Source: Candidatus Woesebacteria bacterium GW2011_GWC1_42_9 (lineage in GTDB: Bacteria; Patescibacteriota; Microgenomatia; UBA8517). From it: a stretch of 44,215 nucleotides of DNA. Of this stretch, positions 1-44,215 are shown piece by piece (position 1 is the first letter of the stretch; the number at the start of each line of letters is the position of its first letter). The stretch spans positions 1-44,215 of the forward strand of contig LCET01000005.1 in the NCBI GenBank assembly GCA_000995185.1, in the 5' to 3' direction. The position numbers and the translations under genes were made by a program. The notes beneath the pieces were generated by a model. It was given only the letters and a program-made list of their open reading frames with translations, made no database searches and had not been told where the DNA came from.

Positions 1-2763
1 TATGCTGAAGGTCAAAGGCGTTATGTCGAAAGCTTGTCAACCTACGCCAGACAATTTTTGGGAATAATGAGTAAGCCCGATGTGGATGCGATTGAAGGGC
101 TATCGCCAGCGATATCAATTGACCAAAAAACTGTTTCCAAAAACCCCCGATCAACCGTCGGCACAGTCACGGAAATTTACGACTACCTAAGGTTGTTATT
201 TGCTCGAGTAGGCCACCCCCATTGCCCTATTTGCGGGAGAGAAATTTCCAGCCAATCACTTGATCAAATCGTCGAGGGCGCACTGGCATTGATCGAAACT
301 ACTGCAAAGCGAAATAAAATTGCGAGATTTTTGATCCTTTCTCCGATTATTAAAGACCGTAAAGGAGCATTTGAATCTCTTTTCAAAAATTTAAGGGCGA
401 AGGGCTTCAGAAAAGTTAGGATTGATGGGGTGATAAAGAATTTGGATGAAGAATTTGTGCTAATTAAGACCAATAAACACACAATCGACGTGATAATAGA
501 TCGGATATCTTTTTCCGGAGAGTTAGCTTTGAGATCAAGGCTTAGTGATTCTATTGAGCAGGCTCTAAATCTATCCGACGGACTGGTGATTATGTCGCAA
601 GTACTAGACTCTGGATTTGATATGCCGGAATTCCCCAGGGAGCTCAAGGATAATCTATATTCAGAACACTTTGCGTGCCCAGTAGACAATATTCAGCTTC
701 CAGAAATAGAGCCGAGAACTTTTTCATTTAACTCTCCTCATGGGGCTTGTCCAAGATGCACTGGACTAGGAAGAATTTTAAAAATAGATCCAAATAGGAT
801 CCTTGCACCAAAGCTCTCAGTAAAAGAGGGAGGCTTTATTCCCTATGCGACTATATTTGAGCATGACACTTGGTTTTCCAGATTGATTCTGGTCGTTTGC
901 CGTGAGCATAAGATAGACCCAACTCAGCCGCTTGAGAGTTTAGCTAAGAGCGATCTTGAGACACTCCTTAATGGCACCGGAAAGATGATATACCGAGTTG
1001 ATGGCACGAATAAACAAGGGAGGTTAACGTATATACACTGGAAATTTGCTGGAATTATCGGAGAACTTGAAAGGCGATATCAAGAAACCGAATCTGACTA
1101 TATCCGGAGCAGTATCGAGCGGTACATGATCGAGGAAGAGTGCGAAGTATGCCTTGGAGCAAGACTTAAGCCAGAAGCGCTTAGTATCACTATCGGAGGT
1201 TTATCGATCAATCAGGTGGCCGAAATGACCGTAGTAGAGTGTAAAAATTGGGTAAATACTATTCAAAAGGACCCAAAAATCCTAAATTCAAAAGAGACTG
1301 AAATATCTAATTTAATTCTGAAAGAAATTAAAACGCGTCTTCAGTTTTTAGAAGATGTCGGGCTTGATTATTTGACAATTAGTCGGACTGCGGCAACTTT
1401 GGCGGGAGGAGAGTCACAAAGGATTCGATTGGCTTCACAAATTGGCTCAGGGCTTTCAGGTGTTTTATATGTCTTGGATGAGCCGACTATCGGACTACAT
1501 CCCAGGGATAGTAAACGACTAATCGGAACCTTAGAAAAAATCAAGGAGTATGGCAATAGTGTGATTGTGGTTGAGCATGATAAAGATGTTATCCAATCTG
1601 CTGATTATGTTTTTGATTTTGGGCCGGGAGCCGGGAAGCATGGAGGAAACGTCATAAGTCGAGGCACCGTTAGTGAGATCAAAAGGGACACAAACTCCAT
1701 TACAGGCAGATATTTATCGGGTAAGAAAAAAATAGCGTTTAGGAAAAACGGAGTGCACAAATCGGAGCAATTCCTTTCGCTCAAAGGCGCGAGCCAATTT
1801 AATTTGAAAAATATCAATGTGAATATTCCTCTCGGCAAGCTTGTGGTCGTGACAGGAGTATCTGGCAGCGGGAAATCTACCTTGGTAGTTGAGACGATCT
1901 ACCACGCTTTGGCTAAAGAAATTAATAAATATCATAAAGTTACACCCGGGAAATTTAAAGAGATGTCGGGGTATGAAAATATTAAAAAGATCGTGCTTAT
2001 CGACCAGTCTCCGATAGGAAGGACCCCGAGAAGCAACCCTGCCACATATACAAAAGTATTTGATTATATCCGTGAAGTGTTTACACAAACCCGTGAGGCC
2101 AGAACGCTTGGCTATAAAAAAGGGAGATTTTCCTTTAACGTTAAAGGGGGAAGGTGCGAGGCTTGCGAAGGACAAGGAAAAACAAAAATTGAAATGCAAT
2201 TTATGCCGGATATTTGGGTCGATTGCGAGGTGTGTAAGGGGCTTAGATACAATAACCAAACCTTAGAAGTTGTTTACAAAGGAAAAACGATTGCTGATAT
2301 TCTTGCCTTAACAGTGGAAGATGCAATTGAGTTCTTTCATGTCTATTCACCGATTGTTCATAGGCTTGAAACACTTAAAGAGGTCGGGCTTGAGTATATG
2401 GAACTTGGGCAAAGCGCAACCACGCTTTCTGGCGGGGAGGCACAAAGAGTGAAGCTAGCGAGCGAGCTGTCCAAGAAAGGGACGGGAGATACAATGTACA
2501 TTTTAGATGAACCAACGACTGGGCTTCATTTTGCCGATCTTGAGAAATTACTCAAAGTTCTAAAAGTTTTGGTAGAAAGAGGAAATAGTGTAGTTGTAAT
2601 AGAGCATAATTTAGATGTGATCAGAAATTCCGATTGGATAATCGATCTTGGTCCTGAAGGGGGAGACAGGGGGGGACAGATAGTTGCAGAGGGGACCCTC
2701 AACGAAATTATAAAGGCTAAAAATTCTTTTACTGGTAAATTTCTCCGAGGTCATAATCCATGA
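1..2763 (+). CDS. uvrA: UvrA excinuclease ABC subunit A, 5' end missing
   Basis: ATPase that recognises DNA damage in nucleotide excision repair and loads UvrB. The reading frame is open from base 1 (YAEGQRRYVESLSTYARQFLG region), so the start and the first Walker A lie outside the window; 920 residues are visible. Seen: CPICG and paired CxxC zinc-binding segments, first ABC signature LAGGESQRIRLASQ followed by LDEPTIGLHPRD, second Walker A GVSGSGKST, a CEACEGQG/CEVCKG zinc module, and second signature LSGGEAQRVKLASEL with LDEPTTGLH. Both ABC halves are therefore represented and look intact. The stop overlaps the next start as ATGA, so it is translationally coupled to the transglutaminase-like gene and, one gene on, to uvrC. 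Confidence 0.97.
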   Translation, partial: YAEGQRRYVESLSTYARQFLGIMSKPDVDAIEGLSPAISIDQKTVSKNPRSTVGTVTEIYDYLRLLFARVGHPHCPICGREISSQSLDQIVEGALALIETTAKRNKIARFLILSPIIKDRKGAFESLFKNLRAKGFRKVRIDGVIKNLDEEFVLIKTNKHTIDVIIDRISFSGELALRSRLSDSIEQALNLSDGLVIMSQVLDSGFDMPEFPRELKDNLYSEHFACPVDNIQLPEIEPRTFSFNSPHGACPRCTGLGRILKIDPNRILAPKLSVKEGGFIPYATIFEHDTWFSRLILVVCREHKIDPTQPLESLAKSDLETLLNGTGKMIYRVDGTNKQGRLTYIHWKFAGIIGELERRYQETESDYIRSSIERYMIEEECEVCLGARLKPEALSITIGGLSINQVAEMTVVECKNWVNTIQKDPKILNSKETEISNLILKEIKTRLQFLEDVGLDYLTISRTAATLAGGESQRIRLASQIGSGLSGVLYVLDEPTIGLHPRDSKRLIGTLEKIKEYGNSVIVVEHDKDVIQSADYVFDFGPGAGKHGGNVISRGTVSEIKRDTNSITGRYLSGKKKIAFRKNGVHKSEQFLSLKGASQFNLKNINVNIPLGKLVVVTGVSGSGKSTLVVETIYHALAKEINKYHKVTPGKFKEMSGYENIKKIVLIDQSPIGRTPRSNPATYTKVFDYIREVFTQTREARTLGYKKGRFSFNVKGGRCEACEGQGKTKIEMQFMPDIWVDCEVCKGLRYNNQTLEVVYKGKTIADILALTVEDAIEFFHVYSPIVHRLETLKEVGLEYMELGQSATTLSGGEAQRVKLASELSKKGTGDTMYILDEPTTGLHFADLEKLLKVLKVLVERGNSVVVIEHNLDVIRNSDWIIDLGPEGGDRGGQIVAEGTLNEIIKAKNSFTGKFLRGHNP

Positions 2764-4565
2764 AAAAATTTCTTTTCTGCCTGATAATTTTTTTTCTTGC
2801 GCATCCCGGGCAGATACTCGCAGATGATGATTTTAAGGTCAATGCTGCCGTTAGATATAGTCTAAACGAGAATGGTGAGACTAATGTCGTTCACCAAATA
2901 GAAATTAAGAACAAAAAATCAGAGGTCTATGCTTCAGACTTTACTCTTACCTTAGACGGGCATGATGTAATTTCCCCCACTGTTCTGGATTCAAGCGGAA
3001 AAAAAATAGATTTTAAGTTAGAAAGTAATAAAGAAGGAAGCCTGATAAAGGTCTCCTTCAATAACGCAGTGGTCGGGAAAGACGAAATTCAAAAATTTGA
3101 GATCAAATATACTAATAAATCTCTGGCAATTAAAACCGGAGAGGTGTGGGAAGTTTCGATCCCTAAATTGACTGAGGAAGATAAGTTTGAGACTTATGAC
3201 GTAGAGCTCGTAATCCCCAAAAGCTTTGGGCAACTAGCTTACGTATCTCCTGAACCGGAAATCCAAAATATATTGGAGGAGGAGATAAATTATTTTTTTA
3301 GCAAAGAACAACTCACTAAAAGCGGAGTGACCATCGCCTTCGGGAAGTTCCAAGTCTATTCATTTAGTATTACTTATCATCTTGAAAATCCTGTTAAAAA
3401 AACTGCCCCTTTTGAGATAGCGATTCCTCCAGATACTGCCTTCCAAAAAATGATTTATCAGTCCATTAAGCCTAGTCCAAAAGATGTCTCCATTGACAGT
3501 GACGGAAATTGGATCGCCTTATATGAGCTCTCTCCCAACGAGCGCTTGGATGTTAAACTCCAAGGATATGCTCAAATTTACGCACAACCGAGACCTTTTC
3601 CCGCCTCATCTCAAGAAACTCTAAACTTATCCACCAAATCTACAAAATTTTGGCCAATAAAAGAAGATGAAATTGTTTCGCTGGCGCGGATTTATAATAC
3701 TCCGTATAAGATATATGATTTTATCTCAAAAAACTTTGAATACGATTATGAGCGTGTAAAACCGAACGCGGAAAGAATGGGGGCGCTTGGGGCAATTAAC
3801 AATCCAAAAAACGCCCTCTGTATGGAATTTACCGATATCTTTGTCGCCTTATCGCGCGCAAATGTAATTCCGGCTCGCGAGATAAACGGATTTGCCTATA
3901 CAGAAAATCAAAGACTTCAGCCTTTATCACTTGTCGCTGATGTACTCCATGCTTGGCCGGAGTACTGGGATAGCGGTCGGAAAGTTTGGATGCCGGTTGA
4001 CCCAACTTGGGCGAATACTTCTGGAGGGGTGGATTATTATCACAATTTTGACATGAAGCACATCACGTTTGTGATCCATGGCGCAAGCGATATAACGCCT
4101 TTTCCGCCCGGTTCTTATAAATTAGGGCCAAACCCACAAAAAGATGTTTTTGTAAATCTTTCCCGGCTTCCTGAAGAGAGATTTAGTTCACCTGAAATTA
4201 AGGTAAGTTTCGAAGGGAAATTGCCATGGCTAAGAACCAAAGCAAAAATCATTTTGGCTAATCCTGGACCAAGCGCACTTTACGACCAAGAGGTAAGTAT
4301 TTTATACGACAGCATACCTGTGCATACAGAAAAAATTATAGCCATGCCACCATTTAATAAAAAGGCTATAAAAATAGACGTCCCTTTAGGATTTTTTGGA
4401 TACAAAATGCCTGATATGATCTCTATCGTCTTGGGAGAAAGCGTAGAAAAAGTACCGACGCACAAAGCTACTGTAGTGGTTGCAAACTTAGCAATCTTTT
4501 TATTAGTTGTATTTATATTTGTTATTGTGATCCTTTATAAAATGGGAAAAATTAGACTAAAATGA
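2760..4565 (+). CDS. Exported transglutaminase-like cysteine protein with C-terminal membrane anchor
   Basis: 601 aa. An N-terminal signal peptide (MKKFLFCLIIFFLAHPG...ADD) and a C-terminal hydrophobic helix (about residues 570-595, then KMGKIRLK) suggest an ectodomain anchored outside the membrane. The transglutaminase-core triad is visible: Cys354 (NALCMEF), His397 (LHAWPEYW) and Asp414 (MPVDPTW). The first 270 residues look beta-rich and carry no motif I recognise. In bacteria this fold may be a protease, a crosslinking enzyme or an inactive surface module; the substrate is unknown. It overlaps both uvrA and uvrC by 4 nt (ATGA), so it is expressed with the repair genes, but nothing in the sequence links it to repair. 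Confidence 0.88.
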   Translation: MKKFLFCLIIFFLAHPGQILADDDFKVNAAVRYSLNENGETNVVHQIEIKNKKSEVYASDFTLTLDGHDVISPTVLDSSGKKIDFKLESNKEGSLIKVSFNNAVVGKDEIQKFEIKYTNKSLAIKTGEVWEVSIPKLTEEDKFETYDVELVIPKSFGQLAYVSPEPEIQNILEEEINYFFSKEQLTKSGVTIAFGKFQVYSFSITYHLENPVKKTAPFEIAIPPDTAFQKMIYQSIKPSPKDVSIDSDGNWIALYELSPNERLDVKLQGYAQIYAQPRPFPASSQETLNLSTKSTKFWPIKEDEIVSLARIYNTPYKIYDFISKNFEYDYERVKPNAERMGALGAINNPKNALCMEFTDIFVALSRANVIPAREINGFAYTENQRLQPLSLVADVLHAWPEYWDSGRKVWMPVDPTWANTSGGVDYYHNFDMKHITFVIHGASDITPFPPGSYKLGPNPQKDVFVNLSRLPEERFSSPEIKVSFEGKLPWLRTKAKIILANPGPSALYDQEVSILYDSIPVHTEKIIAMPPFNKKAIKIDVPLGFFGYKMPDMISIVLGESVEKVPTHKATVVVANLAIFLLVVFIFVIVILYKMGKIRLK

Positions 4566-5836
4566 ATAAGCCGCGCTCAAATTTACCCGGCCTCCCCGGG
4601 GTATATTTTTTTAAAGATTCCAAAAAAAAGGTTATATATATCGGAAAAGCTAAAAATATAAAAAACCGGATTAATTCATATTTCGCCTCTAATCTAGCTC
4701 CAAAAACCGCACGAATGGTCTCAGGGGCGATGGAAGTAACTTATCTAATCGTCAATTCAGAATTTGAGGCACTTTTATTGGAAGCCAAACTGGTTAAAAA
4801 ATACAACCCCAAGTGGAATATCCAGTTAAAGGACGATAAAAGTCCATTGTACATTGGGATAACTCAAGAAGATCTTCCAAGAATTAAAACGTACAGACAA
4901 ACAGATTTAGAGAAAGAGAGGTTAAAGAATATTTGGGGGCCGTTTATCGATGCAACTAGTGCTAAAAAGGTGCTTCGACTCCTTAAGAAAGTATTCTCTT
5001 TCTGCGATCATCGCCCGGGATCTAGACCTTGCGTAAATAGCGAAATTGGGCTTTGTAATCCTTGCTCTTCGTTGGCTGCGGGGAGCCAGGACGAAATATT
5101 AAGGCGGCTCTATTTCCTAAATATTAGAAGGGTGAGAGGCATCCTTAATGGGCAAATTAGAGTTATCAGGTCAAATCTTAAAAAAGAAGTTAAAACTCTC
5201 GCACGCCTTGAAAAGTTTGAACAAGCCAGAGAGTTAAATCGAAAAATTGAAATGCTTGACTACATCACCACTCCCGTGATTGATGTAGGGGAATATGTAA
5301 AAAACCCCAATATTATTTCCGAGATTAGACGGCGGGAGATGAAAGATTTAAAAAGTATCCTGATGAAGTATTTTCCAAATATTAAAACCAAAAGGGTGGA
5401 GTGTTTCGATATCGCTCATCTTTCTGGAAGCTTCTCAACGGCATCCATGGTCACCTTTATCGATGGGGAGTCTGAAAAATCATACTATCGGCATTTTAGG
5501 GTACGCCTGGGAGGGAATAGTGATACGGGCTCTTTAAAAGAAGTGGTTTTGAGAAGAAAAAGATATTTTAAGTCCTGGGGAAGGCCGGATCTTATCATTG
5601 TCGATGGCGGGAAACCTCAAGTTAGTGTAATTAGCGAAATCGTGAGGGAGACCCCAGTTGTGGGAATTGCCAAAAGAGAAGAAAAATTAGTGATAAAGAG
5701 CGATAACAAATTTCATGAGCATATCCTCCCCAAGGGACCCGCGAGAAACTTTGTACAAAGGATCCGCGATGAAGCTCATCGTTTTGCCAGGAGATATCAC
5801 CATATGTTAATTTCAAAAGCGATTGTACAAGGGTGA
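4562..5836 (+). CDS. uvrC: UvrC excinuclease subunit C, short form without HhH tail
   Basis: Dual-incision nuclease of excision repair. 424 aa against about 600 in most bacteria. Order: GIY-YIG nuclease (GVYFF, VIYIGKAKN, residues 12-90); four cysteines at 148, 157, 165 and 168 in the position of the UvrC iron-sulfur cluster; UVR coiled coil (about 205-235) for UvrB; RNase H-like C-terminal nuclease with Asp283 (CFDIAH), Asp348 (IVDGG) and the DEAHRFA motif (403-409). The protein ends about 15 residues after that motif, so the tandem helix-hairpin-helix domain is absent. The stop is clean and the next gene has its own start, so this looks like domain loss rather than a frameshift. Confidence 0.96.
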   Translation: MNKPRSNLPGLPGVYFFKDSKKKVIYIGKAKNIKNRINSYFASNLAPKTARMVSGAMEVTYLIVNSEFEALLLEAKLVKKYNPKWNIQLKDDKSPLYIGITQEDLPRIKTYRQTDLEKERLKNIWGPFIDATSAKKVLRLLKKVFSFCDHRPGSRPCVNSEIGLCNPCSSLAAGSQDEILRRLYFLNIRRVRGILNGQIRVIRSNLKKEVKTLARLEKFEQARELNRKIEMLDYITTPVIDVGEYVKNPNIISEIRRREMKDLKSILMKYFPNIKTKRVECFDIAHLSGSFSTASMVTFIDGESEKSYYRHFRVRLGGNSDTGSLKEVVLRRKRYFKSWGRPDLIIVDGGKPQVSVISEIVRETPVVGIAKREEKLVIKSDNKFHEHILPKGPARNFVQRIRDEAHRFARRYHHMLISKAIVQG

Positions 5837-5857
5837 ATTTTTAGTTAATATTAGTTC

Positions 5858-6262
5858 ATGAAGAGATTATTAAGGTTGTTTGTGATTGAGACGGCTGCTC
5901 TTTTTTTTGCTTCGCGCATTGCCTCAGGGATGTTTTTCGCCAATCAATTTGAGGGCCTCCTCATTACTGGAGCGGCACTAACAGTTGCTTCACACTTTAT
6001 AAGGCCATTAGTAAATATATTACTCCTACCATTAACCCTGGCCACTTTGGGTCTATTGAAGTTTTTGGGCGGCGCAATCACACTATTTATCGTTGACATT
6101 TCTTTACCTCAATTTGAGGTCACAGGCTTTCACTTTGCAGGCTTCACAAACGACTATTTTAGTTTGCCTTCAGTGAATCTTAGCCACCAGATTGGAGGAT
6201 ATCTTGCCTTTGCTTTCGTTATCTCTGCAATTTCTACACTAATTCATTGGGTCCGTAAGTAA
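5858..6262 (+). CDS. Phage-holin-family-4-like integral membrane protein (PF04020 type)
   Basis: 134 aa with four hydrophobic segments and the family pattern HFIRPLVNILLLPLTLATLGLLKF near the middle. Despite the family name these are ordinary chromosomal membrane proteins of unknown role, and no phage genes lie nearby. A shorter paralogue sits at 27492-27839 and shares the NTFIRPVLQLLALPLTIVTLG-type core. It follows uvrC by 21 nt and may belong to the same transcript. Confidence 0.8.
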   Translation: MKRLLRLFVIETAALFFASRIASGMFFANQFEGLLITGAALTVASHFIRPLVNILLLPLTLATLGLLKFLGGAITLFIVDISLPQFEVTGFHFAGFTNDYFSLPSVNLSHQIGGYLAFAFVISAISTLIHWVRK

Positions 6263-6282
6263 CCCATTAGTAGTTAATTTGT

Positions 6283-6288
6283 TATAAT
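6283..6288 (+). promoter_or_regulatory. -10 box of secG
   Basis: TATAAT with 7 nt between its end and the GTG start of secG. No -35 or Shine-Dalgarno is clear, so the transcript is predicted to be leaderless. Confidence 0.6.
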
Positions 6289-6295
6289 ACCTATC

Positions 6296-6508
6296 GTGAA
6301 AGAATTTATCCTGTTTTTTCAAATGATTTTGGCGGTCGTTTTGACGATCGCTATTTTGATACAAGTTAAAGGTACGGGGTTTGGTAGAGTGTGGGGAGGG
6401 CTGTCCTCATCTTCTTCAAGAAGGGGAATTGAGGGCCTTGTCTTCAAATTGACATTTGTGTTGTCGTTTTTATTTATTTTAGTATCTTTGATATCCATCA
6501 TCATTTGA
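6296..6508 (+). CDS. secG: SecG preprotein translocase subunit
   Basis: Small partner of the SecYEG translocon. 70 aa, GTG start. Two transmembrane helices flank a short loop: ILAVVLTIAILIQVKGTG with the family's QxxKG(x)G turn, the GLSSSSSRRG loop, then LTFVLSFLFILVSLI. Length and layout match SecG. A TATAAT lies 7 nt before the start. The stop shares a base with the ATG of the following substrate-binding protein. Confidence 0.88.
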   Translation: MKEFILFFQMILAVVLTIAILIQVKGTGFGRVWGGLSSSSSRRGIEGLVFKLTFVLSFLFILVSLISIII

Positions 6509-7830
6509 TGTTGAAATTAAGGTATTACTTTAGATTGTTCTTTACGTTTATTTCTAGATTCCAAAAAATCCTGTTTCTAGGAATATTAATCGGGATTTTG
6601 TCATTTTTTGCCCTTGAATTTGTGTTCCCAGAACTTGGGAACTCTCGACATATAGGTATTACCGGGCGATACCATACCGAAACCATTCCCAGAGAGATAT
6701 TAAGCATGGTTAGCCAAGGGCTAACAAACATTACAGATACCGGCGAGACGGTTCCAGGTATCGCGGAAAGCTGGGAAACTACCGACGATGGCAGTACTTG
6801 GGTCTTCCATCTTAGAGATAATTTAAAATGGCAGGATGGGAGTGCGATAACTTCCGATACTATCCAATACTCTTTTGAGGATGTGAAAATTGAAGTTCCC
6901 GATCCCAAAACCATTATCTTTAAACTTAACGCGCCTTTCTCTCCATTCCCTGTTGTCGTCTCAAGGCCTACATTCAAAAAAGGACTTTTGGGAACAGGGG
7001 AGTGGAAAGTGACCAGTATTTCTCTTAGTGGGAGTTTTGTAGAAAAACTTGTTCTTAAGCGGGGCGGGGACAAACAAGTGATCCGATTTTATCCATCTGA
7101 AGAAAAAACAAAGCTAGCTTTTAAGCTTGGTCAGATCGATGAGGCTTGGGATATCATAGACCCATTGCCTTTTAATGAGTGGGGTACGGTAAAAATTGAA
7201 GAAGCCACCAATAAAAGCCGCTATGTCGGAATATTTTTTAATACCGCAAAAGAGGACGGAAATGACTTATCCGACAAAAAATTAAGGCAATCACTTTCCT
7301 ATGCCATAGACAAATCATCCTTCGGATTTGAAAGAGCGCTAGGTCCGATCTCCCCAGACTCTTGGGCATATAATCCACAGATAAAAGACTATGAATATGA
7401 CCCAAATCATTCAAAAGAATTATTATCCGATTTTTCAGAAGAAGCCTTATCAAATTTAACAATTGAGCTTTCAACCACGGCTATTCTTTTGCCTATAGCT
7501 GAAAGAATATCTCATTTTTGGGAAGCAGTTGGCATTAGAACAAATATTTTGGTCACCCCGGTTTTACCGGAAACATACCGGGCGTTTTTAGCAATTTACG
7601 ATATTCCGGAAGATCCGGATCAATACTCTACTTGGCATTCGACTCAAGTTTCGACCAATATTTCCAAGTATAGTAATCCCAGGATCGACAAGTTATTGGA
7701 AGACGGGCGCATTGAGCTAGATCCAGAAGTCCGTAAAAAAATCTATCTTGACTTTCAGCGATTCTTACTAGAAGATGCACCAGCGGTGTTCCTTTATCAT
7801 CCCGCGTCTTTCAAATTAATTAGGAAATGA
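6508..7830 (+). CDS. Membrane-anchored oligopeptide-type ABC substrate-binding protein (SBP family 5)
   Basis: 440 aa from the ATG that shares its A with the secG stop; a TTG one codon earlier is also open. A single N-terminal transmembrane helix (about residues 20-38) rather than a lipobox anchors the protein. Family features: GITGRYHTETIPREILSMVSQGL-like start of the mature domain, IAESWETTDDGSTWVFHLRDNLKWQDG with its SY/SF helix (SDTIQYSFEDV), and LRQSLSYAIDKSSF. No ABC permease or ATPase is in the window, so it is an orphan here. The ligand may be a peptide; this cannot be told from sequence. Confidence 0.87.
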   Translation: MLKLRYYFRLFFTFISRFQKILFLGILIGILSFFALEFVFPELGNSRHIGITGRYHTETIPREILSMVSQGLTNITDTGETVPGIAESWETTDDGSTWVFHLRDNLKWQDGSAITSDTIQYSFEDVKIEVPDPKTIIFKLNAPFSPFPVVVSRPTFKKGLLGTGEWKVTSISLSGSFVEKLVLKRGGDKQVIRFYPSEEKTKLAFKLGQIDEAWDIIDPLPFNEWGTVKIEEATNKSRYVGIFFNTAKEDGNDLSDKKLRQSLSYAIDKSSFGFERALGPISPDSWAYNPQIKDYEYDPNHSKELLSDFSEEALSNLTIELSTTAILLPIAERISHFWEAVGIRTNILVTPVLPETYRAFLAIYDIPEDPDQYSTWHSTQVSTNISKYSNPRIDKLLEDGRIELDPEVRKKIYLDFQRFLLEDAPAVFLYHPASFKLIRK

Positions 7831-8468
7831 AGAAGTTTAGCTTGCCTGCAGTAGGAATATTATTGGTAGTCCTACTATTTGTGATCTCCAGATCGCAAAA
7901 GACAGTAGACAGCGTCCAGGTGGAAGGCACTATGGTAAAATCTGAGAAGGTAGAATCTAAAGTGAATAAACCAGAATTAACAGTAGATCAAACAAAAAGT
8001 TATACCGCCGTATTTGATACTTCGGAAGGAAAAATCACTGTTTTATTGTTTGTTGATAAGACTCCAATAACTGTCAATAATTTTGTATATTTGGCGCAAA
8101 ACAATTTTTACAACAACACTATTTTCCATCGAGCGATAAAAGGCTTTATGATCCAAGGCGGCGATCCTCTCGGAACGGGACAGGGTGGACCAGGATATGC
8201 ATTTGATGATGAGCCGTTTGATGGTGAATATGCCCGAGGGACGGTCGCGATGGCAAACGCGGGTCCGAATACCAACGGCAGCCAGTTTTTTATAATGCAC
8301 CAGGACTATGATTTGCCCAAAAACTACGTGATTTTTGGTGAAGTGACAGAGGGGATGGAAGTAGTCGATAAAATTGCAGAGGCAGAAGTGTCACTAAGCG
8401 CTTCAGGCGAGCTCTCCAAGCCAGCTTCACCGATAAAAGTAGACTCTATCCAAATTGTGGTAAAATAG
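7827..8468 (+). CDS. Cyclophilin-type peptidyl-prolyl isomerase, membrane anchored
   Basis: 213 aa. N-terminal hydrophobic helix (residues 4-20), a low-complexity linker, then a cyclophilin domain from about residue 54: FHRAIKGFMIQGGDP, GTVAMANAGPNTNGSQFFI and NYVIFGEVTEGMEVVDKI. The active-site Arg (FHR), Phe/Met and Gln (GFMIQGG) and the SQFFI strand are present. Predicted extracytoplasmic foldase. It overlaps the preceding gene by ATGA, placing it in the secG group, which fits a role on exported proteins. Confidence 0.92.
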   Translation: MKKFSLPAVGILLVVLLFVISRSQKTVDSVQVEGTMVKSEKVESKVNKPELTVDQTKSYTAVFDTSEGKITVLLFVDKTPITVNNFVYLAQNNFYNNTIFHRAIKGFMIQGGDPLGTGQGGPGYAFDDEPFDGEYARGTVAMANAGPNTNGSQFFIMHQDYDLPKNYVIFGEVTEGMEVVDKIAEAEVSLSASGELSKPASPIKVDSIQIVVK

Positions 8469-8474
8469 GGGAAG

Positions 8475-8936
8475 TTGAGCGAAAGACCACTCCCAGATTA
8501 CTTGATGAACGTTGACGGTCGGCAAGAATACTCCGAAGCCGACACACCGGATAGTTTTCGTATCACTGCGATTTTTGAAGGCCCCGTAAGGTATTATCGC
8601 TTGGCCGATATAAACATCGATCTTGATCTTAAAGAGCCAAGAGTAGCGAGTGTGGCCGCTTTAGTGGAAGATAACTCAAGAAGGATAAAATGGGTCCCCG
8701 TTCGAGATTTACCTGAAGAAATGGATTCGGACGTAGAATCGGTGCCTAGGTATCGATTCGAAGATCTAAATAGACTCCACGACCTTGTGAATGATTTAAA
8801 CAACTCTCTTAAAGACGCCAAAAAAAGCAAAACTACTATTACGTATTATAAACAACCGCTTGCTCATCCCGATACAGAGCACCCGCAAATTCCCAAACGA
8901 GGGGGATTTGCGTTGAGAAGAAAATCAAAACCCTGA
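8475..8936 (+). CDS. Unknown soluble protein
   Basis: 153 aa, not recognised. No signal peptide or membrane segment; a basic C-terminal tail (GGFALRRKSKP) and a likely helix around DLNRLHDLVNDLNNSLKDAKK. The TTG start is chosen because it begins 6 nt after the cyclophilin stop; a TAAAAT (8461-8466) lies 8 nt before it. An internal ATG at 8502 would give a protein 9 residues shorter. Coding is supported by tight packing with the upstream gene and continuous open frame. Confidence 0.6.
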   Translation: MSERPLPDYLMNVDGRQEYSEADTPDSFRITAIFEGPVRYYRLADINIDLDLKEPRVASVAALVEDNSRRIKWVPVRDLPEEMDSDVESVPRYRFEDLNRLHDLVNDLNNSLKDAKKSKTTITYYKQPLAHPDTEHPQIPKRGGFALRRKSKP

Positions 8937-8977
8937 CTACGATTGCGGCGTGAGCCAGGGCTTAAATGCTAATGCTT

Positions 8978-9229
8978 TCAACCAAGAGGTCTTGTGCGAA
9001 AAAGATAAAGCTCAGATCTGCCGGCAATTCTTTTTTCACCCACCGAAGCTTCTTCGTCTTTACCCTTGAGGGTAATTTTATTGATGATAACCCAGACAGA
9101 GGCACTAGGGCTATCTGCTACTATAACCTCGGCTTCCAATCGATTCTTTCCATTGCCCGATCTTAAAAGCAACCGATCTCCAATCTTCAACCCCATAAAT
9201 TGGGTATTTGTAAGAGCTACTAGTGACAC
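8978..9229 (-). CDS. Small unknown protein with good promoter and SD
   Basis: 83 aa, GTG start. Not recognised; alternating hydrophobic/charged stretches (LKIGDRLLLRSGNG, AEVIVADSPSASVWVIINKITLKG, RSELYLFRTRPLG) suggest a small beta-rich domain, with no cysteine pair or membrane helix. The start is fixed by AGGAGT (9236-9241) and a consensus-spaced promoter at 9278-9306, so this is a real - strand gene despite its size. Confidence 0.65.
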   Translation of the reverse strand: MSLVALTNTQFMGLKIGDRLLLRSGNGKNRLEAEVIVADSPSASVWVIINKITLKGKDEEASVGEKRIAGRSELYLFRTRPLG

Positions 9230-9277
9230 TTTCGAACTCCTTTATAACTTATACGTTAAAGTTCTATTGCTGGAGCA

Positions 9278-9306
9278 ATTATATCTAATTATGGGATATA
9301 TTTCAA
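9278..9306 (-). promoter_or_regulatory. Promoter of the 83-aa gene
   Basis: On the - strand TTGAAA, 17-nt spacer, TATAAT. It gives a 5' leader of about 40 nt carrying AGGAGT before the GTG. Confidence 0.7.
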
Positions 9307-9354
9307 TTATTGTGGATCAATCAGCGAAAGATAGAAGTGCAAGAAGGCTTGTTG

Positions 9355-9360
9355 TATAAT
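9355..9360 (+). promoter_or_regulatory. -10 box of the frameshifted mini-gene / Nudix unit
   Basis: TATAAT, 6 nt before a GTG at 9367; no clear -35 or SD. Same leaderless layout as several other genes in the window. Confidence 0.5.
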
Positions 9361-9366
9361 TAGCGC

Positions 9367-9541
9367 GTGTCAAAGAGTATAAAAGAATTGCAAAAATTGA
9401 TGGTCAACCAATTAAAAAGACGTGGGTTTTACCCAAAGATTGAAAAAGATTGATCTCGAGGAAGCTTTTATAGAGAAGCTAAAGAAGAATGAAAAAAGAC
9501 CTTTGCTGAAACCTGTTAAGGATATCTCCCAAAACTCCTAA
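9367..9541 (+). pseudogene. Frameshifted small ORF coupled to the Nudix gene
   Basis: From GTG 9367 the frame gives 28 residues (MSKSIKELQKLMVNQLKRRG then FYPKIEKD) and stops at 9451. Removing one A from the AAAAA run at 9443-9447 joins it to the +1 frame (KIDLEEAFIEKLKKNEKRP then LLKPVKDISQNS), giving 57 residues ending in TAA at 9539-9541, which overlaps the Nudix ATG by one base (TAATG). The perfect coupling of the second half argues that the joined frame is the ancestral or true one. It is either a disrupted gene, a programmed frameshift or a base-calling error in a homopolymer. Function not recognised; it is short, charged and probably helical. Confidence 0.55.
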
Positions 9542-10032
9542 TGAAAAAGCATCCTAAATCATCGTCCAAATATAATGGAGTTACGGTGACATATACCTGG
9601 ATTAGAGATGATGATCTAGAAAAATATAAACCAGCAACTCAAGTTTATGGTGTCGTCTTTAACAAGAGGGGAGAGATCCTTGTTGCCCGGGAAAAGCCAA
9701 CTGACAAATGGCAAATCCCAGGAGGGAAACCCGAAGCAGGAGAATCAATCGAAGACACTGTGCGAAGAGAACTTAAGGAAGAGGTTGACGTGAAGGCTGG
9801 AAAAGTATTTCCGTTAGGCGCGCAGAAGGTTGAAATGCCGGAGAATCCGAGCAGACTGGAAGGGAAGCTTTTTTATCAACTACGTTGTGTAGTATTTTTG
9901 GATAAATTACTTCCACAGACTCCGGATCCAGCGAGTGGGAACACATGGGAGCGAAAATTCGTCCCCGCAGAAAAAATTACTGACTACGTTAAATGGGGGG
10001 GACAGGTGAAGCCATGTTTAAAGACGCAATAA
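9541..10032 (+). CDS. Nudix hydrolase
   Basis: 163 aa. Nudix box spans Gly62-Val84: G62 x5 E68 x7 R76 E77 L78 x E80 E81, with Asp83 where the consensus has Gly. Metal-binding glutamates are intact, so a pyrophosphohydrolase of NDP-X substrates is expected; the exact substrate is not evident. The ATG overlaps the stop of the frameshifted ORF upstream (TAATG), implying translation coupled to it. It converges on tRNA-His. Confidence 0.9.
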   Translation: MKKHPKSSSKYNGVTVTYTWIRDDDLEKYKPATQVYGVVFNKRGEILVAREKPTDKWQIPGGKPEAGESIEDTVRRELKEEVDVKAGKVFPLGAQKVEMPENPSRLEGKLFYQLRCVVFLDKLLPQTPDPASGNTWERKFVPAEKITDYVKWGGQVKPCLKTQ

Positions 10033-10052
10033 ATCTGTTCAGACTACTTGTT

Positions 10053-10128
10053 TGGGGTGGCTGAGCGGGATCGAACCGCCAACCCCTTGCTCCACAGGCA
10101 AGTGCTCTACCATTGAGCTACAGCCACC
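10053..10128 (-). tRNA. tRNA-His(GUG)
   Basis: Full cloverleaf with an 8-bp acceptor (G-1:C73, the His identity feature), D-arm GCTC/GAGC, anticodon loop CTGTGGA and an encoded CCA. Its first 21 nt are duplicated exactly at 10160-10180, upstream in the direction of transcription. Confidence 0.96.
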
Positions 10129-10180
10129 ATCTCTAATTGCTCAATGGCCAAGGTTTCCTTACCATTGAGCTACAGCCACC
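10129..10180 (-). repeat. tRNA-His 5'-end copy plus hairpin element
   Basis: Read on the - strand: nt 10180-10160 repeat the first 21 nt of tRNA-His exactly and stop at the D-loop GGTA. Then come AAGG-AAA-CCTT (10160-10150), GG, and CCATTGAGC (10147-10139), which pairs with GCTCAATGG inside the copy (10170-10162). The result is a 9-bp stem, a 1x2 internal loop, a 4-bp stem and an AAA loop. Ten nt then lead to the true tRNA start. The element lies between the promoter and the tRNA, so it should be transcribed as a 5' leader. Confidence 0.85.
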
Positions 10181-10191
10181 AAAACCACCTT

Positions 10192-10200
10192 ATTATATCA
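10192..10200 (-). promoter_or_regulatory. Extended -10 promoter of tRNA-His
   Basis: TGATATAAT on the - strand (TGn extended -10). Its end lies 11 nt before the duplicated tRNA 5' end; no convincing -35. Confidence 0.65.
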
Positions 10201-10243
10201 AAAGAGCGTGCAATTTTTGTGTGTACATTGCACGCCCAAGCCA

Positions 10244-10678
10244 TCAATCATCGAGAAAGACACTGCCATACTTTACGCTGTTTTTCAGTAGAGTTTCTAT
10301 CGGCGTGGTAGCATCCTCCTTGCGTTCTTCGAAATACTCTTCTTCCTCTTGTTGAACAATGTTTGGATCTTGATTTTCATTCTTGGCCTTATCGTCTTCC
10401 CCAAGCCACTTTTCAAACGTAATAATAGGCAGGAGAATCAACAAAGCAAAGACAATCATTATCCAAAGCCACAGGTAAATCCAAATCGGAATGATTAACA
10501 GTGCTATCGGCCAGGATAGCCATGTGAACAGCAGAAGCGATGACATAACCCCAATGATAAATCCGATAAACCACATCATTTGTACCCCAGGGCTATCTTC
10601 CGAAAAGTGGATGTGCCACCACACAAAACTTTTTGCCTTCCGATTACAGAAACTTATAAAGCGCGAAATGTCTTCCAT
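10244..10678 (-). CDS. Small two-helix membrane protein with charged tail
   Basis: 144 aa, unrecognised. N-terminal amphipathic region, two long hydrophobic helices (about residues 34-58 and 60-85, tryptophan-rich LWLWIMIVFALLILLP), then an acidic/lysine-rich cytoplasmic tail with QQEEEEYFEERKED. Start fixed by AAGGAG five to ten bases upstream of the ATG and by an extended -10 at 10710. Confidence 0.75.
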   Translation of the reverse strand: MEDISRFISFCNRKAKSFVWWHIHFSEDSPGVQMMWFIGFIIGVMSSLLLFTWLSWPIALLIIPIWIYLWLWIMIVFALLILLPIITFEKWLGEDDKAKNENQDPNIVQQEEEEYFEERKEDATTPIETLLKNSVKYGSVFLDD

Positions 10679-10709
10679 TTCAATCTCCTTAACTCAAAGA
10701 CTTGCGGGC

Positions 10710-10718
10710 ATTATACCA
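10710..10718 (-). promoter_or_regulatory. Extended -10 promoter
   Basis: TGGTATAAT on the - strand, about 32 nt upstream of the ATG at 10678; the leader carries AAGGAG. Confidence 0.6.
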
Positions 10719-10727
10719 AATTTGAAG

Positions 10728-10997
10728 CTAGATTTCTTCTTCTGACTCAAGTTCCCGCGGGGCCTCTTCACTTTCTTCCTCGTCCGCGTAGTCATTTATT
10801 GGCTTTTCATTGTGCTCGAGCTCGTCTTTTTCTACCTCTTCTGCAATTGTAAACGGCTTATCGTCTTCCGGCTCGTTACCGATGGCGTCTTCTAAAATAT
10901 CAACTGTATCATCCTCTCCAGTCAACTCCGGCTCGTATACTTCGCTGTCTTGTTTTTTGAATTCCTCTTCTAAATCTTCTGGCTTTGGTCTGGCCAT
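10728..10997 (-). CDS. Highly acidic small protein
   Basis: 89 aa starting at ATG 10997 (MARPKPEDLEEEFKKQ). Over a third of residues are Asp or Glu, with no hydrophobic core, cysteines or membrane helix; probably disordered. An upstream in-frame extension exists but would run through the promoter. Function unknown; the DLEEEF start and repeated acidic blocks resemble no family I can name. Confidence 0.6.
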   Translation of the reverse strand: MARPKPEDLEEEFKKQDSEVYEPELTGEDDTVDILEDAIGNEPEDDKPFTIAEEVEKDELEHNEKPINDYADEEESEEAPRELESEEEI

Positions 10998-11005
10998 AAT
11001 TACTA

Positions 11006-11033
11006 ATAATACGGGAGTGAGAAAGTGATGCAA
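11006..11033 (-). promoter_or_regulatory. Promoter of the acidic protein gene
   Basis: TTGCAT, 16-nt spacer, TATTAT on the - strand; the -10 ends 8 nt before ATG 10997 with no SD between, so the message is probably leaderless. Confidence 0.6.
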
Positions 11034-11046
11034 GGGGCAATTTGAG

Positions 11047-12168
11047 CTAGAAGTAGAAGCTTCCTACGGCTTCATTGATCGATTTATATTGATCCCTTGC
11101 AATTAACTTTATAAGCCCTTCGTTAATCTCCCGGGGAAGCTGTGGGCCCTCATAAATTAATCCAGTAATTAATTGGACTAGAGATGCCCCACGACAAATT
11201 TTTTCATAAGCATCCTCTGCAGAAAACACCCCCCCGCAACCAATGATGATTAGTTTATCTCCGTAATGTCGGTAGGTTAGGGAAATCAGTTCGTTTGATC
11301 GTTTTCGGCAAGGTAACCCACTAAAATTTCCAGCTGTGGCTTTTGAAATCTCAACCTTATTAAAACTTTGGTTCTTGCGATTTTTTTCCAAATTACCAAT
11401 AATCACTCCGCAAACTTTATGTTTTACAATAACTTTTAGCATTTTTAAGAAGTCTTCATTTGATTCTGTGATCGGCATTTTGATAAAAATTGGCTTTTTG
11501 ATTCTTAATTTATCTAGACTTGTGAGCAAATTATTTAAATTTCTTGGGGGGTAAAAAGTGATATTTTTGGCGCCATGAATTAAGTTTGGGCAACTAATAT
11601 TAAGTTCATAATAACTGTGCCTAACCTTACTTTTCTCGAAACTAGCGAAACTAGCAAGAATATCATTGATGCTTTCTTTAATTGTTGTGAGTTTTGCGGA
11701 ATTGGTCCTCCCGATACTAATTCCAACAGGCGCATCAAATTTTAAGCCTCCTAATTTTTTAATAATTTCGGCCGCTCCTCGGCTTTTAAAGCCTTTGTTG
11801 ACCAAAAGAGACTTTGACTTGGGGAGCCTTCCCAAGCGGGGTGCTGGATTACCATCATAGGACATATTGGTCACAGTACCAACGGTCGAAAATCCAAAAC
11901 TAATCTTTGGCAAGATTTGAGTCAGGTTCCCATCATAATCAAATCCAGCGGCAAGCCCAATTGGATTTTCAAATTTTAAACCCTCAATTTTTTGAACCAG
12001 TTTTTTATCCTCATAAAAAAACAAGTTTTTGATCATGTTTCTGGTAAGCGCACTGGACCCTAAATATTTCCCAAAGCTAGTAAAATGGTTATGGATGCTT
12101 TCTGAATCCAGCAAAAATAGAGCAGGTTTGGCAGACTGATACGAATACCTCAAAATCTTGGAGATCAT
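11047..12168 (-). CDS. pyrD: Dihydroorotate dehydrogenase, class-2-like with a cysteine at the catalytic base position
   Basis: Oxidises dihydroorotate to orotate in pyrimidine synthesis. 373 aa. The N-terminal helical extension (residues 1-45) typical of membrane-associated, quinone-linked class 2 enzymes is followed by the FMN barrel: NPIGLAAGFDYDG (68-80), NPAPRLGRLPKS (107-118), NKGF (124-127) and ELNISCPN (188-195). Class 2 enzymes have Ser at the base position, class 1 have Cys; here it is Cys193. No other pyr gene or class 1B partner subunit is in the window. The ATG is 4 nt after the 3' end of tRNA-Gly and has no SD, so the message is probably released by tRNA processing. Confidence 0.92.
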   Translation of the reverse strand: MISKILRYSYQSAKPALFLLDSESIHNHFTSFGKYLGSSALTRNMIKNLFFYEDKKLVQKIEGLKFENPIGLAAGFDYDGNLTQILPKISFGFSTVGTVTNMSYDGNPAPRLGRLPKSKSLLVNKGFKSRGAAEIIKKLGGLKFDAPVGISIGRTNSAKLTTIKESINDILASFASFEKSKVRHSYYELNISCPNLIHGAKNITFYPPRNLNNLLTSLDKLRIKKPIFIKMPITESNEDFLKMLKVIVKHKVCGVIIGNLEKNRKNQSFNKVEISKATAGNFSGLPCRKRSNELISLTYRHYGDKLIIIGCGGVFSAEDAYEKICRGASLVQLITGLIYEGPQLPREINEGLIKLIARDQYKSINEAVGSFYF

Positions 12169-12172
12169 TATG

Positions 12173-12246
12173 AGCGGGTGATGGGTTTCGAACCCACGAC
12201 CTTCAGTTTGGAAAACTGACGCTCTAACCAGCTGAGCTACACCCGC
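12173..12246 (-). tRNA. tRNA-Gly(UCC)
   Basis: Acceptor GCGGGTG/CACCCGC with discriminator U73 (glycine feature), anticodon loop TTTCCAA. No CCA encoded. It begins on the base after the VKOR stop codon and ends 4 nt before the pyrD ATG. Confidence 0.95.
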
Positions 12247-12723
12247 CTACGACTTTCCGCTTAACTTCGTGTATTTTATAACAAGATAGCTAATAATAAC
12301 AAATATAAAAGTTGAACTAATGGCTGAAAGAAGGCAATATTGGCAGAATGTCTTGATCACAGAAACTTGTAAATATGTAAACCAAAGTGAAGCGAGAAAG
12401 CCAAAAAACGTGGAGACAAAAAGGGCCATGAGTATTGCCCTACTTTTATAATTAACAAAAAATCCCAAAAGAACTCCAATAAATAAATAGTAGTACACCC
12501 CGATTTGTGCTAGGGGAATGCCATAAAAACTCGCATATTTACTGCTCAGGACTTCGCCGCAACCGTTAGTAATAGTGCAGGGGATTTGTATCCCGCTTTG
12601 ATGTTCCGACAAAAGAACCGAAGAATCTAAAAACCCAACTACTAAAAATAGTAGAAGCCAAAGTTTTAAAACAAGCGGAAAATTATGGGGAATAGTCTTC
12701 GACAAGCTTTTTAAGTTGATCAT
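12247..12723 (-). CDS. Vitamin K epoxide reductase (VKOR) family protein
   Basis: 158 aa from ATG 12723; a longer start at 12750 is open. Integral membrane quinone-linked oxidoreductase that reoxidises a DsbA-like partner. Four or five hydrophobic helices; loop cysteines Cys49 and Cys55 (PCTITNGCGEVLSSKY with the family Ser) and the active-site pair Cys127/Cys130 (TFCQYC). It overlaps the 3' end of the dsbA-like gene by 41 nt, so the two are coupled. Its stop abuts tRNA-Gly with no gap. Confidence 0.93.
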   Translation of the reverse strand: MINLKSLSKTIPHNFPLVLKLWLLLFLVVGFLDSSVLLSEHQSGIQIPCTITNGCGEVLSSKYASFYGIPLAQIGVYYYLFIGVLLGFFVNYKSRAILMALFVSTFFGFLASLWFTYLQVSVIKTFCQYCLLSAISSTFIFVIISYLVIKYTKLSGKS

Positions 12724-13411
12724 AAGATTTTGGATTATCAATTTTTTCACCGTTTATAAAAAACGTCGGAGTAGAATTAACTCGGCTGGCAATACCACTG
12801 CGATAATCATTATTCACTCTATCCCGGGTTTCATCGGATTTCAAATCTGTATTAAATTGATCGATATTAAGGCCCAGATCTTGGGCATATTTAGTAAATT
12901 CCTTCTCGGGGTCAGGTAGATTTTCCCAAACTGACTGGTTTGCAAAAAGCAGATCATGCATCTCCCAAAACTTTCCCTGGCTTCCCGCCGCTTCGGCGGC
13001 ATAGCTTGCCACTTTCGCATTTTTGTGGATTTGTTCCAACGGGAAATGTCTGTATACCAAGGCAATTTCATCTCCTTTTTCATCTAACAATTTTTTCATG
13101 AACCCTGAATAATAAGCACATGCAGGACACTGAAAATCGCTATATTCCACGATAACAATGTCTGAATCAGGATTCCCTTTAACATGGTCTTCCGCGCTAA
13201 TTTCCGAAGAAAGCACCGAAGGGGACCCTTCCTTAGAAGTGGAAGTGACCGCTCCATATATCCCATACCCGATTACCCCCACAATGAGGACAATGGGGAT
13301 CCAAGTAGCCATCTTGCGAAAAGCCCGAGAATAATTCTGCCTCTTTTCCTCTTGGGCTTTTTTTTCTTTAGATAATTCTCGTTTTTCTCTTTTTGTTAAA
13401 GCTTCTTCCAT
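12683..13411 (-). CDS. DsbA-like thioredoxin-fold disulfide oxidase, membrane anchored
   Basis: 242 aa from ATG 13411; longer readings run into tRNA-Leu. Basic, charged N-terminal cytoplasmic segment (residues 1-35), a transmembrane helix (about 36-54), then a DSBA-type thioredoxin domain with Cys95-Pro-Ala-Cys98 (DFQCPACAYY), YRHFPLEQIH and the cis-Pro loop NSTPTFF. The partner VKOR follows directly. The ATG lies 4 nt after the last base of tRNA-Leu, leaving no room for an SD outside the tRNA. Confidence 0.94.
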   Translation of the reverse strand: MEEALTKREKRELSKEKKAQEEKRQNYSRAFRKMATWIPIVLIVGVIGYGIYGAVTSTSKEGSPSVLSSEISAEDHVKGNPDSDIVIVEYSDFQCPACAYYSGFMKKLLDEKGDEIALVYRHFPLEQIHKNAKVASYAAEAAGSQGKFWEMHDLLFANQSVWENLPDPEKEFTKYAQDLGLNIDQFNTDLKSDETRDRVNNDYRSGIASRVNSTPTFFINGEKIDNPKSYDQLKKLVEDYSP

Positions 13412-13415
13412 AAAG

Positions 13416-13502
13416 TGCCGGGGGTGGGACTCGAACCCACACGTCCGATAATCGGACACAGGATTTTAAGTCCTGCGCGTCTACCAGTTCCGCCACCTCG
13501 GC
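13416..13502 (-). tRNA. tRNA-Leu(UAA)
   Basis: Class II tRNA with a long variable arm; acceptor GCCGAGG, anticodon loop CTTAAAA, A73, no CCA. One base separates it from the CCA of tRNA-Arg upstream. Confidence 0.95.
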
Positions 13503-13503
13503 T

Positions 13504-13580
13504 TGGTGCGCCTGGGAGGACTCGAACCTCCAACCCTCTGTTCCGAAGACAGATGCTCTGATCCATTGAGCTACAGGCGC
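13504..13580 (-). tRNA. tRNA-Arg(UCG)
   Basis: Acceptor GCGCCTG/CAGGCGC, anticodon loop CTTCGGA, A73 and encoded CCA. First gene of the mixed tRNA/mRNA operon that ends with pyrD. Confidence 0.95.
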
Positions 13581-13586
13581 AAAAGC

Positions 13587-13616
13587 TTCAATATTATACC
13601 GAATTTCGGATATAAT
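13587..13616 (+). promoter_or_regulatory. Promoter of the DRG-type GTPase
   Basis: TTCAAT, 18-nt spacer, TATAAT; the -10 ends 6 nt before ATG 13623, implying a leaderless message. Confidence 0.6.
13593..13598 (-). promoter_or_regulatory. -10 box of the tRNA-Arg/Leu-dsbA-VKOR-tRNA-Gly-pyrD operon
   Basis: TATAAT on the - strand, 12 nt before tRNA-Arg. It overlaps the divergent promoter of the DRG GTPase gene. Confidence 0.6.
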
Positions 13617-13622
13617 TTCAGC

Positions 13623-14735
13623 ATGGTACAAATGACAAAGCAAGAAATAACCAGAATGCAGATAAAACGGATCGAAAAAGAAATCCGCGATACTCCTTAT
13701 CACAAGGGTACTGAGCACCATATTGGGAGACTTCGAGCAAAAATCTCGAAATTAAAAGACAACTTGGACGTTTCCACAAAAAAGGGAGGCGGGGGAGGGT
13801 ATGCTGTAAAAAAGCAAGGCGACGCAACCATTGTTCTTGTGGGTCCTCCTTCTGCAGGCAAATCCACTCTTATAAATCTTCTAACTAATGCGCACTCAAA
13901 AGTAGCCCCTTATTCATTTACCACAGTTACAGTCATACCAGGAATGATGAAATATAAAAACGCAAAGATCCAAATACTTGATGTCCCGGGACTTATAGAA
14001 GGCGCTGAGGAAGGTAAGGGCCGTGGCCGGGAAGTGATGTCGGTCGTGCGCGGGGCAGATCTTTTAATTCTCATAAGTGATATCAAAAGGCCAGAAGCTA
14101 TTGGGCGAATTAAAAAAGCTCTCGAGCGAAATGGGATCAGAATAAATAAATATCTCCCGGCAGTAAGGATACAAAAAAGGCTTTCCGGAGGGCTTATTAT
14201 CCACTCAAATATTCGGCAGGAACTGTCAAACTTAACGATCAAGGAAGTGGCCTCTCAGATGGGATTAAAAAATGCAGAAATTTCAATCAATGAAAAAATG
14301 GATTTGGACCGCTTGATCGATGCATTTTCCACAAACAGGATTTATATCCCGGCAATAAATGTACTCAATAAGTCGGACCAAGAAAAATTAAAAGATATGT
14401 CTCAAATAAGCAAAGCTGAGCATGCTGTGCCTGTAGAGGCTATAAAAATTAGTGCAACAAAAAACAAAGGCATTAAAAAACTCAAAGAGATAATTTGGGA
14501 AAAATTAAATTTTGTCCAAATTTATCTCGTTAGGATTAACGAAGAACCCAATACTAATGACCCCATTATTTCTAGATCGGGAACTACCCTCAGACAAATA
14601 AGTGAAAAAATAGGGTCAAGTTTTTCAGAAAGAAGGTCTCGGGCAAAAATCTGGGGACCTGGGGCAAAATTCCCAGGACAAGAAGTATCTTTATCGCTCA
14701 TGGTAAAAGAGGGCATGATGGTTAGATTTATTTAA
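13623..14735 (+). CDS. DRG-type (developmentally regulated GTP-binding protein) GTPase with TGS domain
   Basis: 370 aa. Obg-superfamily GTPase of the DRG branch, ribosome-associated in archaea and eukaryotes. N-terminal basic helical hairpin with the DRG-like IEKEIRDTPYHKGTEHHIG (residues 17-35), a glycine run (55-59), G1 GPPSAGKST (74-82), G2 SFTT (98-101), G3 DVPGLIEGA (120-128), G4 NKSD (249-252), SAT (277-279), and a C-terminal TGS domain (about 297-370: VRINEEPNTND...GPGAKFPGQEVSL). This is the full DRG order and length, not the bacterial Obg layout with its glycine-rich Obg fold. A -10 box sits 6 nt before the ATG. Horizontal origin from archaea is possible. Confidence 0.9.
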   Translation: MVQMTKQEITRMQIKRIEKEIRDTPYHKGTEHHIGRLRAKISKLKDNLDVSTKKGGGGGYAVKKQGDATIVLVGPPSAGKSTLINLLTNAHSKVAPYSFTTVTVIPGMMKYKNAKIQILDVPGLIEGAEEGKGRGREVMSVVRGADLLILISDIKRPEAIGRIKKALERNGIRINKYLPAVRIQKRLSGGLIIHSNIRQELSNLTIKEVASQMGLKNAEISINEKMDLDRLIDAFSTNRIYIPAINVLNKSDQEKLKDMSQISKAEHAVPVEAIKISATKNKGIKKLKEIIWEKLNFVQIYLVRINEEPNTNDPIISRSGTTLRQISEKIGSSFSERRSRAKIWGPGAKFPGQEVSLSLMVKEGMMVRFI

Positions 14736-14750
14736 ATAAGCCTCATTTTT

Positions 14751-14759
14751 TGATATAAT
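14751..14759 (+). promoter_or_regulatory. Extended -10 promoter of the Leu/Leu/Val tRNA cluster
   Basis: TGATATAAT, the same extended -10 as at tRNA-His. Its end is 27 nt before the tRNA-Leu 5'-end copy. Confidence 0.65.
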
Positions 14760-14786
14760 TCAAGCTCTAGTCAGTTTGATTTATTA

Positions 14787-14837
14787 GCCTTCGTGGCGGA
14801 ACTGGTAAGCAAAGCTTGGCCAGTTCGAGATACATAA
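14787..14837 (+). repeat. tRNA-Leu(CAG) 5'-end copy plus hairpin element
   Basis: 14787-14807 repeat the first 21 nt of the downstream tRNA-Leu exactly and stop at the D-loop GGTA. Then AAGC-AAA-GCTT (14807-14817), GG, and CCAGTTC (14820-14826) pairing with GAACTGG (14799-14805) in the copy. Eleven nt lead to the true tRNA start. Same geometry as the tRNA-His element: 21-nt copy, AAA loop, T versus GG internal loop, offset 51 nt against 52. Confidence 0.85.
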
Positions 14838-14924
14838 GCCTTCGTGGCGGAACTGGTAGACGCGCAGCGTTCAGGACGCTGTGTCGCTTGCGACGTAGAG
14901 GTTCGAGTCCTCTCGAAGGCACCA
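14838..14924 (+). tRNA. tRNA-Leu(CAG)
   Basis: Class II tRNA; acceptor GCCTTCG/CGAAGGC, anticodon loop TTCAGGA, long variable arm (GTCGC/GCGAC), A73 and encoded CCA. Confidence 0.95.
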
Positions 14925-14966
14925 AGCTATTGCAAAGCCGACCTGTCGGCCGTAGCTTTAGCGTAG
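14925..14966 (+). repeat. REP-like double palindrome between two tRNA-Leu genes
   Basis: Inner hairpin GCCGAC-CT-GTCGGC (14937-14950) nested in an outer pair AAGCTA/TAGCTT. Its antisense translation contains AYAKATAD, a string I remember from repeat-derived ORFs in CPR and other genomes. It is probably an extragenic palindromic repeat. Confidence 0.5.
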
Positions 14967-15050
14967 GCCGAGGTGTTGAAACTGGTAGACAAGCACGCTT
15001 GAGGTGCGTGTGGGGTAACACCCGTGGAGGTTCGAGTCCTCTCCTCGGCA
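14967..15050 (+). tRNA. tRNA-Leu(GAG)
   Basis: Class II tRNA; acceptor GCCGAGG/CCTCGGC, anticodon loop TTGAGGT, A73, no CCA. Confidence 0.94.
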
Positions 15051-15057
15051 CAAAAAA

Positions 15058-15130
15058 GGTCGCATAGCTCAGTTGGTAGAGCATTCGGTTTACATCCGAA
15101 GGGTCCAAGGTTCGAGTCCTTGTGCGACCA
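15058..15130 (+). tRNA. tRNA-Val(UAC)
   Basis: Acceptor GGTCGCA/TGCGACC, D-arm GCTC/GAGC, anticodon loop TTTACAT, A73, no CCA. Confidence 0.95.
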
Positions 15131-15151
15131 CAACACTGAAGAAATTCACAG

Positions 15152-15188
15152 AAAAATAAAATCCCGCCGTTTGAGATCAAAGGCGGGA
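15152..15188 (-). terminator. Rho-independent terminator of the secreted-protein gene
   Basis: 7-bp stem TCCCGCC/GGCGGGA (15162-15168 with 15182-15188); on the - strand it is followed by TTTTATTTTT. Confidence 0.8.
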
Positions 15189-15227
15189 CTCCTCCACTAA
15201 ATTAAATCGGACAAAATATATCACAAG

Positions 15228-16154
15228 CTATTGGTCTGGTTCTCGGAACTCGATGGCGTCATCCACCCCGTACCAACCCCAATTGAGCGGGCGCACACCG
15301 TCTGGATAAACGCCATATGCCTCAATCAACGGCAAAAGCGCTTCGGCGTTTATATTCTCGCGGCATCCGAGAATTAATATTCCGCGGGCTTGCCCATAGA
15401 CCATCACCCCGTCCTCACCTTGGACATCCACATAAACCGGGGGAGTATAAATCACTTGACGATCGGCGTCCTCCACCGTAAATCCACCGATTTTCCAGAA
15501 GATGTTAAACATCCCCTCGGTTAAAATCGTGTGCGGCTGAACCACGGCGCCCACCGGCGTGCAAACCGCAGGCACCGGCGCGATCGCGCAGGGGACATAT
15601 TCACCAACAATGTCGCCCATTGCGGTTTTGTCGGTTTGCCAATCAGCTTCAGTTACTTCGTTGTCGGTCCAAGTCCCATTGCCGCAGGTTACAAACGTCC
15701 AGCCCCAATCAGTGATCGTAAAGCCGTAAATAGTCCCCACATCAAAAAAGTTGTGGAAATATTTGGCCTCATAGCTGGCATAAGAACCCACCGTGAGATC
15801 TTCCTCGCCTGCTGGCACGTTGATATTCAACGTCCCGCAGATCGTCCCACTGATCCCGCCGGAAACAGTACCAGGAATTCCGGCTGCAACCGTGTCGCCA
15901 GGCTCACCGCCAGGGGACCCTCCGCCAATGGTTTCAAAAGTCCCTGCATCCACCCGGATGTAGTTGTAGCAATCCGGCCCTGTTTGGGTAAGCGTTAACA
16001 AGCTATGGAAATGATCCACGGCCCAAATGCCCTGCATCCCGTTGTCCATCGTTTTAAAGCTATACCCCACGACGACCGAGAGGCCCGACACCGACGACAC
16101 TAAGAACGCTGACATAATCAGCACCAATATAAAGAGCACAGCTACCTTTTTCAC
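15228..16154 (-). CDS. GC-rich secreted protein of unknown function
   Basis: 308 aa, GTG start fixed by AAGGAG 6-11 nt upstream. A signal peptide (MKKVAVLFILVLIMSAFLVSSVSG) is followed by a glycine/proline-rich stretch (GGGSPGGEPGDTVAAGIPG) and several aromatic segments (HNFFDVGTIYGF, DWGWTFVTCGNG, NWGWYGVDD). About seven scattered cysteines. No second membrane helix or sorting motif. Composition is unlike its neighbours: parts exceed 65% GC while the surroundings are near 40%. It is a self-contained unit with its own spaced promoter, strong SD and terminator, which fits an abundant surface or secreted protein or a recent acquisition. Confidence 0.8.
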   Translation of the reverse strand: MKKVAVLFILVLIMSAFLVSSVSGLSVVVGYSFKTMDNGMQGIWAVDHFHSLLTLTQTGPDCYNYIRVDAGTFETIGGGSPGGEPGDTVAAGIPGTVSGGISGTICGTLNINVPAGEEDLTVGSYASYEAKYFHNFFDVGTIYGFTITDWGWTFVTCGNGTWTDNEVTEADWQTDKTAMGDIVGEYVPCAIAPVPAVCTPVGAVVQPHTILTEGMFNIFWKIGGFTVEDADRQVIYTPPVYVDVQGEDGVMVYGQARGILILGCRENINAEALLPLIEAYGVYPDGVRPLNWGWYGVDDAIEFREPDQ

Positions 16155-16168
16155 TTCACACTCCTTTG

Positions 16169-16197
16169 GTTATAGGTATACGAGAAGATAGCCACAA
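16169..16197 (-). promoter_or_regulatory. Promoter of the secreted-protein gene
   Basis: TTGTGG, 17-nt spacer, TATAAC on the - strand, upstream of an AAGGAG. Confidence 0.6.
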
Positions 16198-16234
16198 ATA
16201 GCACTGTATTATAGCACGCCGCTCACAAATATAG

Positions 16235-16240
16235 TAAAAT
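16235..16240 (+). promoter_or_regulatory. Putative -10 of the Phe/Gly/Arg tRNA cluster
   Basis: TAAAAT 11 nt before tRNA-Phe; no recognisable -35. Confidence 0.4.
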
Positions 16241-16251
16241 ACACAGCATAA

Positions 16252-16324
16252 GCTGAGGTAGCCAAGTCGGTCACGGCGGGCGCCTGAAGAGCGTCAGATA
16301 TAGGTTCGATTCCTATCCTCAGCA
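16252..16324 (+). tRNA. tRNA-Phe(GAA)
   Basis: Acceptor GCTGAGG/CCTCAGC, anticodon loop CTGAAGA, T-arm ATAGG/CCTAT, A73, no CCA. The D-arm GCC/GGC is short. Confidence 0.92.
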
Positions 16325-16341
16325 CCTCGCTCATTTCATTT

Positions 16342-16413
16342 GCGGCGGTAGTTCAGTGGTAGAATGTCTCGTTGCCAACGAGAAGGTCGGCGGTTCAAAT
16401 CCGCTCCGCCGCT
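16342..16413 (+). tRNA. tRNA-Gly(GCC)
   Basis: Acceptor GCGGCGG/CCGCCGC, anticodon loop TTGCCAA, U73, no CCA. Confidence 0.95.
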
Positions 16414-16437
16414 CATTTTTATTCGCTTAAATCATAA

Positions 16438-16511
16438 GCCCTAGTAGCTCAACTGGATAGAGCAGGAGTGTTCTAAACTCAAGGTTGGGGGTTCAAGTCC
16501 CTCCTAGGGCA
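16438..16511 (+). tRNA. tRNA-Arg(UCU)
   Basis: Acceptor GCCCTAG/CTAGGGC, anticodon loop GTTCTAA, A73, no CCA. Its last 33 nt are antisense to the C-terminal codons of the M50 protease gene. Confidence 0.95.
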
Positions 16512-17720
16512 CAGCGTTAGCCGCGGTAAATATTTTTTCAAAACCTCATATATTAATAATGTAACTGCCAAAATCTGTATAGAAATGATGATGAGCCCGT
16601 CCAAAAATTCTGTAGAGTTGGACTCGATATACCCCAAATAAAGACTCCCGATGCCGCTTGTGGCCAACTTTAAGGTAATTGGTAAATGATATAAGCTGTA
16701 CCTCACTATCGCAAACATAGTTCCTGAAAAGAAAAAAAACGTATATATATTCACAAAAAAAATTTCTCTCCTGGTCAAATAATGGTCAAAGGGCTGTCTC
16801 GTAATCAGGGAGTAAATCTTTTTTATTGCATAAGTATAAAGATTCTCTACGCCTACCAATTCTTTAATTACAAAATAAAAATCAGTACGGGTGAAAAACA
16901 GAAATTGCCACAAAAATGTTAACCATTGAATTAAGATAAATTGGTGAATTATCTCAAGATTTTGGTTTGGAAAAAGAAAAATAATTAGATAAAAAATAAA
17001 TACCAGAATAAGATCAAAAACCATCCCTGAAAGATAAATTACCAAACGCCAAAACTTGGGAACAGAAAAAATATCAGGATTGTATGTTTCAAAAACTAGA
17101 AAATTCAAACGATAGGAAAGTCTAATCTTTGCTCTGATCCCCTGTGAGGCGGCAGTCCAGTAATGCACCAACTCATGCATAATCCCGAAAATCCAGCTAA
17201 AGATGAAAAAAGTCAATAAAGAAATACTTAATCTTTCATGCCAAAAAAAATCAGCGTATTTAGGAAGCCCATAACGAGAAAAAATGATCATCATTAATCC
17301 CAAACAAGCCAAAAAAACATAAATAGTCAGTAATAATTTGTGAAAAAAAAATTTTAACCAAAGTGGTTTGGTGCCCCGAGGTAATAATCGATTTTCATCG
17401 CGGCCAAATGAAATATGGTCTATTTTTTTAATAAGCCCATGCTTGGTCATCAATAAAATCATAATTTTCACTTTATGGATTGCCCTTTCTTCGGGAATGG
17501 AACGTTTTGCCCTTTGTGCCATTTTACGGGCAATTGCTTCTATTCTTTGAGGTTTTTCTAATATATCCACTATATGTCTCCAAAAAGGCTTAGTTAGTAA
17601 ATACTTTCCCGTATCTTTACTGCCCAGATAAATTTTTCCGGAGCCTGCCTTCTGCCAAACCAAGCCTTCGGCATATATCATGCTTTTATTTTTTATTTTT
17701 ATGTCCTTACCCATTGACAT
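16479..17720 (-). CDS. Polytopic M50-type peptide zinc metalloprotease with N-terminal PqqD-like domain
   Basis: 413 aa from ATG 17720; ATG 17714 is an alternative. N-terminal about 100 residues resemble a PqqD-like peptide-binding domain (GKYLLTKPFWRHIVDILEKPQ...LLMTKHGLIKKID). Then six or more membrane helices with the zinc motif HELVH (182-186) and a likely third ligand Asp280 in RTDFYFVIKEL, as in putative peptide zinc metalloproteases found near modified-peptide genes. Expected role: intramembrane cleavage or handling of a peptide. It is divergent from a 49-aa CxxC peptide gene across 49 bp. The last codons (CPRRDLNPQP) are antisense to tRNA-Arg(UCU), and no earlier stop exists. Confidence 0.82.
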   Translation of the reverse strand: MSMGKDIKIKNKSMIYAEGLVWQKAGSGKIYLGSKDTGKYLLTKPFWRHIVDILEKPQRIEAIARKMAQRAKRSIPEERAIHKVKIMILLMTKHGLIKKIDHISFGRDENRLLPRGTKPLWLKFFFHKLLLTIYVFLACLGLMMIIFSRYGLPKYADFFWHERLSISLLTFFIFSWIFGIMHELVHYWTAASQGIRAKIRLSYRLNFLVFETYNPDIFSVPKFWRLVIYLSGMVFDLILVFIFYLIIFLFPNQNLEIIHQFILIQWLTFLWQFLFFTRTDFYFVIKELVGVENLYTYAIKKIYSLITRQPFDHYLTRREIFFVNIYTFFFFSGTMFAIVRYSLYHLPITLKLATSGIGSLYLGYIESNSTEFLDGLIIISIQILAVTLLIYEVLKKYLPRLTLCPRRDLNPQP

Positions 17721-17741
17721 ATAGTAACCATTTTTGTAATT

Positions 17742-17747
17742 ATTATA
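17742..17747 (-). promoter_or_regulatory. -10 box of the M50 protease gene
   Basis: TATAAT on the - strand, 21 nt before ATG 17720; no SD is visible. On the + strand a TTGACA (17714-17719) lies inside the start of this gene and may serve the divergent peptide gene. Confidence 0.5.
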
Positions 17748-17769
17748 TAGGATATGGAGGTGACGCTAA

Positions 17770-17919
17770 ATGGATAAACAAAAAGAAAAAAAACATCCAA
17801 ATGAAATATCTAGAAAAGTGTCTGCTAAAGTTAAATGCCCGCACTGTGGAAAGGAAATAGAAGCAGAAGTAGAGATCCCAGAACCACCAGAAACACCAAA
17901 GGTTACTTGGATCACCTAA
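17770..17919 (+). CDS. 49-aa peptide with a CPHCG knuckle
   Basis: Lys-rich N-terminal half (MDKQKEKKHPNEISRKVSAK), one zinc-ribbon-like CPHCG (residues 23-27), then an acidic, proline-rich tail (EIPEPPETPKVTWIT). Start fixed by GGAGGTGA (17756-17763), one of the best SDs in the window. The TAA overlaps the next ATG by one base (TAATG), so the 424-aa protein is coupled to it. It could be half of a zinc ribbon, a small accessory subunit or, given the M50/PqqD-like neighbour, a peptide substrate; this is inference. Confidence 0.7.
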   Translation: MDKQKEKKHPNEISRKVSAKVKCPHCGKEIEAEVEIPEPPETPKVTWIT

Positions 17920-19193
17920 TGCCTGAGAGAAAAGATTTTTATAATCCAGAATATACACTAGCCTCATTAAGAGGTAGTCTTTCGGGTGATGATTCAAAAA
18001 GACTCGCGGGAGTTGTTACGGATATCCAAAGCAATTTGTTGCTTGCAGTCAGTACCCCTGAACTTGGCCAATTCCAAGAACGATTAATTGAAGGTGTTTA
18101 TAGAGAATTCGGCGGATATATCGACAAAGCTTCCGACGGAGAACTGCAGAAGTATCTTCGACCAGACTTCGAAACCAGCTCAGCACTTTCTACCTTGTAT
18201 TCCATTACCAATACCCATATATTTAATGTCTGGATGAGGAGAGAAGACCCTTCTGAATTAATTGAGGAAAGCATCCACAGGTATGAACGACTCCAAAACC
18301 CAACAGAAATAACTAAACTCGCCTATAATCGCAACCTCACAGAACTAAACGAAGCAATTCAGCTTGACCCAGAAGCGGCCTGTGCCAGGCTTGCTGATGT
18401 TGTCGCTGAGACAAGCCGTGCGGTCACAGCTATCGATGTTCTGAGGGCCTCTACTGGAGCCCTTCACCACGCCACCAAAGAGACCCATTATCGCGATATT
18501 AATTTTATTCCTTCTGACTTTCGAAACGCCTATGGTCAAACTCAACTCGATATGGCCGCCCTACTAATTTGCTTTCCCAGGCAATATAACCAAGCCAAAG
18601 TTTATGTGAATTCTGGCAGGTTGTCACTTGCCGATGCCAGATCAATCCTTTTGGCCGTACCACCCGGAGAAAGACACTCTTTAGTTTTCTTGCGTCGAGA
18701 GGCTACTAATGACAGCAACCTGGCTTATGCCTCATTTATAGAAGCCGACATAGAGCTTTCAACTCCTACCAGAAACGGTGAGTATTTTGCTTATTTTACT
18801 GGAGAAGCCATAACTCCTCTTCGCCGATTCCTCGCTACCGTACACAGAGATCCTAGGCCCAATAATCTGTCTAACACTGAAGATAAAGTTAGACTACCAG
18901 TTTACTTTAAACCAGAAATACTTCTCAGATTTGCCTACGGCGCGGCACTTTTTTACCAAGCTGAAAAAGTATTCCCTACATGGTCTGCAAAAATGGAAAG
19001 AATCCAACACGATTTTTTTTCACTTATGGAAGAAGAAGTATTCCCTGGACAACTCAGAAGGCTGCCTAAAGATAGAGAAATAGCCCATTTAGCCAACCGA
19101 CTTATCAGCCTCGCTAAGCAAAAGGCCGCTGACCCGTCAGATAATGCTGAAATCACTAAATATACTTACCTTTTCAGAAAATTCAGTATTTAA
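17919..19193 (+). CDS. 424-aa unknown soluble protein
   Basis: Not recognised. No signal peptide or membrane segment. Mostly helical by appearance, with motifs such as NNLSNTEDKVRLPVYFKPEILLR reading like a conserved core and several Arg-Asp pairs, but no catalytic signature I can name. The start is the ATG overlapping the stop of the 49-aa peptide gene; an upstream extension to 17835 is open but would overlap that gene in another frame. It is the second gene of a two-gene unit facing away from the M50 protease. Confidence 0.72.
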   Translation: MPERKDFYNPEYTLASLRGSLSGDDSKRLAGVVTDIQSNLLLAVSTPELGQFQERLIEGVYREFGGYIDKASDGELQKYLRPDFETSSALSTLYSITNTHIFNVWMRREDPSELIEESIHRYERLQNPTEITKLAYNRNLTELNEAIQLDPEAACARLADVVAETSRAVTAIDVLRASTGALHHATKETHYRDINFIPSDFRNAYGQTQLDMAALLICFPRQYNQAKVYVNSGRLSLADARSILLAVPPGERHSLVFLRREATNDSNLAYASFIEADIELSTPTRNGEYFAYFTGEAITPLRRFLATVHRDPRPNNLSNTEDKVRLPVYFKPEILLRFAYGAALFYQAEKVFPTWSAKMERIQHDFFSLMEEEVFPGQLRRLPKDREIAHLANRLISLAKQKAADPSDNAEITKYTYLFRKFSI

Positions 19194-19215
19194 ATTTTTA
19201 AAAATCTCCGAAATT

Positions 19216-19224
19216 TGATAGAAT
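19216..19224 (+). promoter_or_regulatory. Extended -10 promoter of tRNA-Pro/Lys
   Basis: TGATAGAAT, 16 nt before tRNA-Pro. Confidence 0.55.
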
Positions 19225-19240
19225 AGGCGCAACTTCTTCG

Positions 19241-19313
19241 CGGGGTGTAGCTCAGTTGGTAGAGTGCACGCTTTGGGAGCGTGAGGTCCCCGGTTCGAGC
19301 CCGGGCACCCCGA
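19241..19313 (+). tRNA. tRNA-Pro(UGG)
   Basis: Acceptor CGGGGTG/CACCCCG, anticodon loop TTTGGGA, A73, no CCA. Confidence 0.95.
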
Positions 19314-19320
19314 CACAAAC

Positions 19321-19395
19321 GGGTCGCTAGCTCAACGGTAGAGCAACCGGCTCTTAACCGGTAGGTTACAGGTTCGAGCCCTGTGCGACCCACCA
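19321..19395 (+). tRNA. tRNA-Lys(CUU)
   Basis: Acceptor GGGTCGC/GCGACCC, anticodon loop CTCTTAA, A73 and encoded CCA. Probably co-transcribed with the lysozyme-like gene that follows. Confidence 0.94.
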
Positions 19396-19451
19396 ATTTA
19401 TGCCTGTTTGACTTATTAACTCGATTTGTGGCATTCTTGTCTAAGCCCAAG

Positions 19452-20078
19452 ATGGAACCTGATTTGTTTGTCAAAAATTTACTCTTGATTGCTGTCTTTT
19501 TGATACTAACCCCGCTAGCGCTGGGGACAAGTTTGTTTACTTTGATTGCGATCTCCACAAATGAGGAAGTTGTTAGCCGCACTGAGGTGCTTTCATATAA
19601 AGACACCAACCTTATTACCGCCCCTATGCCCGGGGTTAATGTCTATGCATCTCTCCCAAGTGAGTCCTACGCCATTTCAGGCAACGTATATGGAAAGGAT
19701 GCCCGTATTGAAATAATCAGGCAATATCTTGAATACTACCGATCTCCGCTTGAGCCATACTCGACTCAACTTGTCGCCATGGCAGATAAGTATGGACTTG
19801 ATTTCAAGTTGACCACAGCAATTGCTCAACAAGAGTCAAATTTGTGCAAAAAAATCCCCGAAAACACGTACAACTGCTGGGGCTGGGGGATACATAGTCA
19901 AGGTACTTTGGGATTTGAAGACTACTCTCACGCCATAGAAACAGTTTCCCGTGGACTTCGCAAGGAATATTTGGACAAGGGCTTTCTCAGCATTGAAGAT
20001 ATTATGGGTAAATATACCCCCCTCTCAAATGGCTCTTGGGCACAAGGGGTGAGCACTTTTATGGCAGACATGGAGTAG
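19452..20078 (+). CDS. Membrane-anchored lysozyme/transglycosylase-like protein
   Basis: 208 aa from ATG 19452; in-frame GTG 19428 would add 8 residues, and a longer reading runs into tRNA-Lys. One N-terminal helix (about 9-34), a linker, then a lysozyme-fold-like domain: VAMADKYGLDFKLTTAIAQQESNLC (108-132) with probable catalytic Glu128, NCWGWGIHSQG (141-151) and AIETVSRGLRKEY (161-173). Expected to act on peptidoglycan outside the membrane. No promoter or SD is evident between tRNA-Lys and the start, so it probably rides on the tRNA transcript. Confidence 0.75.
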   Translation: MEPDLFVKNLLLIAVFLILTPLALGTSLFTLIAISTNEEVVSRTEVLSYKDTNLITAPMPGVNVYASLPSESYAISGNVYGKDARIEIIRQYLEYYRSPLEPYSTQLVAMADKYGLDFKLTTAIAQQESNLCKKIPENTYNCWGWGIHSQGTLGFEDYSHAIETVSRGLRKEYLDKGFLSIEDIMGKYTPLSNGSWAQGVSTFMADME

Positions 20079-20079
20079 A

Positions 20080-20835
20080 ATGTCTGCGGCATATGATAAC
20101 TACAATTATCAAGCATATTGGAAAGGCCGAGATTATGAGCATGAAAGCGAGGTATTGGCCATCAATAGTTTTATAAAACATCTCCCCAACAATTTGAACG
20201 TCATTGATATTGGTTGCGGGTTTGGACGTCTCGCACCGCTTTATTTAAACAAATCCAAGCGAGCGCTCTTGACCGATTCGTCTAAGAAGTGTCTCTCTGA
20301 AGCAAAGGTGCGCCTCTCCAAAGACCCTAGAGTTAGCTTTTTGTATTCTAAAGCTGAAAATGTAGTCAAAAAAACCGGCAGTCAAAAGTTTGATTTAGCA
20401 CTCTTTGTGAGAGTGATGCACCATATAGAAGACCCCAAAATAATCCTAAAAGAAGTAAATAGGCTTTTGAAAAAGGATGGTTTTTTTATCCTAGAATACG
20501 CCAACAAACAACATATTAAGGCGACTTTTATGAATCTTAAAAGAGGAAATTTCATTTTTCCATTTGAGATTTTCCCAGAGGATAAGCGCACTTCATCGAA
20601 TCAAAATGAAAAATGCATCCCATTTTTGAATTTTCACCCAGCTTACATCAAGGATCTTCTAACCGAGAGCGGCTTTGAAATTATTGAAGTGCGATCTGTT
20701 TCCAACGCAAGAAGCCGGAAATTAAAAAAGATTTTCCCTCATAATTTTATGCTTCTAATAGAACGGTTTCTTCAAAAGCCATTAGGTAAAATCCATTTTG
20801 GACCTTCTATTTTCGTACTTGCGAAGAAGAAGTAA
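20080..20835 (+). CDS. Class I SAM-dependent methyltransferase
   Basis: 251 aa. SAM motif I VIDIGCGFGRL (41-51), acidic residue after beta 2 (LLTDSS), motif DLALFVRVMHHIEDPKIILKEVNRLLKKDGFFILEY typical of the methyltransferase 11/25 group. The substrate is unknown. It begins 1 nt after the lysozyme-like gene stops. Confidence 0.9.
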   Translation: MSAAYDNYNYQAYWKGRDYEHESEVLAINSFIKHLPNNLNVIDIGCGFGRLAPLYLNKSKRALLTDSSKKCLSEAKVRLSKDPRVSFLYSKAENVVKKTGSQKFDLALFVRVMHHIEDPKIILKEVNRLLKKDGFFILEYANKQHIKATFMNLKRGNFIFPFEIFPEDKRTSSNQNEKCIPFLNFHPAYIKDLLTESGFEIIEVRSVSNARSRKLKKIFPHNFMLLIERFLQKPLGKIHFGPSIFVLAKKK

Positions 20836-20867
20836 ACCAGCCTAACAGGACGAATACGTCCTATAGC

Positions 20868-20896
20868 TTGACTTAATTATGGGACTATGATATAGT
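20868..20896 (+). promoter_or_regulatory. Strong promoter of a candidate small RNA
   Basis: TTGACT, 17-nt spacer, TATAGT with an upstream TG (TGATATAGT). Among the closest to consensus in the window, yet no ORF follows. Confidence 0.7.
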
Positions 20897-20902
20897 CCCC
20901 AT

Positions 20903-20985
20903 TACGTTTCAAGGCAACCCTGATTTTTTCAGGGGAGCGTTGGAATTCCCCAAGACCCCGCTTTACCGCGGGGTTCTTGATTTGT
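20903..20985 (+). ncRNA. Candidate structured small RNA
   Basis: About 80 nt after a strong promoter with no start codon. First hairpin CCCTGA-TTTTT-TCAGGG inside CAAC/GTTG; an alternative pairing GGGGA/TCCCC would break it. It ends in a GC-rich hairpin CCCCGC-TTTACC-GCGGGG extended by AAG/CTT (20952-20978), a probable terminator although the U-tract is weak (TTCTTGATTTG). It does not match SRP RNA, tmRNA, RNase P RNA or a riboswitch that I can recognise. Confidence 0.5.
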
Positions 20986-20999
20986 GAGAGTCTAACTAA

Positions 21000-21029
21000 A
21001 AGACAATATACTATCTCCGATGTTATAAT
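21000..21029 (+). promoter_or_regulatory. Promoter of tRNA-Leu(UAG)
   Basis: AAGACA, 18-nt spacer, TATAAT, 21 nt before the tRNA. Confidence 0.55.
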
Positions 21030-21050
21030 TCCAGTAGAAATTTCTTATAT

Positions 21051-21135
21051 GCCGAGGTGGCGGAACTGGTAGACGCGCAGGATTTAGGATCCTGTGTCTT
21101 TAAAAGACGTGGAGGTTCGAGTCCTCTCCCCGGCA
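21051..21135 (+). tRNA. tRNA-Leu(UAG)
   Basis: Class II tRNA; acceptor GCCGAGG/CCCCGGC, anticodon loop TTTAGGA, variable arm GTCTT/AAGAC, A73, no CCA. Confidence 0.95.
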
Positions 21136-21149
21136 CACACTATTTTTGC

Positions 21150-21155
21150 TACAAT
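21150..21155 (+). promoter_or_regulatory. -10 box of the eight-cysteine gene
   Basis: TACAAT, 6 nt before ATG 21162; no SD between. Confidence 0.5.
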
Positions 21156-21161
21156 AAGTAA

Positions 21162-21509
21162 ATGCTTATTCGCAGGATCGTCAATAGCTTCCTAATACTT
21201 TTTGCTCTATTTACCTTAGCTCTAATTGGGTATTATTTAACTAAGTCCGTGCTTAATATGCAGACACAAGAATTTCCAACCCGAGTCACTTTTGATAAAA
21301 AGCCATACCGCGAAGCTTATGGGTCGCTTAAATATGCGCAAGGGGAGTGTGACTTGGATAACGAATGCGAACCTTCGGGATGTTCAGAAGAGGTTTGCTC
21401 CTCAGATCCAAATATAAACACTGCTTGCGAGATCAAAAAAGATTTTCCCGATAACCAGAGTTATCGATGCGGATGCTTTGATAGTCGCTGTGCTTGGATC
21501 GAAAAATAG
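21162..21509 (+). CDS. Membrane-anchored eight-cysteine-cluster protein
   Basis: 115 aa. N-terminal helix (residues 4-26), then an extracytoplasmic domain with exactly eight cysteines at 63, 69, 74, 79, 89, 103, 105 and 110 (GECDLDNEC, SGCSEEVC, NTACE, RCGCFDSRCAW). This spacing resembles the small family annotated as eight-cysteine-cluster proteins; the role is unknown. Four disulfides are plausible and would depend on the DsbA/VKOR pair. A -10 box 6 nt before the ATG suggests a leaderless message. Confidence 0.75.
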   Translation: MLIRRIVNSFLILFALFTLALIGYYLTKSVLNMQTQEFPTRVTFDKKPYREAYGSLKYAQGECDLDNECEPSGCSEEVCSSDPNINTACEIKKDFPDNQSYRCGCFDSRCAWIEK

Positions 21510-21511
21510 AC

Positions 21512-22066
21512 ATGGAAAAAAATACCTTGCATATCCATCCGAACAAATTTGCAAATAACTGGCACATTATTTTTATTTTTTTACCCTCAATTATTTTTGT
21601 GTTGCTAATCGCGCTTGCTTTTAAGAACCTCTCTATCAAAAACTCTAAAATGTCTCGGGGGTCTGCTGTATCGGCAAGTGACAAACTTGTCCTTGATCTT
21701 AAGAAAAAACCCGTCAGAGTAGGCGAGACAGGCTTAATTGCCTACATTGCTGATAGCGATGAATCACGAAAGCTGGGACTTTCAAATCGTAGTAGTTTGG
21801 CAAGCGATGAGGCTATGCTTTTTGTTTTCGACAAGCCCGATGTAAACCCGCCATTTTGGATGAAGGACATGCACTTTCCCATTGATATTATTTGGATTAA
21901 TGATGGGAAAGTAATATTCATAAACGAAAATGTAGAACCGGCAGAAACCGAAAGTGATTTGAAATTATACTTACCTCCGGAGCCGATCGACTATGTTTTA
22001 GAGGTCAATGCCGGATTTTCGGCAGCGAACAAACTGGAGCTTGGAAATCCCTTCATAATTTTATAA
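21512..22066 (+). CDS. DUF192 family protein, membrane anchored
   Basis: 184 aa from ATG 21512, 2 nt after the previous stop; an upstream TTG at 21494 would overlap that gene. One N-terminal helix (about 18-38) and an outside DUF192 domain: LGLSNRSSLASDEAMLFVFDKP, PPFWMKDMHFPIDIIWIN, VLEVNAGFSAANKLELGN. The family is secreted or anchored and of unknown function. Confidence 0.9.
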   Translation: MEKNTLHIHPNKFANNWHIIFIFLPSIIFVLLIALAFKNLSIKNSKMSRGSAVSASDKLVLDLKKKPVRVGETGLIAYIADSDESRKLGLSNRSSLASDEAMLFVFDKPDVNPPFWMKDMHFPIDIIWINDGKVIFINENVEPAETESDLKLYLPPEPIDYVLEVNAGFSAANKLELGNPFIIL

Positions 22067-22103
22067 ACTTCGCCATCGGCCATTTGTTTAGGAGTATGCA
22101 CAT

Positions 22104-22268
22104 ATGAAGCACTGTCCTCATAGAAAATTTTGCGCCTGGTGCAATAAGTCAATCTGCCCGAAGCGTGGCTTTCGCTCAATCGTAAACCTTGTGTACAAAA
22201 ACAAAGTTATAATTGACGCGAGAACTCGATATCGCAGGCGATTATCCTGGTCGCGCAAAGTTCATTAA
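22104..22268 (+). CDS. 54-aa basic protein with four cysteines
   Basis: Starts at an ATG with AGGAG 9 nt upstream. Cysteines at 4, 10, 13 and 18 (KHCPHRKFCAWCNKSICPKRG) could bind one zinc; the rest is very basic (ARTRYRRRLSWSRKVH), pointing to nucleic acid binding. No family recognised. It ends tail to tail with the polymerase gene, overlapping it by 4 nt. Confidence 0.65.
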   Translation: MKHCPHRKFCAWCNKSICPKRGFRSIVNLVYKNKVIIDARTRYRRRLSWSRKVH

Positions 22269-23530
22269 TGGCTGTGCAATTTTAGAGGAGTATTTTTATA
22301 CTCCTCTAATTCTTTCACTCCGCCAAAAGATATCCGATCCGAAATACGATCTTCAAGCTTTAGTAAGCTCGCCTGAGCGACGGTAAAGTCGCCCCAGAAA
22401 TCATTAATCCGGTCTATTGAACCAGATATCTTTTCTTTCTTGATAATGTCGTCAAATAGCTCTAGCTGTTTAGCTTGACTGCCTGAGAGATTAAAGCAAG
22501 AAACGGCAATTATTCTGACAGGCTTTCTACAGCTCGATTTTAAAAGTAACCCGAAAAATTCCTTATAAAAATCCCTGGTGTCAAAAAACGCCTTTTTAAA
22601 GCCTTTACCTCTATGCCAATAGCTTCCATCACGATAATTTATCGCCAAATGAATGCCCCTGGCAACTTTTCCAGAAGCTCTTAATCTTGTAGCCATTTTG
22701 TCGACTAATTTTGCAATAATTGGAGAGAGCTCTTTAACTTCAAACAACGGGCGTGAGAGAGCATAAGAATTGCCAAAACTTTTTCTTTCAAATTCTACAT
22801 TATCAATTTCCGGCCAACCTCTCAGTCGTAAATACCAATAATAGCTATTGACTGAACCAAAAGCCTGATTAATCTGCCAAAACGAAGCGCGATAAAAATC
22901 TATGACACTGTAAATACCAGCAGAATTAAGGCGTGCGGCAAGCCTAGTATTTATCCCATGAAGATCAACTAGAGACACTTTTTCATACGCTTTCAAATAA
23001 TTATTTTTATCAATCACCTCTAACCCATCGGGTTTTTTTAAATTCGAAGATAATTTTGCCAAAGATCTATTCGTAGAAATTCCAATAGAAACTTTTAACC
23101 AGCCTCCGACTTCTTTTGTGATGCGGCGTTTTATTTCAAGGGCCACCTCGTGAACCTTTTTGGTAGGCAAATCAAGAACAAACTCATCAATGGATTTTGG
23201 ATTTAAATTGTCAGTGTAGTCAGATAAAAGTTTTCGAAGGTTAAGATGAACCACGCGATATTTATTTGGATCGGCGGGTAAGACCACTAAATTTGGATAC
23301 AACCTCTGCCCTTCTTTAACTTGCATACCGGTTTTAATTCCATAAGTCTTGGCTTCAATAGAAGAAGCTAAGACACATCCCTTGGGGGAAGTATAAGCCG
23401 CAACGATCACGGGCTTTCCTCGGAGAAGGGGATTAGCTTGCTGTTCGATGCTGGCAAAGCAGGAGTTAAGATCAATATGCATGATAGTGGGACTGGCGGG
23501 ATTAAAGTTGATTTTAATTGGGTAGGCCAT
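22265..23530 (-). CDS. dinB: Y-family translesion DNA polymerase (DinB/Pol IV type)
   Basis: 421 aa. Catalytic acids in MHIDLNSCFASIE (Asp20) and SIDEFVLD (Asp115, Glu116); finger/palm VLASSIEAKTYGIKTGM; thumb HhH-like HGINTRLAARLNSAGIYSVIDFY; little finger to the end. QLELF (355-359) matches a beta-clamp-binding motif. The ATG overlaps the 3' end of the preceding 86-aa gene by 17 nt, so the two are coupled. Confidence 0.95.
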   Translation of the reverse strand: MAYPIKINFNPASPTIMHIDLNSCFASIEQQANPLLRGKPVIVAAYTSPKGCVLASSIEAKTYGIKTGMQVKEGQRLYPNLVVLPADPNKYRVVHLNLRKLLSDYTDNLNPKSIDEFVLDLPTKKVHEVALEIKRRITKEVGGWLKVSIGISTNRSLAKLSSNLKKPDGLEVIDKNNYLKAYEKVSLVDLHGINTRLAARLNSAGIYSVIDFYRASFWQINQAFGSVNSYYWYLRLRGWPEIDNVEFERKSFGNSYALSRPLFEVKELSPIIAKLVDKMATRLRASGKVARGIHLAINYRDGSYWHRGKGFKKAFFDTRDFYKEFFGLLLKSSCRKPVRIIAVSCFNLSGSQAKQLELFDDIIKKEKISGSIDRINDFWGDFTVAQASLLKLEDRISDRISFGGVKELEEYKNTPLKLHSH

Positions 23531-23774
23531 CAGAAATTTCTTCTAAAGTCCAGTGTAAATTTTCAGTGTTCAGAACCAGTTTAAAAAAAAGCGTAGGGGT
23601 GGCGACAGAGAAAACATGGAACAAGGTGCGCCCCATCCGATAAGTGTGGTGGAGTCCAAGCCTGGTAATTGGATAAAGGCGGTTATTCCAAATAATGCAT
23701 TTAGGGGAAACTTTATGCTTTACACTATCAAAATTAAAAGAGACAGAAATGGGAGAGTTAATTTTTTGGATCAC
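23514..23774 (-). CDS. Small protein co-expressed with the Y-family polymerase
   Basis: 86 aa from GTG 23774, chosen because the longer frame runs through the promoter (TTGACT...TATAAA ends 6 nt before this GTG). Beta-rich with KCIIWNNRLYPITRLGLHHTYR and LFHVFSVATPTLFFKLVLN and a final LHWTLEEI. Small genes of this type next to dinB resemble the DUF6504-like group, but I cannot confirm the match. Possibly a polymerase accessory protein. Confidence 0.65.
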   Translation of the reverse strand: MIQKINSPISVSFNFDSVKHKVSPKCIIWNNRLYPITRLGLHHTYRMGRTLFHVFSVATPTLFFKLVLNTENLHWTLEEISDGLPN

Positions 23775-23780
23775 AAGTAG

Positions 23781-23810
23781 TTTATATACCCGAATAAAAC
23801 CCAAAGTCAA
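23781..23810 (-). promoter_or_regulatory. Promoter of the 86-aa gene and dinB
   Basis: TTGACT, 18-nt spacer, TATAAA on the - strand, then 6 nt to GTG 23774. Confidence 0.65.
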
Positions 23811-23824
23811 GAGGGGAATCTCAA

Positions 23825-24523
23825 CTATTTTCTTCCTGTTTTTAATTTACGAGTGGCCTCGCGAAGGGCAATTGCAGGAAGAGAATCTCGATTCTCACTC
23901 AAATATTTTTGGACTTCTCTCCGATAATTTTTGATCATATCCCGAAGAAGCCAAGAAATTGCCTTGGTGATCAGAATATCTCGCTCGTGCTTAAGGCGCC
24001 CTATGTTAGCAAAAGCAAGTTTCAATAATTTCTTATCCCGAACATCGCGAACCGGTTTAACTAATAAAACTAAGCTGGCACGACGAAGAGAAATACTATT
24101 AGAATTTGAAAAATCTGTTAATGCTTTCCCCCAATCCTCCCATTTATCCAAAATTTCACCTCCAGAAAACGATATCTGAGTATCAATTTCAGCCCAACCG
24201 ATAAGCCCAGAAACCCATTTTTTCAATCTCTGGGGACTTAATTTTGTACGGAGGTCTGAATAATGCTCTAGCACAGAGCCCGCTATAAAGCGTTCTTCAA
24301 TGGACTCACCTTTGTATAAACTATCCAATAAACTTTGAAACTCACTAAAATTAATGTCTTTATGTTTTTTGTACCAGTCTTTCATCATTTTTCTCCGATC
24401 AGGAGTGGATGTACCATAATATTTCCGAGGGCTTCCGAGATATTTATTGATATCAAAATGACCAGAATCCTTTTGAGGCAGTTTCTTAAGTCCTTTTAAT
24501 ATTTCTTGATGAAGTTTATTCAC
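23825..24523 (-). CDS. AlkD-like DNA alkylation repair protein
   Basis: 232 aa, GTG start. All-helical HEAT-like glycosylase family: YYGTSTPDRRKMMKDWYKKH at the N-terminus, IAGSVLEHY, GWAEIDTQISFSG with the family Trp-Asp region, and RDILITKAISWLLRDMIKNY. Expected to excise N-alkylated bases. A -10 box lies 6 nt before the start. It precedes the polymerase unit on the same strand, forming a small DNA-damage cluster. Confidence 0.9.
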   Translation of the reverse strand: MNKLHQEILKGLKKLPQKDSGHFDINKYLGSPRKYYGTSTPDRRKMMKDWYKKHKDINFSEFQSLLDSLYKGESIEERFIAGSVLEHYSDLRTKLSPQRLKKWVSGLIGWAEIDTQISFSGGEILDKWEDWGKALTDFSNSNSISLRRASLVLLVKPVRDVRDKKLLKLAFANIGRLKHERDILITKAISWLLRDMIKNYRREVQKYLSENRDSLPAIALREATRKLKTGRK

Positions 24524-24529
24524 AAGTCG

Positions 24530-24540
24530 ATTATATTATA
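24530..24540. promoter_or_regulatory. Shared divergent -10 region
   Basis: An AT palindrome gives TATAAT on the - strand (24530-24535; 6 nt to the AlkD-like GTG) and TATTAT on the + strand (24534-24539; 5 nt to ATG 24545). The two leaderless promoters overlap and cannot both be occupied. Confidence 0.6.
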
Positions 24541-24544
24541 AGAA

Positions 24545-24745
24545 ATGAATAGAAAAAATACATTTGCGGTTTTGGCAATTTTAATAATCCTACTAATTTT
24601 AGTCCTACTGCCAAAAGGAGGCTCCGAAAAAGCCTTCCAAACTAGTGAGCCAGTTAATACTTTAGCCCCAACTCCCACTCCAACCGCCGCGATCACCATC
24701 CCGGTAAGTTCTGCACTGCCTCTGCCAAAGGATATAAAAAAATAA
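24545..24745 (+). CDS. Small single-pass protein with Pro/Thr-rich tail
   Basis: 66 aa. One N-terminal helix (VLAILIILLILVLLP), then a short outside tail rich in Pro, Thr and Ala (TLAPTPTPTAAITIP). Unknown role; may be a surface-linker peptide. The start follows a -10 box by 5 nt, and the stop lies inside the terminator of the opposing gene. Confidence 0.6.
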   Translation: MNRKNTFAVLAILIILLILVLLPKGGSEKAFQTSEPVNTLAPTPTPTAAITIPVSSALPLPKDIKK

Positions 24746-24777
24746 GGGTGAAGAAAAAGATCTCCTCTTCACCCTTA
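24734..24777 (-). terminator. Rho-independent terminator of the 71-aa gene
   Basis: Perfect 12-bp stem TAAGGGTGAAGA/TCTTCACCCTTA (24743-24754 with 24766-24777); on the - strand it is followed by TTTTTTTATA. Confidence 0.85.
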
Positions 24778-24795
24778 CCTATAAATTCGTGCGCG

Positions 24796-25011
24796 TTACC
24801 GCTGGTACAAAACAGGATCTCGTTTACGGTATTTTTTAACCAGTTTGGAATATTCATTCCAATCGCTCATCTCGAGCATCTGCCTGGCACCGCTTCTTCT
24901 GGTCACCTCCAGAACTAGAGAGCGGGGATCAAGCTTAGGATGAGCTTGTCTTAAGGTTTGTGCATCAATCGGCGGGTTTTTCGTTACAAGATCCAAAACT
25001 CTAACAGACAT
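24796..25011 (-). CDS. Small unknown soluble protein
   Basis: 71 aa from ATG 25011 (MSVRVLDLVTKNPPIDAQTL), fixed by AGGAGT; a longer frame to 25047 would cross the promoter. Charged and probably helical, ending in SKLVKKYRKRDPVLYQR. Not recognised. Complete transcription unit with its own promoter and strong terminator. Confidence 0.7.
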   Translation of the reverse strand: MSVRVLDLVTKNPPIDAQTLRQAHPKLDPRSLVLEVTRRSGARQMLEMSDWNEYSKLVKKYRKRDPVLYQR

Positions 25012-25045
25012 TATTTCTACTCCTAGCGCTAGTTTTCGATGAAAC

Positions 25046-25074
25046 ATTATCTCAAATTCTTGCAGTTACCGCAA
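25046..25074 (-). promoter_or_regulatory. Promoter of the 71-aa gene
   Basis: TTGCGG, 17-nt spacer, GATAAT on the - strand; leader of about 30 nt with AGGAGT. Confidence 0.6.
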
Positions 25075-25093
25075 CTAATCCTTAAACTAAATT

Positions 25094-26494
25094 ATGTCTC
25101 ATTTAGCGCCGTTAACTAAACGTGATATGCCAAAGCCTCTTCCTCTTAAATTCCTACTTGGCCCAAGCTTCATAATTCTCGGGATGGGGCTGGGGAGCGG
25201 AGAGCTTATCCTTTGGCCCTACCTAGCCAGCAATTTTGGAATGGGCATCATTTGGGCGGCAGTTTTGGGAATTACATTCCAATTTTTTCTAAATATGGAA
25301 ATAGAGCGGTATACCCTAGTTTCCGGCGAGAGTATTTTTGTAGGTCTAACGCGAAAATACACCCGTTTATCGCCCGTCTGGTTTATATTTTCAACGCTCG
25401 TACCTTGGGTTTGGCCAGGAATTATTGCCTCCTCTGCCACTTTTTTTGCCTATTTATTTGGGATCATCTACACCCCAATTATCCCCATAATCTTGCTTTT
25501 AGTGATCGGCTTAATTCTTACTTTAGGGCCAATCGTTTATAAAACCCAAGAGGTCTTGCAGCGTACCTTAATTTTCGTGGGCGTACCTTTAATTTTTTTT
25601 CTTGTCCTTTTTATTGCCAAACTAGCTGATTGGGAAGCTCTTGGTTTTGGATTAATGGGTAAGGGCGAGGGCTATTGGTTTCTGCCAGCGGGGATCTCCT
25701 TGACCACCTTTTTGGGTGCTTTTGCCTATGCTGGGGCAGGGGGCAACCTAAATTTGGCCCAATCTTATTATGTCAAGGAAAAAGGCTACGGCATGGGCAA
25801 ATTCTCTGGCAGATTAACAAGCATTTTAACCGGAAAAACAGAAAAAATTAGCTTGGAAGGGACAACTTTTGTCTCAACTCCATCCAATATGCAAAAGTTT
25901 AAAACTTGGTGGTGGCGCATCAATGTCGAACATAGCCTTATTTTTTGGCTAACCGGTGCCTTAACTATATTGGCCCTAAGTTTTCTAGCCTTTTCCACTA
26001 CTTTTGATAATCCAATAAGTTCAAGCGGGGTTGGGTTTGTTATTAGCGAATCACAAGTTATTGCCGAAAAAACCATGCCTTTTTTGGGAAGTCTATTTCT
26101 CCTCATAGCCGCACTTATGCTTTTCTCAACCCAATTTTCAGTCATGGATGCTACCAGCCGAATCATGTCTGAAAACTTGGTTATCCTTGCTCCCAAGCGT
26201 TTTAGAATTGAAAAATTGTCCTTGTTCTACTACCTTTTTTTGTGGATATTAATTTTAAGCGGTATCGTTATTTTTATGCTGGGATTTACCGAGCCTTTGA
26301 CATTGGTTATTACTGGCGCAACCCTTAACGCTTTTAGCATGTTTATCTATACCGGTCTTGTCCTCGGGCTAAACCTAACTCACCTGGCTAAACCACTAAG
26401 ACCCGGCTGGATAAGGGTCATTGTTCTTTTCTCTGCTTTCAGTTTTTATGGAATTTTCAGCGGCTTTGTTATATGGGAAAGACTATTCTCTTAA
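25094..26494 (+). CDS. Nramp-superfamily transporter lacking the DPGN motif
   Basis: 466 aa, about 11 hydrophobic helices. The start (KFLLGPSFIILGMGLGSGELILWPYLASNFG) and overall layout match the Nramp/natural-resistance family, but TM1 reads GLGSGEL where Mn/Fe transporters carry DPGN, and no MPH is visible in TM6. The usual metal ligands are therefore missing and the substrate is uncertain. The GSGELILWP form occurs in a divergent branch. It overlaps the hydrolase gene by 22 nt. Confidence 0.8.
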   Translation: MSHLAPLTKRDMPKPLPLKFLLGPSFIILGMGLGSGELILWPYLASNFGMGIIWAAVLGITFQFFLNMEIERYTLVSGESIFVGLTRKYTRLSPVWFIFSTLVPWVWPGIIASSATFFAYLFGIIYTPIIPIILLLVIGLILTLGPIVYKTQEVLQRTLIFVGVPLIFFLVLFIAKLADWEALGFGLMGKGEGYWFLPAGISLTTFLGAFAYAGAGGNLNLAQSYYVKEKGYGMGKFSGRLTSILTGKTEKISLEGTTFVSTPSNMQKFKTWWWRINVEHSLIFWLTGALTILALSFLAFSTTFDNPISSSGVGFVISESQVIAEKTMPFLGSLFLLIAALMLFSTQFSVMDATSRIMSENLVILAPKRFRIEKLSLFYYLFLWILILSGIVIFMLGFTEPLTLVITGATLNAFSMFIYTGLVLGLNLTHLAKPLRPGWIRVIVLFSAFSFYGIFSGFVIWERLFS

Positions 26495-27468
26495 TTACTT
26501 CATTCATTCTCACTGGAATTGCAGGGTTTTTTCTTGCAAAAAAACTAATTACTCAACCACAATTTTTTGAAATCTCAAAAAAGGAGGATCAGGAAGATCG
26601 GCCACTGGATATTTACAGCATCGAGGCACTCAAAATAGCAGAAATTCCAAACTCAAAATTTACTTTAATAGAACAAAGTGAGAATTTATTTGAACTTGAA
26701 TTTTCTCCAAGCCTTGATCCAGATATCAAAAAGAAGACCACTGGGGTGATACATATTCCCAAAGGGACCGGCCCTTTCCCTATCGTTATCATGATAAGAG
26801 GGTATGTCGATCAGGAAATCTACACTTCCGGCGTTGGCACAGATAGCGCCGCCAAGTATTTCTCCCAAAACAATTTTATTACCATCGCTCCCGATTTTCT
26901 AGGATATGGTGGATCTGACCCTGAATCGGAAAATGTTTTTGAAACACGATTTCAAACCTATACTACAATCCTTTCTCTGCTTCAATCTATTAAAGAGCCA
27001 TCTTTTGCCCAAGTTCTTGGAGACAAATGGGATCAAAAAAACATTTTTATATGGGCGCACTCAAACGGCGGCCACATTGCCCTTACCACTTTGATTATTA
27101 CTGGCGCCGATTACCCCACTACTTTATGGGCACCAGTGACAAAACCTTTCCCTTACAATGTTCTATACTACACCGATGAAGCAGAAGACAGGGGGAAACT
27201 AATCAGAAAAGAACTTGCAAGGTTCGAAGATGTCTACGACACAGACAAATTTTCTTTTACAAATTACCTCGGAGACATAAAAGCGCCGATCCAACTGCAC
27301 CAAGGGACCACAGATGATGCGGTACCAGTGGAATGGAGTAGAAAATTTGTTGCTGACAAGCCCGATATAAAATACTTTGAGTACCCAAATACTGACCACA
27401 ATTTAAAGCCAAACTGGAACTTGGCTGTGTCCCGCGGTCTTATATTTTTTCGGGAGTTGACAAGGTAA
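26473..27468 (+). CDS. Membrane-anchored alpha/beta hydrolase (S9/dienelactone-type)
   Basis: 331 aa. N-terminal helix (residues 4-22) with the catalytic domain outside. Nucleophile Ser197 in AHSNGG, Asp281/282 in GTTDDAVP, His309 in NTDHNL, and the oxyanion region MIRGYVDQ. Likely a peptidase or esterase; the substrate is unknown. Start overlaps the transporter 3' end by 22 nt, so the two are translated from one message. Confidence 0.88.
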   Translation: MGKTILLITSFILTGIAGFFLAKKLITQPQFFEISKKEDQEDRPLDIYSIEALKIAEIPNSKFTLIEQSENLFELEFSPSLDPDIKKKTTGVIHIPKGTGPFPIVIMIRGYVDQEIYTSGVGTDSAAKYFSQNNFITIAPDFLGYGGSDPESENVFETRFQTYTTILSLLQSIKEPSFAQVLGDKWDQKNIFIWAHSNGGHIALTTLIITGADYPTTLWAPVTKPFPYNVLYYTDEAEDRGKLIRKELARFEDVYDTDKFSFTNYLGDIKAPIQLHQGTTDDAVPVEWSRKFVADKPDIKYFEYPNTDHNLKPNWNLAVSRGLIFFRELTR

Positions 27469-27491
27469 GATATTTTTTGCGAATATAAACT

Positions 27492-27839
27492 ATGAAATTA
27501 ACGAATCTTGCGATGCGGCTTGCAATAAGCGTATTTGCTCTTCTCGTTGTGGAATATGTTATCCCAGGTTTCCAGTTTGACGGATTTCGATCCGCACTAG
27601 TTGCCGCAATCATGATAGGTCTGGTTAACACATTTATTAGGCCAGTCCTTCAGTTGCTAGCCCTGCCTCTTACTATCGTTACTCTCGGGATAGCCGCATT
27701 TTTCATAAACGTTGCTCTCCTTTGGGGTGTAGCAATGGTTGTGCCTGGCTTTTACATTGACGGGTTCGTGACTGCTGCAATCGCTTCAATCGTTCTTACT
27801 TTGGTCAACGCTTTTCTCCACCGTTTGGCTAGTGAGTGA
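27492..27839 (+). CDS. Phage-holin-family-4-like membrane protein, second copy
   Basis: 115 aa, four hydrophobic segments; the core NTFIRPVLQLLALPLTIVTLG matches the gene at 5858-6262. Unknown function. Starts 23 nt after the hydrolase stop. Confidence 0.82.
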   Translation: MKLTNLAMRLAISVFALLVVEYVIPGFQFDGFRSALVAAIMIGLVNTFIRPVLQLLALPLTIVTLGIAAFFINVALLWGVAMVVPGFYIDGFVTAAIASIVLTLVNAFLHRLASE

Positions 27840-27845
27840 TATAAT
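27837..27845 (+). promoter_or_regulatory. Extended -10 promoter of the 54-aa gene and tig
   Basis: TGATATAAT overlapping the stop of the holin-like gene, 9 nt before ATG 27855. Confidence 0.6.
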
Positions 27846-27854
27846 ATCCCCTGT

Positions 27855-28019
27855 ATGAAAACCAAAATAAAAGTGATCAGGGGGTTTAGTGGAAATCCAG
27901 AAAAATCACGCTTTGGCGTACCCAGTAAGGGAGGTTTTCGTGTGCAAAAAGAGGCGGCGAAAGAGCAAGTGATGGGAAGTGGTCCCCAGGCCGCTCCCCG
28001 CACTCAACATAAAGGATAA
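27855..28019 (+). CDS. 54-aa basic peptide upstream of trigger factor
   Basis: Reads MKTKIKVIRGFSGNPEKSRF then GVPSKGGFRVQKEAAKEQVM and a Pro/Ala end. Basic, no membrane helix. The TAA overlaps the trigger factor ATG (TAATG) and an extended -10 lies 9 nt before its start, so it leads the tig message. Unknown role: a leader peptide or a small ribosome-linked protein are possible. Confidence 0.6.
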   Translation: MKTKIKVIRGFSGNPEKSRFGVPSKGGFRVQKEAAKEQVMGSGPQAAPRTQHKG

Positions 28020-28873
28020 TGACGAAAAAACAAATCAAAAGCTCTATTCTGGCCAAGCAATCAAATGGAAGCATCCAGCTTACCTTTCCAATTCCTTTTA
28101 GCGAAATTGAAAAAATAAAACAAGAAATTGCCCTAAAAGAGGCTCCAAATGTCACGGTCTCCGGATTTCGAAAGGGGAAGGCCCCGATTTCTAAGGTCCG
28201 CGAGGCCATAAGCGAGGAGGCGCTGGGAGAAAAAGCCCTCAGCAATATCCTTCCCGAGAAGTTTAACAAGGCAATAAAGGAACACAATTTAAGACCGGTT
28301 TTATTTCCAAAATTTGAGCTGGTTGAAAACAAGGAAAATAAACCTTGGACTGTCCGAGCAATCACTTGTGAGGCTCCAAAAATCACTTTAGGGGACTACA
28401 AAAAAGCGGTAAAAGAGGCAATTATAAAAGGGACTGTAAAAAATAAAAAACTTTCAAAACTTGATAAGGAAAATTTGGCGGTAAGTAGTCTTGCTAACTC
28501 AATAAAATTTGAATTACCAGAAATTCTTGTTCTCGAAGAAGTAAACGCACGGCTCTCTACGCTTTTGGATAGACTTGAAAAATTAGGCTTAAGCCTTGAC
28601 AATTATCTAAATTCAATAAACAAGACCCCGGAAAGCCTCCGCGAAGAGTATAAAAAGCAATCAGAAGCTAACATAAAACTTGATATGATTCTTACTGAAA
28701 TTGCAAACAAAGAAAAAGTTTCCCTTAAAAAATCTGAAGTGGATGGAATGCTTAAAATATCCCAAAGTAGCTCTACATCCAGTGAAAAATTCCCGGAAAA
28801 TGAACATCGTAGCCGGATCGTCTCAATCCTGAAAAAAAGAAAAGTTCTTGATTCGCTGGCAGGAGCGGCATAG
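28019..28873 (+). CDS. tig: Trigger factor, short form without PPIase domain
   Basis: Ribosome-bound chaperone. 284 aa against about 430. The N-terminal ribosome-binding domain is present with the signature GFRKGKAP (the GFRxGxxP loop), and the C-terminal helical chaperone arms follow (FELPEILVLEEVNARLSTLLDRLEKLGL...EEYKKQSEANIKLDMILTEIANKEK). The FKBP-like PPIase domain between them is missing. The stop is clean. Confidence 0.9.
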   Translation: MTKKQIKSSILAKQSNGSIQLTFPIPFSEIEKIKQEIALKEAPNVTVSGFRKGKAPISKVREAISEEALGEKALSNILPEKFNKAIKEHNLRPVLFPKFELVENKENKPWTVRAITCEAPKITLGDYKKAVKEAIIKGTVKNKKLSKLDKENLAVSSLANSIKFELPEILVLEEVNARLSTLLDRLEKLGLSLDNYLNSINKTPESLREEYKKQSEANIKLDMILTEIANKEKVSLKKSEVDGMLKISQSSSTSSEKFPENEHRSRIVSILKKRKVLDSLAGAA

Positions 28874-28885
28874 AATTGACTCATA

Positions 28886-29482
28886 ATGAACGATAAGAAC
28901 AAGAGGAAAAAAAACCTAGGGGTCGTGACAAACCCCATCGAAGTCTTAAGGGAAGAGTTGTTTGAAAAATCCCCTCGAAGTTTTGCAAACCAGCTATTTG
29001 GGCGCATCCCTATTGCAAGGTCTGGTGAGATCCATCCTGGAGAATCTCTAGAATTTAGCCAGGTCTATAGCGGAGAGAGAGAAAAGCAAGAAAAAACAAT
29101 TAGTCAGCTTACTTTTGAAAAAAGGCTATTAAAAGAAGAAAAAGAACTCATCGAGACAAAAACAAACGAGCTAAGACTTCAAATCCAAGCAATCCAAGTA
29201 GAGGTTGTAAAATTTGCCCGAGTCACGCCACAGCTTTCCCGCGAAACTGAAATTGCCGCTATCCAAGTTGGCTCTGCACCGAGTAAATATGAGCTATTTT
29301 TCCTAGAAAGGATCTTCTCGTTTATTCAAAGCTTTAGGGTAAATATCGAGCAGGCCACCGAATGGCTATCTACCGCCAATAAGCGGGCCGCTAAAAAGAA
29401 CCGCTGGGGGGCAAATTACAAAAAATATGGAGCAAAATATCTTCTGAGCGGAGAACACTACTCAAGCCGCTCCGCCGCCTAA
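28886..29482 (+). CDS. Coiled-coil protein resembling DUF5660
   Basis: 198 aa. Basic N-terminus, a long coiled coil (about 65-115: REKQEKTISQLTFEKRLLKE...ELRLQIQAIQVEV), then a C-terminal domain ending in NRWGANYKKYGAKYLLSGEH, similar in my memory to DUF5660 proteins of Microgenomates. Function unknown. Starts 12 nt after tig. Confidence 0.7.
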   Translation: MNDKNKRKKNLGVVTNPIEVLREELFEKSPRSFANQLFGRIPIARSGEIHPGESLEFSQVYSGEREKQEKTISQLTFEKRLLKEEKELIETKTNELRLQIQAIQVEVVKFARVTPQLSRETEIAAIQVGSAPSKYELFFLERIFSFIQSFRVNIEQATEWLSTANKRAAKKNRWGANYKKYGAKYLLSGEHYSSRSAA

Positions 29483-29484
29483 TT

Positions 29485-29493
29485 TGGTATAAT
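29485..29493 (+). promoter_or_regulatory. Extended -10 promoter of tRNA-Val/Ala
   Basis: TGGTATAAT, 9 nt before tRNA-Val. Confidence 0.6.
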
Positions 29494-29502
29494 AACTAAT
29501 TC

Positions 29503-29576
29503 GAACCCGTAGCTCAGTTGGTTAGAGCGTTGCATTGACATTGCAAAGGTCCCCCGTTCGAGCCGGGGCGGGTTCA
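29503..29576 (+). tRNA. tRNA-Val(GAC)
   Basis: Acceptor GAACCCG/CGGGTTC, anticodon loop TTGACAT, A73, no CCA. Confidence 0.95.
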
Positions 29577-29583
29577 CAAATTT

Positions 29584-29654
29584 GGGCCCGTGGTATACCG
29601 GTAACATGCTTCCATGGCATGGAAGAGTAGGGGGTTCGATTCCCCCCGGGTCCA
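29584..29654 (+). tRNA. tRNA-Ala(GGC)
   Basis: Acceptor GGGCCCG/CGGGTCC with the alanine identity pair G3:U70; anticodon loop ATGGCAT, A73, no CCA. Confidence 0.94.
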
Positions 29655-29657
29655 CAG

Positions 29658-29687
29658 TTGATAAACCATACGTGCTTCCGATATATT
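29658..29687 (+). promoter_or_regulatory. Promoter of the 71-aa membrane protein gene
   Basis: TTGATA, 18-nt spacer, TATATT, then 6 nt to GTG 29694. Confidence 0.6.
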
Positions 29688-29693
29688 TAACTA

Positions 29694-29909
29694 GTGGCCT
29701 TGATTAAATATTTAAAAGAGGGATTAATTAAAGGATTTTTTTGGGCGATAGGGGTTACCTTGGGATTTGCTTTCGTCTCGGTGGTTTTAGTTACTATACT
29801 TTCTAAGGCAGGAGGATTACCCGTCATTGGGGGATGGATCGCAAACATAGTCGAAGCCACACAATCTTCACTAGTTACAAAGACTCCCGTCGTTCCCGAT
29901 CCAAACTAA
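29694..29909 (+). CDS. Small single-pass membrane protein (DUF5665-like)
   Basis: 71 aa, GTG start 6 nt after a -10 box. One long hydrophobic helix (about 18-40) and PVIGGWIANIVEATQSSL, which recalls DUF5665. Unknown function. Confidence 0.65.
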   Translation: MALIKYLKEGLIKGFFWAIGVTLGFAFVSVVLVTILSKAGGLPVIGGWIANIVEATQSSLVTKTPVVPDPN

Positions 29910-29913
29910 TTTC

Positions 29914-29922
29914 TGCTACAAT
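29914..29922 (+). promoter_or_regulatory. Extended -10 promoter of the 72-aa gene
   Basis: TGCTACAAT, about 36 nt before ATG 29959. Confidence 0.55.
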
Positions 29923-29958
29923 TACTCATCGAAAGCTGGTAATCAAGGAGATTGATTG

Positions 29959-30177
29959 ATGGTTGTTAAAGTCTCGGCATATTTTCATAGAGAGACACCT
30001 GAGAATAAGAGGGAAGATATCCAAGACGAAGTCGAAAGGATCATGTCTTTTTTTAGTGAAAAAACTGGAGCACGCGGTGTTTTTGAAATCCTCGAAAAAA
30101 GGCAGCAGGACTTGGGGATATATTTATCGACCAAGGGGGAGAAGTACCGCCTGCAAACCAGAGAAAATCTTATCTAA
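29959..30177 (+). CDS. 72-aa unknown soluble protein
   Basis: MVVKVSAYFHRETPENKRED followed by a helix (EVERIMSFFSEKTGARG) and a short charged strand region (DLGIYLSTKGEKYRLQ). Start fixed by AAGGAG (29945-29950), 8 nt before the ATG. No family recognised. Three terminator-like hairpins follow. Confidence 0.65.
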   Translation: MVVKVSAYFHRETPENKREDIQDEVERIMSFFSEKTGARGVFEILEKRQQDLGIYLSTKGEKYRLQTRENLI

Positions 30178-30199
30178 TTGTAAGCGGTGACTCACCAAA

Positions 30200-30239
30200 G
30201 GCAAGAACACTTGTACAAATGCTTGCCGTCGTTTTTTTT
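30200..30239 (+). terminator. Terminator 1 of three before thrS
   Basis: GGCAAG/CTTGCC (30200-30205 with 30222-30227), then GTCG and eight T. Confidence 0.7.
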
Positions 30240-30266
30240 GAAGACAATGTTTTGGTTGGGACAATG

Positions 30267-30296
30267 GGCAGGGGCTAAGGCTTCTGCCTTTTTTTT
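30267..30296 (+). terminator. Terminator 2 of three before thrS
   Basis: GGCAG/CTGCC (30267-30271 with 30284-30288) followed directly by eight T. Confidence 0.75.
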
Positions 30297-30304
30297 GTGT
30301 TTTA

Positions 30305-30344
30305 GAGGCCGCTTCACCCTTGGGGTGGCCTCCTTTTATTCTTT
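30305..30344 (+). terminator. Terminator 3 of three before thrS
   Basis: GAGGC/GCCTC enclosing CACCC-TTG-GGGTG style pairing, followed by CTTTTATTCTTT. It could also regulate thrS if transcription enters from upstream. Confidence 0.55.
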
Positions 30345-30348
30345 ACGC

Positions 30349-30354
30349 TACAAT
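30349..30354 (+). promoter_or_regulatory. -10 box of thrS
   Basis: TACAAT, 7 nt before ATG 30362; it lies after the third hairpin, so thrS can be transcribed independently of it. Confidence 0.55.
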
Positions 30355-30361
30355 TAACTCA

Positions 30362-32113
30362 ATGAAGAAGGCAAATACAAACTTGGAGTCTCTGAGACAC
30401 AGTTGCGAGCATGTCCTCACCCAAGCAATGCTAAACATCTGGCCTGAAATTAAAATGGCCATGGGACCGGCGATAAACGATGGATTTTATTTTGACTTCG
30501 AGTCCAAAATAAAAATCTCCGAAGATGATTTCCCTAAAATCGAAGCTGAAATGGCCAAAATAATTAAAGCAAACCTGCGGTTTAAAAAAGAGGAAATTAC
30601 TTTCAAAAAAGCACGAGAATTATTTAAAGATAACCCTTACAAAGAGGAGTGGCTTGCCGAAATAAAGGCTGACAACCAAAAGCCGATAGTTTATTGGACT
30701 GGGGATAAATTCGTAGATCTTTGCCGAGGCCCTCATGTCAAAAAGACTGGCGAAATTAAAGCTTTCAAACTCCTGTCGGTTGCCGGGGCATACTGGCGGG
30801 GAAACGAAAAAAATAAGATGCTCACAAGAATCTACGGCACTGCTTTCCCATCCAAAAAAGAGCTCGACGTATACATAGCGGGGCTTGAGCAAGCCAAAAA
30901 AAATGATCATCGAAAGCTTGGGCGCGAACTAGATTTATTCACCTTTTCAGATCTTGTCGGAAGCGGATTTCCGCTTTACACCCCTAAGGGAGCCATCATC
31001 CGGCTTGAACTAAATAAATATATTGAAGAAATTCAATCCAAAGAAGGGTACATGCAAGTATGGACGCCGCAAGTTGCCAAAGCAGATCTTTTCAAAATAT
31101 CTGGTCATTACGACAAATATAAGGGCGATATGTTCCGGGTAGCTTCAAATTATTCGGATGAGGAATTTTTTCTAAAGCCCATGAACTGTCCTCAGCATAC
31201 CCAAATTTTCAAAAGCCAGGCAAGGAGCTATCGAGATTTGCCCTTTAGGATCACTGATTTTGCAATGCTTTATCGCGATGAAAAACCCGGTGAATTAATA
31301 GGGCTCTCCCGCGTGCGCTCATTCTCTCAGGATGATTGCCATGTATTTTGTACAGAAGAGCAAGTCGACGATGAAGCCGACAGGGCGATCACAATGATCA
31401 AAAAAGTCATGAAGACCTTTAGTTTTTCCTACCGCTACAGGCTTTCGACGAGGGACCCGAAAAGACCAAAAGATTATTTAGGAGATCCAAAAATCTGGGA
31501 CAAGACCGAAAAATGGGCAGAAGAGATTATGGATAGAAACGAGATAGAGTACTTCAACGCGCCGGGAGAAGCCGCCTTCTATGCCCCCAAGATGGATCTA
31601 ATGACCACAGACGCCCTCGGACGGGAGTGGCAGCTTTCAACTCTGCAAATTGATTACGTGATGCCGCAAAGATTTAAACTAACTTATACTGACAAAAAAG
31701 GGAAAAGTAGGACCCCCGTCATGTTGCACCGAGCAATCATCGGCTCACCAGAACGATTCATCATGATAATATTGGAGCATTTCGGGGGGAATCTTCCCAT
31801 ATGGCTTTCACCAATACAAGTAAAAATTTTGCCGATCACCGAAAAACACCTAGCCTTTGCAAAAAAAATATTCAAACAAATCAAGAATCAAGGTGTAAGG
31901 ATAGAAGTAGATGAAAAAAACGATACGCTCCAAGCAAAAATCAGAAACGCTCAAACAGAAAGAATTCCCTATATGATTATCGTGGGCGACAAGGAAATAA
32001 AATCAGGCAAAATTTCCTTGCGACTAAGGACTGGGGAAAATAAACAAGTAGACACAAATAGCTTCATAAATGATACAAAAAGGCTAATTTCTGGACGTAG
32101 TTTGAAAATATAA
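30362..32113 (+). CDS. thrS: Threonyl-tRNA synthetase lacking the TGS domain
   Basis: 583 aa from ATG 30362 against about 640 usual. It opens directly in the editing domain (LRHSCEHVLTQAM with His13/His17; DLCRGPHV), without the N-terminal TGS domain. Class II core: motif 2 FAMLYRDEKPGEL...SFSQDDCHVFC, zinc ligands from PMNCPQH and DDCH, motif 3 HRAIIGSPERF. C-terminal anticodon-binding domain ends in IVGDKEI...ISLRLRTGE. A -10 lies 7 nt before the start. Confidence 0.96.
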   Translation: MKKANTNLESLRHSCEHVLTQAMLNIWPEIKMAMGPAINDGFYFDFESKIKISEDDFPKIEAEMAKIIKANLRFKKEEITFKKARELFKDNPYKEEWLAEIKADNQKPIVYWTGDKFVDLCRGPHVKKTGEIKAFKLLSVAGAYWRGNEKNKMLTRIYGTAFPSKKELDVYIAGLEQAKKNDHRKLGRELDLFTFSDLVGSGFPLYTPKGAIIRLELNKYIEEIQSKEGYMQVWTPQVAKADLFKISGHYDKYKGDMFRVASNYSDEEFFLKPMNCPQHTQIFKSQARSYRDLPFRITDFAMLYRDEKPGELIGLSRVRSFSQDDCHVFCTEEQVDDEADRAITMIKKVMKTFSFSYRYRLSTRDPKRPKDYLGDPKIWDKTEKWAEEIMDRNEIEYFNAPGEAAFYAPKMDLMTTDALGREWQLSTLQIDYVMPQRFKLTYTDKKGKSRTPVMLHRAIIGSPERFIMIILEHFGGNLPIWLSPIQVKILPITEKHLAFAKKIFKQIKNQGVRIEVDEKNDTLQAKIRNAQTERIPYMIIVGDKEIKSGKISLRLRTGENKQVDTNSFINDTKRLISGRSLKI

Positions 32114-32145
32114 ATGTTTTCCACTAAAATTACGGAAGTTTAGAA

Positions 32146-32709
32146 TTGAATAAGCGAAAGAAATTACATAATCAGCTGATAGAGTTCCGAGTAAATGAAG
32201 GCATCTTTGTTCCTGAAGTTAGGGTGATTGGCGAGGGGAAACAACTAGGGGTGATGCCTACCGAGAAAGCACTGGCGCTAGCTAAAAAGCATGGTCTAGA
32301 CCTTGTGGAGATTGCTCCTAAGGCAAGGCCTCCAGTAGCCAAAATAGCTGATTATGGAAAACTTCGCTACGCTGCCGAAAAAAAACTAAAAAAGGAAAGA
32401 AAGAAGTCCAAGTCTGCCGAGCTCAAAGAAGTTCGATTTAGCCCTTTTATTGCCAAGCAGGACTATAATACTAGACTTGCACGAATTCGCGAGTTTTTGG
32501 CAGGAGGCAATAAAGTACGAGTAGTCGTCGTATTTATGGGCAGACACATGGACAGCAAGGCCTTTGGGTATAAACTTTTGGAACGAGTCATGGATGACTT
32601 GAAAGTTAATATCGCAATAGATATGGAGCCAAAATTTTTAGGTAGACACTTAGCGATGATAATTTCGCCGATTAAAAAAGTGAAAGACAATGCCGAAACA
32701 AAAAACTAG
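32146..32709 (+). CDS. infC: Translation initiation factor IF-3
   Basis: 187 aa. FRVNEGIFVPEVRVIGE, LALAKKHGLDLVEIAPKARPPVAKIADYGK, then the C-terminal domain KEVRFSPFI...VRVVVVFMGRHM. TTG start (a rare start codon, in keeping with the usual infC autoregulation through AUU), with GGAAG upstream. A short acidic/Asn tail follows. First gene of infC-rpmI-rplT-pheS-pheT. Confidence 0.96.
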   Translation: MNKRKKLHNQLIEFRVNEGIFVPEVRVIGEGKQLGVMPTEKALALAKKHGLDLVEIAPKARPPVAKIADYGKLRYAAEKKLKKERKKSKSAELKEVRFSPFIAKQDYNTRLARIREFLAGGNKVRVVVVFMGRHMDSKAFGYKLLERVMDDLKVNIAIDMEPKFLGRHLAMIISPIKKVKDNAETKN

Positions 32710-32896
32710 AAAATCAATAATCAGAAGATTCAAGGTAACCAAGACCGGTAAAATCTTGCGTCGAAGAAGTGGTACAAGGCACTTAAGGGTAAAAAAGAGC
32801 AGTAAACAAAAAAGAAGATTAAGAAATCAAGTGAGAGTAAAAAGCACCTATGCCAAAAAACTAGCTAAGGTAATGAGGATTAGAAAAAGAAAATGA
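32690..32896 (+). CDS. rpmI: 50S ribosomal protein bL35
   Basis: 68 aa, very basic: MPKQKTRKSIIRRFKVTKTG, then GTRHLRVKKSSKQKRRLR. It overlaps infC by 20 nt, so it is translated with it. Confidence 0.96.
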   Translation: MPKQKTRKSIIRRFKVTKTGKILRRRSGTRHLRVKKSSKQKRRLRNQVRVKSTYAKKLAKVMRIRKRK

Positions 32897-33231
32897 GTAG
32901 AGCAAAAAGTCCGGCCGCAAAGCGCCATAGAGAGCAAAAAAAGAAAGCAAAAGGATATAAGCATACCGTTGGTAGAAGAGTAAAAACTACTAAAGATGCG
33001 CTCTTGCATGCTGGTCAATACGCTTATACCGGACGAAAAAATAAAAAACGAAAATTGCGTGCCCTTTGGACAATGAGGCTTAATGCGGCTTCCAGGGAGC
33101 ACGGATTTACTTACAGCAAACTGATCGCTGGTCTTAAAAAAGCAAATATTGAATTAGATAGAAAGATCCTCTCAGACATCGCCGTTCGCGACCCAAAAAC
33201 TTTCAAGAAGATCCTCACTGTTATAAAATAA
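32893..33231 (+). CDS. rplT: 50S ribosomal protein bL20
   Basis: 112 aa: KKAKGYKHTVGRRVKTTKDALLHAGQYAYTGRK, RALWTMRLNAASREHGFTYSKLIAGLKKANI, ending with the family's LDRKILSDIAVRDP. ATGA overlap with rpmI. bL20 often represses its own operon; no leader structure was looked for. Confidence 0.97.
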   Translation: MSRAKSPAAKRHREQKKKAKGYKHTVGRRVKTTKDALLHAGQYAYTGRKNKKRKLRALWTMRLNAASREHGFTYSKLIAGLKKANIELDRKILSDIAVRDPKTFKKILTVIK

Positions 33232-33235
33232 GGTC

Positions 33236-34273
33236 GTGCCTTATTTAAATATCCAAAAAACTTTAGTAACTCTAAGGAATGAGTTTACGGCGCAGATTGT
33301 TGATGCCAAGGATTTACCCGAGCTAGAAGAATTAAGGATTGCATATCTTGGCAGAAACGGAAAACTCACGCTCCTCATCCGAGAGATTTCCAACCTTCCC
33401 CCTGAGATGAAAAAGAAGCTCGGGATTTTGATCAATGAAACAAAGTCAACCTTAAATAACTTAATCATTTCTAAAAAGAATGAGCTAAAAAAGAAGGGCG
33501 ATTGGTTTGATTACTCGATCCCTGGTATCCGCGCTGAGCGCGGGCATCTTCACCTAATCACTCAAGCGATTGAAGAAATAAGTAGTATTTTCTCCCAAAT
33601 AGGATTCACCCGGGTCCGATACCCTGAAGTTGAATGGGATTGGTTTGCCTTCGAAGGGCTTAATTTCGGCAAAGACCACCCCGCCCGAGATGACTGGGAG
33701 ACTTTTTGGTTAAAATCTCCAGACCATCCCAAATTTGGCCCCATGCTTTTAACCCCGCACACTTCAAATGGACAAATTAGGGAGATGGTAAGAACCAAAA
33801 AACCTCCAATTAGAATGATAAACATCGCAAAATGCTATCGCCGGCAGTCTGATGCTTCCCACACCCCTGTCTTTCATCAATTCGAAGGGCTCGTGATTGA
33901 TAAAAATATCTCTGTAAGTAACCTTAAAGGGACATTGGACTATTTCGTAAGGCAATATTTCGGATCAAAAAGAGTGACCAGACTAAGACCTCATCATTTT
34001 CCTTTTACTGAGCCATCATTTGAAGTCGATATTGTTTGTGATATTTGCATGGGCAAGGGGTGTAGGCTTTGTAAAGATGGTTGGCTAGAGCTTGCAGGGG
34101 CGGGGATGACCCACCCCAACGTGCTCAGAGCAGGCGGGATAGATCCTGATAAACATACCGCTTTTGCCTTTGGGACTGGAGTAGAACGAGTCTTGATGAT
34201 GAGGTCAGGGCTCAAGATTCCCGACCTTAGAATCCTGTATAGTTCTAACTTGGAATATCTCAAACAATTTTGA
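33236..34273 (+). CDS. pheS: Phenylalanyl-tRNA synthetase alpha subunit
   Basis: 345 aa, GTG start 4 nt after rplT. N-terminal coiled coil, class II core with LTPHTSNGQIREM, motif 2 NIAKCYRRQSDASHTPVFHQFEGL, PFTEPSFEVD, and motif 3 GTGVERVLMM. Four cysteines in CDICMGKGCRLC (a zinc-knuckle-like insert found in a group of PheS proteins) lie before GWLELAGAGMTHP. Confidence 0.96.
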   Translation: MPYLNIQKTLVTLRNEFTAQIVDAKDLPELEELRIAYLGRNGKLTLLIREISNLPPEMKKKLGILINETKSTLNNLIISKKNELKKKGDWFDYSIPGIRAERGHLHLITQAIEEISSIFSQIGFTRVRYPEVEWDWFAFEGLNFGKDHPARDDWETFWLKSPDHPKFGPMLLTPHTSNGQIREMVRTKKPPIRMINIAKCYRRQSDASHTPVFHQFEGLVIDKNISVSNLKGTLDYFVRQYFGSKRVTRLRPHHFPFTEPSFEVDIVCDICMGKGCRLCKDGWLELAGAGMTHPNVLRAGGIDPDKHTAFAFGTGVERVLMMRSGLKIPDLRILYSSNLEYLKQF

Positions 34274-34291
34274 TTTTTAAAATATACATCT

Positions 34292-36178
34292 ATGAATATC
34301 CAAATTCTTGACAGTTGGCTTAGAGACTACTTAAACACAAAGGCGAACTCACAAAAAATCGCAAAATATATCTCCCTATGTGGGCCAACTTTTGACCGAG
34401 TGCGCCCCATAAAAATAGGCGGAAAACGCGATTGGGTCTACGACATTGAAATTACTTCAAATAGGGTCGATGCGATGAGTGTTTATGGGATAGCTCGCGA
34501 AGCGTCTGTGATCCTCCCACAATTTAGGATCAATGCTAATTTACAAAAAATAAAAATTTCGATACCCCCCAAACCCAAAAAATCTCTCCCTTTTAAGGTG
34601 ATTGCAAATAAAAAATTAGTCTACCGGACGACTGCCGTTATTGTAGGGGACATCAAAAACTGGGAGTCTCCAGATTGGGTAAAAGATCGATTAAATGCCG
34701 CTGGCGTAAGATCCCTAAATAGCGTCGTCGACATCACTAACTACGTTATGATCGAGCTTGGCCAGCCAATGCATGTCTTTGACTATAACAAGATAAGAAA
34801 TGCAACCATCATTATCCGCGAAAGCAGACGCGGCGAGAAAATAACGAGCTTTGATGATAAAACATATTCTCTGCCTGGAGGGGATATTATTTTTAAAAGC
34901 ACTGATAACAAAATTATCGATCTTCCTGGGATAATCGGCACCAAAAATAGCGTCGTCGACAAAAATACCAAGCGGTTCATATTTTTTGTAGACAATAATA
35001 ACGCGGCCAAGATTAGAAAAACTTCAATGTCGCTTGGAATAAGGACAGTAGCGGCCACTTTGAATGAAAAAAACGTTGATCCAGAGCTTGGAATGACCGC
35101 GATCCTTCGGGCACTCTATTTAGTAAAAAAAATATGTCAGGGGCAAATATTAAGTAAAATTTATGACAACTACCCGGACCCAATTAAGTCTAAAACTGTC
35201 CAAACGACACATGAATTTATTTCAAATCGCCTCGGTATAGAAATAAGTAAAATCCAGACAACCAAAATATTAGATAGTCTCGGGTTTAAACCCAGCTGGA
35301 GCGGGGAAAATCTATCGGTGACTGTCCCAAGCTTTAGAAACTTCGACGTGGCGATCCCTGAAGACATTGTTGAAGAAATTGCCAGAATTTATGGGTATCA
35401 CAATTTACCAAGCATCCTCCTTTCTGGAGAGTTGCCGGAGAATTACTCTGGATCGTTCAAGTTCGAGGAAAAAATAAAAAACCTTTTGGTCAACTATGGC
35501 GGGATTGAGGTATATACGTCTTCACTTGTAAGTAAAGAAAAAATCAAAGGCAAAGCCCTCAAGCTAAAAAACCCCTTGGGTAGTGATTCCGAGTATCTAA
35601 GAAATTCTTTGAAGCATTCACTAATCGATGCGGCCAAACAGAATAAAGGTGAGGTTAAACCATTTCATCTTTTTGAAATTGCTAATGTTTATCTTCCACT
35701 AAAAAAGGGGCTCCCAGAGGAAAAAATGATACTTGCGGGCATATTTGTAAACTTTAGTTTCAGAAAAGCCAAAGGAATTATCGAGTCGGCAATTTCCGAT
35801 CTAGGTATAAAAAGTACCAAACTAGTAAAAATTAGAAAGATGTCAAACAATAATTATTACTATGAAGTCGAGGTAAATGCCCTGCGCAAGTTATCAGGGA
35901 TAAATTCATACGTTCCACTCGCAAAATATCCTGCGCAAGTAGAGGACATTTCTTTTGTCCTTCCAGACAAAACAGAGTCAGGAGATGTATATGAAAAAAT
36001 AAAATCAGTCGATTCAAATGTTCGCAAGGTAGAACTTGCAAAAATATACAACAACTCATACACCTTTAGAATCTGGTACCAGAGTCCTATAAAAACCCTT
36101 AATAATCAAGAGGTGGAAAAAATAAGAAATAAGGTCACCAAGGCAGTGGAATCTACATTCGGCGCCAAAGTGAAATAA
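34292..36178 (+). CDS. pheT: Phenylalanyl-tRNA synthetase beta subunit, short form
   Basis: 628 aa against about 800. After the first 40 residues (ILDSWLRDYL...GPTFDRV) the chain goes straight to the core DIEITSNRVDAMSVYGIAREA, so the EMAPII-like tRNA-binding OB domain is absent. B3/B4, B5 and catalytic-like domains follow; a ferredoxin-fold anticodon-binding domain closes it (YPAQVEDISFVLP...YTFRIWYQSPIKTLNN). Confidence 0.95.
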   Translation: MNIQILDSWLRDYLNTKANSQKIAKYISLCGPTFDRVRPIKIGGKRDWVYDIEITSNRVDAMSVYGIAREASVILPQFRINANLQKIKISIPPKPKKSLPFKVIANKKLVYRTTAVIVGDIKNWESPDWVKDRLNAAGVRSLNSVVDITNYVMIELGQPMHVFDYNKIRNATIIIRESRRGEKITSFDDKTYSLPGGDIIFKSTDNKIIDLPGIIGTKNSVVDKNTKRFIFFVDNNNAAKIRKTSMSLGIRTVAATLNEKNVDPELGMTAILRALYLVKKICQGQILSKIYDNYPDPIKSKTVQTTHEFISNRLGIEISKIQTTKILDSLGFKPSWSGENLSVTVPSFRNFDVAIPEDIVEEIARIYGYHNLPSILLSGELPENYSGSFKFEEKIKNLLVNYGGIEVYTSSLVSKEKIKGKALKLKNPLGSDSEYLRNSLKHSLIDAAKQNKGEVKPFHLFEIANVYLPLKKGLPEEKMILAGIFVNFSFRKAKGIIESAISDLGIKSTKLVKIRKMSNNNYYYEVEVNALRKLSGINSYVPLAKYPAQVEDISFVLPDKTESGDVYEKIKSVDSNVRKVELAKIYNNSYTFRIWYQSPIKTLNNQEVEKIRNKVTKAVESTFGAKVK

Positions 36179-36183
36179 CTTTG

Positions 36184-36192
36184 TGCTATAAT
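36184..36192 (+). promoter_or_regulatory. Extended -10 promoter of the 73-aa gene
   Basis: TGCTATAAT directly after pheT; leader carries AAGGAG. Confidence 0.65.
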
Positions 36193-36225
36193 TTTTCAAC
36201 GATTTGAAACCTAAGGAGCGAGAAG

Positions 36226-36447
36226 ATGGTTCAGGTAGTTTTGTGTGTGAATTGTCCTGTCAACAAAACAGTTCGGTTTGTTGTTTTGCCGCAGGGTCAC
36301 GATGAAAGTGTAAAGGGGAAAGTTCGCCTAGTAGCGGTCGTTAATAAAGGTCGCGTAATCTATCGGAGCAAGCAATTCGAGCATGACTCGGGGCTGGACT
36401 CGATTCTGCACCAATTAAAAGAAAATACACTTTTTGCACGCGCCTAG
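36226..36447 (+). CDS. 73-aa unknown protein
   Basis: Starts with MVQVVLCVNCPVNKTVRFVV: a CxxC near the N-terminus, then a beta-rich middle (GKVRLVAVVNKGRVIYRSKQ) and a helix. AAGGAG lies 8 nt before the ATG. No family recognised. Own promoter and a terminator, so an independent unit. Confidence 0.7.
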   Translation: MVQVVLCVNCPVNKTVRFVVLPQGHDESVKGKVRLVAVVNKGRVIYRSKQFEHDSGLDSILHQLKENTLFARA

Positions 36448-36458
36448 GCCACGAACAG

Positions 36459-36492
36459 AAAAAGTGCTGTCGCACATGACGGCACTTTTTTT
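36459..36492. terminator. Bidirectional terminator between the 73-aa gene and PBP1A
   Basis: AAAAAGTGC/GCACTTTTT (36459-36467 with 36482-36490) plus GTC/GAC; T-tracts on both strands suit the convergent genes. Confidence 0.85.
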
Positions 36493-38965
36493 ATTCTACT
36501 TTATAATCCCAAGGAACATTTACCCCTACTGTGATTGCCCTGTCTGATGAATTGTCGCGATCATCATATGCAACCGCCCGAAACTCGTGTACTCCATCTT
36601 CCAGCTCTGCTTCGTATTCAAAAGGCGGACCGGTAAAACTTCGTACTTTCTCACCATCTATCTCAAGCTCGGCCAAGGTCAAGGGATGAACCATATCGAT
36701 GGTGAACTTTACGTTAAACTTATTTGGTAAGTTCGAAGTCCTATCCCGAGGATCTCTAAACTCCACATTAATCGGCACATTTGATCCTCCTTCCTGCCAG
36801 CGGTTAGGCCCGCCGGCACTTGCCGTCGGATCTTCTTCTTTAAATACAAAATATTCCTTTTCCTCAAAATTACCGGAAACAACATCGGATGGGCTTGCGA
36901 GCTTTCCTTGTCCTTTACAAACCTTTAACTTTACATGAACAGTATCTTCGCCAGGCTCGGTACCTTTTGAAAAATATTCTGTACGGCTTGGAAAACCATT
37001 GTGGGCGGCAAACCCCGATACTTTATCAACCTCTGCGGTGATGATACCTTCCGGAGGGGTAAAGTCAGGGCTAGGCTTGCCGTCTAATCCTTCTAATAAT
37101 ATTTTTCTCCAAATAGGGGAGGCGCCGCTTACGCCCGAGGCCACTTTGCTCATCGGAGTATTGTCGTTATTACCCACCCAAACCCCAACCACCACACTAG
37201 CATTCCCCCCTATGGTCCAATTATCTCGAAGGTCGTTTGTGGTTCCTGTTTTAACTGCAATATCATGCCCCGGAATATTTAAAAGTGAATTTGTCCCAAA
37301 TATTTCGGACCGGGCATTATTATCAGACAAAATGTCCGCAATAATAAAAGCATATTCAGGGGACAAAACCCTCTTTCCCTCTTTAATTTTTGTCTCCTCA
37401 AGCGTCTTCCCATCCTTATCTTCCACCTTAAGTATCGAAACAGGCTCAACTTTTAACCCGCCGTTCACAAAAGCTCCAAACGCACCTGTCAATTCAATTA
37501 ATTGAACTTCACCGCCTCCGAGGGTCAAAGACAGTCCAACCCTCTTCATGGTTTCATCTGTTGGCTCAAGAGAATTAATCCCCAAATCAAAAGCAGTCTG
37601 CAAAGTGTCCCTTATGCCAACAAGGGCAAGGGTCTTAACTGCGGGAACATTTATAGAATTCGCAAGAGCGAAACGTATTTGTACAGGCCCACGAAATTCA
37701 CCATCATAATTTTCAGGCTCATAGTCAGGCTGACCAACACCACCAGGGAATACTGTCGGGACATCCATCAATAAAGTGGAGGCGGTGTAACCTTTTTTCA
37801 AAGCAGTTACATAAGTAATTGGCTTGATCGCAGACCCCGGCTGGCGTTTTGATAAGACAACATTTACTTGTCCATCATAATCTTCATCTCCAAAATCCTT
37901 AGATCCTACCATTGCCAAAATTTCACTCGTTTCAGGATCAATCACCAGGGCCGCCCCATTTGTTATTTTTAAGCTTTCGACCTTCTCGATCTCCTGAGAA
38001 ACAATTTCCTGTGCCGCCTCCTGGAGCTTTAGATCTATTGTCGTATAAACTCTCAAGCCTCCTTGCTCGACTGATTTTTCCCCATAACTTTCGATCAATT
38101 TATTCTGGACGTATTGCACAAAGTGCGGGGCTTTAAAACTTGCCCCACGCGACTGAAACTCTAAGTTCTCAAGATCCTTAATTGCTTCCTGCTCCTGTTC
38201 CTTGGAAATATAATTATCTTCCCGCATCCTTCTAAGAACATTATGAGTGCGCTCAATATAGGCATCAGGATAAGCAGAATAAGGAGAATAAACAGAAGGT
38301 CTTTGAGGAAGTCCGGCGAGAAAGGCGGCCTCAACAAGAGAAAGCTCACCTACTGTTTTATCAAAATAAATTTCAGAAGCGGCCTCCGCTCCCCAGGCTG
38401 TCCCTCCGTATGGTACTTCATTCAAATAAAGTTCTAATATTTGGTCCTTTGAATATCTGCTTTCAATTTGTACAGCCAAAACAAATTCTCTAAGCTTCCT
38501 CATTATCGTCCTATCTGTGGTTAACAAAACATTTTTAACCAACTGCTGTGTAAGTGTTGATCCGCCTTGAAGCCTCCGCTTGGTGATTATGTTAAAGACC
38601 GCGCGAAGATAGGCGAGCGGATCATATCCTTTGTGCCGATAGAAATTTTTATCCTCAATTGCAATTGTTCCCTGTTTTAGATAGTCGGGGATTTGTTCTA
38701 AATCAACTTGAGTCCTTCTTTCATCGGTAAAAATGTCATATAAAACTTCCCCATTCCGATCCAAAATTTTGGTAGAAAATCCCTCTCTTCTGACTATTTT
38801 GTCTGGAGAGGGAAGAGTAAAACTAAAAAGCGGGATTGTAATAAATAATCCAATAATCAAAATCAACGCTCCAAAGAAAACAAACCTCGCCATCTTCACT
38901 CGTCTCCGGCTAATTTCCAGCCGACTGCTAGGGTCATCCCTCAAGTGCCGTCTCCATTCTGCCAT
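36491..38965 (-). CDS. Bifunctional penicillin-binding protein 1A type
   Basis: 824 aa. Cytoplasmic N-terminus, one helix (about 27-50), GT51 transglycosylase with EDKNFYRHKGYDP, GGSTLTQQLVKN and YLNEVPYGGTAWG, then a transpeptidase with the SxxK serine in RQPGSAIKP, SIN in NSINVPAVK, and KTGTT. The C-terminal 170 residues form an Ig/PASTA-like add-on domain of beta type (PINVEFRDPRD...DGEKVRSFTGPPFEYEAEL). Builds and crosslinks peptidoglycan outside the membrane. A TGATACAAT ends 6 nt before the ATG, so the message is predicted leaderless. Confidence 0.96.
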   Translation of the reverse strand: MAEWRRHLRDDPSSRLEISRRRVKMARFVFFGALILIIGLFITIPLFSFTLPSPDKIVRREGFSTKILDRNGEVLYDIFTDERRTQVDLEQIPDYLKQGTIAIEDKNFYRHKGYDPLAYLRAVFNIITKRRLQGGSTLTQQLVKNVLLTTDRTIMRKLREFVLAVQIESRYSKDQILELYLNEVPYGGTAWGAEAASEIYFDKTVGELSLVEAAFLAGLPQRPSVYSPYSAYPDAYIERTHNVLRRMREDNYISKEQEQEAIKDLENLEFQSRGASFKAPHFVQYVQNKLIESYGEKSVEQGGLRVYTTIDLKLQEAAQEIVSQEIEKVESLKITNGAALVIDPETSEILAMVGSKDFGDEDYDGQVNVVLSKRQPGSAIKPITYVTALKKGYTASTLLMDVPTVFPGGVGQPDYEPENYDGEFRGPVQIRFALANSINVPAVKTLALVGIRDTLQTAFDLGINSLEPTDETMKRVGLSLTLGGGEVQLIELTGAFGAFVNGGLKVEPVSILKVEDKDGKTLEETKIKEGKRVLSPEYAFIIADILSDNNARSEIFGTNSLLNIPGHDIAVKTGTTNDLRDNWTIGGNASVVVGVWVGNNDNTPMSKVASGVSGASPIWRKILLEGLDGKPSPDFTPPEGIITAEVDKVSGFAAHNGFPSRTEYFSKGTEPGEDTVHVKLKVCKGQGKLASPSDVVSGNFEEKEYFVFKEEDPTASAGGPNRWQEGGSNVPINVEFRDPRDRTSNLPNKFNVKFTIDMVHPLTLAELEIDGEKVRSFTGPPFEYEAELEDGVHEFRAVAYDDRDNSSDRAITVGVNVPWDYKVE

Positions 38966-38971
38966 AGTCCA

Positions 38972-38980
38972 ATTGTATCA
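38972..38980 (-). promoter_or_regulatory. Extended -10 promoter of the PBP1A gene
   Basis: TGATACAAT on the - strand, 6 nt before ATG 38965. It overlaps the -35 of tyrS. Confidence 0.6.
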
Positions 38981-39001
38981 AAACCTTGCTTAAGGTAAAA
39001 T
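38973..39001 (+). promoter_or_regulatory. Promoter of tyrS
   Basis: TTGTAT, 17-nt spacer, TAAAAT, then 6 nt to ATG 39008. Confidence 0.6.
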
Positions 39002-39007
39002 GGGCGC

Positions 39008-40147
39008 ATGGAGAGTATTGATTCTGTCTTAACGAGGGGAGTAGAGCAAATACTACCAAATAAAAACGCGCTGACTAGCCTTATGGAAAAAAGAAAAATT
39101 ACCCTCTACCAGGGTTTTGATCCCACTAAGCCAAGTCTTCACATCGGCAACCTCATTGGTATAAGAAAGCTAGCTCAATTTCAAAAACTAGGCCACAAGG
39201 TAATTTTTTTGATTGGGGACTTTACAGCAATGATTGGCGACCCGACGGACAAAAAGGCAACCCGCAGGCAGTTATCAAAAAAACAAATTGAGGAAAATCT
39301 CGCAGGATACAAGGGCCAAATCGAGAAGGTCCTCAAGCTTGAAGGGAGTAACCCCGCCGAGATCAAATATAATTCTGAATGGCTTTCTAAAATGAACTTT
39401 AAGGAGACGCTTGGACTTGCCTCAAATTTTACCGTCCAACAAATGCTGGAGCGGGATTTCTTCCAAGAAAGGTTAAAAAACGAGAAGCCAATTTTCCTAC
39501 ATGAATTTCTATACCCCCTGATGCAGGGGTATGACTCCGTTGTTCTGGATGTTGATCTGGAAATTGGCGGAAATGACCAATTATTTAATATGATGACGGG
39601 AAGAACCTTAATGAGAAGCCTTAAAAAGAAAGACAAATTTGTGCTAACTACCAAATTACTGACTGATCCCCAGGGAACCAAGATGGGTAAAACTGAGGGA
39701 AATACTATTAATTTAACAGACAACTCCTCCGATATGTTTAGCAAAGTGATGTCTTTACCGGATACTTTTATCAAGCTCGGGTTTGAACTTTTAACAGACG
39801 CCAATCTAGCTAGTATCGATAAAAATCCCCTCCTTGCTAAAAAACAGTTAGCTTTTGAAGTTGTCCTACAAATTCATGGAGAAAAAAATGCTAATGAGGC
39901 TAGAGACAATTTCAGCCAAACATTTCAAAAAAAAGCGCCCAGATACGATAAGGTTGTCGAGCATGCCCCGACCCTCGTTGAAATTGTTTCAAAAGTTTCC
40001 AGGAGCGCCTCAAAAGCAAAAAGAATGATTAAAGAGGGAGCCGTTGACGTAGATGAAGCTACCATCAGCGATCCAAAATACCAGATTAAAGGCGGAGAAA
40101 GAATAAAAATTGGTAAAAAAACTTTTATTAAAGTCGCAAGGCCATGA
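39008..40147 (+). CDS. tyrS: Tyrosyl-tRNA synthetase
   Basis: 379 aa. Class I: YQGFDPTKPSLHIGN (HIGH variant HIGN), GGNDQLFNMM, KMGKT in the KMSKS position, and a C-terminal S4 RNA-binding domain (AKRMIKEGAVDVDEA...GERIKIGKKTFIKV). The HIGN/KMGKT combination fits the TyrRZ-like branch more than the E. coli form. Confidence 0.95.
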   Translation: MESIDSVLTRGVEQILPNKNALTSLMEKRKITLYQGFDPTKPSLHIGNLIGIRKLAQFQKLGHKVIFLIGDFTAMIGDPTDKKATRRQLSKKQIEENLAGYKGQIEKVLKLEGSNPAEIKYNSEWLSKMNFKETLGLASNFTVQQMLERDFFQERLKNEKPIFLHEFLYPLMQGYDSVVLDVDLEIGGNDQLFNMMTGRTLMRSLKKKDKFVLTTKLLTDPQGTKMGKTEGNTINLTDNSSDMFSKVMSLPDTFIKLGFELLTDANLASIDKNPLLAKKQLAFEVVLQIHGEKNANEARDNFSQTFQKKAPRYDKVVEHAPTLVEIVSKVSRSASKAKRMIKEGAVDVDEATISDPKYQIKGGERIKIGKKTFIKVARP

Positions 40148-40254
40148 TGCAAGGAAAAAAACAAAAAAAATTTTTTAAAATTTTGATATTAATTGCCGGG
40201 ATTGGTTTGCTCCTAACTACTTTCTTGCCAATTTTTTCGGTGATTCTAAGGTGA
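40144..40254 (+). CDS. 36-aa single-helix membrane mini-protein
   Basis: MMQGKKQKKFFKILILIAGIGLLLTTFLPIFSVILR. A basic start then one helix. ATG overlaps the tyrS TGA and its own TGA overlaps the recG GTG, so the frame is exactly bridged between two real genes. It resembles the DUF4044-like class of tiny membrane proteins; no function is known. Confidence 0.6.
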   Translation: MMQGKKQKKFFKILILIAGIGLLLTTFLPIFSVILR

Positions 40255-42200
40255 AATTAAACAACCCAGTAACAGATATCCCTTTAATTGGTGACGCTTA
40301 CTTTAGAAAATTAAAAAGGCTTGATATTAAAACAGTTGGAGATCTTTTGTTACATATTCCCACGCGCTTTCTAGACCTCAGCTCAACTTCAAAAATATCT
40401 GAGATGAAATTAAATGAGACGGCAACAATAATTGGTCAGGTAATATCGATTACCAACACTTACACAAAAAAAGGAAGGATCGTCCAAAATGCTGTTCTTT
40501 CCGATGGCAGGGACACAATCAATATTATTTGGTTTGGACAGCACTATTTAGTTAAGTCGATTTCTCCCGGAACCCTTTTATCGGTTGCCGGGAAGCTTGG
40601 ATTTTGGGGAAGGAAAAAATCCATCATCAGTCCAAGTTTTGAAAAACTTGACCCCGGGAAAGAGACCATACACACCGGCAGATTGGTCCCAATTTACCCT
40701 GAAACTGCCGGACTTACCTCGAAGTGGCTCAGGAGCAGGATTAATTTCGCTTTAAAAAACATCAAATACCCCAATGAATACCTCGGTGACTCAGAACTCG
40801 GCGGAATAAAAGCTATTAGCTTGCCTCTTTCGATCAAAAAAATTCATCTTCCCAAAAACTTAAAAGAATGGGAAAAAGCCAGAAGAAGATTGGGATTCGA
40901 AGAATTAGTCCGTTTACAGAAAGAAACCATAAAGAAAAAAAAATCTTGGCGGAAAAATAAGCCGTTTGGAAAAATTAAAATAAAACTCAAAATAAACGAA
41001 TTCAGTAAAACACTGCCCTTTAAGCTCACTAATTCGCAAAATCAAGCAATAAACGAAATATTAAGCGATCTCTCAAGAGATATGCCAATGAATAGGCTTC
41101 TTACGGGGGATGTCGGCTCAGGTAAAACAGTTGTTGCCGCGGCGGGGATAGCGGTTTGCCTTAGAAATAATCTAACGAGCGTATTATTAGCACCAACTCA
41201 AATACTAGCAGAGCAACACTTTAATTCATTAAAGAAGCTCCTTAATTTAGATAAGACTGATATTTCACTCATAACGTCATCTCGCAAAGGGAATCCTGAC
41301 TCAAAAGTAATCATCGGGACTCACTCCCTTCTCCATAAATCTAAAGAGCTAAGAAATATTGGCCTTCTGATCATCGATGAACAGCATCGTTTTGGAGTAG
41401 AACAAAGAAATATTCTAGCGCAACAGAGACAGGTTCCTCATATTCTCACAATGACGGCAACTCCGATCCCCAGGACTGTAGCCTTAACTCTTTATGGGGA
41501 TCTTACGATTAGCAATTTAACCGAAATGCCCAAGGGAAGAAAAAAGATAACTACTTGGATCGTCCCTTCCGTTAAACGAAAAAGGGCCTATAAATGGGTC
41601 GAAAGTGAAATTAAAACCCATAGAACACAAGCTTTTGTGGTCTGCCCCTTAATCACCGAAAGCGACAAAGATAGTATGAAACAAGTCAAAGCGGCAACGA
41701 AAGAAAGAGAAGAAATTTCAAAACTCATCCCATCCCTGGCCATTGAAGTCCTCCACGGCCGGCTTCCGTCAATGGAAAAAACAAAAATAATTAATAAGTT
41801 TAGAAAAGGGAAAATTAATCTTTTGGTATCTACGCCCGTGGTCGAGGTTGGAATCGATATCTCTAATGCTACCATCATGATCATCGAAGGAGCAGATCGC
41901 TTTGGACTTTCACAGCTTCATCAGCTAAGAGGAAGGGTGGGGAGAGGAGACAAAAAATCTTACTGTCTCCTCTTTACCGAATCACAATCTGAAAAAATTA
42001 TCACGCGACTTGCGGCAATCAAGTCTATCAAAACTGGCAGGGAGCTTGCCGAAATGGATCTAAAGCTAAGAGGACCTGGGGAAGTGTTTGGGTTCAAGCA
42101 ACATGGCATCGCAGATCTCAAAATTGCAAAATGGACAGATATTAACCTCATCAAACAATCAAAAAAGTACGCAGAAAAAATGCCGAAGCAAAGTTTATAA
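40251..42200 (+). CDS. recG: ATP-dependent DNA helicase RecG
   Basis: 649 aa, GTG start. N-terminal wedge OB domain (TATIIGQVISITNT...SVAGKLGFWG), Walker A GDVGSGKT, DEQH box (LLIIDEQHRFG), MTATPIPRT, and the C-terminal helicase lobe with QLRGRVGRG and the TRG-like wedge end ELAEMDLKLRGPGE. Branch migration at stalled forks. Confidence 0.96.
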   Translation: MKLNNPVTDIPLIGDAYFRKLKRLDIKTVGDLLLHIPTRFLDLSSTSKISEMKLNETATIIGQVISITNTYTKKGRIVQNAVLSDGRDTINIIWFGQHYLVKSISPGTLLSVAGKLGFWGRKKSIISPSFEKLDPGKETIHTGRLVPIYPETAGLTSKWLRSRINFALKNIKYPNEYLGDSELGGIKAISLPLSIKKIHLPKNLKEWEKARRRLGFEELVRLQKETIKKKKSWRKNKPFGKIKIKLKINEFSKTLPFKLTNSQNQAINEILSDLSRDMPMNRLLTGDVGSGKTVVAAAGIAVCLRNNLTSVLLAPTQILAEQHFNSLKKLLNLDKTDISLITSSRKGNPDSKVIIGTHSLLHKSKELRNIGLLIIDEQHRFGVEQRNILAQQRQVPHILTMTATPIPRTVALTLYGDLTISNLTEMPKGRKKITTWIVPSVKRKRAYKWVESEIKTHRTQAFVVCPLITESDKDSMKQVKAATKEREEISKLIPSLAIEVLHGRLPSMEKTKIINKFRKGKINLLVSTPVVEVGIDISNATIMIIEGADRFGLSQLHQLRGRVGRGDKKSYCLLFTESQSEKIITRLAAIKSIKTGRELAEMDLKLRGPGEVFGFKQHGIADLKIAKWTDINLIKQSKKYAEKMPKQSL

Positions 42201-42224
42201 TTTTACTTCTGGTAATCTTCAAGT

Positions 42225-42230
42225 TAAAAT
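42225..42230 (+). promoter_or_regulatory. -10 box of rpmF
   Basis: TAAAAT, 5 nt before ATG 42236. Confidence 0.5.
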
Positions 42231-42235
42231 AGGGC

Positions 42236-42388
42236 ATGGCACCAGTACCAAAAAAGAAACATACGAAATCCCGCTCGGGCAAAAGAAGGGACAAAATCAA
42301 ATTGGCTTTGCCGAATATTGTTAAGTGTTCCTCATGCAAGAAATTCAAGCTCCCACACAGGGCTTGTCCCCACTGTGGAAGCAAATGA
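42236..42388 (+). CDS. rpmF: 50S ribosomal protein bL32
   Basis: 50 aa: MAPVPKKKHTKSRSGKRRDK, then IVKCSSCKKFKLPHRACPHCG with four zinc cysteines. A full L32 with its zinc site kept. First gene of rpmF-nusB-rnc-rpsP-khpA. Confidence 0.95.
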   Translation: MAPVPKKKHTKSRSGKRRDKIKLALPNIVKCSSCKKFKLPHRACPHCGSK

Positions 42389-42391
42389 TCT

Positions 42392-42751
42392 ATGAAGTCA
42401 GCTAAAGACCCGCGCCATAAAAGAAGACAACTGGCGGTGAAGGATTTATTCGCCTATTCGTTTAACAAAAACCAAGACTCCTCGAAGGGAGCAAAGAATA
42501 TCATTAACCAAATTAAGGCTATTGATGAACTTATCTCGGAATCGGCTCCAGCCTGGCCGATAGACAAGCTAAATAAGATTGACTTGGCAATTTTGAGACT
42601 AGCCACGTACGAAATTAAATTCACCGATACCCCTCCCAAAGTAGCGATCGACGAGGCAGTCGAAATAGCCAAGGAGTATGGAGGCGAAAGTTCACCTTCC
42701 TTTGTTAATGGGGTACTAGGAAAAATATTATCGTCCAAAAAAGATGAGTAA
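42392..42751 (+). CDS. nusB: Transcription antitermination factor NusB
   Basis: 119 aa, all-helical. [64 protein letters not shown] are family blocks. Binds boxA RNA with S10 in rRNA transcription. Starts 3 nt after rpmF; overlaps rnc by 8 nt. Confidence 0.95.
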
Positions 42752-43421
42752 ATTAAATTTAATTAAGAAAAAATTTAAAGATAAAAACATACTACTTGAG
42801 GCGCTCACTCATAGATCGTGGAAAAATGAAAATAAAAACAAAAGAAGCCACAATGAACGCCTAGAATTTTTGGGCGACGCAGTCTTGGAACTAATTGTCT
42901 CCGACTTCTTGTTCCACAAGTTACCCACCAAGCCCGAGGGGATCCTTACAATCCTCCGAGGGAAAATCGTTAATACGACAAATCTGGCAAAAGTTGCTAG
43001 GGCACTCTCTTTAGGTAATGAACTATACATCGGAAAAGGCGAGGACAAAGAAGGAGGGAGGGAAAATAGCTCACTTCTAGCCAATGCCGTCGAAGCCCTT
43101 ATTGGTGCAATTTATCTGGACAAAGGATATGATGAAGCCGAAAAATTTATAGAGAATCATGTCCTTCATGATTTTGAAGACAAACTAAGTCAACCTCTGA
43201 AAGATGACAAAAGCAGTCTTCAGGAAGCCGTGCAATCCAAGAATTTATCTGCCCCCAAATATAAAGTTTTATCCGAGGAAGGACCTGATCATAATAAAGT
43301 ATATGTCGTGGGGGTGTATATCGAAAATAAGAAGTATGGTGAAGGCAAAGGTCAAAGCAAAAGCAAGGCGGAACAGACCGCCGCGAAGGCAGGACTTGTT
43401 ACTTTCAACTCAAAATACTAA
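42744..43421 (+). CDS. rnc: Ribonuclease III
   Basis: 225 aa. RNase III signature [14 protein letters not shown] (37-50; Glu41 and Asp45 catalytic), second acidic site [16 protein letters not shown] with Asn114 where many family members have Asp and Glu117 kept, and a C-terminal dsRBD ([15 protein letters not shown]...[13 protein letters not shown]). Processes rRNA and structured mRNAs. Confidence 0.95.
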
Positions 43422-43432
43422 AATACTGACTC

Positions 43433-43657
43433 ATGGTGAAAATTAGACTATCTCGGGGGGGAAAACGAAATGATCCCTCATACCGTATCATCGCGATTGA
43501 TTCCCGCAAAAAGCGGGGAGGAGAGTCATTGGCTGTACTTGGTTTTTGGCATCCGAAAAGTAAGTTAATCAAAATAGACCGTAAGAAAATCGATGAATGG
43601 GCTGAAAAAGGCGCTCAAATTTCACCAGCGGTCATTAAACTCATTGGTAAAAAATGA
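43433..43657 (+). CDS. rpsP: 30S ribosomal protein bS16
   Basis: 74 aa: MVKIRLSRGGKRNDPSYRII, DSRKKRGGESLAVLGFWHP, IDEWAEKGAQISPAVIKLI. Standard bS16. Confidence 0.97.
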   Translation: MVKIRLSRGGKRNDPSYRIIAIDSRKKRGGESLAVLGFWHPKSKLIKIDRKKIDEWAEKGAQISPAVIKLIGKK

Positions 43658-43881
43658 AAAAACTCCTGGAATTTTTAATTTCAAGCATCACTGGCTCAGA
43701 TAAGTTCTCCGTAACCAAAGAATCAAACGAAGCCCAAGATAACTATGTTGTTAAGGCGGATCCAGAAATAATTGGATTAATCATCGGCAAAGATGGTAAA
43801 ACTATAAAAAATATAAGAAGAATTATGTCGATAAAGGCGACTCTCGACGACAAGATGGTTAACGTCTCCGTAAGCGACTAA
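43654..43881 (+). CDS. khpA: KH-domain RNA-binding protein KhpA
   Basis: 75 aa with one KH domain; GLIIGKDGKTIKNIRRIM carries the GxxG loop (GKDG). Follows rpsP by ATGA overlap, the usual order rpsP-khpA. Converges on the pilO-like gene with a 4-nt stop overlap. Confidence 0.95.
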   Translation: MKKLLEFLISSITGSDKFSVTKESNEAQDNYVVKADPEIIGLIIGKDGKTIKNIRRIMSIKATLDDKMVNVSVSD

Positions 43882-44215
43882 AAAGAAAAAGGATTTTCCC
43901 GCGCGGGGGCAGCAATTAACTCACCCGCGGCTCCACCAAGCGGGGTGGTAAATGTAGACAAAGTGTTTAGTACCGCAAGCTCTTCATCTGAAAGGCTCGA
44001 AATGGCTTCTGTGATCGAAGGTAACTTTTCTGGGAGAGGCGACCAAAACGAACTTAATACAATCTGTGCAGAAACAACTTCCGCATTCGTGGACATATCG
44101 ACACTTGAGATATTAATCAATGGTAAAAGTCTCCCGATATCCGCCAAAAAGCCCGATGCCTGTGTGTAGGTCCCCTTGACCACAAACGACAAATCAACTC
44201 TTGAAAGTTCTCCTT
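43878..44215 (-). CDS. PilO-like type IV pilus assembly protein, 5' part outside the window
   Basis: Frame open at the right edge, so only the C-terminal 111 residues are visible. The beta-alpha pattern LSRVDLSFVVKGTYTQASGFLADIGRLLPLINISSVDMST matches the ferredoxin-like C-terminal domain of PilO. Membrane alignment component of a type IV pilus. Neighbouring pil genes would be expected beyond 44215. Confidence 0.72.
   Translation of the reverse strand, partial: GELSRVDLSFVVKGTYTQASGFLADIGRLLPLINISSVDMSTNAEVVSAQIVLSSFWSPLPEKLPSITEAISSLSDEELAVLNTLSTFTTPLGGAAGELIAAPARENPFSF

Follow-up and report, generated by a model that had tools for sequence, protein, structure and literature searches.

Leaders of tRNA-His and tRNA-Leu in a Woesebacteria genome as probable insertions of a very small mobile double hairpin

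Our findings indicate that the leaders preceding tRNA-His and tRNA-Leu(CAG) in the window, the 44,215-nucleotide stretch of Candidatus Woesebacteria bacterium GW2011_GWC1_42_9 analyzed here, very probably arose when a very small palindromic element, mobile but non-autonomous, entered the D-loop of each tRNA gene at GG^TA. The core of these leaders, TAAGCAAAGCTTGG, forms hairpin A of a 27-34 nt double-hairpin repeat found at scattered sites, and this repeat appears to have struck the tRNA genes and reading frames of this lineage repeatedly. A mobile double hairpin of about 30 nt is tiny in comparison to known bacterial palindromic repeats, and here it resides in a small-genome CPR lineage. No published description of such an element in Woesebacteria, Patescibacteria or CPR was found in a search whose range lay outside most subscription journals, and as far as could be found this mobile hairpin of roughly 30 bases is previously undescribed; its behavior is that of known palindromic elements.

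The tRNA-His gene lies on the minus strand, and its upstream region reads, in strand order, as TATAAT, the copy TGGTGGCTGTAGCTCAATGGTA, AAGG-AAA-CCTT-GG, CCATTGAGC, AATTAGAGA and the complete tRNA. The TATAAT sequence is the -10 box of the gene (10192-10197) and sits 12 nt ahead of the point in the copy corresponding to where the aligned tRNA begins. The upstream copy (10160-10181), which we read as the original 5′ end of the gene, forms an exact 22-nt direct repeat with positions 10108-10129 at a spacing of 52 nt, such that the first-pass annotation was right to call the copy exact but placed its length one nucleotide short, at 21 nt. Hairpin A, TAAGG-AAA-CCTTGG (10148-10161; covariance model 21.1 bits, E 0.0044), shares its TA with the copy and is followed by the arm CCATTGAGC (10139-10147), which is the reverse complement, over 9 contiguous pairs, of GCTCAATGG, a sequence that the copy and the tRNA both contain. 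This bears out the earlier description of AAGG-AAA-CCTT followed by a complement to the D-arm flank. A filler, AATTAGAGA (10130-10138), joins the arm to the duplicated 5′ end, completing a leader feature of approximately 10130-10181, and beyond it lies an intact tRNA-His (GTG) with a rebuilt 5′ end (10053-10127; ARAGORN, Rfam RF00005 at 68.8 bits).

A repeat search of the whole window revealed the same layout at tRNA-Leu(CAG), giving two equal cases, and this is the second locus to which the earlier annotation alluded. On the plus strand, the copy of the tRNA-Leu 5′ end, AGCCTTCGTGGCGGAACTGGTA (14786-14807), runs into hairpin A, TAAGC-AAA-GCTTGG (14806-14819; covariance model 34.3 bits, E 5.7e-6), a 7-nt arm CCAGTTC that is the reverse complement of GAACTGG (14820-14826), and a filler, GAGATACATAA (14827-14837), whose final base also begins the duplicated stretch; the intact tRNA-Leu (CAG) identified by ARAGORN follows at 14838-14924. 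The inner stem is AAGC/GCTT at this locus and AAGG/CCTT at tRNA-His, a swapped pair that constitutes a compensatory change. A third, partial or variant case is found in the same genome outside the window, at tRNA-Ser(GCT) (L286), where the order is copy GGAGGTGTCGCATA, unit TAAGCATAGCTTGTCCGACGTTATTGG and then the tRNA. The region of the window that spans 10053-29655 is also a dense tRNA cluster: its roughly 20 kb hold 15 tRNA genes, on both strands and with protein genes between them.

Chance or an assembly duplication, the latter a concern raised in the first-pass annotation, has a negligible probability of explaining these loci. The genomes of the relatives are metagenome assemblies, which would lend this explanation some weight, but exact repeats of 22 nt occur at two loci that share a core, whereas about 1.5e-8 such repeats are expected by chance per 500 random nt of the same composition, and approximately 120 further copies of the core exist in other genomes that were assembled independently. 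An exact search with TAAGNANANCTTGGCC matched about 120 places in 31 of the 57 genomes of the order, compared to 1 for the reversed-pattern control, and a search for GGTAAGNAAANCTTGGCC that tolerated a single mismatch matched 23 of the 50 genomes of the family, with the backwards control almost empty. Across 374 genomes of the class the core is nearly confined to the source genome's own family and one additional genome (G034). Named records with exact matches identify the family as Candidatus Woesebacteria/Microgenomates. In a 257 Gb collection, no Rickettsia record was present among 86 exact matches, and the lone exact matches outside Microgenomates were at about the level expected by chance. 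A collection of viral contigs gave 13 exact matches, roughly the chance number given an estimate of its size. Rfam matches above the gathering score comprised only tRNA, RNase P and tmRNA, and the element itself matched no family. These counts are lower bounds, since a variant with a longer core, TAAGGATAACCTTGG, escapes fixed-length patterns. That variant, one base longer in the core, was observed upstream of a tRNA-Pro in the same layout (L086, on contig DYGT01000008.1 of genome G004).

The anatomy of the element was defined from 129 cores in 112 sites, of which 44 fall in open frames, 26 in tRNA genes and 1 at rnpB; copies also lie in intergenic DNA. Hairpin A, TAAGC-AAA-GCTTGG, comes first and is followed by hairpin B, which has the form CC-stem-loop-stem-GG. 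Hairpin A opens with TA and is near-constant, its closing pair being C-G in 119 of the 129 cores, G-C in 3, A-T in 2, and T-A and T-G in 1 each. The sequence that comes after hairpin B is TAA or TAG in 84 of 99 cases. The sequence of hairpin B is variable and its pairing is kept, with 97% and 99% of cells paired in the 27- and 29-nt classes, respectively, and double changes at 3-4 pairs; none of 500 shuffles scored as high in paired cells, doubly changed cells or covariation score. Because the 27- and 29-nt sets had been picked with a stem filter, pairing was retested without stem selection on all elements ending in GGTA at a fixed length. The inner pairs were intact in 55 of 57 and 74 of 76 instances in this set, against shuffle means of 43 and 53 and maxima of 48 and 65. 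Pairing in hairpin B is maintained through compensating double changes. Tandem A+B arrays also exist, such as the five cores of L056. Insertion chiefly into the loops of pre-existing inverted repeats was considered and does not hold as a general rule, as flank stems of at least 8 occur at just 2 of the 25 noncoding sites, where about 0.3 are expected and the shuffle maximum is 4. At four loci (L190, L191, L184 and L198) the element does sit in the loop of a longer inverted repeat, with up to 18 paired flank bases, and these are possibly terminators.

At 26 of the sites the tRNA lies downstream of the core and a copy of its 5′ end lies upstream, and these represent 11 isotypes. They make up about a quarter of all element sites, and tRNA genes account for an estimated well under 1% of such a genome. 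The tRNA is broken at a TA in 24 of the 26, nearly always at GG^TA of the D-loop. At the tRNA-His gene of a relative (G008) the break instead falls at position 8 (G^TA) and the copy measures 11-12 nt, yet the start of the copy still approximates the tRNA 5′ end. The placement of promoters gives direction to these events: at 15 of the 26 sites a -10 box is located no more than 30 nt ahead of the copy, mostly 7-14 nt away, whereas one precedes the real tRNA at only 2 of the 26, at distances of 0 and 2; among unoccupied tRNAs, 48 of 107 have a -10 box. The first copy is therefore best read as the old 5′ end, with the functional tRNA displaced downstream, and because the -10 box precedes the copy the element would have entered the D-loop and not the front of the tRNA. 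The earlier suggestion that the leader is the scar of a small element thus finds good support in the dispersed, inserted family, but its placement of the insertion at the 5′ front of the tRNA does not stand.

The first-pass annotation favored a switch-like leader, in which the arm could pair with the decoy or with the true D-arm and could affect folding, access of RNase P or the amount of tRNA-His. Put as a rival explanation, this would be a selected cis-regulatory or processing leader that controls these steps through the alternating arm. The leader and the tRNA together do fold more stably than shuffled sequences (z -3.5), both copies in the window (His and Leu) are unmutated, and in 26 folded cases the model predicts competition between the copied and the real acceptor strand (mean 0.71 for the copy vs 0.25), such that an effect on folding is possible. 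Against this, the core is found at tRNA-His only here and in G008 among the genes of about two dozen relatives, the nearest of which belong to other genera, and the same core occurs at 11 isotypes, in ORFs and at rnpB. Shuffling of the arm in the 26 cases left the predicted acceptor pairing unchanged (Wilcoxon p = 0.63, also 0.57), and at one site (L189) the arm continues to match the tRNA even though the copy has decayed. The lack of conservation at orthologous tRNAs, in combination with the null folding test, leads us to reject the regulatory switch, which we regard as very improbable. The same arm shuffles, without effect in the 26 cases, dispose of the idea that the arm shields the real tRNA from competition by the decoy. 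From the folding predictions, a conserved regulatory role is unlikely and a cost to tRNA folding is possible; the structure is most likely a leftover leader without selected function that may mildly harm the folding of the tRNA. Annotators should note that, in these genomes, a 5′ tRNA fragment preceding a tRNA gene is probably what an insertion left behind and not a regulatory leader.

In the tRNA genes, the arm that comes after hairpin A is the reverse complement of the bases immediately preceding the break. The match covers 5-10 nt at most sites, and at L037, L040, L055, L189, L205, L211 and L225 it extends, as read from the sequences, over almost the whole copy, though with decay. Because each arm matches a different tRNA, the arm must have been made at the target, and fold-back copying during insertion is suggested as the best account of its target specificity. 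In the sequence of events that we propose, the 27-34 nt double hairpin would have entered the tRNA gene at a TA, the 3′ side of hairpin A would have snapped back onto the target strand so that 5-19 nt were copied, and synthesis would then have jumped to a position 0-10 nt before the tRNA start. Either this event itself or selection among such events would have duplicated the tRNA 5′ end downstream. What remained would be an intact tRNA whose lengthened 5′ leader RNase P could remove, and selection would have kept only those events that rebuilt the tRNA. A broader formulation, that of a mobile hairpin which repairs its own target by coupling insertion to fold-back copying and re-synthesis of the flank, and which thereby lands in essential structured RNA genes and leaves the gene intact, is a possibility that we advance tentatively and with considerable doubt. 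Such target-repairing movement may proceed via an RNA or single-stranded DNA intermediate. The target-matched arm represents a footprint from which the chemistry of insertion, usually unknown for elements of this type, could be read.

The same layout might also arise without copying coupled to insertion, if the element entered one of two tandem identical tRNA genes and the first subsequently lost its 3′ portion. At three sites (L250, L230 and L038) a whole A+B unit occupies the D-loop of an incomplete tRNA copy, and that copy continues beyond the insertion as far as the anticodon arm. Insertion into a partial tandem tRNA copy fits these sites better, which suggests that it also happens. This explanation is likewise favored by the tRNA-Ser(GCT) of the source genome, which holds a whole A+B unit, and by a 25-nt exact 5′ copy upstream of a tRNA-Leu(TAA) (L024, in G031) from which the core is absent. 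As a general explanation, however, we consider it rather unlikely: in most cases the copy ends precisely where the element was inserted and the arm that comes next is complementary to that very tRNA, a feature that deletion does not create, and the duplication ends 0-5 nt from the tRNA start in nearly all cases, which would need repeated coincidence.

Returning to the fold-back model, the single case at rnpB (L226, assigned by an Rfam match) has a duplicated GGAGGCTAG and an arm CTAGCC that look as they do at tRNAs. Duplications, of approximately 11-30 nt, were seen only at tRNA genes and rnpB. Most insertions elsewhere have no duplication and no flank-matching arm, and the fold-back step may thus be peculiar to essential RNA genes or reflect selection. 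No 3′-end counterpart of the tRNA case was seen.

Insertions in protein genes mostly keep the reading frame. The 44 open-frame sites (of 112) lie in frames of at least 130 codons, and one likely chance match was left out of the frame analysis, which covered 43. Insertion length is a multiple of 3 in 33 of 36 measured open-frame cases (mostly 27 or 30); for insertions in neither genes nor tRNAs the figure is 5 of 22. At 32 of the 43 sites the reading frame used encodes (D/N/Y)KQSLA...GK. The host genes look conserved; those with a Pfam identity are TopA and peptide deformylase, and others look, from their sequences, like RsmH, ValRS, TrxB, MurG and RplJ. In the topA gene of G066, the zinc-ribbon reads CPDC-KQSLAGDAGKN-GDVIV, with nine extra residues that are absent in 16 aligned orthologues of the family; as judged from the alignment, this is a clean in-frame insertion of exactly one 27-nt unit. 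The TA that opens hairpin A and the TAA or TAG that follows hairpin B are compatible with a TA target duplication, with topA, at the protein level, as the sole empty-site comparison. KQSLA peptides in the proteins of Woesebacteria are probably inserted, and annotators should treat them with caution. At the start of an rsmH-like gene, the element occurs in three genera (L213, L224 and L238, in G061, G030 and G066) at an identical position before YHESVM, and the hairpin B sequences of the three differ. This could reflect either a single old insertion whose hairpin has since turned over or a site that the element prefers.

Mobilization by a RAYT/Y1 transposase, in the manner of REP sequences, would be consistent with a short hairpin that is often in tandem and with the prevalence of Y1_Tnp proteins in the order, where they occur in 28 of 57 genomes, many at 215-270 aa. 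The association is weak, however, as Y1_Tnp is found in 18 of the 31 genomes that carry the element and in 10 of the 26 that do not. Four genomes (G002, G008, G011 and G020, with G008 and G011 being single-contig assemblies) carry 5-8 copies of the element and no Y1_Tnp, and the source genome of the window has none either, making this proposal distinctly unlikely. Compared with REP/RAYT systems, the element shows no tight link to Y1_Tnp, and it lies in-frame in genes where REP sequences are mainly extragenic. Reverse transcriptase is rare, being present in 8 of the 57 genomes of the order, and is absent from the genome of the window. No mobilizing enzyme was found through the presence of Y1_Tnp or reverse transcriptase across the 57 genomes, and we set aside mobilization by a same-genome Y1 transposase or reverse transcriptase for want of a clear link to element presence. 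The element also differs from a classical MITE, with a left end of TAAGC.., a right end of ..GG with a variable stem, and no shared terminal inverted repeat.

Comparison with known palindromic repeats places the element closest in habit to systems of other lineages. Rickettsia palindromic elements, according to the available text of PMC2229807, are 105-146 bp long with terminal inverted repeats of about 12 bp and, as summarized there, also occur in tmRNA and RNase P RNA. The element described here resembles them as a short palindromic repeat of one lineage that is found in-frame in protein genes and also in RNA genes, but differs from what that text describes in being 27-34 nt, in having two hairpins and no terminal inverted repeat, and in belonging to an unrelated phylum; tRNA genes with a rebuilt 5′ end are not reported for Rickettsia palindromic elements in the same text. 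The Yersinia repeat YPAL/RU-2, a palindrome of about 168 bp, makes target duplications of 3-26 bp at or beside dyad symmetry (available text of PMC2229807). Its variable-length duplications find a parallel in those reported here, yet YPAL/RU-2 as described there is far longer, is without TA at its ends and comes from a different lineage. Length and lineage therefore exclude both Rickettsia palindromic elements and YPAL. An RNA intermediate has been proposed for mitochondrial double-hairpin elements, whose mobilizer is unknown. They share two adjacent small hairpins, tandem copies, presence in RNA genes, protein genes and spacers, and retention in the transcript, as far as the available portions of PMC2800124 and PMC4618339 extend. 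Those elements are organellar, and the likeness drawn here is one of form; duplication of a tRNA 5′ end and a target-matched arm are not described for them in those portions.

Hairpins of other kinds were also observed at tRNA genes. Just upstream of a tRNA-His in G018 (L009), a different hairpin, GGAAAACAGTAGTTTTCG, lies between a 5′ copy of about 10 nt and its near-complement; the layout is the same and the core unrelated, and other hairpin families may use tRNA genes likewise. In two genomes (L007 and L009) the palindrome GTCGCGTTGCGAC directly precedes the tRNA-His copy, and this looks like another repeat family.

Follow-up and report, generated by a model that had tools for sequence, protein, structure and literature searches.

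At positions 13623–14735 on the forward strand of the window (the whole analysed stretch of 44,215 nucleotides), a coding sequence starts with ATG and specifies 370 amino acids plus a stop codon; its product is a DRG-family GTPase. The window corresponds to contig 5 of a reduced bacterial genome that measures 894,452 bases and is 96.3% complete, from a class which we take to be Microgenomatia. Fifteen tRNA genes are gathered in 20 kb of the window (10053–29655), and several of them, on both strands, flank the DRG gene.

The Pfam profile MMR_HSR1_Xtn (PF16897), which describes the DRG region after the G3 motif, matched residues 189–296 with 84.5 bits at a cut-off of 35.2, and MMR_HSR1 matched as well. 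In a phmmer search of the PDB, the top three distinct sequences were yeast Rbg1 (twice) and Rbg2, aligned over nearly the whole length (window residues 10–364, E 8.5e-66, and 13–363, E 2.4e-62, respectively), and the next match, Obg 1udx (E 3e-15), covered only residues 68–154 of the G domain. The best two NCBIfam Obg models gave 92–94 bits against cut-offs of 280–406. One of these models, TIGR02729, reached 92.2 bits (cut-off 280.25) on the G domain only, and both the cut-off score and the N-terminal Obg fold of Obg/CgtA are missing. YchF membership is likewise lacking at 23.7 bits for TIGR00092 (cut-off 279.2), and the HflX model gave 46 bits against 217.

Four domains are arranged along the protein, all coordinates being on the forward strand. 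The N-terminal helix-turn-helix (HTH) hairpin (residues 6–50; 13638–13772) consists of two predicted helices, 6–23 and 31–50, and is aligned to Rbg1 and Rbg2; Lys28 (K28) and T30 are invariant in a sequence alignment (A1). The G domain carries OBG-type G1, or P-loop (GPPSAGKS, residues 74–81; 13842–13865), G3 (DVPG) and G4 (NKSD). Proteins from the order of the window's genome keep G1 and G3 in 45/45 and G4 in 44/45 cases, and the P-loop is also present in all 28 of the 28 class proteins examined. Between G3 and G4 lies the S5D2L insert (residues 178–242, 14154–14348, with approximate boundaries), indicated by the PF16897 score, the alignment with Rbg1 and modelled strands and helices at 181–242. 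At the C-terminus, the TGS domain (about residues 297–370; 14511–14732) scored 13.6 bits with the Pfam TGS profile, under the cut-off of 22.2, compared with 69.5 for an archaeal Drg (L056). The phmmer match extends to residue 364 and the fold alignment with Rbg1 through residue 370, and these data support a predicted TGS domain that is real by fold, weak by sequence and diverged. The hairpin, the three motifs and the TGS tail had been read from the sequence in the preliminary description and were found again, the tail in this diverged form.

An AlphaFold model was built from 44 sequences, those of the window and the compared loci, with a pLDDT of 85.0 and a pTM of 0.83; it contains all four DRG domains (HTH, G, S5D2L and TGS), with stretches of low confidence at 54–59, 91–101 and 125–127. 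When compared with Rbg1 (4a9a), it gave Z 31.6 and rmsd 3.8 over 345 residues spanning 8–370. Ribosome-bound Rbg1 (7rr5) and Rbg2 (7nrc) followed with Z 28.7 and 25.9, and the next family by fold, in a ranking that speaks only for families in the VIA comparison list, was HflX with Z 17.9 over 174 residues.

Archaeal Drg proteins, such as those of Archaeoglobaceae (L056) and Woesearchaeota (L062), have the same four-domain order and length as the window protein and are 38–45% identical to it (74 archaeal loci). The yeast representatives of eukaryotic DRG1 and DRG2, Rbg1 and Rbg2, resemble it in full-length sequence and fold, K28/T30 and GTPase motifs at 37% and 34% identity. Bacterial Obg/CgtA has the OBG-family G domain in common with it, corresponding to window residues 68–154, but the window protein has HTH, S5D2L and TGS in place of the Obg fold. 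YchF/OLA1 and HflX have the G domain of the OBG-HflX superfamily in common with it, and YchF also possesses a TGS domain (PMC8629797, PMC3510508); both differ from it in the scores given above, and HflX also in the short reach of its fold match. The window protein is a true DRG-family GTPase, belonging to a bacterial branch of the archaeal and eukaryotic Drg family.

Upstream of the gene, a −10-like TATAAT (13611–13616, forward strand) ends 6 nt before the ATG. The motif TAYAAT was found at −18 to −6 in 36 of 45 DRG genes of the order, where 0.99 were expected from shuffling, and in 1 of 27 DRG genes of other orders (1.19 expected). Within the window, only 2 of 24 genes examined have TAYAAT starting at −18 to −11, namely DRG and a PBP-like gene. 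The position of TATAAT implies a leaderless or near-leaderless mRNA, and it looks, from these sequence patterns, as if the DRG gene of the order forms a transcription unit of its own with such an mRNA.

Domain conservation and probable contacts with the ribosome

Conservation was counted in relation to positions fixed in archaea and eukaryotes, i.e., occupied by one residue in at least 90% of 83 rows (74 archaeal loci, the seven rows L194–L200 and two yeast proteins), and a position was regarded as kept when at least 90% of the order had this residue. Fragments and outliers (L034, L142, L157, L055, L178), duplicates and the diverged proteins L201–L222 of the Thermoproteota phylum were left out of the counts. 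The order retains most of the fixed residues of the G domain (36 of 41), HTH (6 of 9) and S5D2L (5 of 7), and 2 of the 11 of TGS; the retention in G and TGS differs with Fisher p 2.4e-5. TGS domains are 50% identical within the order and 50% within archaea, but 28% between them, whereas the corresponding values for the initial portion of the G domain are 69%, 61% and 56%. Five TGS positions have become newly fixed (90% or more) in a manner specific to the order.

The contacts of the yeast proteins give these figures a possible sense. According to PMC8040806, the G and HTH domains of Rbg2 (7nrc) touch H43/H44, the sarcin-ricin loop (SRL, H95) and H89 of the large subunit, S5D2L touches the A-site tRNA, and TGS touches h5/h15 of the small subunit. 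As reported in PMC3510508, the TGS of Rbg1 is essential for recruitment to polysomes, and in yeast this domain is a binding site for the DFRP partner as well. No counterpart of the yeast DFRP partners Tma46 and Gir2, proteins of the kind that recruits eukaryotic DRGs, was found in the order, in which the DFRP profile PF16543 matched 0 of 57 genomes; it had no match in the controls either, so this search is without a positive control. The archaeal rows retain their own TGS residues. Taken with the yeast structures, the conservation pattern suggests that the contacts with the large subunit and tRNA are kept and that the side facing the small subunit or a partner is re-tuned.

It could be argued instead that DRG has left the ribosome and that a conserved GTPase was recruited to another task, which would account for the changed TGS. 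The loss of all but two of the eleven fixed TGS positions agrees with this, as does the drop of TGS identity between the order and archaea below the level within each group, and it speaks against a ribosomal role that TGS, which Rbg1 needs for its recruitment to polysomes, is the most changed domain; the lack of a DFRP match, in a search without a positive control, weighs on the same side. However, conservation is largely maintained in the G, HTH and S5D2L domains, whose Rbg2 counterparts face the 50S subunit and the A-site tRNA, and TGS has been re-fixed rather than decayed, as its five order-specific positions indicate. In our opinion, departure from the ribosome is unlikely.

We infer that CPR DRG acts as a factor at the ribosomal A site and that the domain facing the small subunit has been re-tuned to the bacterial 30S; by homology with Rbg1 and Rbg2, it probably binds the ribosome and relieves stalls. 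In the proposed mechanism, the GTP form would bind the 70S ribosome at the factor site, next to the A site, the G and HTH domains touching the factor-binding rRNA of the 50S subunit (stalk base, sarcin-ricin loop and H89) and the TGS domain contacting the 30S subunit. When a ribosome is slow or stalled, the S5D2L insert would hold its A-site tRNA steady, and GTP hydrolysis would then release DRG.

Gene neighbourhood and co-occurrence with Obg, YchF and EF-P

The comparison of 21 loci revealed an upstream block of genes for a transglutaminase-like protein, UvrC, a small membrane protein and a substrate-binding protein (named by inspection). The window shares this block and the downstream genes with three single-contig genomes (G007, G064, G170), and other loci have them in part. 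In several loci, a gene for CTP synthase (also named by inspection) is situated directly upstream of DRG. Obg adjoins the upstream block in G011 and G421 and occurs near DRG in G010, G412, G410 and G024. In the window, the block is contiguous and contains no Obg, and a tblastn search with Obg of seven relatives found the G domain of DRG (E 1e-10 or lower) and elsewhere in the window only matches with E above 0.01, i.e., no remnant.

It had been proposed earlier that DRG may replace or complement a ribosome GTPase, with the advice to look for Obg in the same genome. Obg is indeed missing there: in a whole-genome search with the Obg model TIGR02729, the sole match was DRG itself (83.6 bits against 280). 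Replacement of Obg by DRG in late 50S assembly, with the gain of DRG making Obg dispensable, would agree with this. It would also agree with the facts that 23 of 47 DRG carriers of the order are without Obg, including G007, G064 and G170 (99–100% complete), and that in several relatives the two genes are neighbours or lie a short way apart. The counts do not bear it out. When Obg presence was scored from 135 class genomes over the cut-off plus 7 with fragments (26 plus G014 for the order), the gene was missing in 19/46 class genomes with DRG and 72/187 without it (p 0.74), and in the order in 23/47 and 7/10, respectively (p 0.30); 24 of the 47 order carriers have both genes. Moreover, obgE is listed in PMC12641178 among factors conserved in only about 20–70% of CPR genomes. 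DRG as a simple substitute for Obg is not supported because genomes with and without DRG lack Obg equally often, and we regard the replacement scenario as improbable.

As a separate observation, Obg frames with an in-frame TAA, possibly decaying genes, were noticed in G025 (C14, 16466–17440) and G598 (C9), both being genomes without an over-cut-off DRG.

Replacement of two other translation factors was considered and rejected. YchF is missing in 3/46 class genomes with DRG and 14/187 without it, and EF-P in 3/46 and 17/187, respectively; YchF was scored as absent when it had no match or its best E exceeded 1e-30, and EF-P when it had no match or only the 9e-13 row. YchF passes in 210 and EF-P in 202 of the 233 class genomes. 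The window's own genome (a 96% complete assembly) has no YchF and no EF-P match. A single missing stretch could explain both, because ychF and efp lie close together in relatives, for instance about 10 kb apart in G007; an assembly gap of this kind is a likely cause, and we claim no loss.

Distribution and origin of the bacterial branch

Genomes in which PF16897 exceeded its cut-off were counted as carriers. DRG was found in 24 of 38 relatives, all 24 being among the 30 of the window's own order, and in 47 of 57 genomes of this order, the named members of which are Ca. Woesebacteria. Named relatives with the same DRG are Ca. Woesebacteria (L051–L055) and Ca. Shapirobacteria (L060). At the class level, 46/233 genomes carry it, 17 in the window's order and 29 in other orders, one of the latter (G460) being at the cut-off. 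At the phylum level, 6/379 genomes pass; five of them belong to the window's family, and the sixth is a borderline case (G388, with a match of 50 positions). A DRG-like GTPase of another Patescibacteria family (L034 in G056, 1279–2214, reverse strand) is 29% identical to the window protein; it has a DRG-like N-terminus, a G domain (91 bits) and a clear TGS (46 bits), and the model of the S5D2L region is matched only by half, at 25.6 bits, below the cut-off.

A quick tree of 102 rows united 50 CPR DRGs in one group (SH-aLRT 98) and the window's order in another (97). In a more careful, midpoint-rooted tree of 76 of these rows, CPR proteins were separated from archaea and eukaryotes by a branch with 100/98 support, which occurred in 100% of 200 bootstrap trees, although the bootstrap had not fully settled. 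The order (94/96) and its families f1 (97/99) and f2 (100/97) formed clades, and such grouping by family agrees with vertical descent accompanied by losses. An exception is f163, which is split between two positions; in one of them, L151 and L168 sit on a very long branch. The branch of these two CPR proteins has a length of about 2, and their amino-acid make-up is odd. The tree set contained no Asgard archaea knowingly, and the analysis covered bacteria other than Patescibacteria only through the bacterial members of 14 named control genomes.

Using Obg as an outgroup in a G-domain tree, it was shown that DRG and Obg separate at 100/100, and the joining of the window protein to Obg was rejected (AU p 0.005). 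Together with the full-length matches to Rbg1 and Rbg2 and the low Obg scores, this upholds the earlier assignment of the protein to DRG and not to bacterial Obg. In the shorter alignment of the G domain alone, the CPR clade was neither recovered nor rejected (p 0.25), and archaea plus eukaryotes as one clade were not rejected either (p 0.195); the root within DRG is not fixed by these data.

A Thermoplasmata protein (L111) was considered as kin of a donor and discarded: the quick tree placed it nearest among the archaeal rows (85, unstarred), which is not good support, and in the careful, midpoint-rooted tree it lay on the archaeal side. Much diverged archaeal DRGs (L201–L222, Thermoproteota phylum), with 25–34% identity to the window protein and a branch length of about 1.1, were also observed alongside ordinary DRGs of the same archaeal phylum.

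Most likely, judging from the sequences, DRG entered an ancestor of Woesebacteria and related CPR once and long ago and was then mainly inherited vertically, with losses; a single ancient entry is indicated by one CPR clade with order and family sub-clades, conserved synteny and carriers with closed genomes. Acquisition from an archaeal partner, suggested in the preliminary description, disagrees, if taken as a recent event, with the presence of the gene in 47/57 order genomes, the clades formed by families and the conserved neighbourhood. The same description had named wide and vertical inheritance in CPR as evidence against its reading, and this applies to the window's order and several others of the class, but not to CPR as a whole (6/379).

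Transfer from archaea is most likely the source, its direction being a matter of economy, since the G-domain tree leaves the root unfixed. DRG might instead go back to the ancestor shared by bacteria and archaea and survive only in this class of CPR. The position of CPR DRGs on one side of a strongly supported branch, with every archaeal and eukaryotic row on the other, agrees with this, and the Obg-rooted data allow archaea plus eukaryotes as one clade; but such retention demands losses in nearly all other bacteria, and within the phylum itself the six passing genomes comprise five of the window's family and the borderline one, so we hold this descent to be hardly probable. That an archaeal contig was binned into a bacterial genome deserves practically no credence: the family is normally archaeal (PF16897 passes in 47/61 genomes of the phylum of one archaeal locus), but bacterial genes and tRNAs lie on both sides of DRG in the one contig of the window, and misbinning is excluded because the carriers include single-contig, closed genomes (G007, G064, G170, G008, G010, G011, G427).

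Biological meaning of a bacterial DRG

A 2014 study places Drg in archaea and eukaryotes, not in eubacteria (PMC4263083), and according to a 2021 review, DRGs have archaeal homologues, "though not in bacteria" (PMC8629797). Our search of open-licence papers found no report on DRG in CPR; the bacterial branch is previously unremarked in this literature, while the family itself is known.

Summarizing, an ancient entry of DRG, most likely by archaeal transfer, combined with an A-site ribosome-factor mechanism is, as a whole explanation, one that we consider reasonably probable. A bolder version, tentative and rather doubtful, is that a bacterial DRG branch works without DFRP as a core translation factor of archaeal origin, its TGS rewired to the bacterial 30S subunit, and that its ancestral presence widened the tolerance to Obg loss.

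The stable bacterial DRG clade corrects the published statement that DRG is absent from bacteria and offers a natural setting in which this GTPase meets the 70S ribosome, probably without DFRP. The distinction between universal DRG contacts (the 50S side and A-site tRNA) and domain-specific ones (TGS and 30S) becomes testable with it. DRG may also be a possible answer to the question, raised in PMC12641178, of which unrecognised genes aid CPR ribosomes that are without common assembly GTPases.
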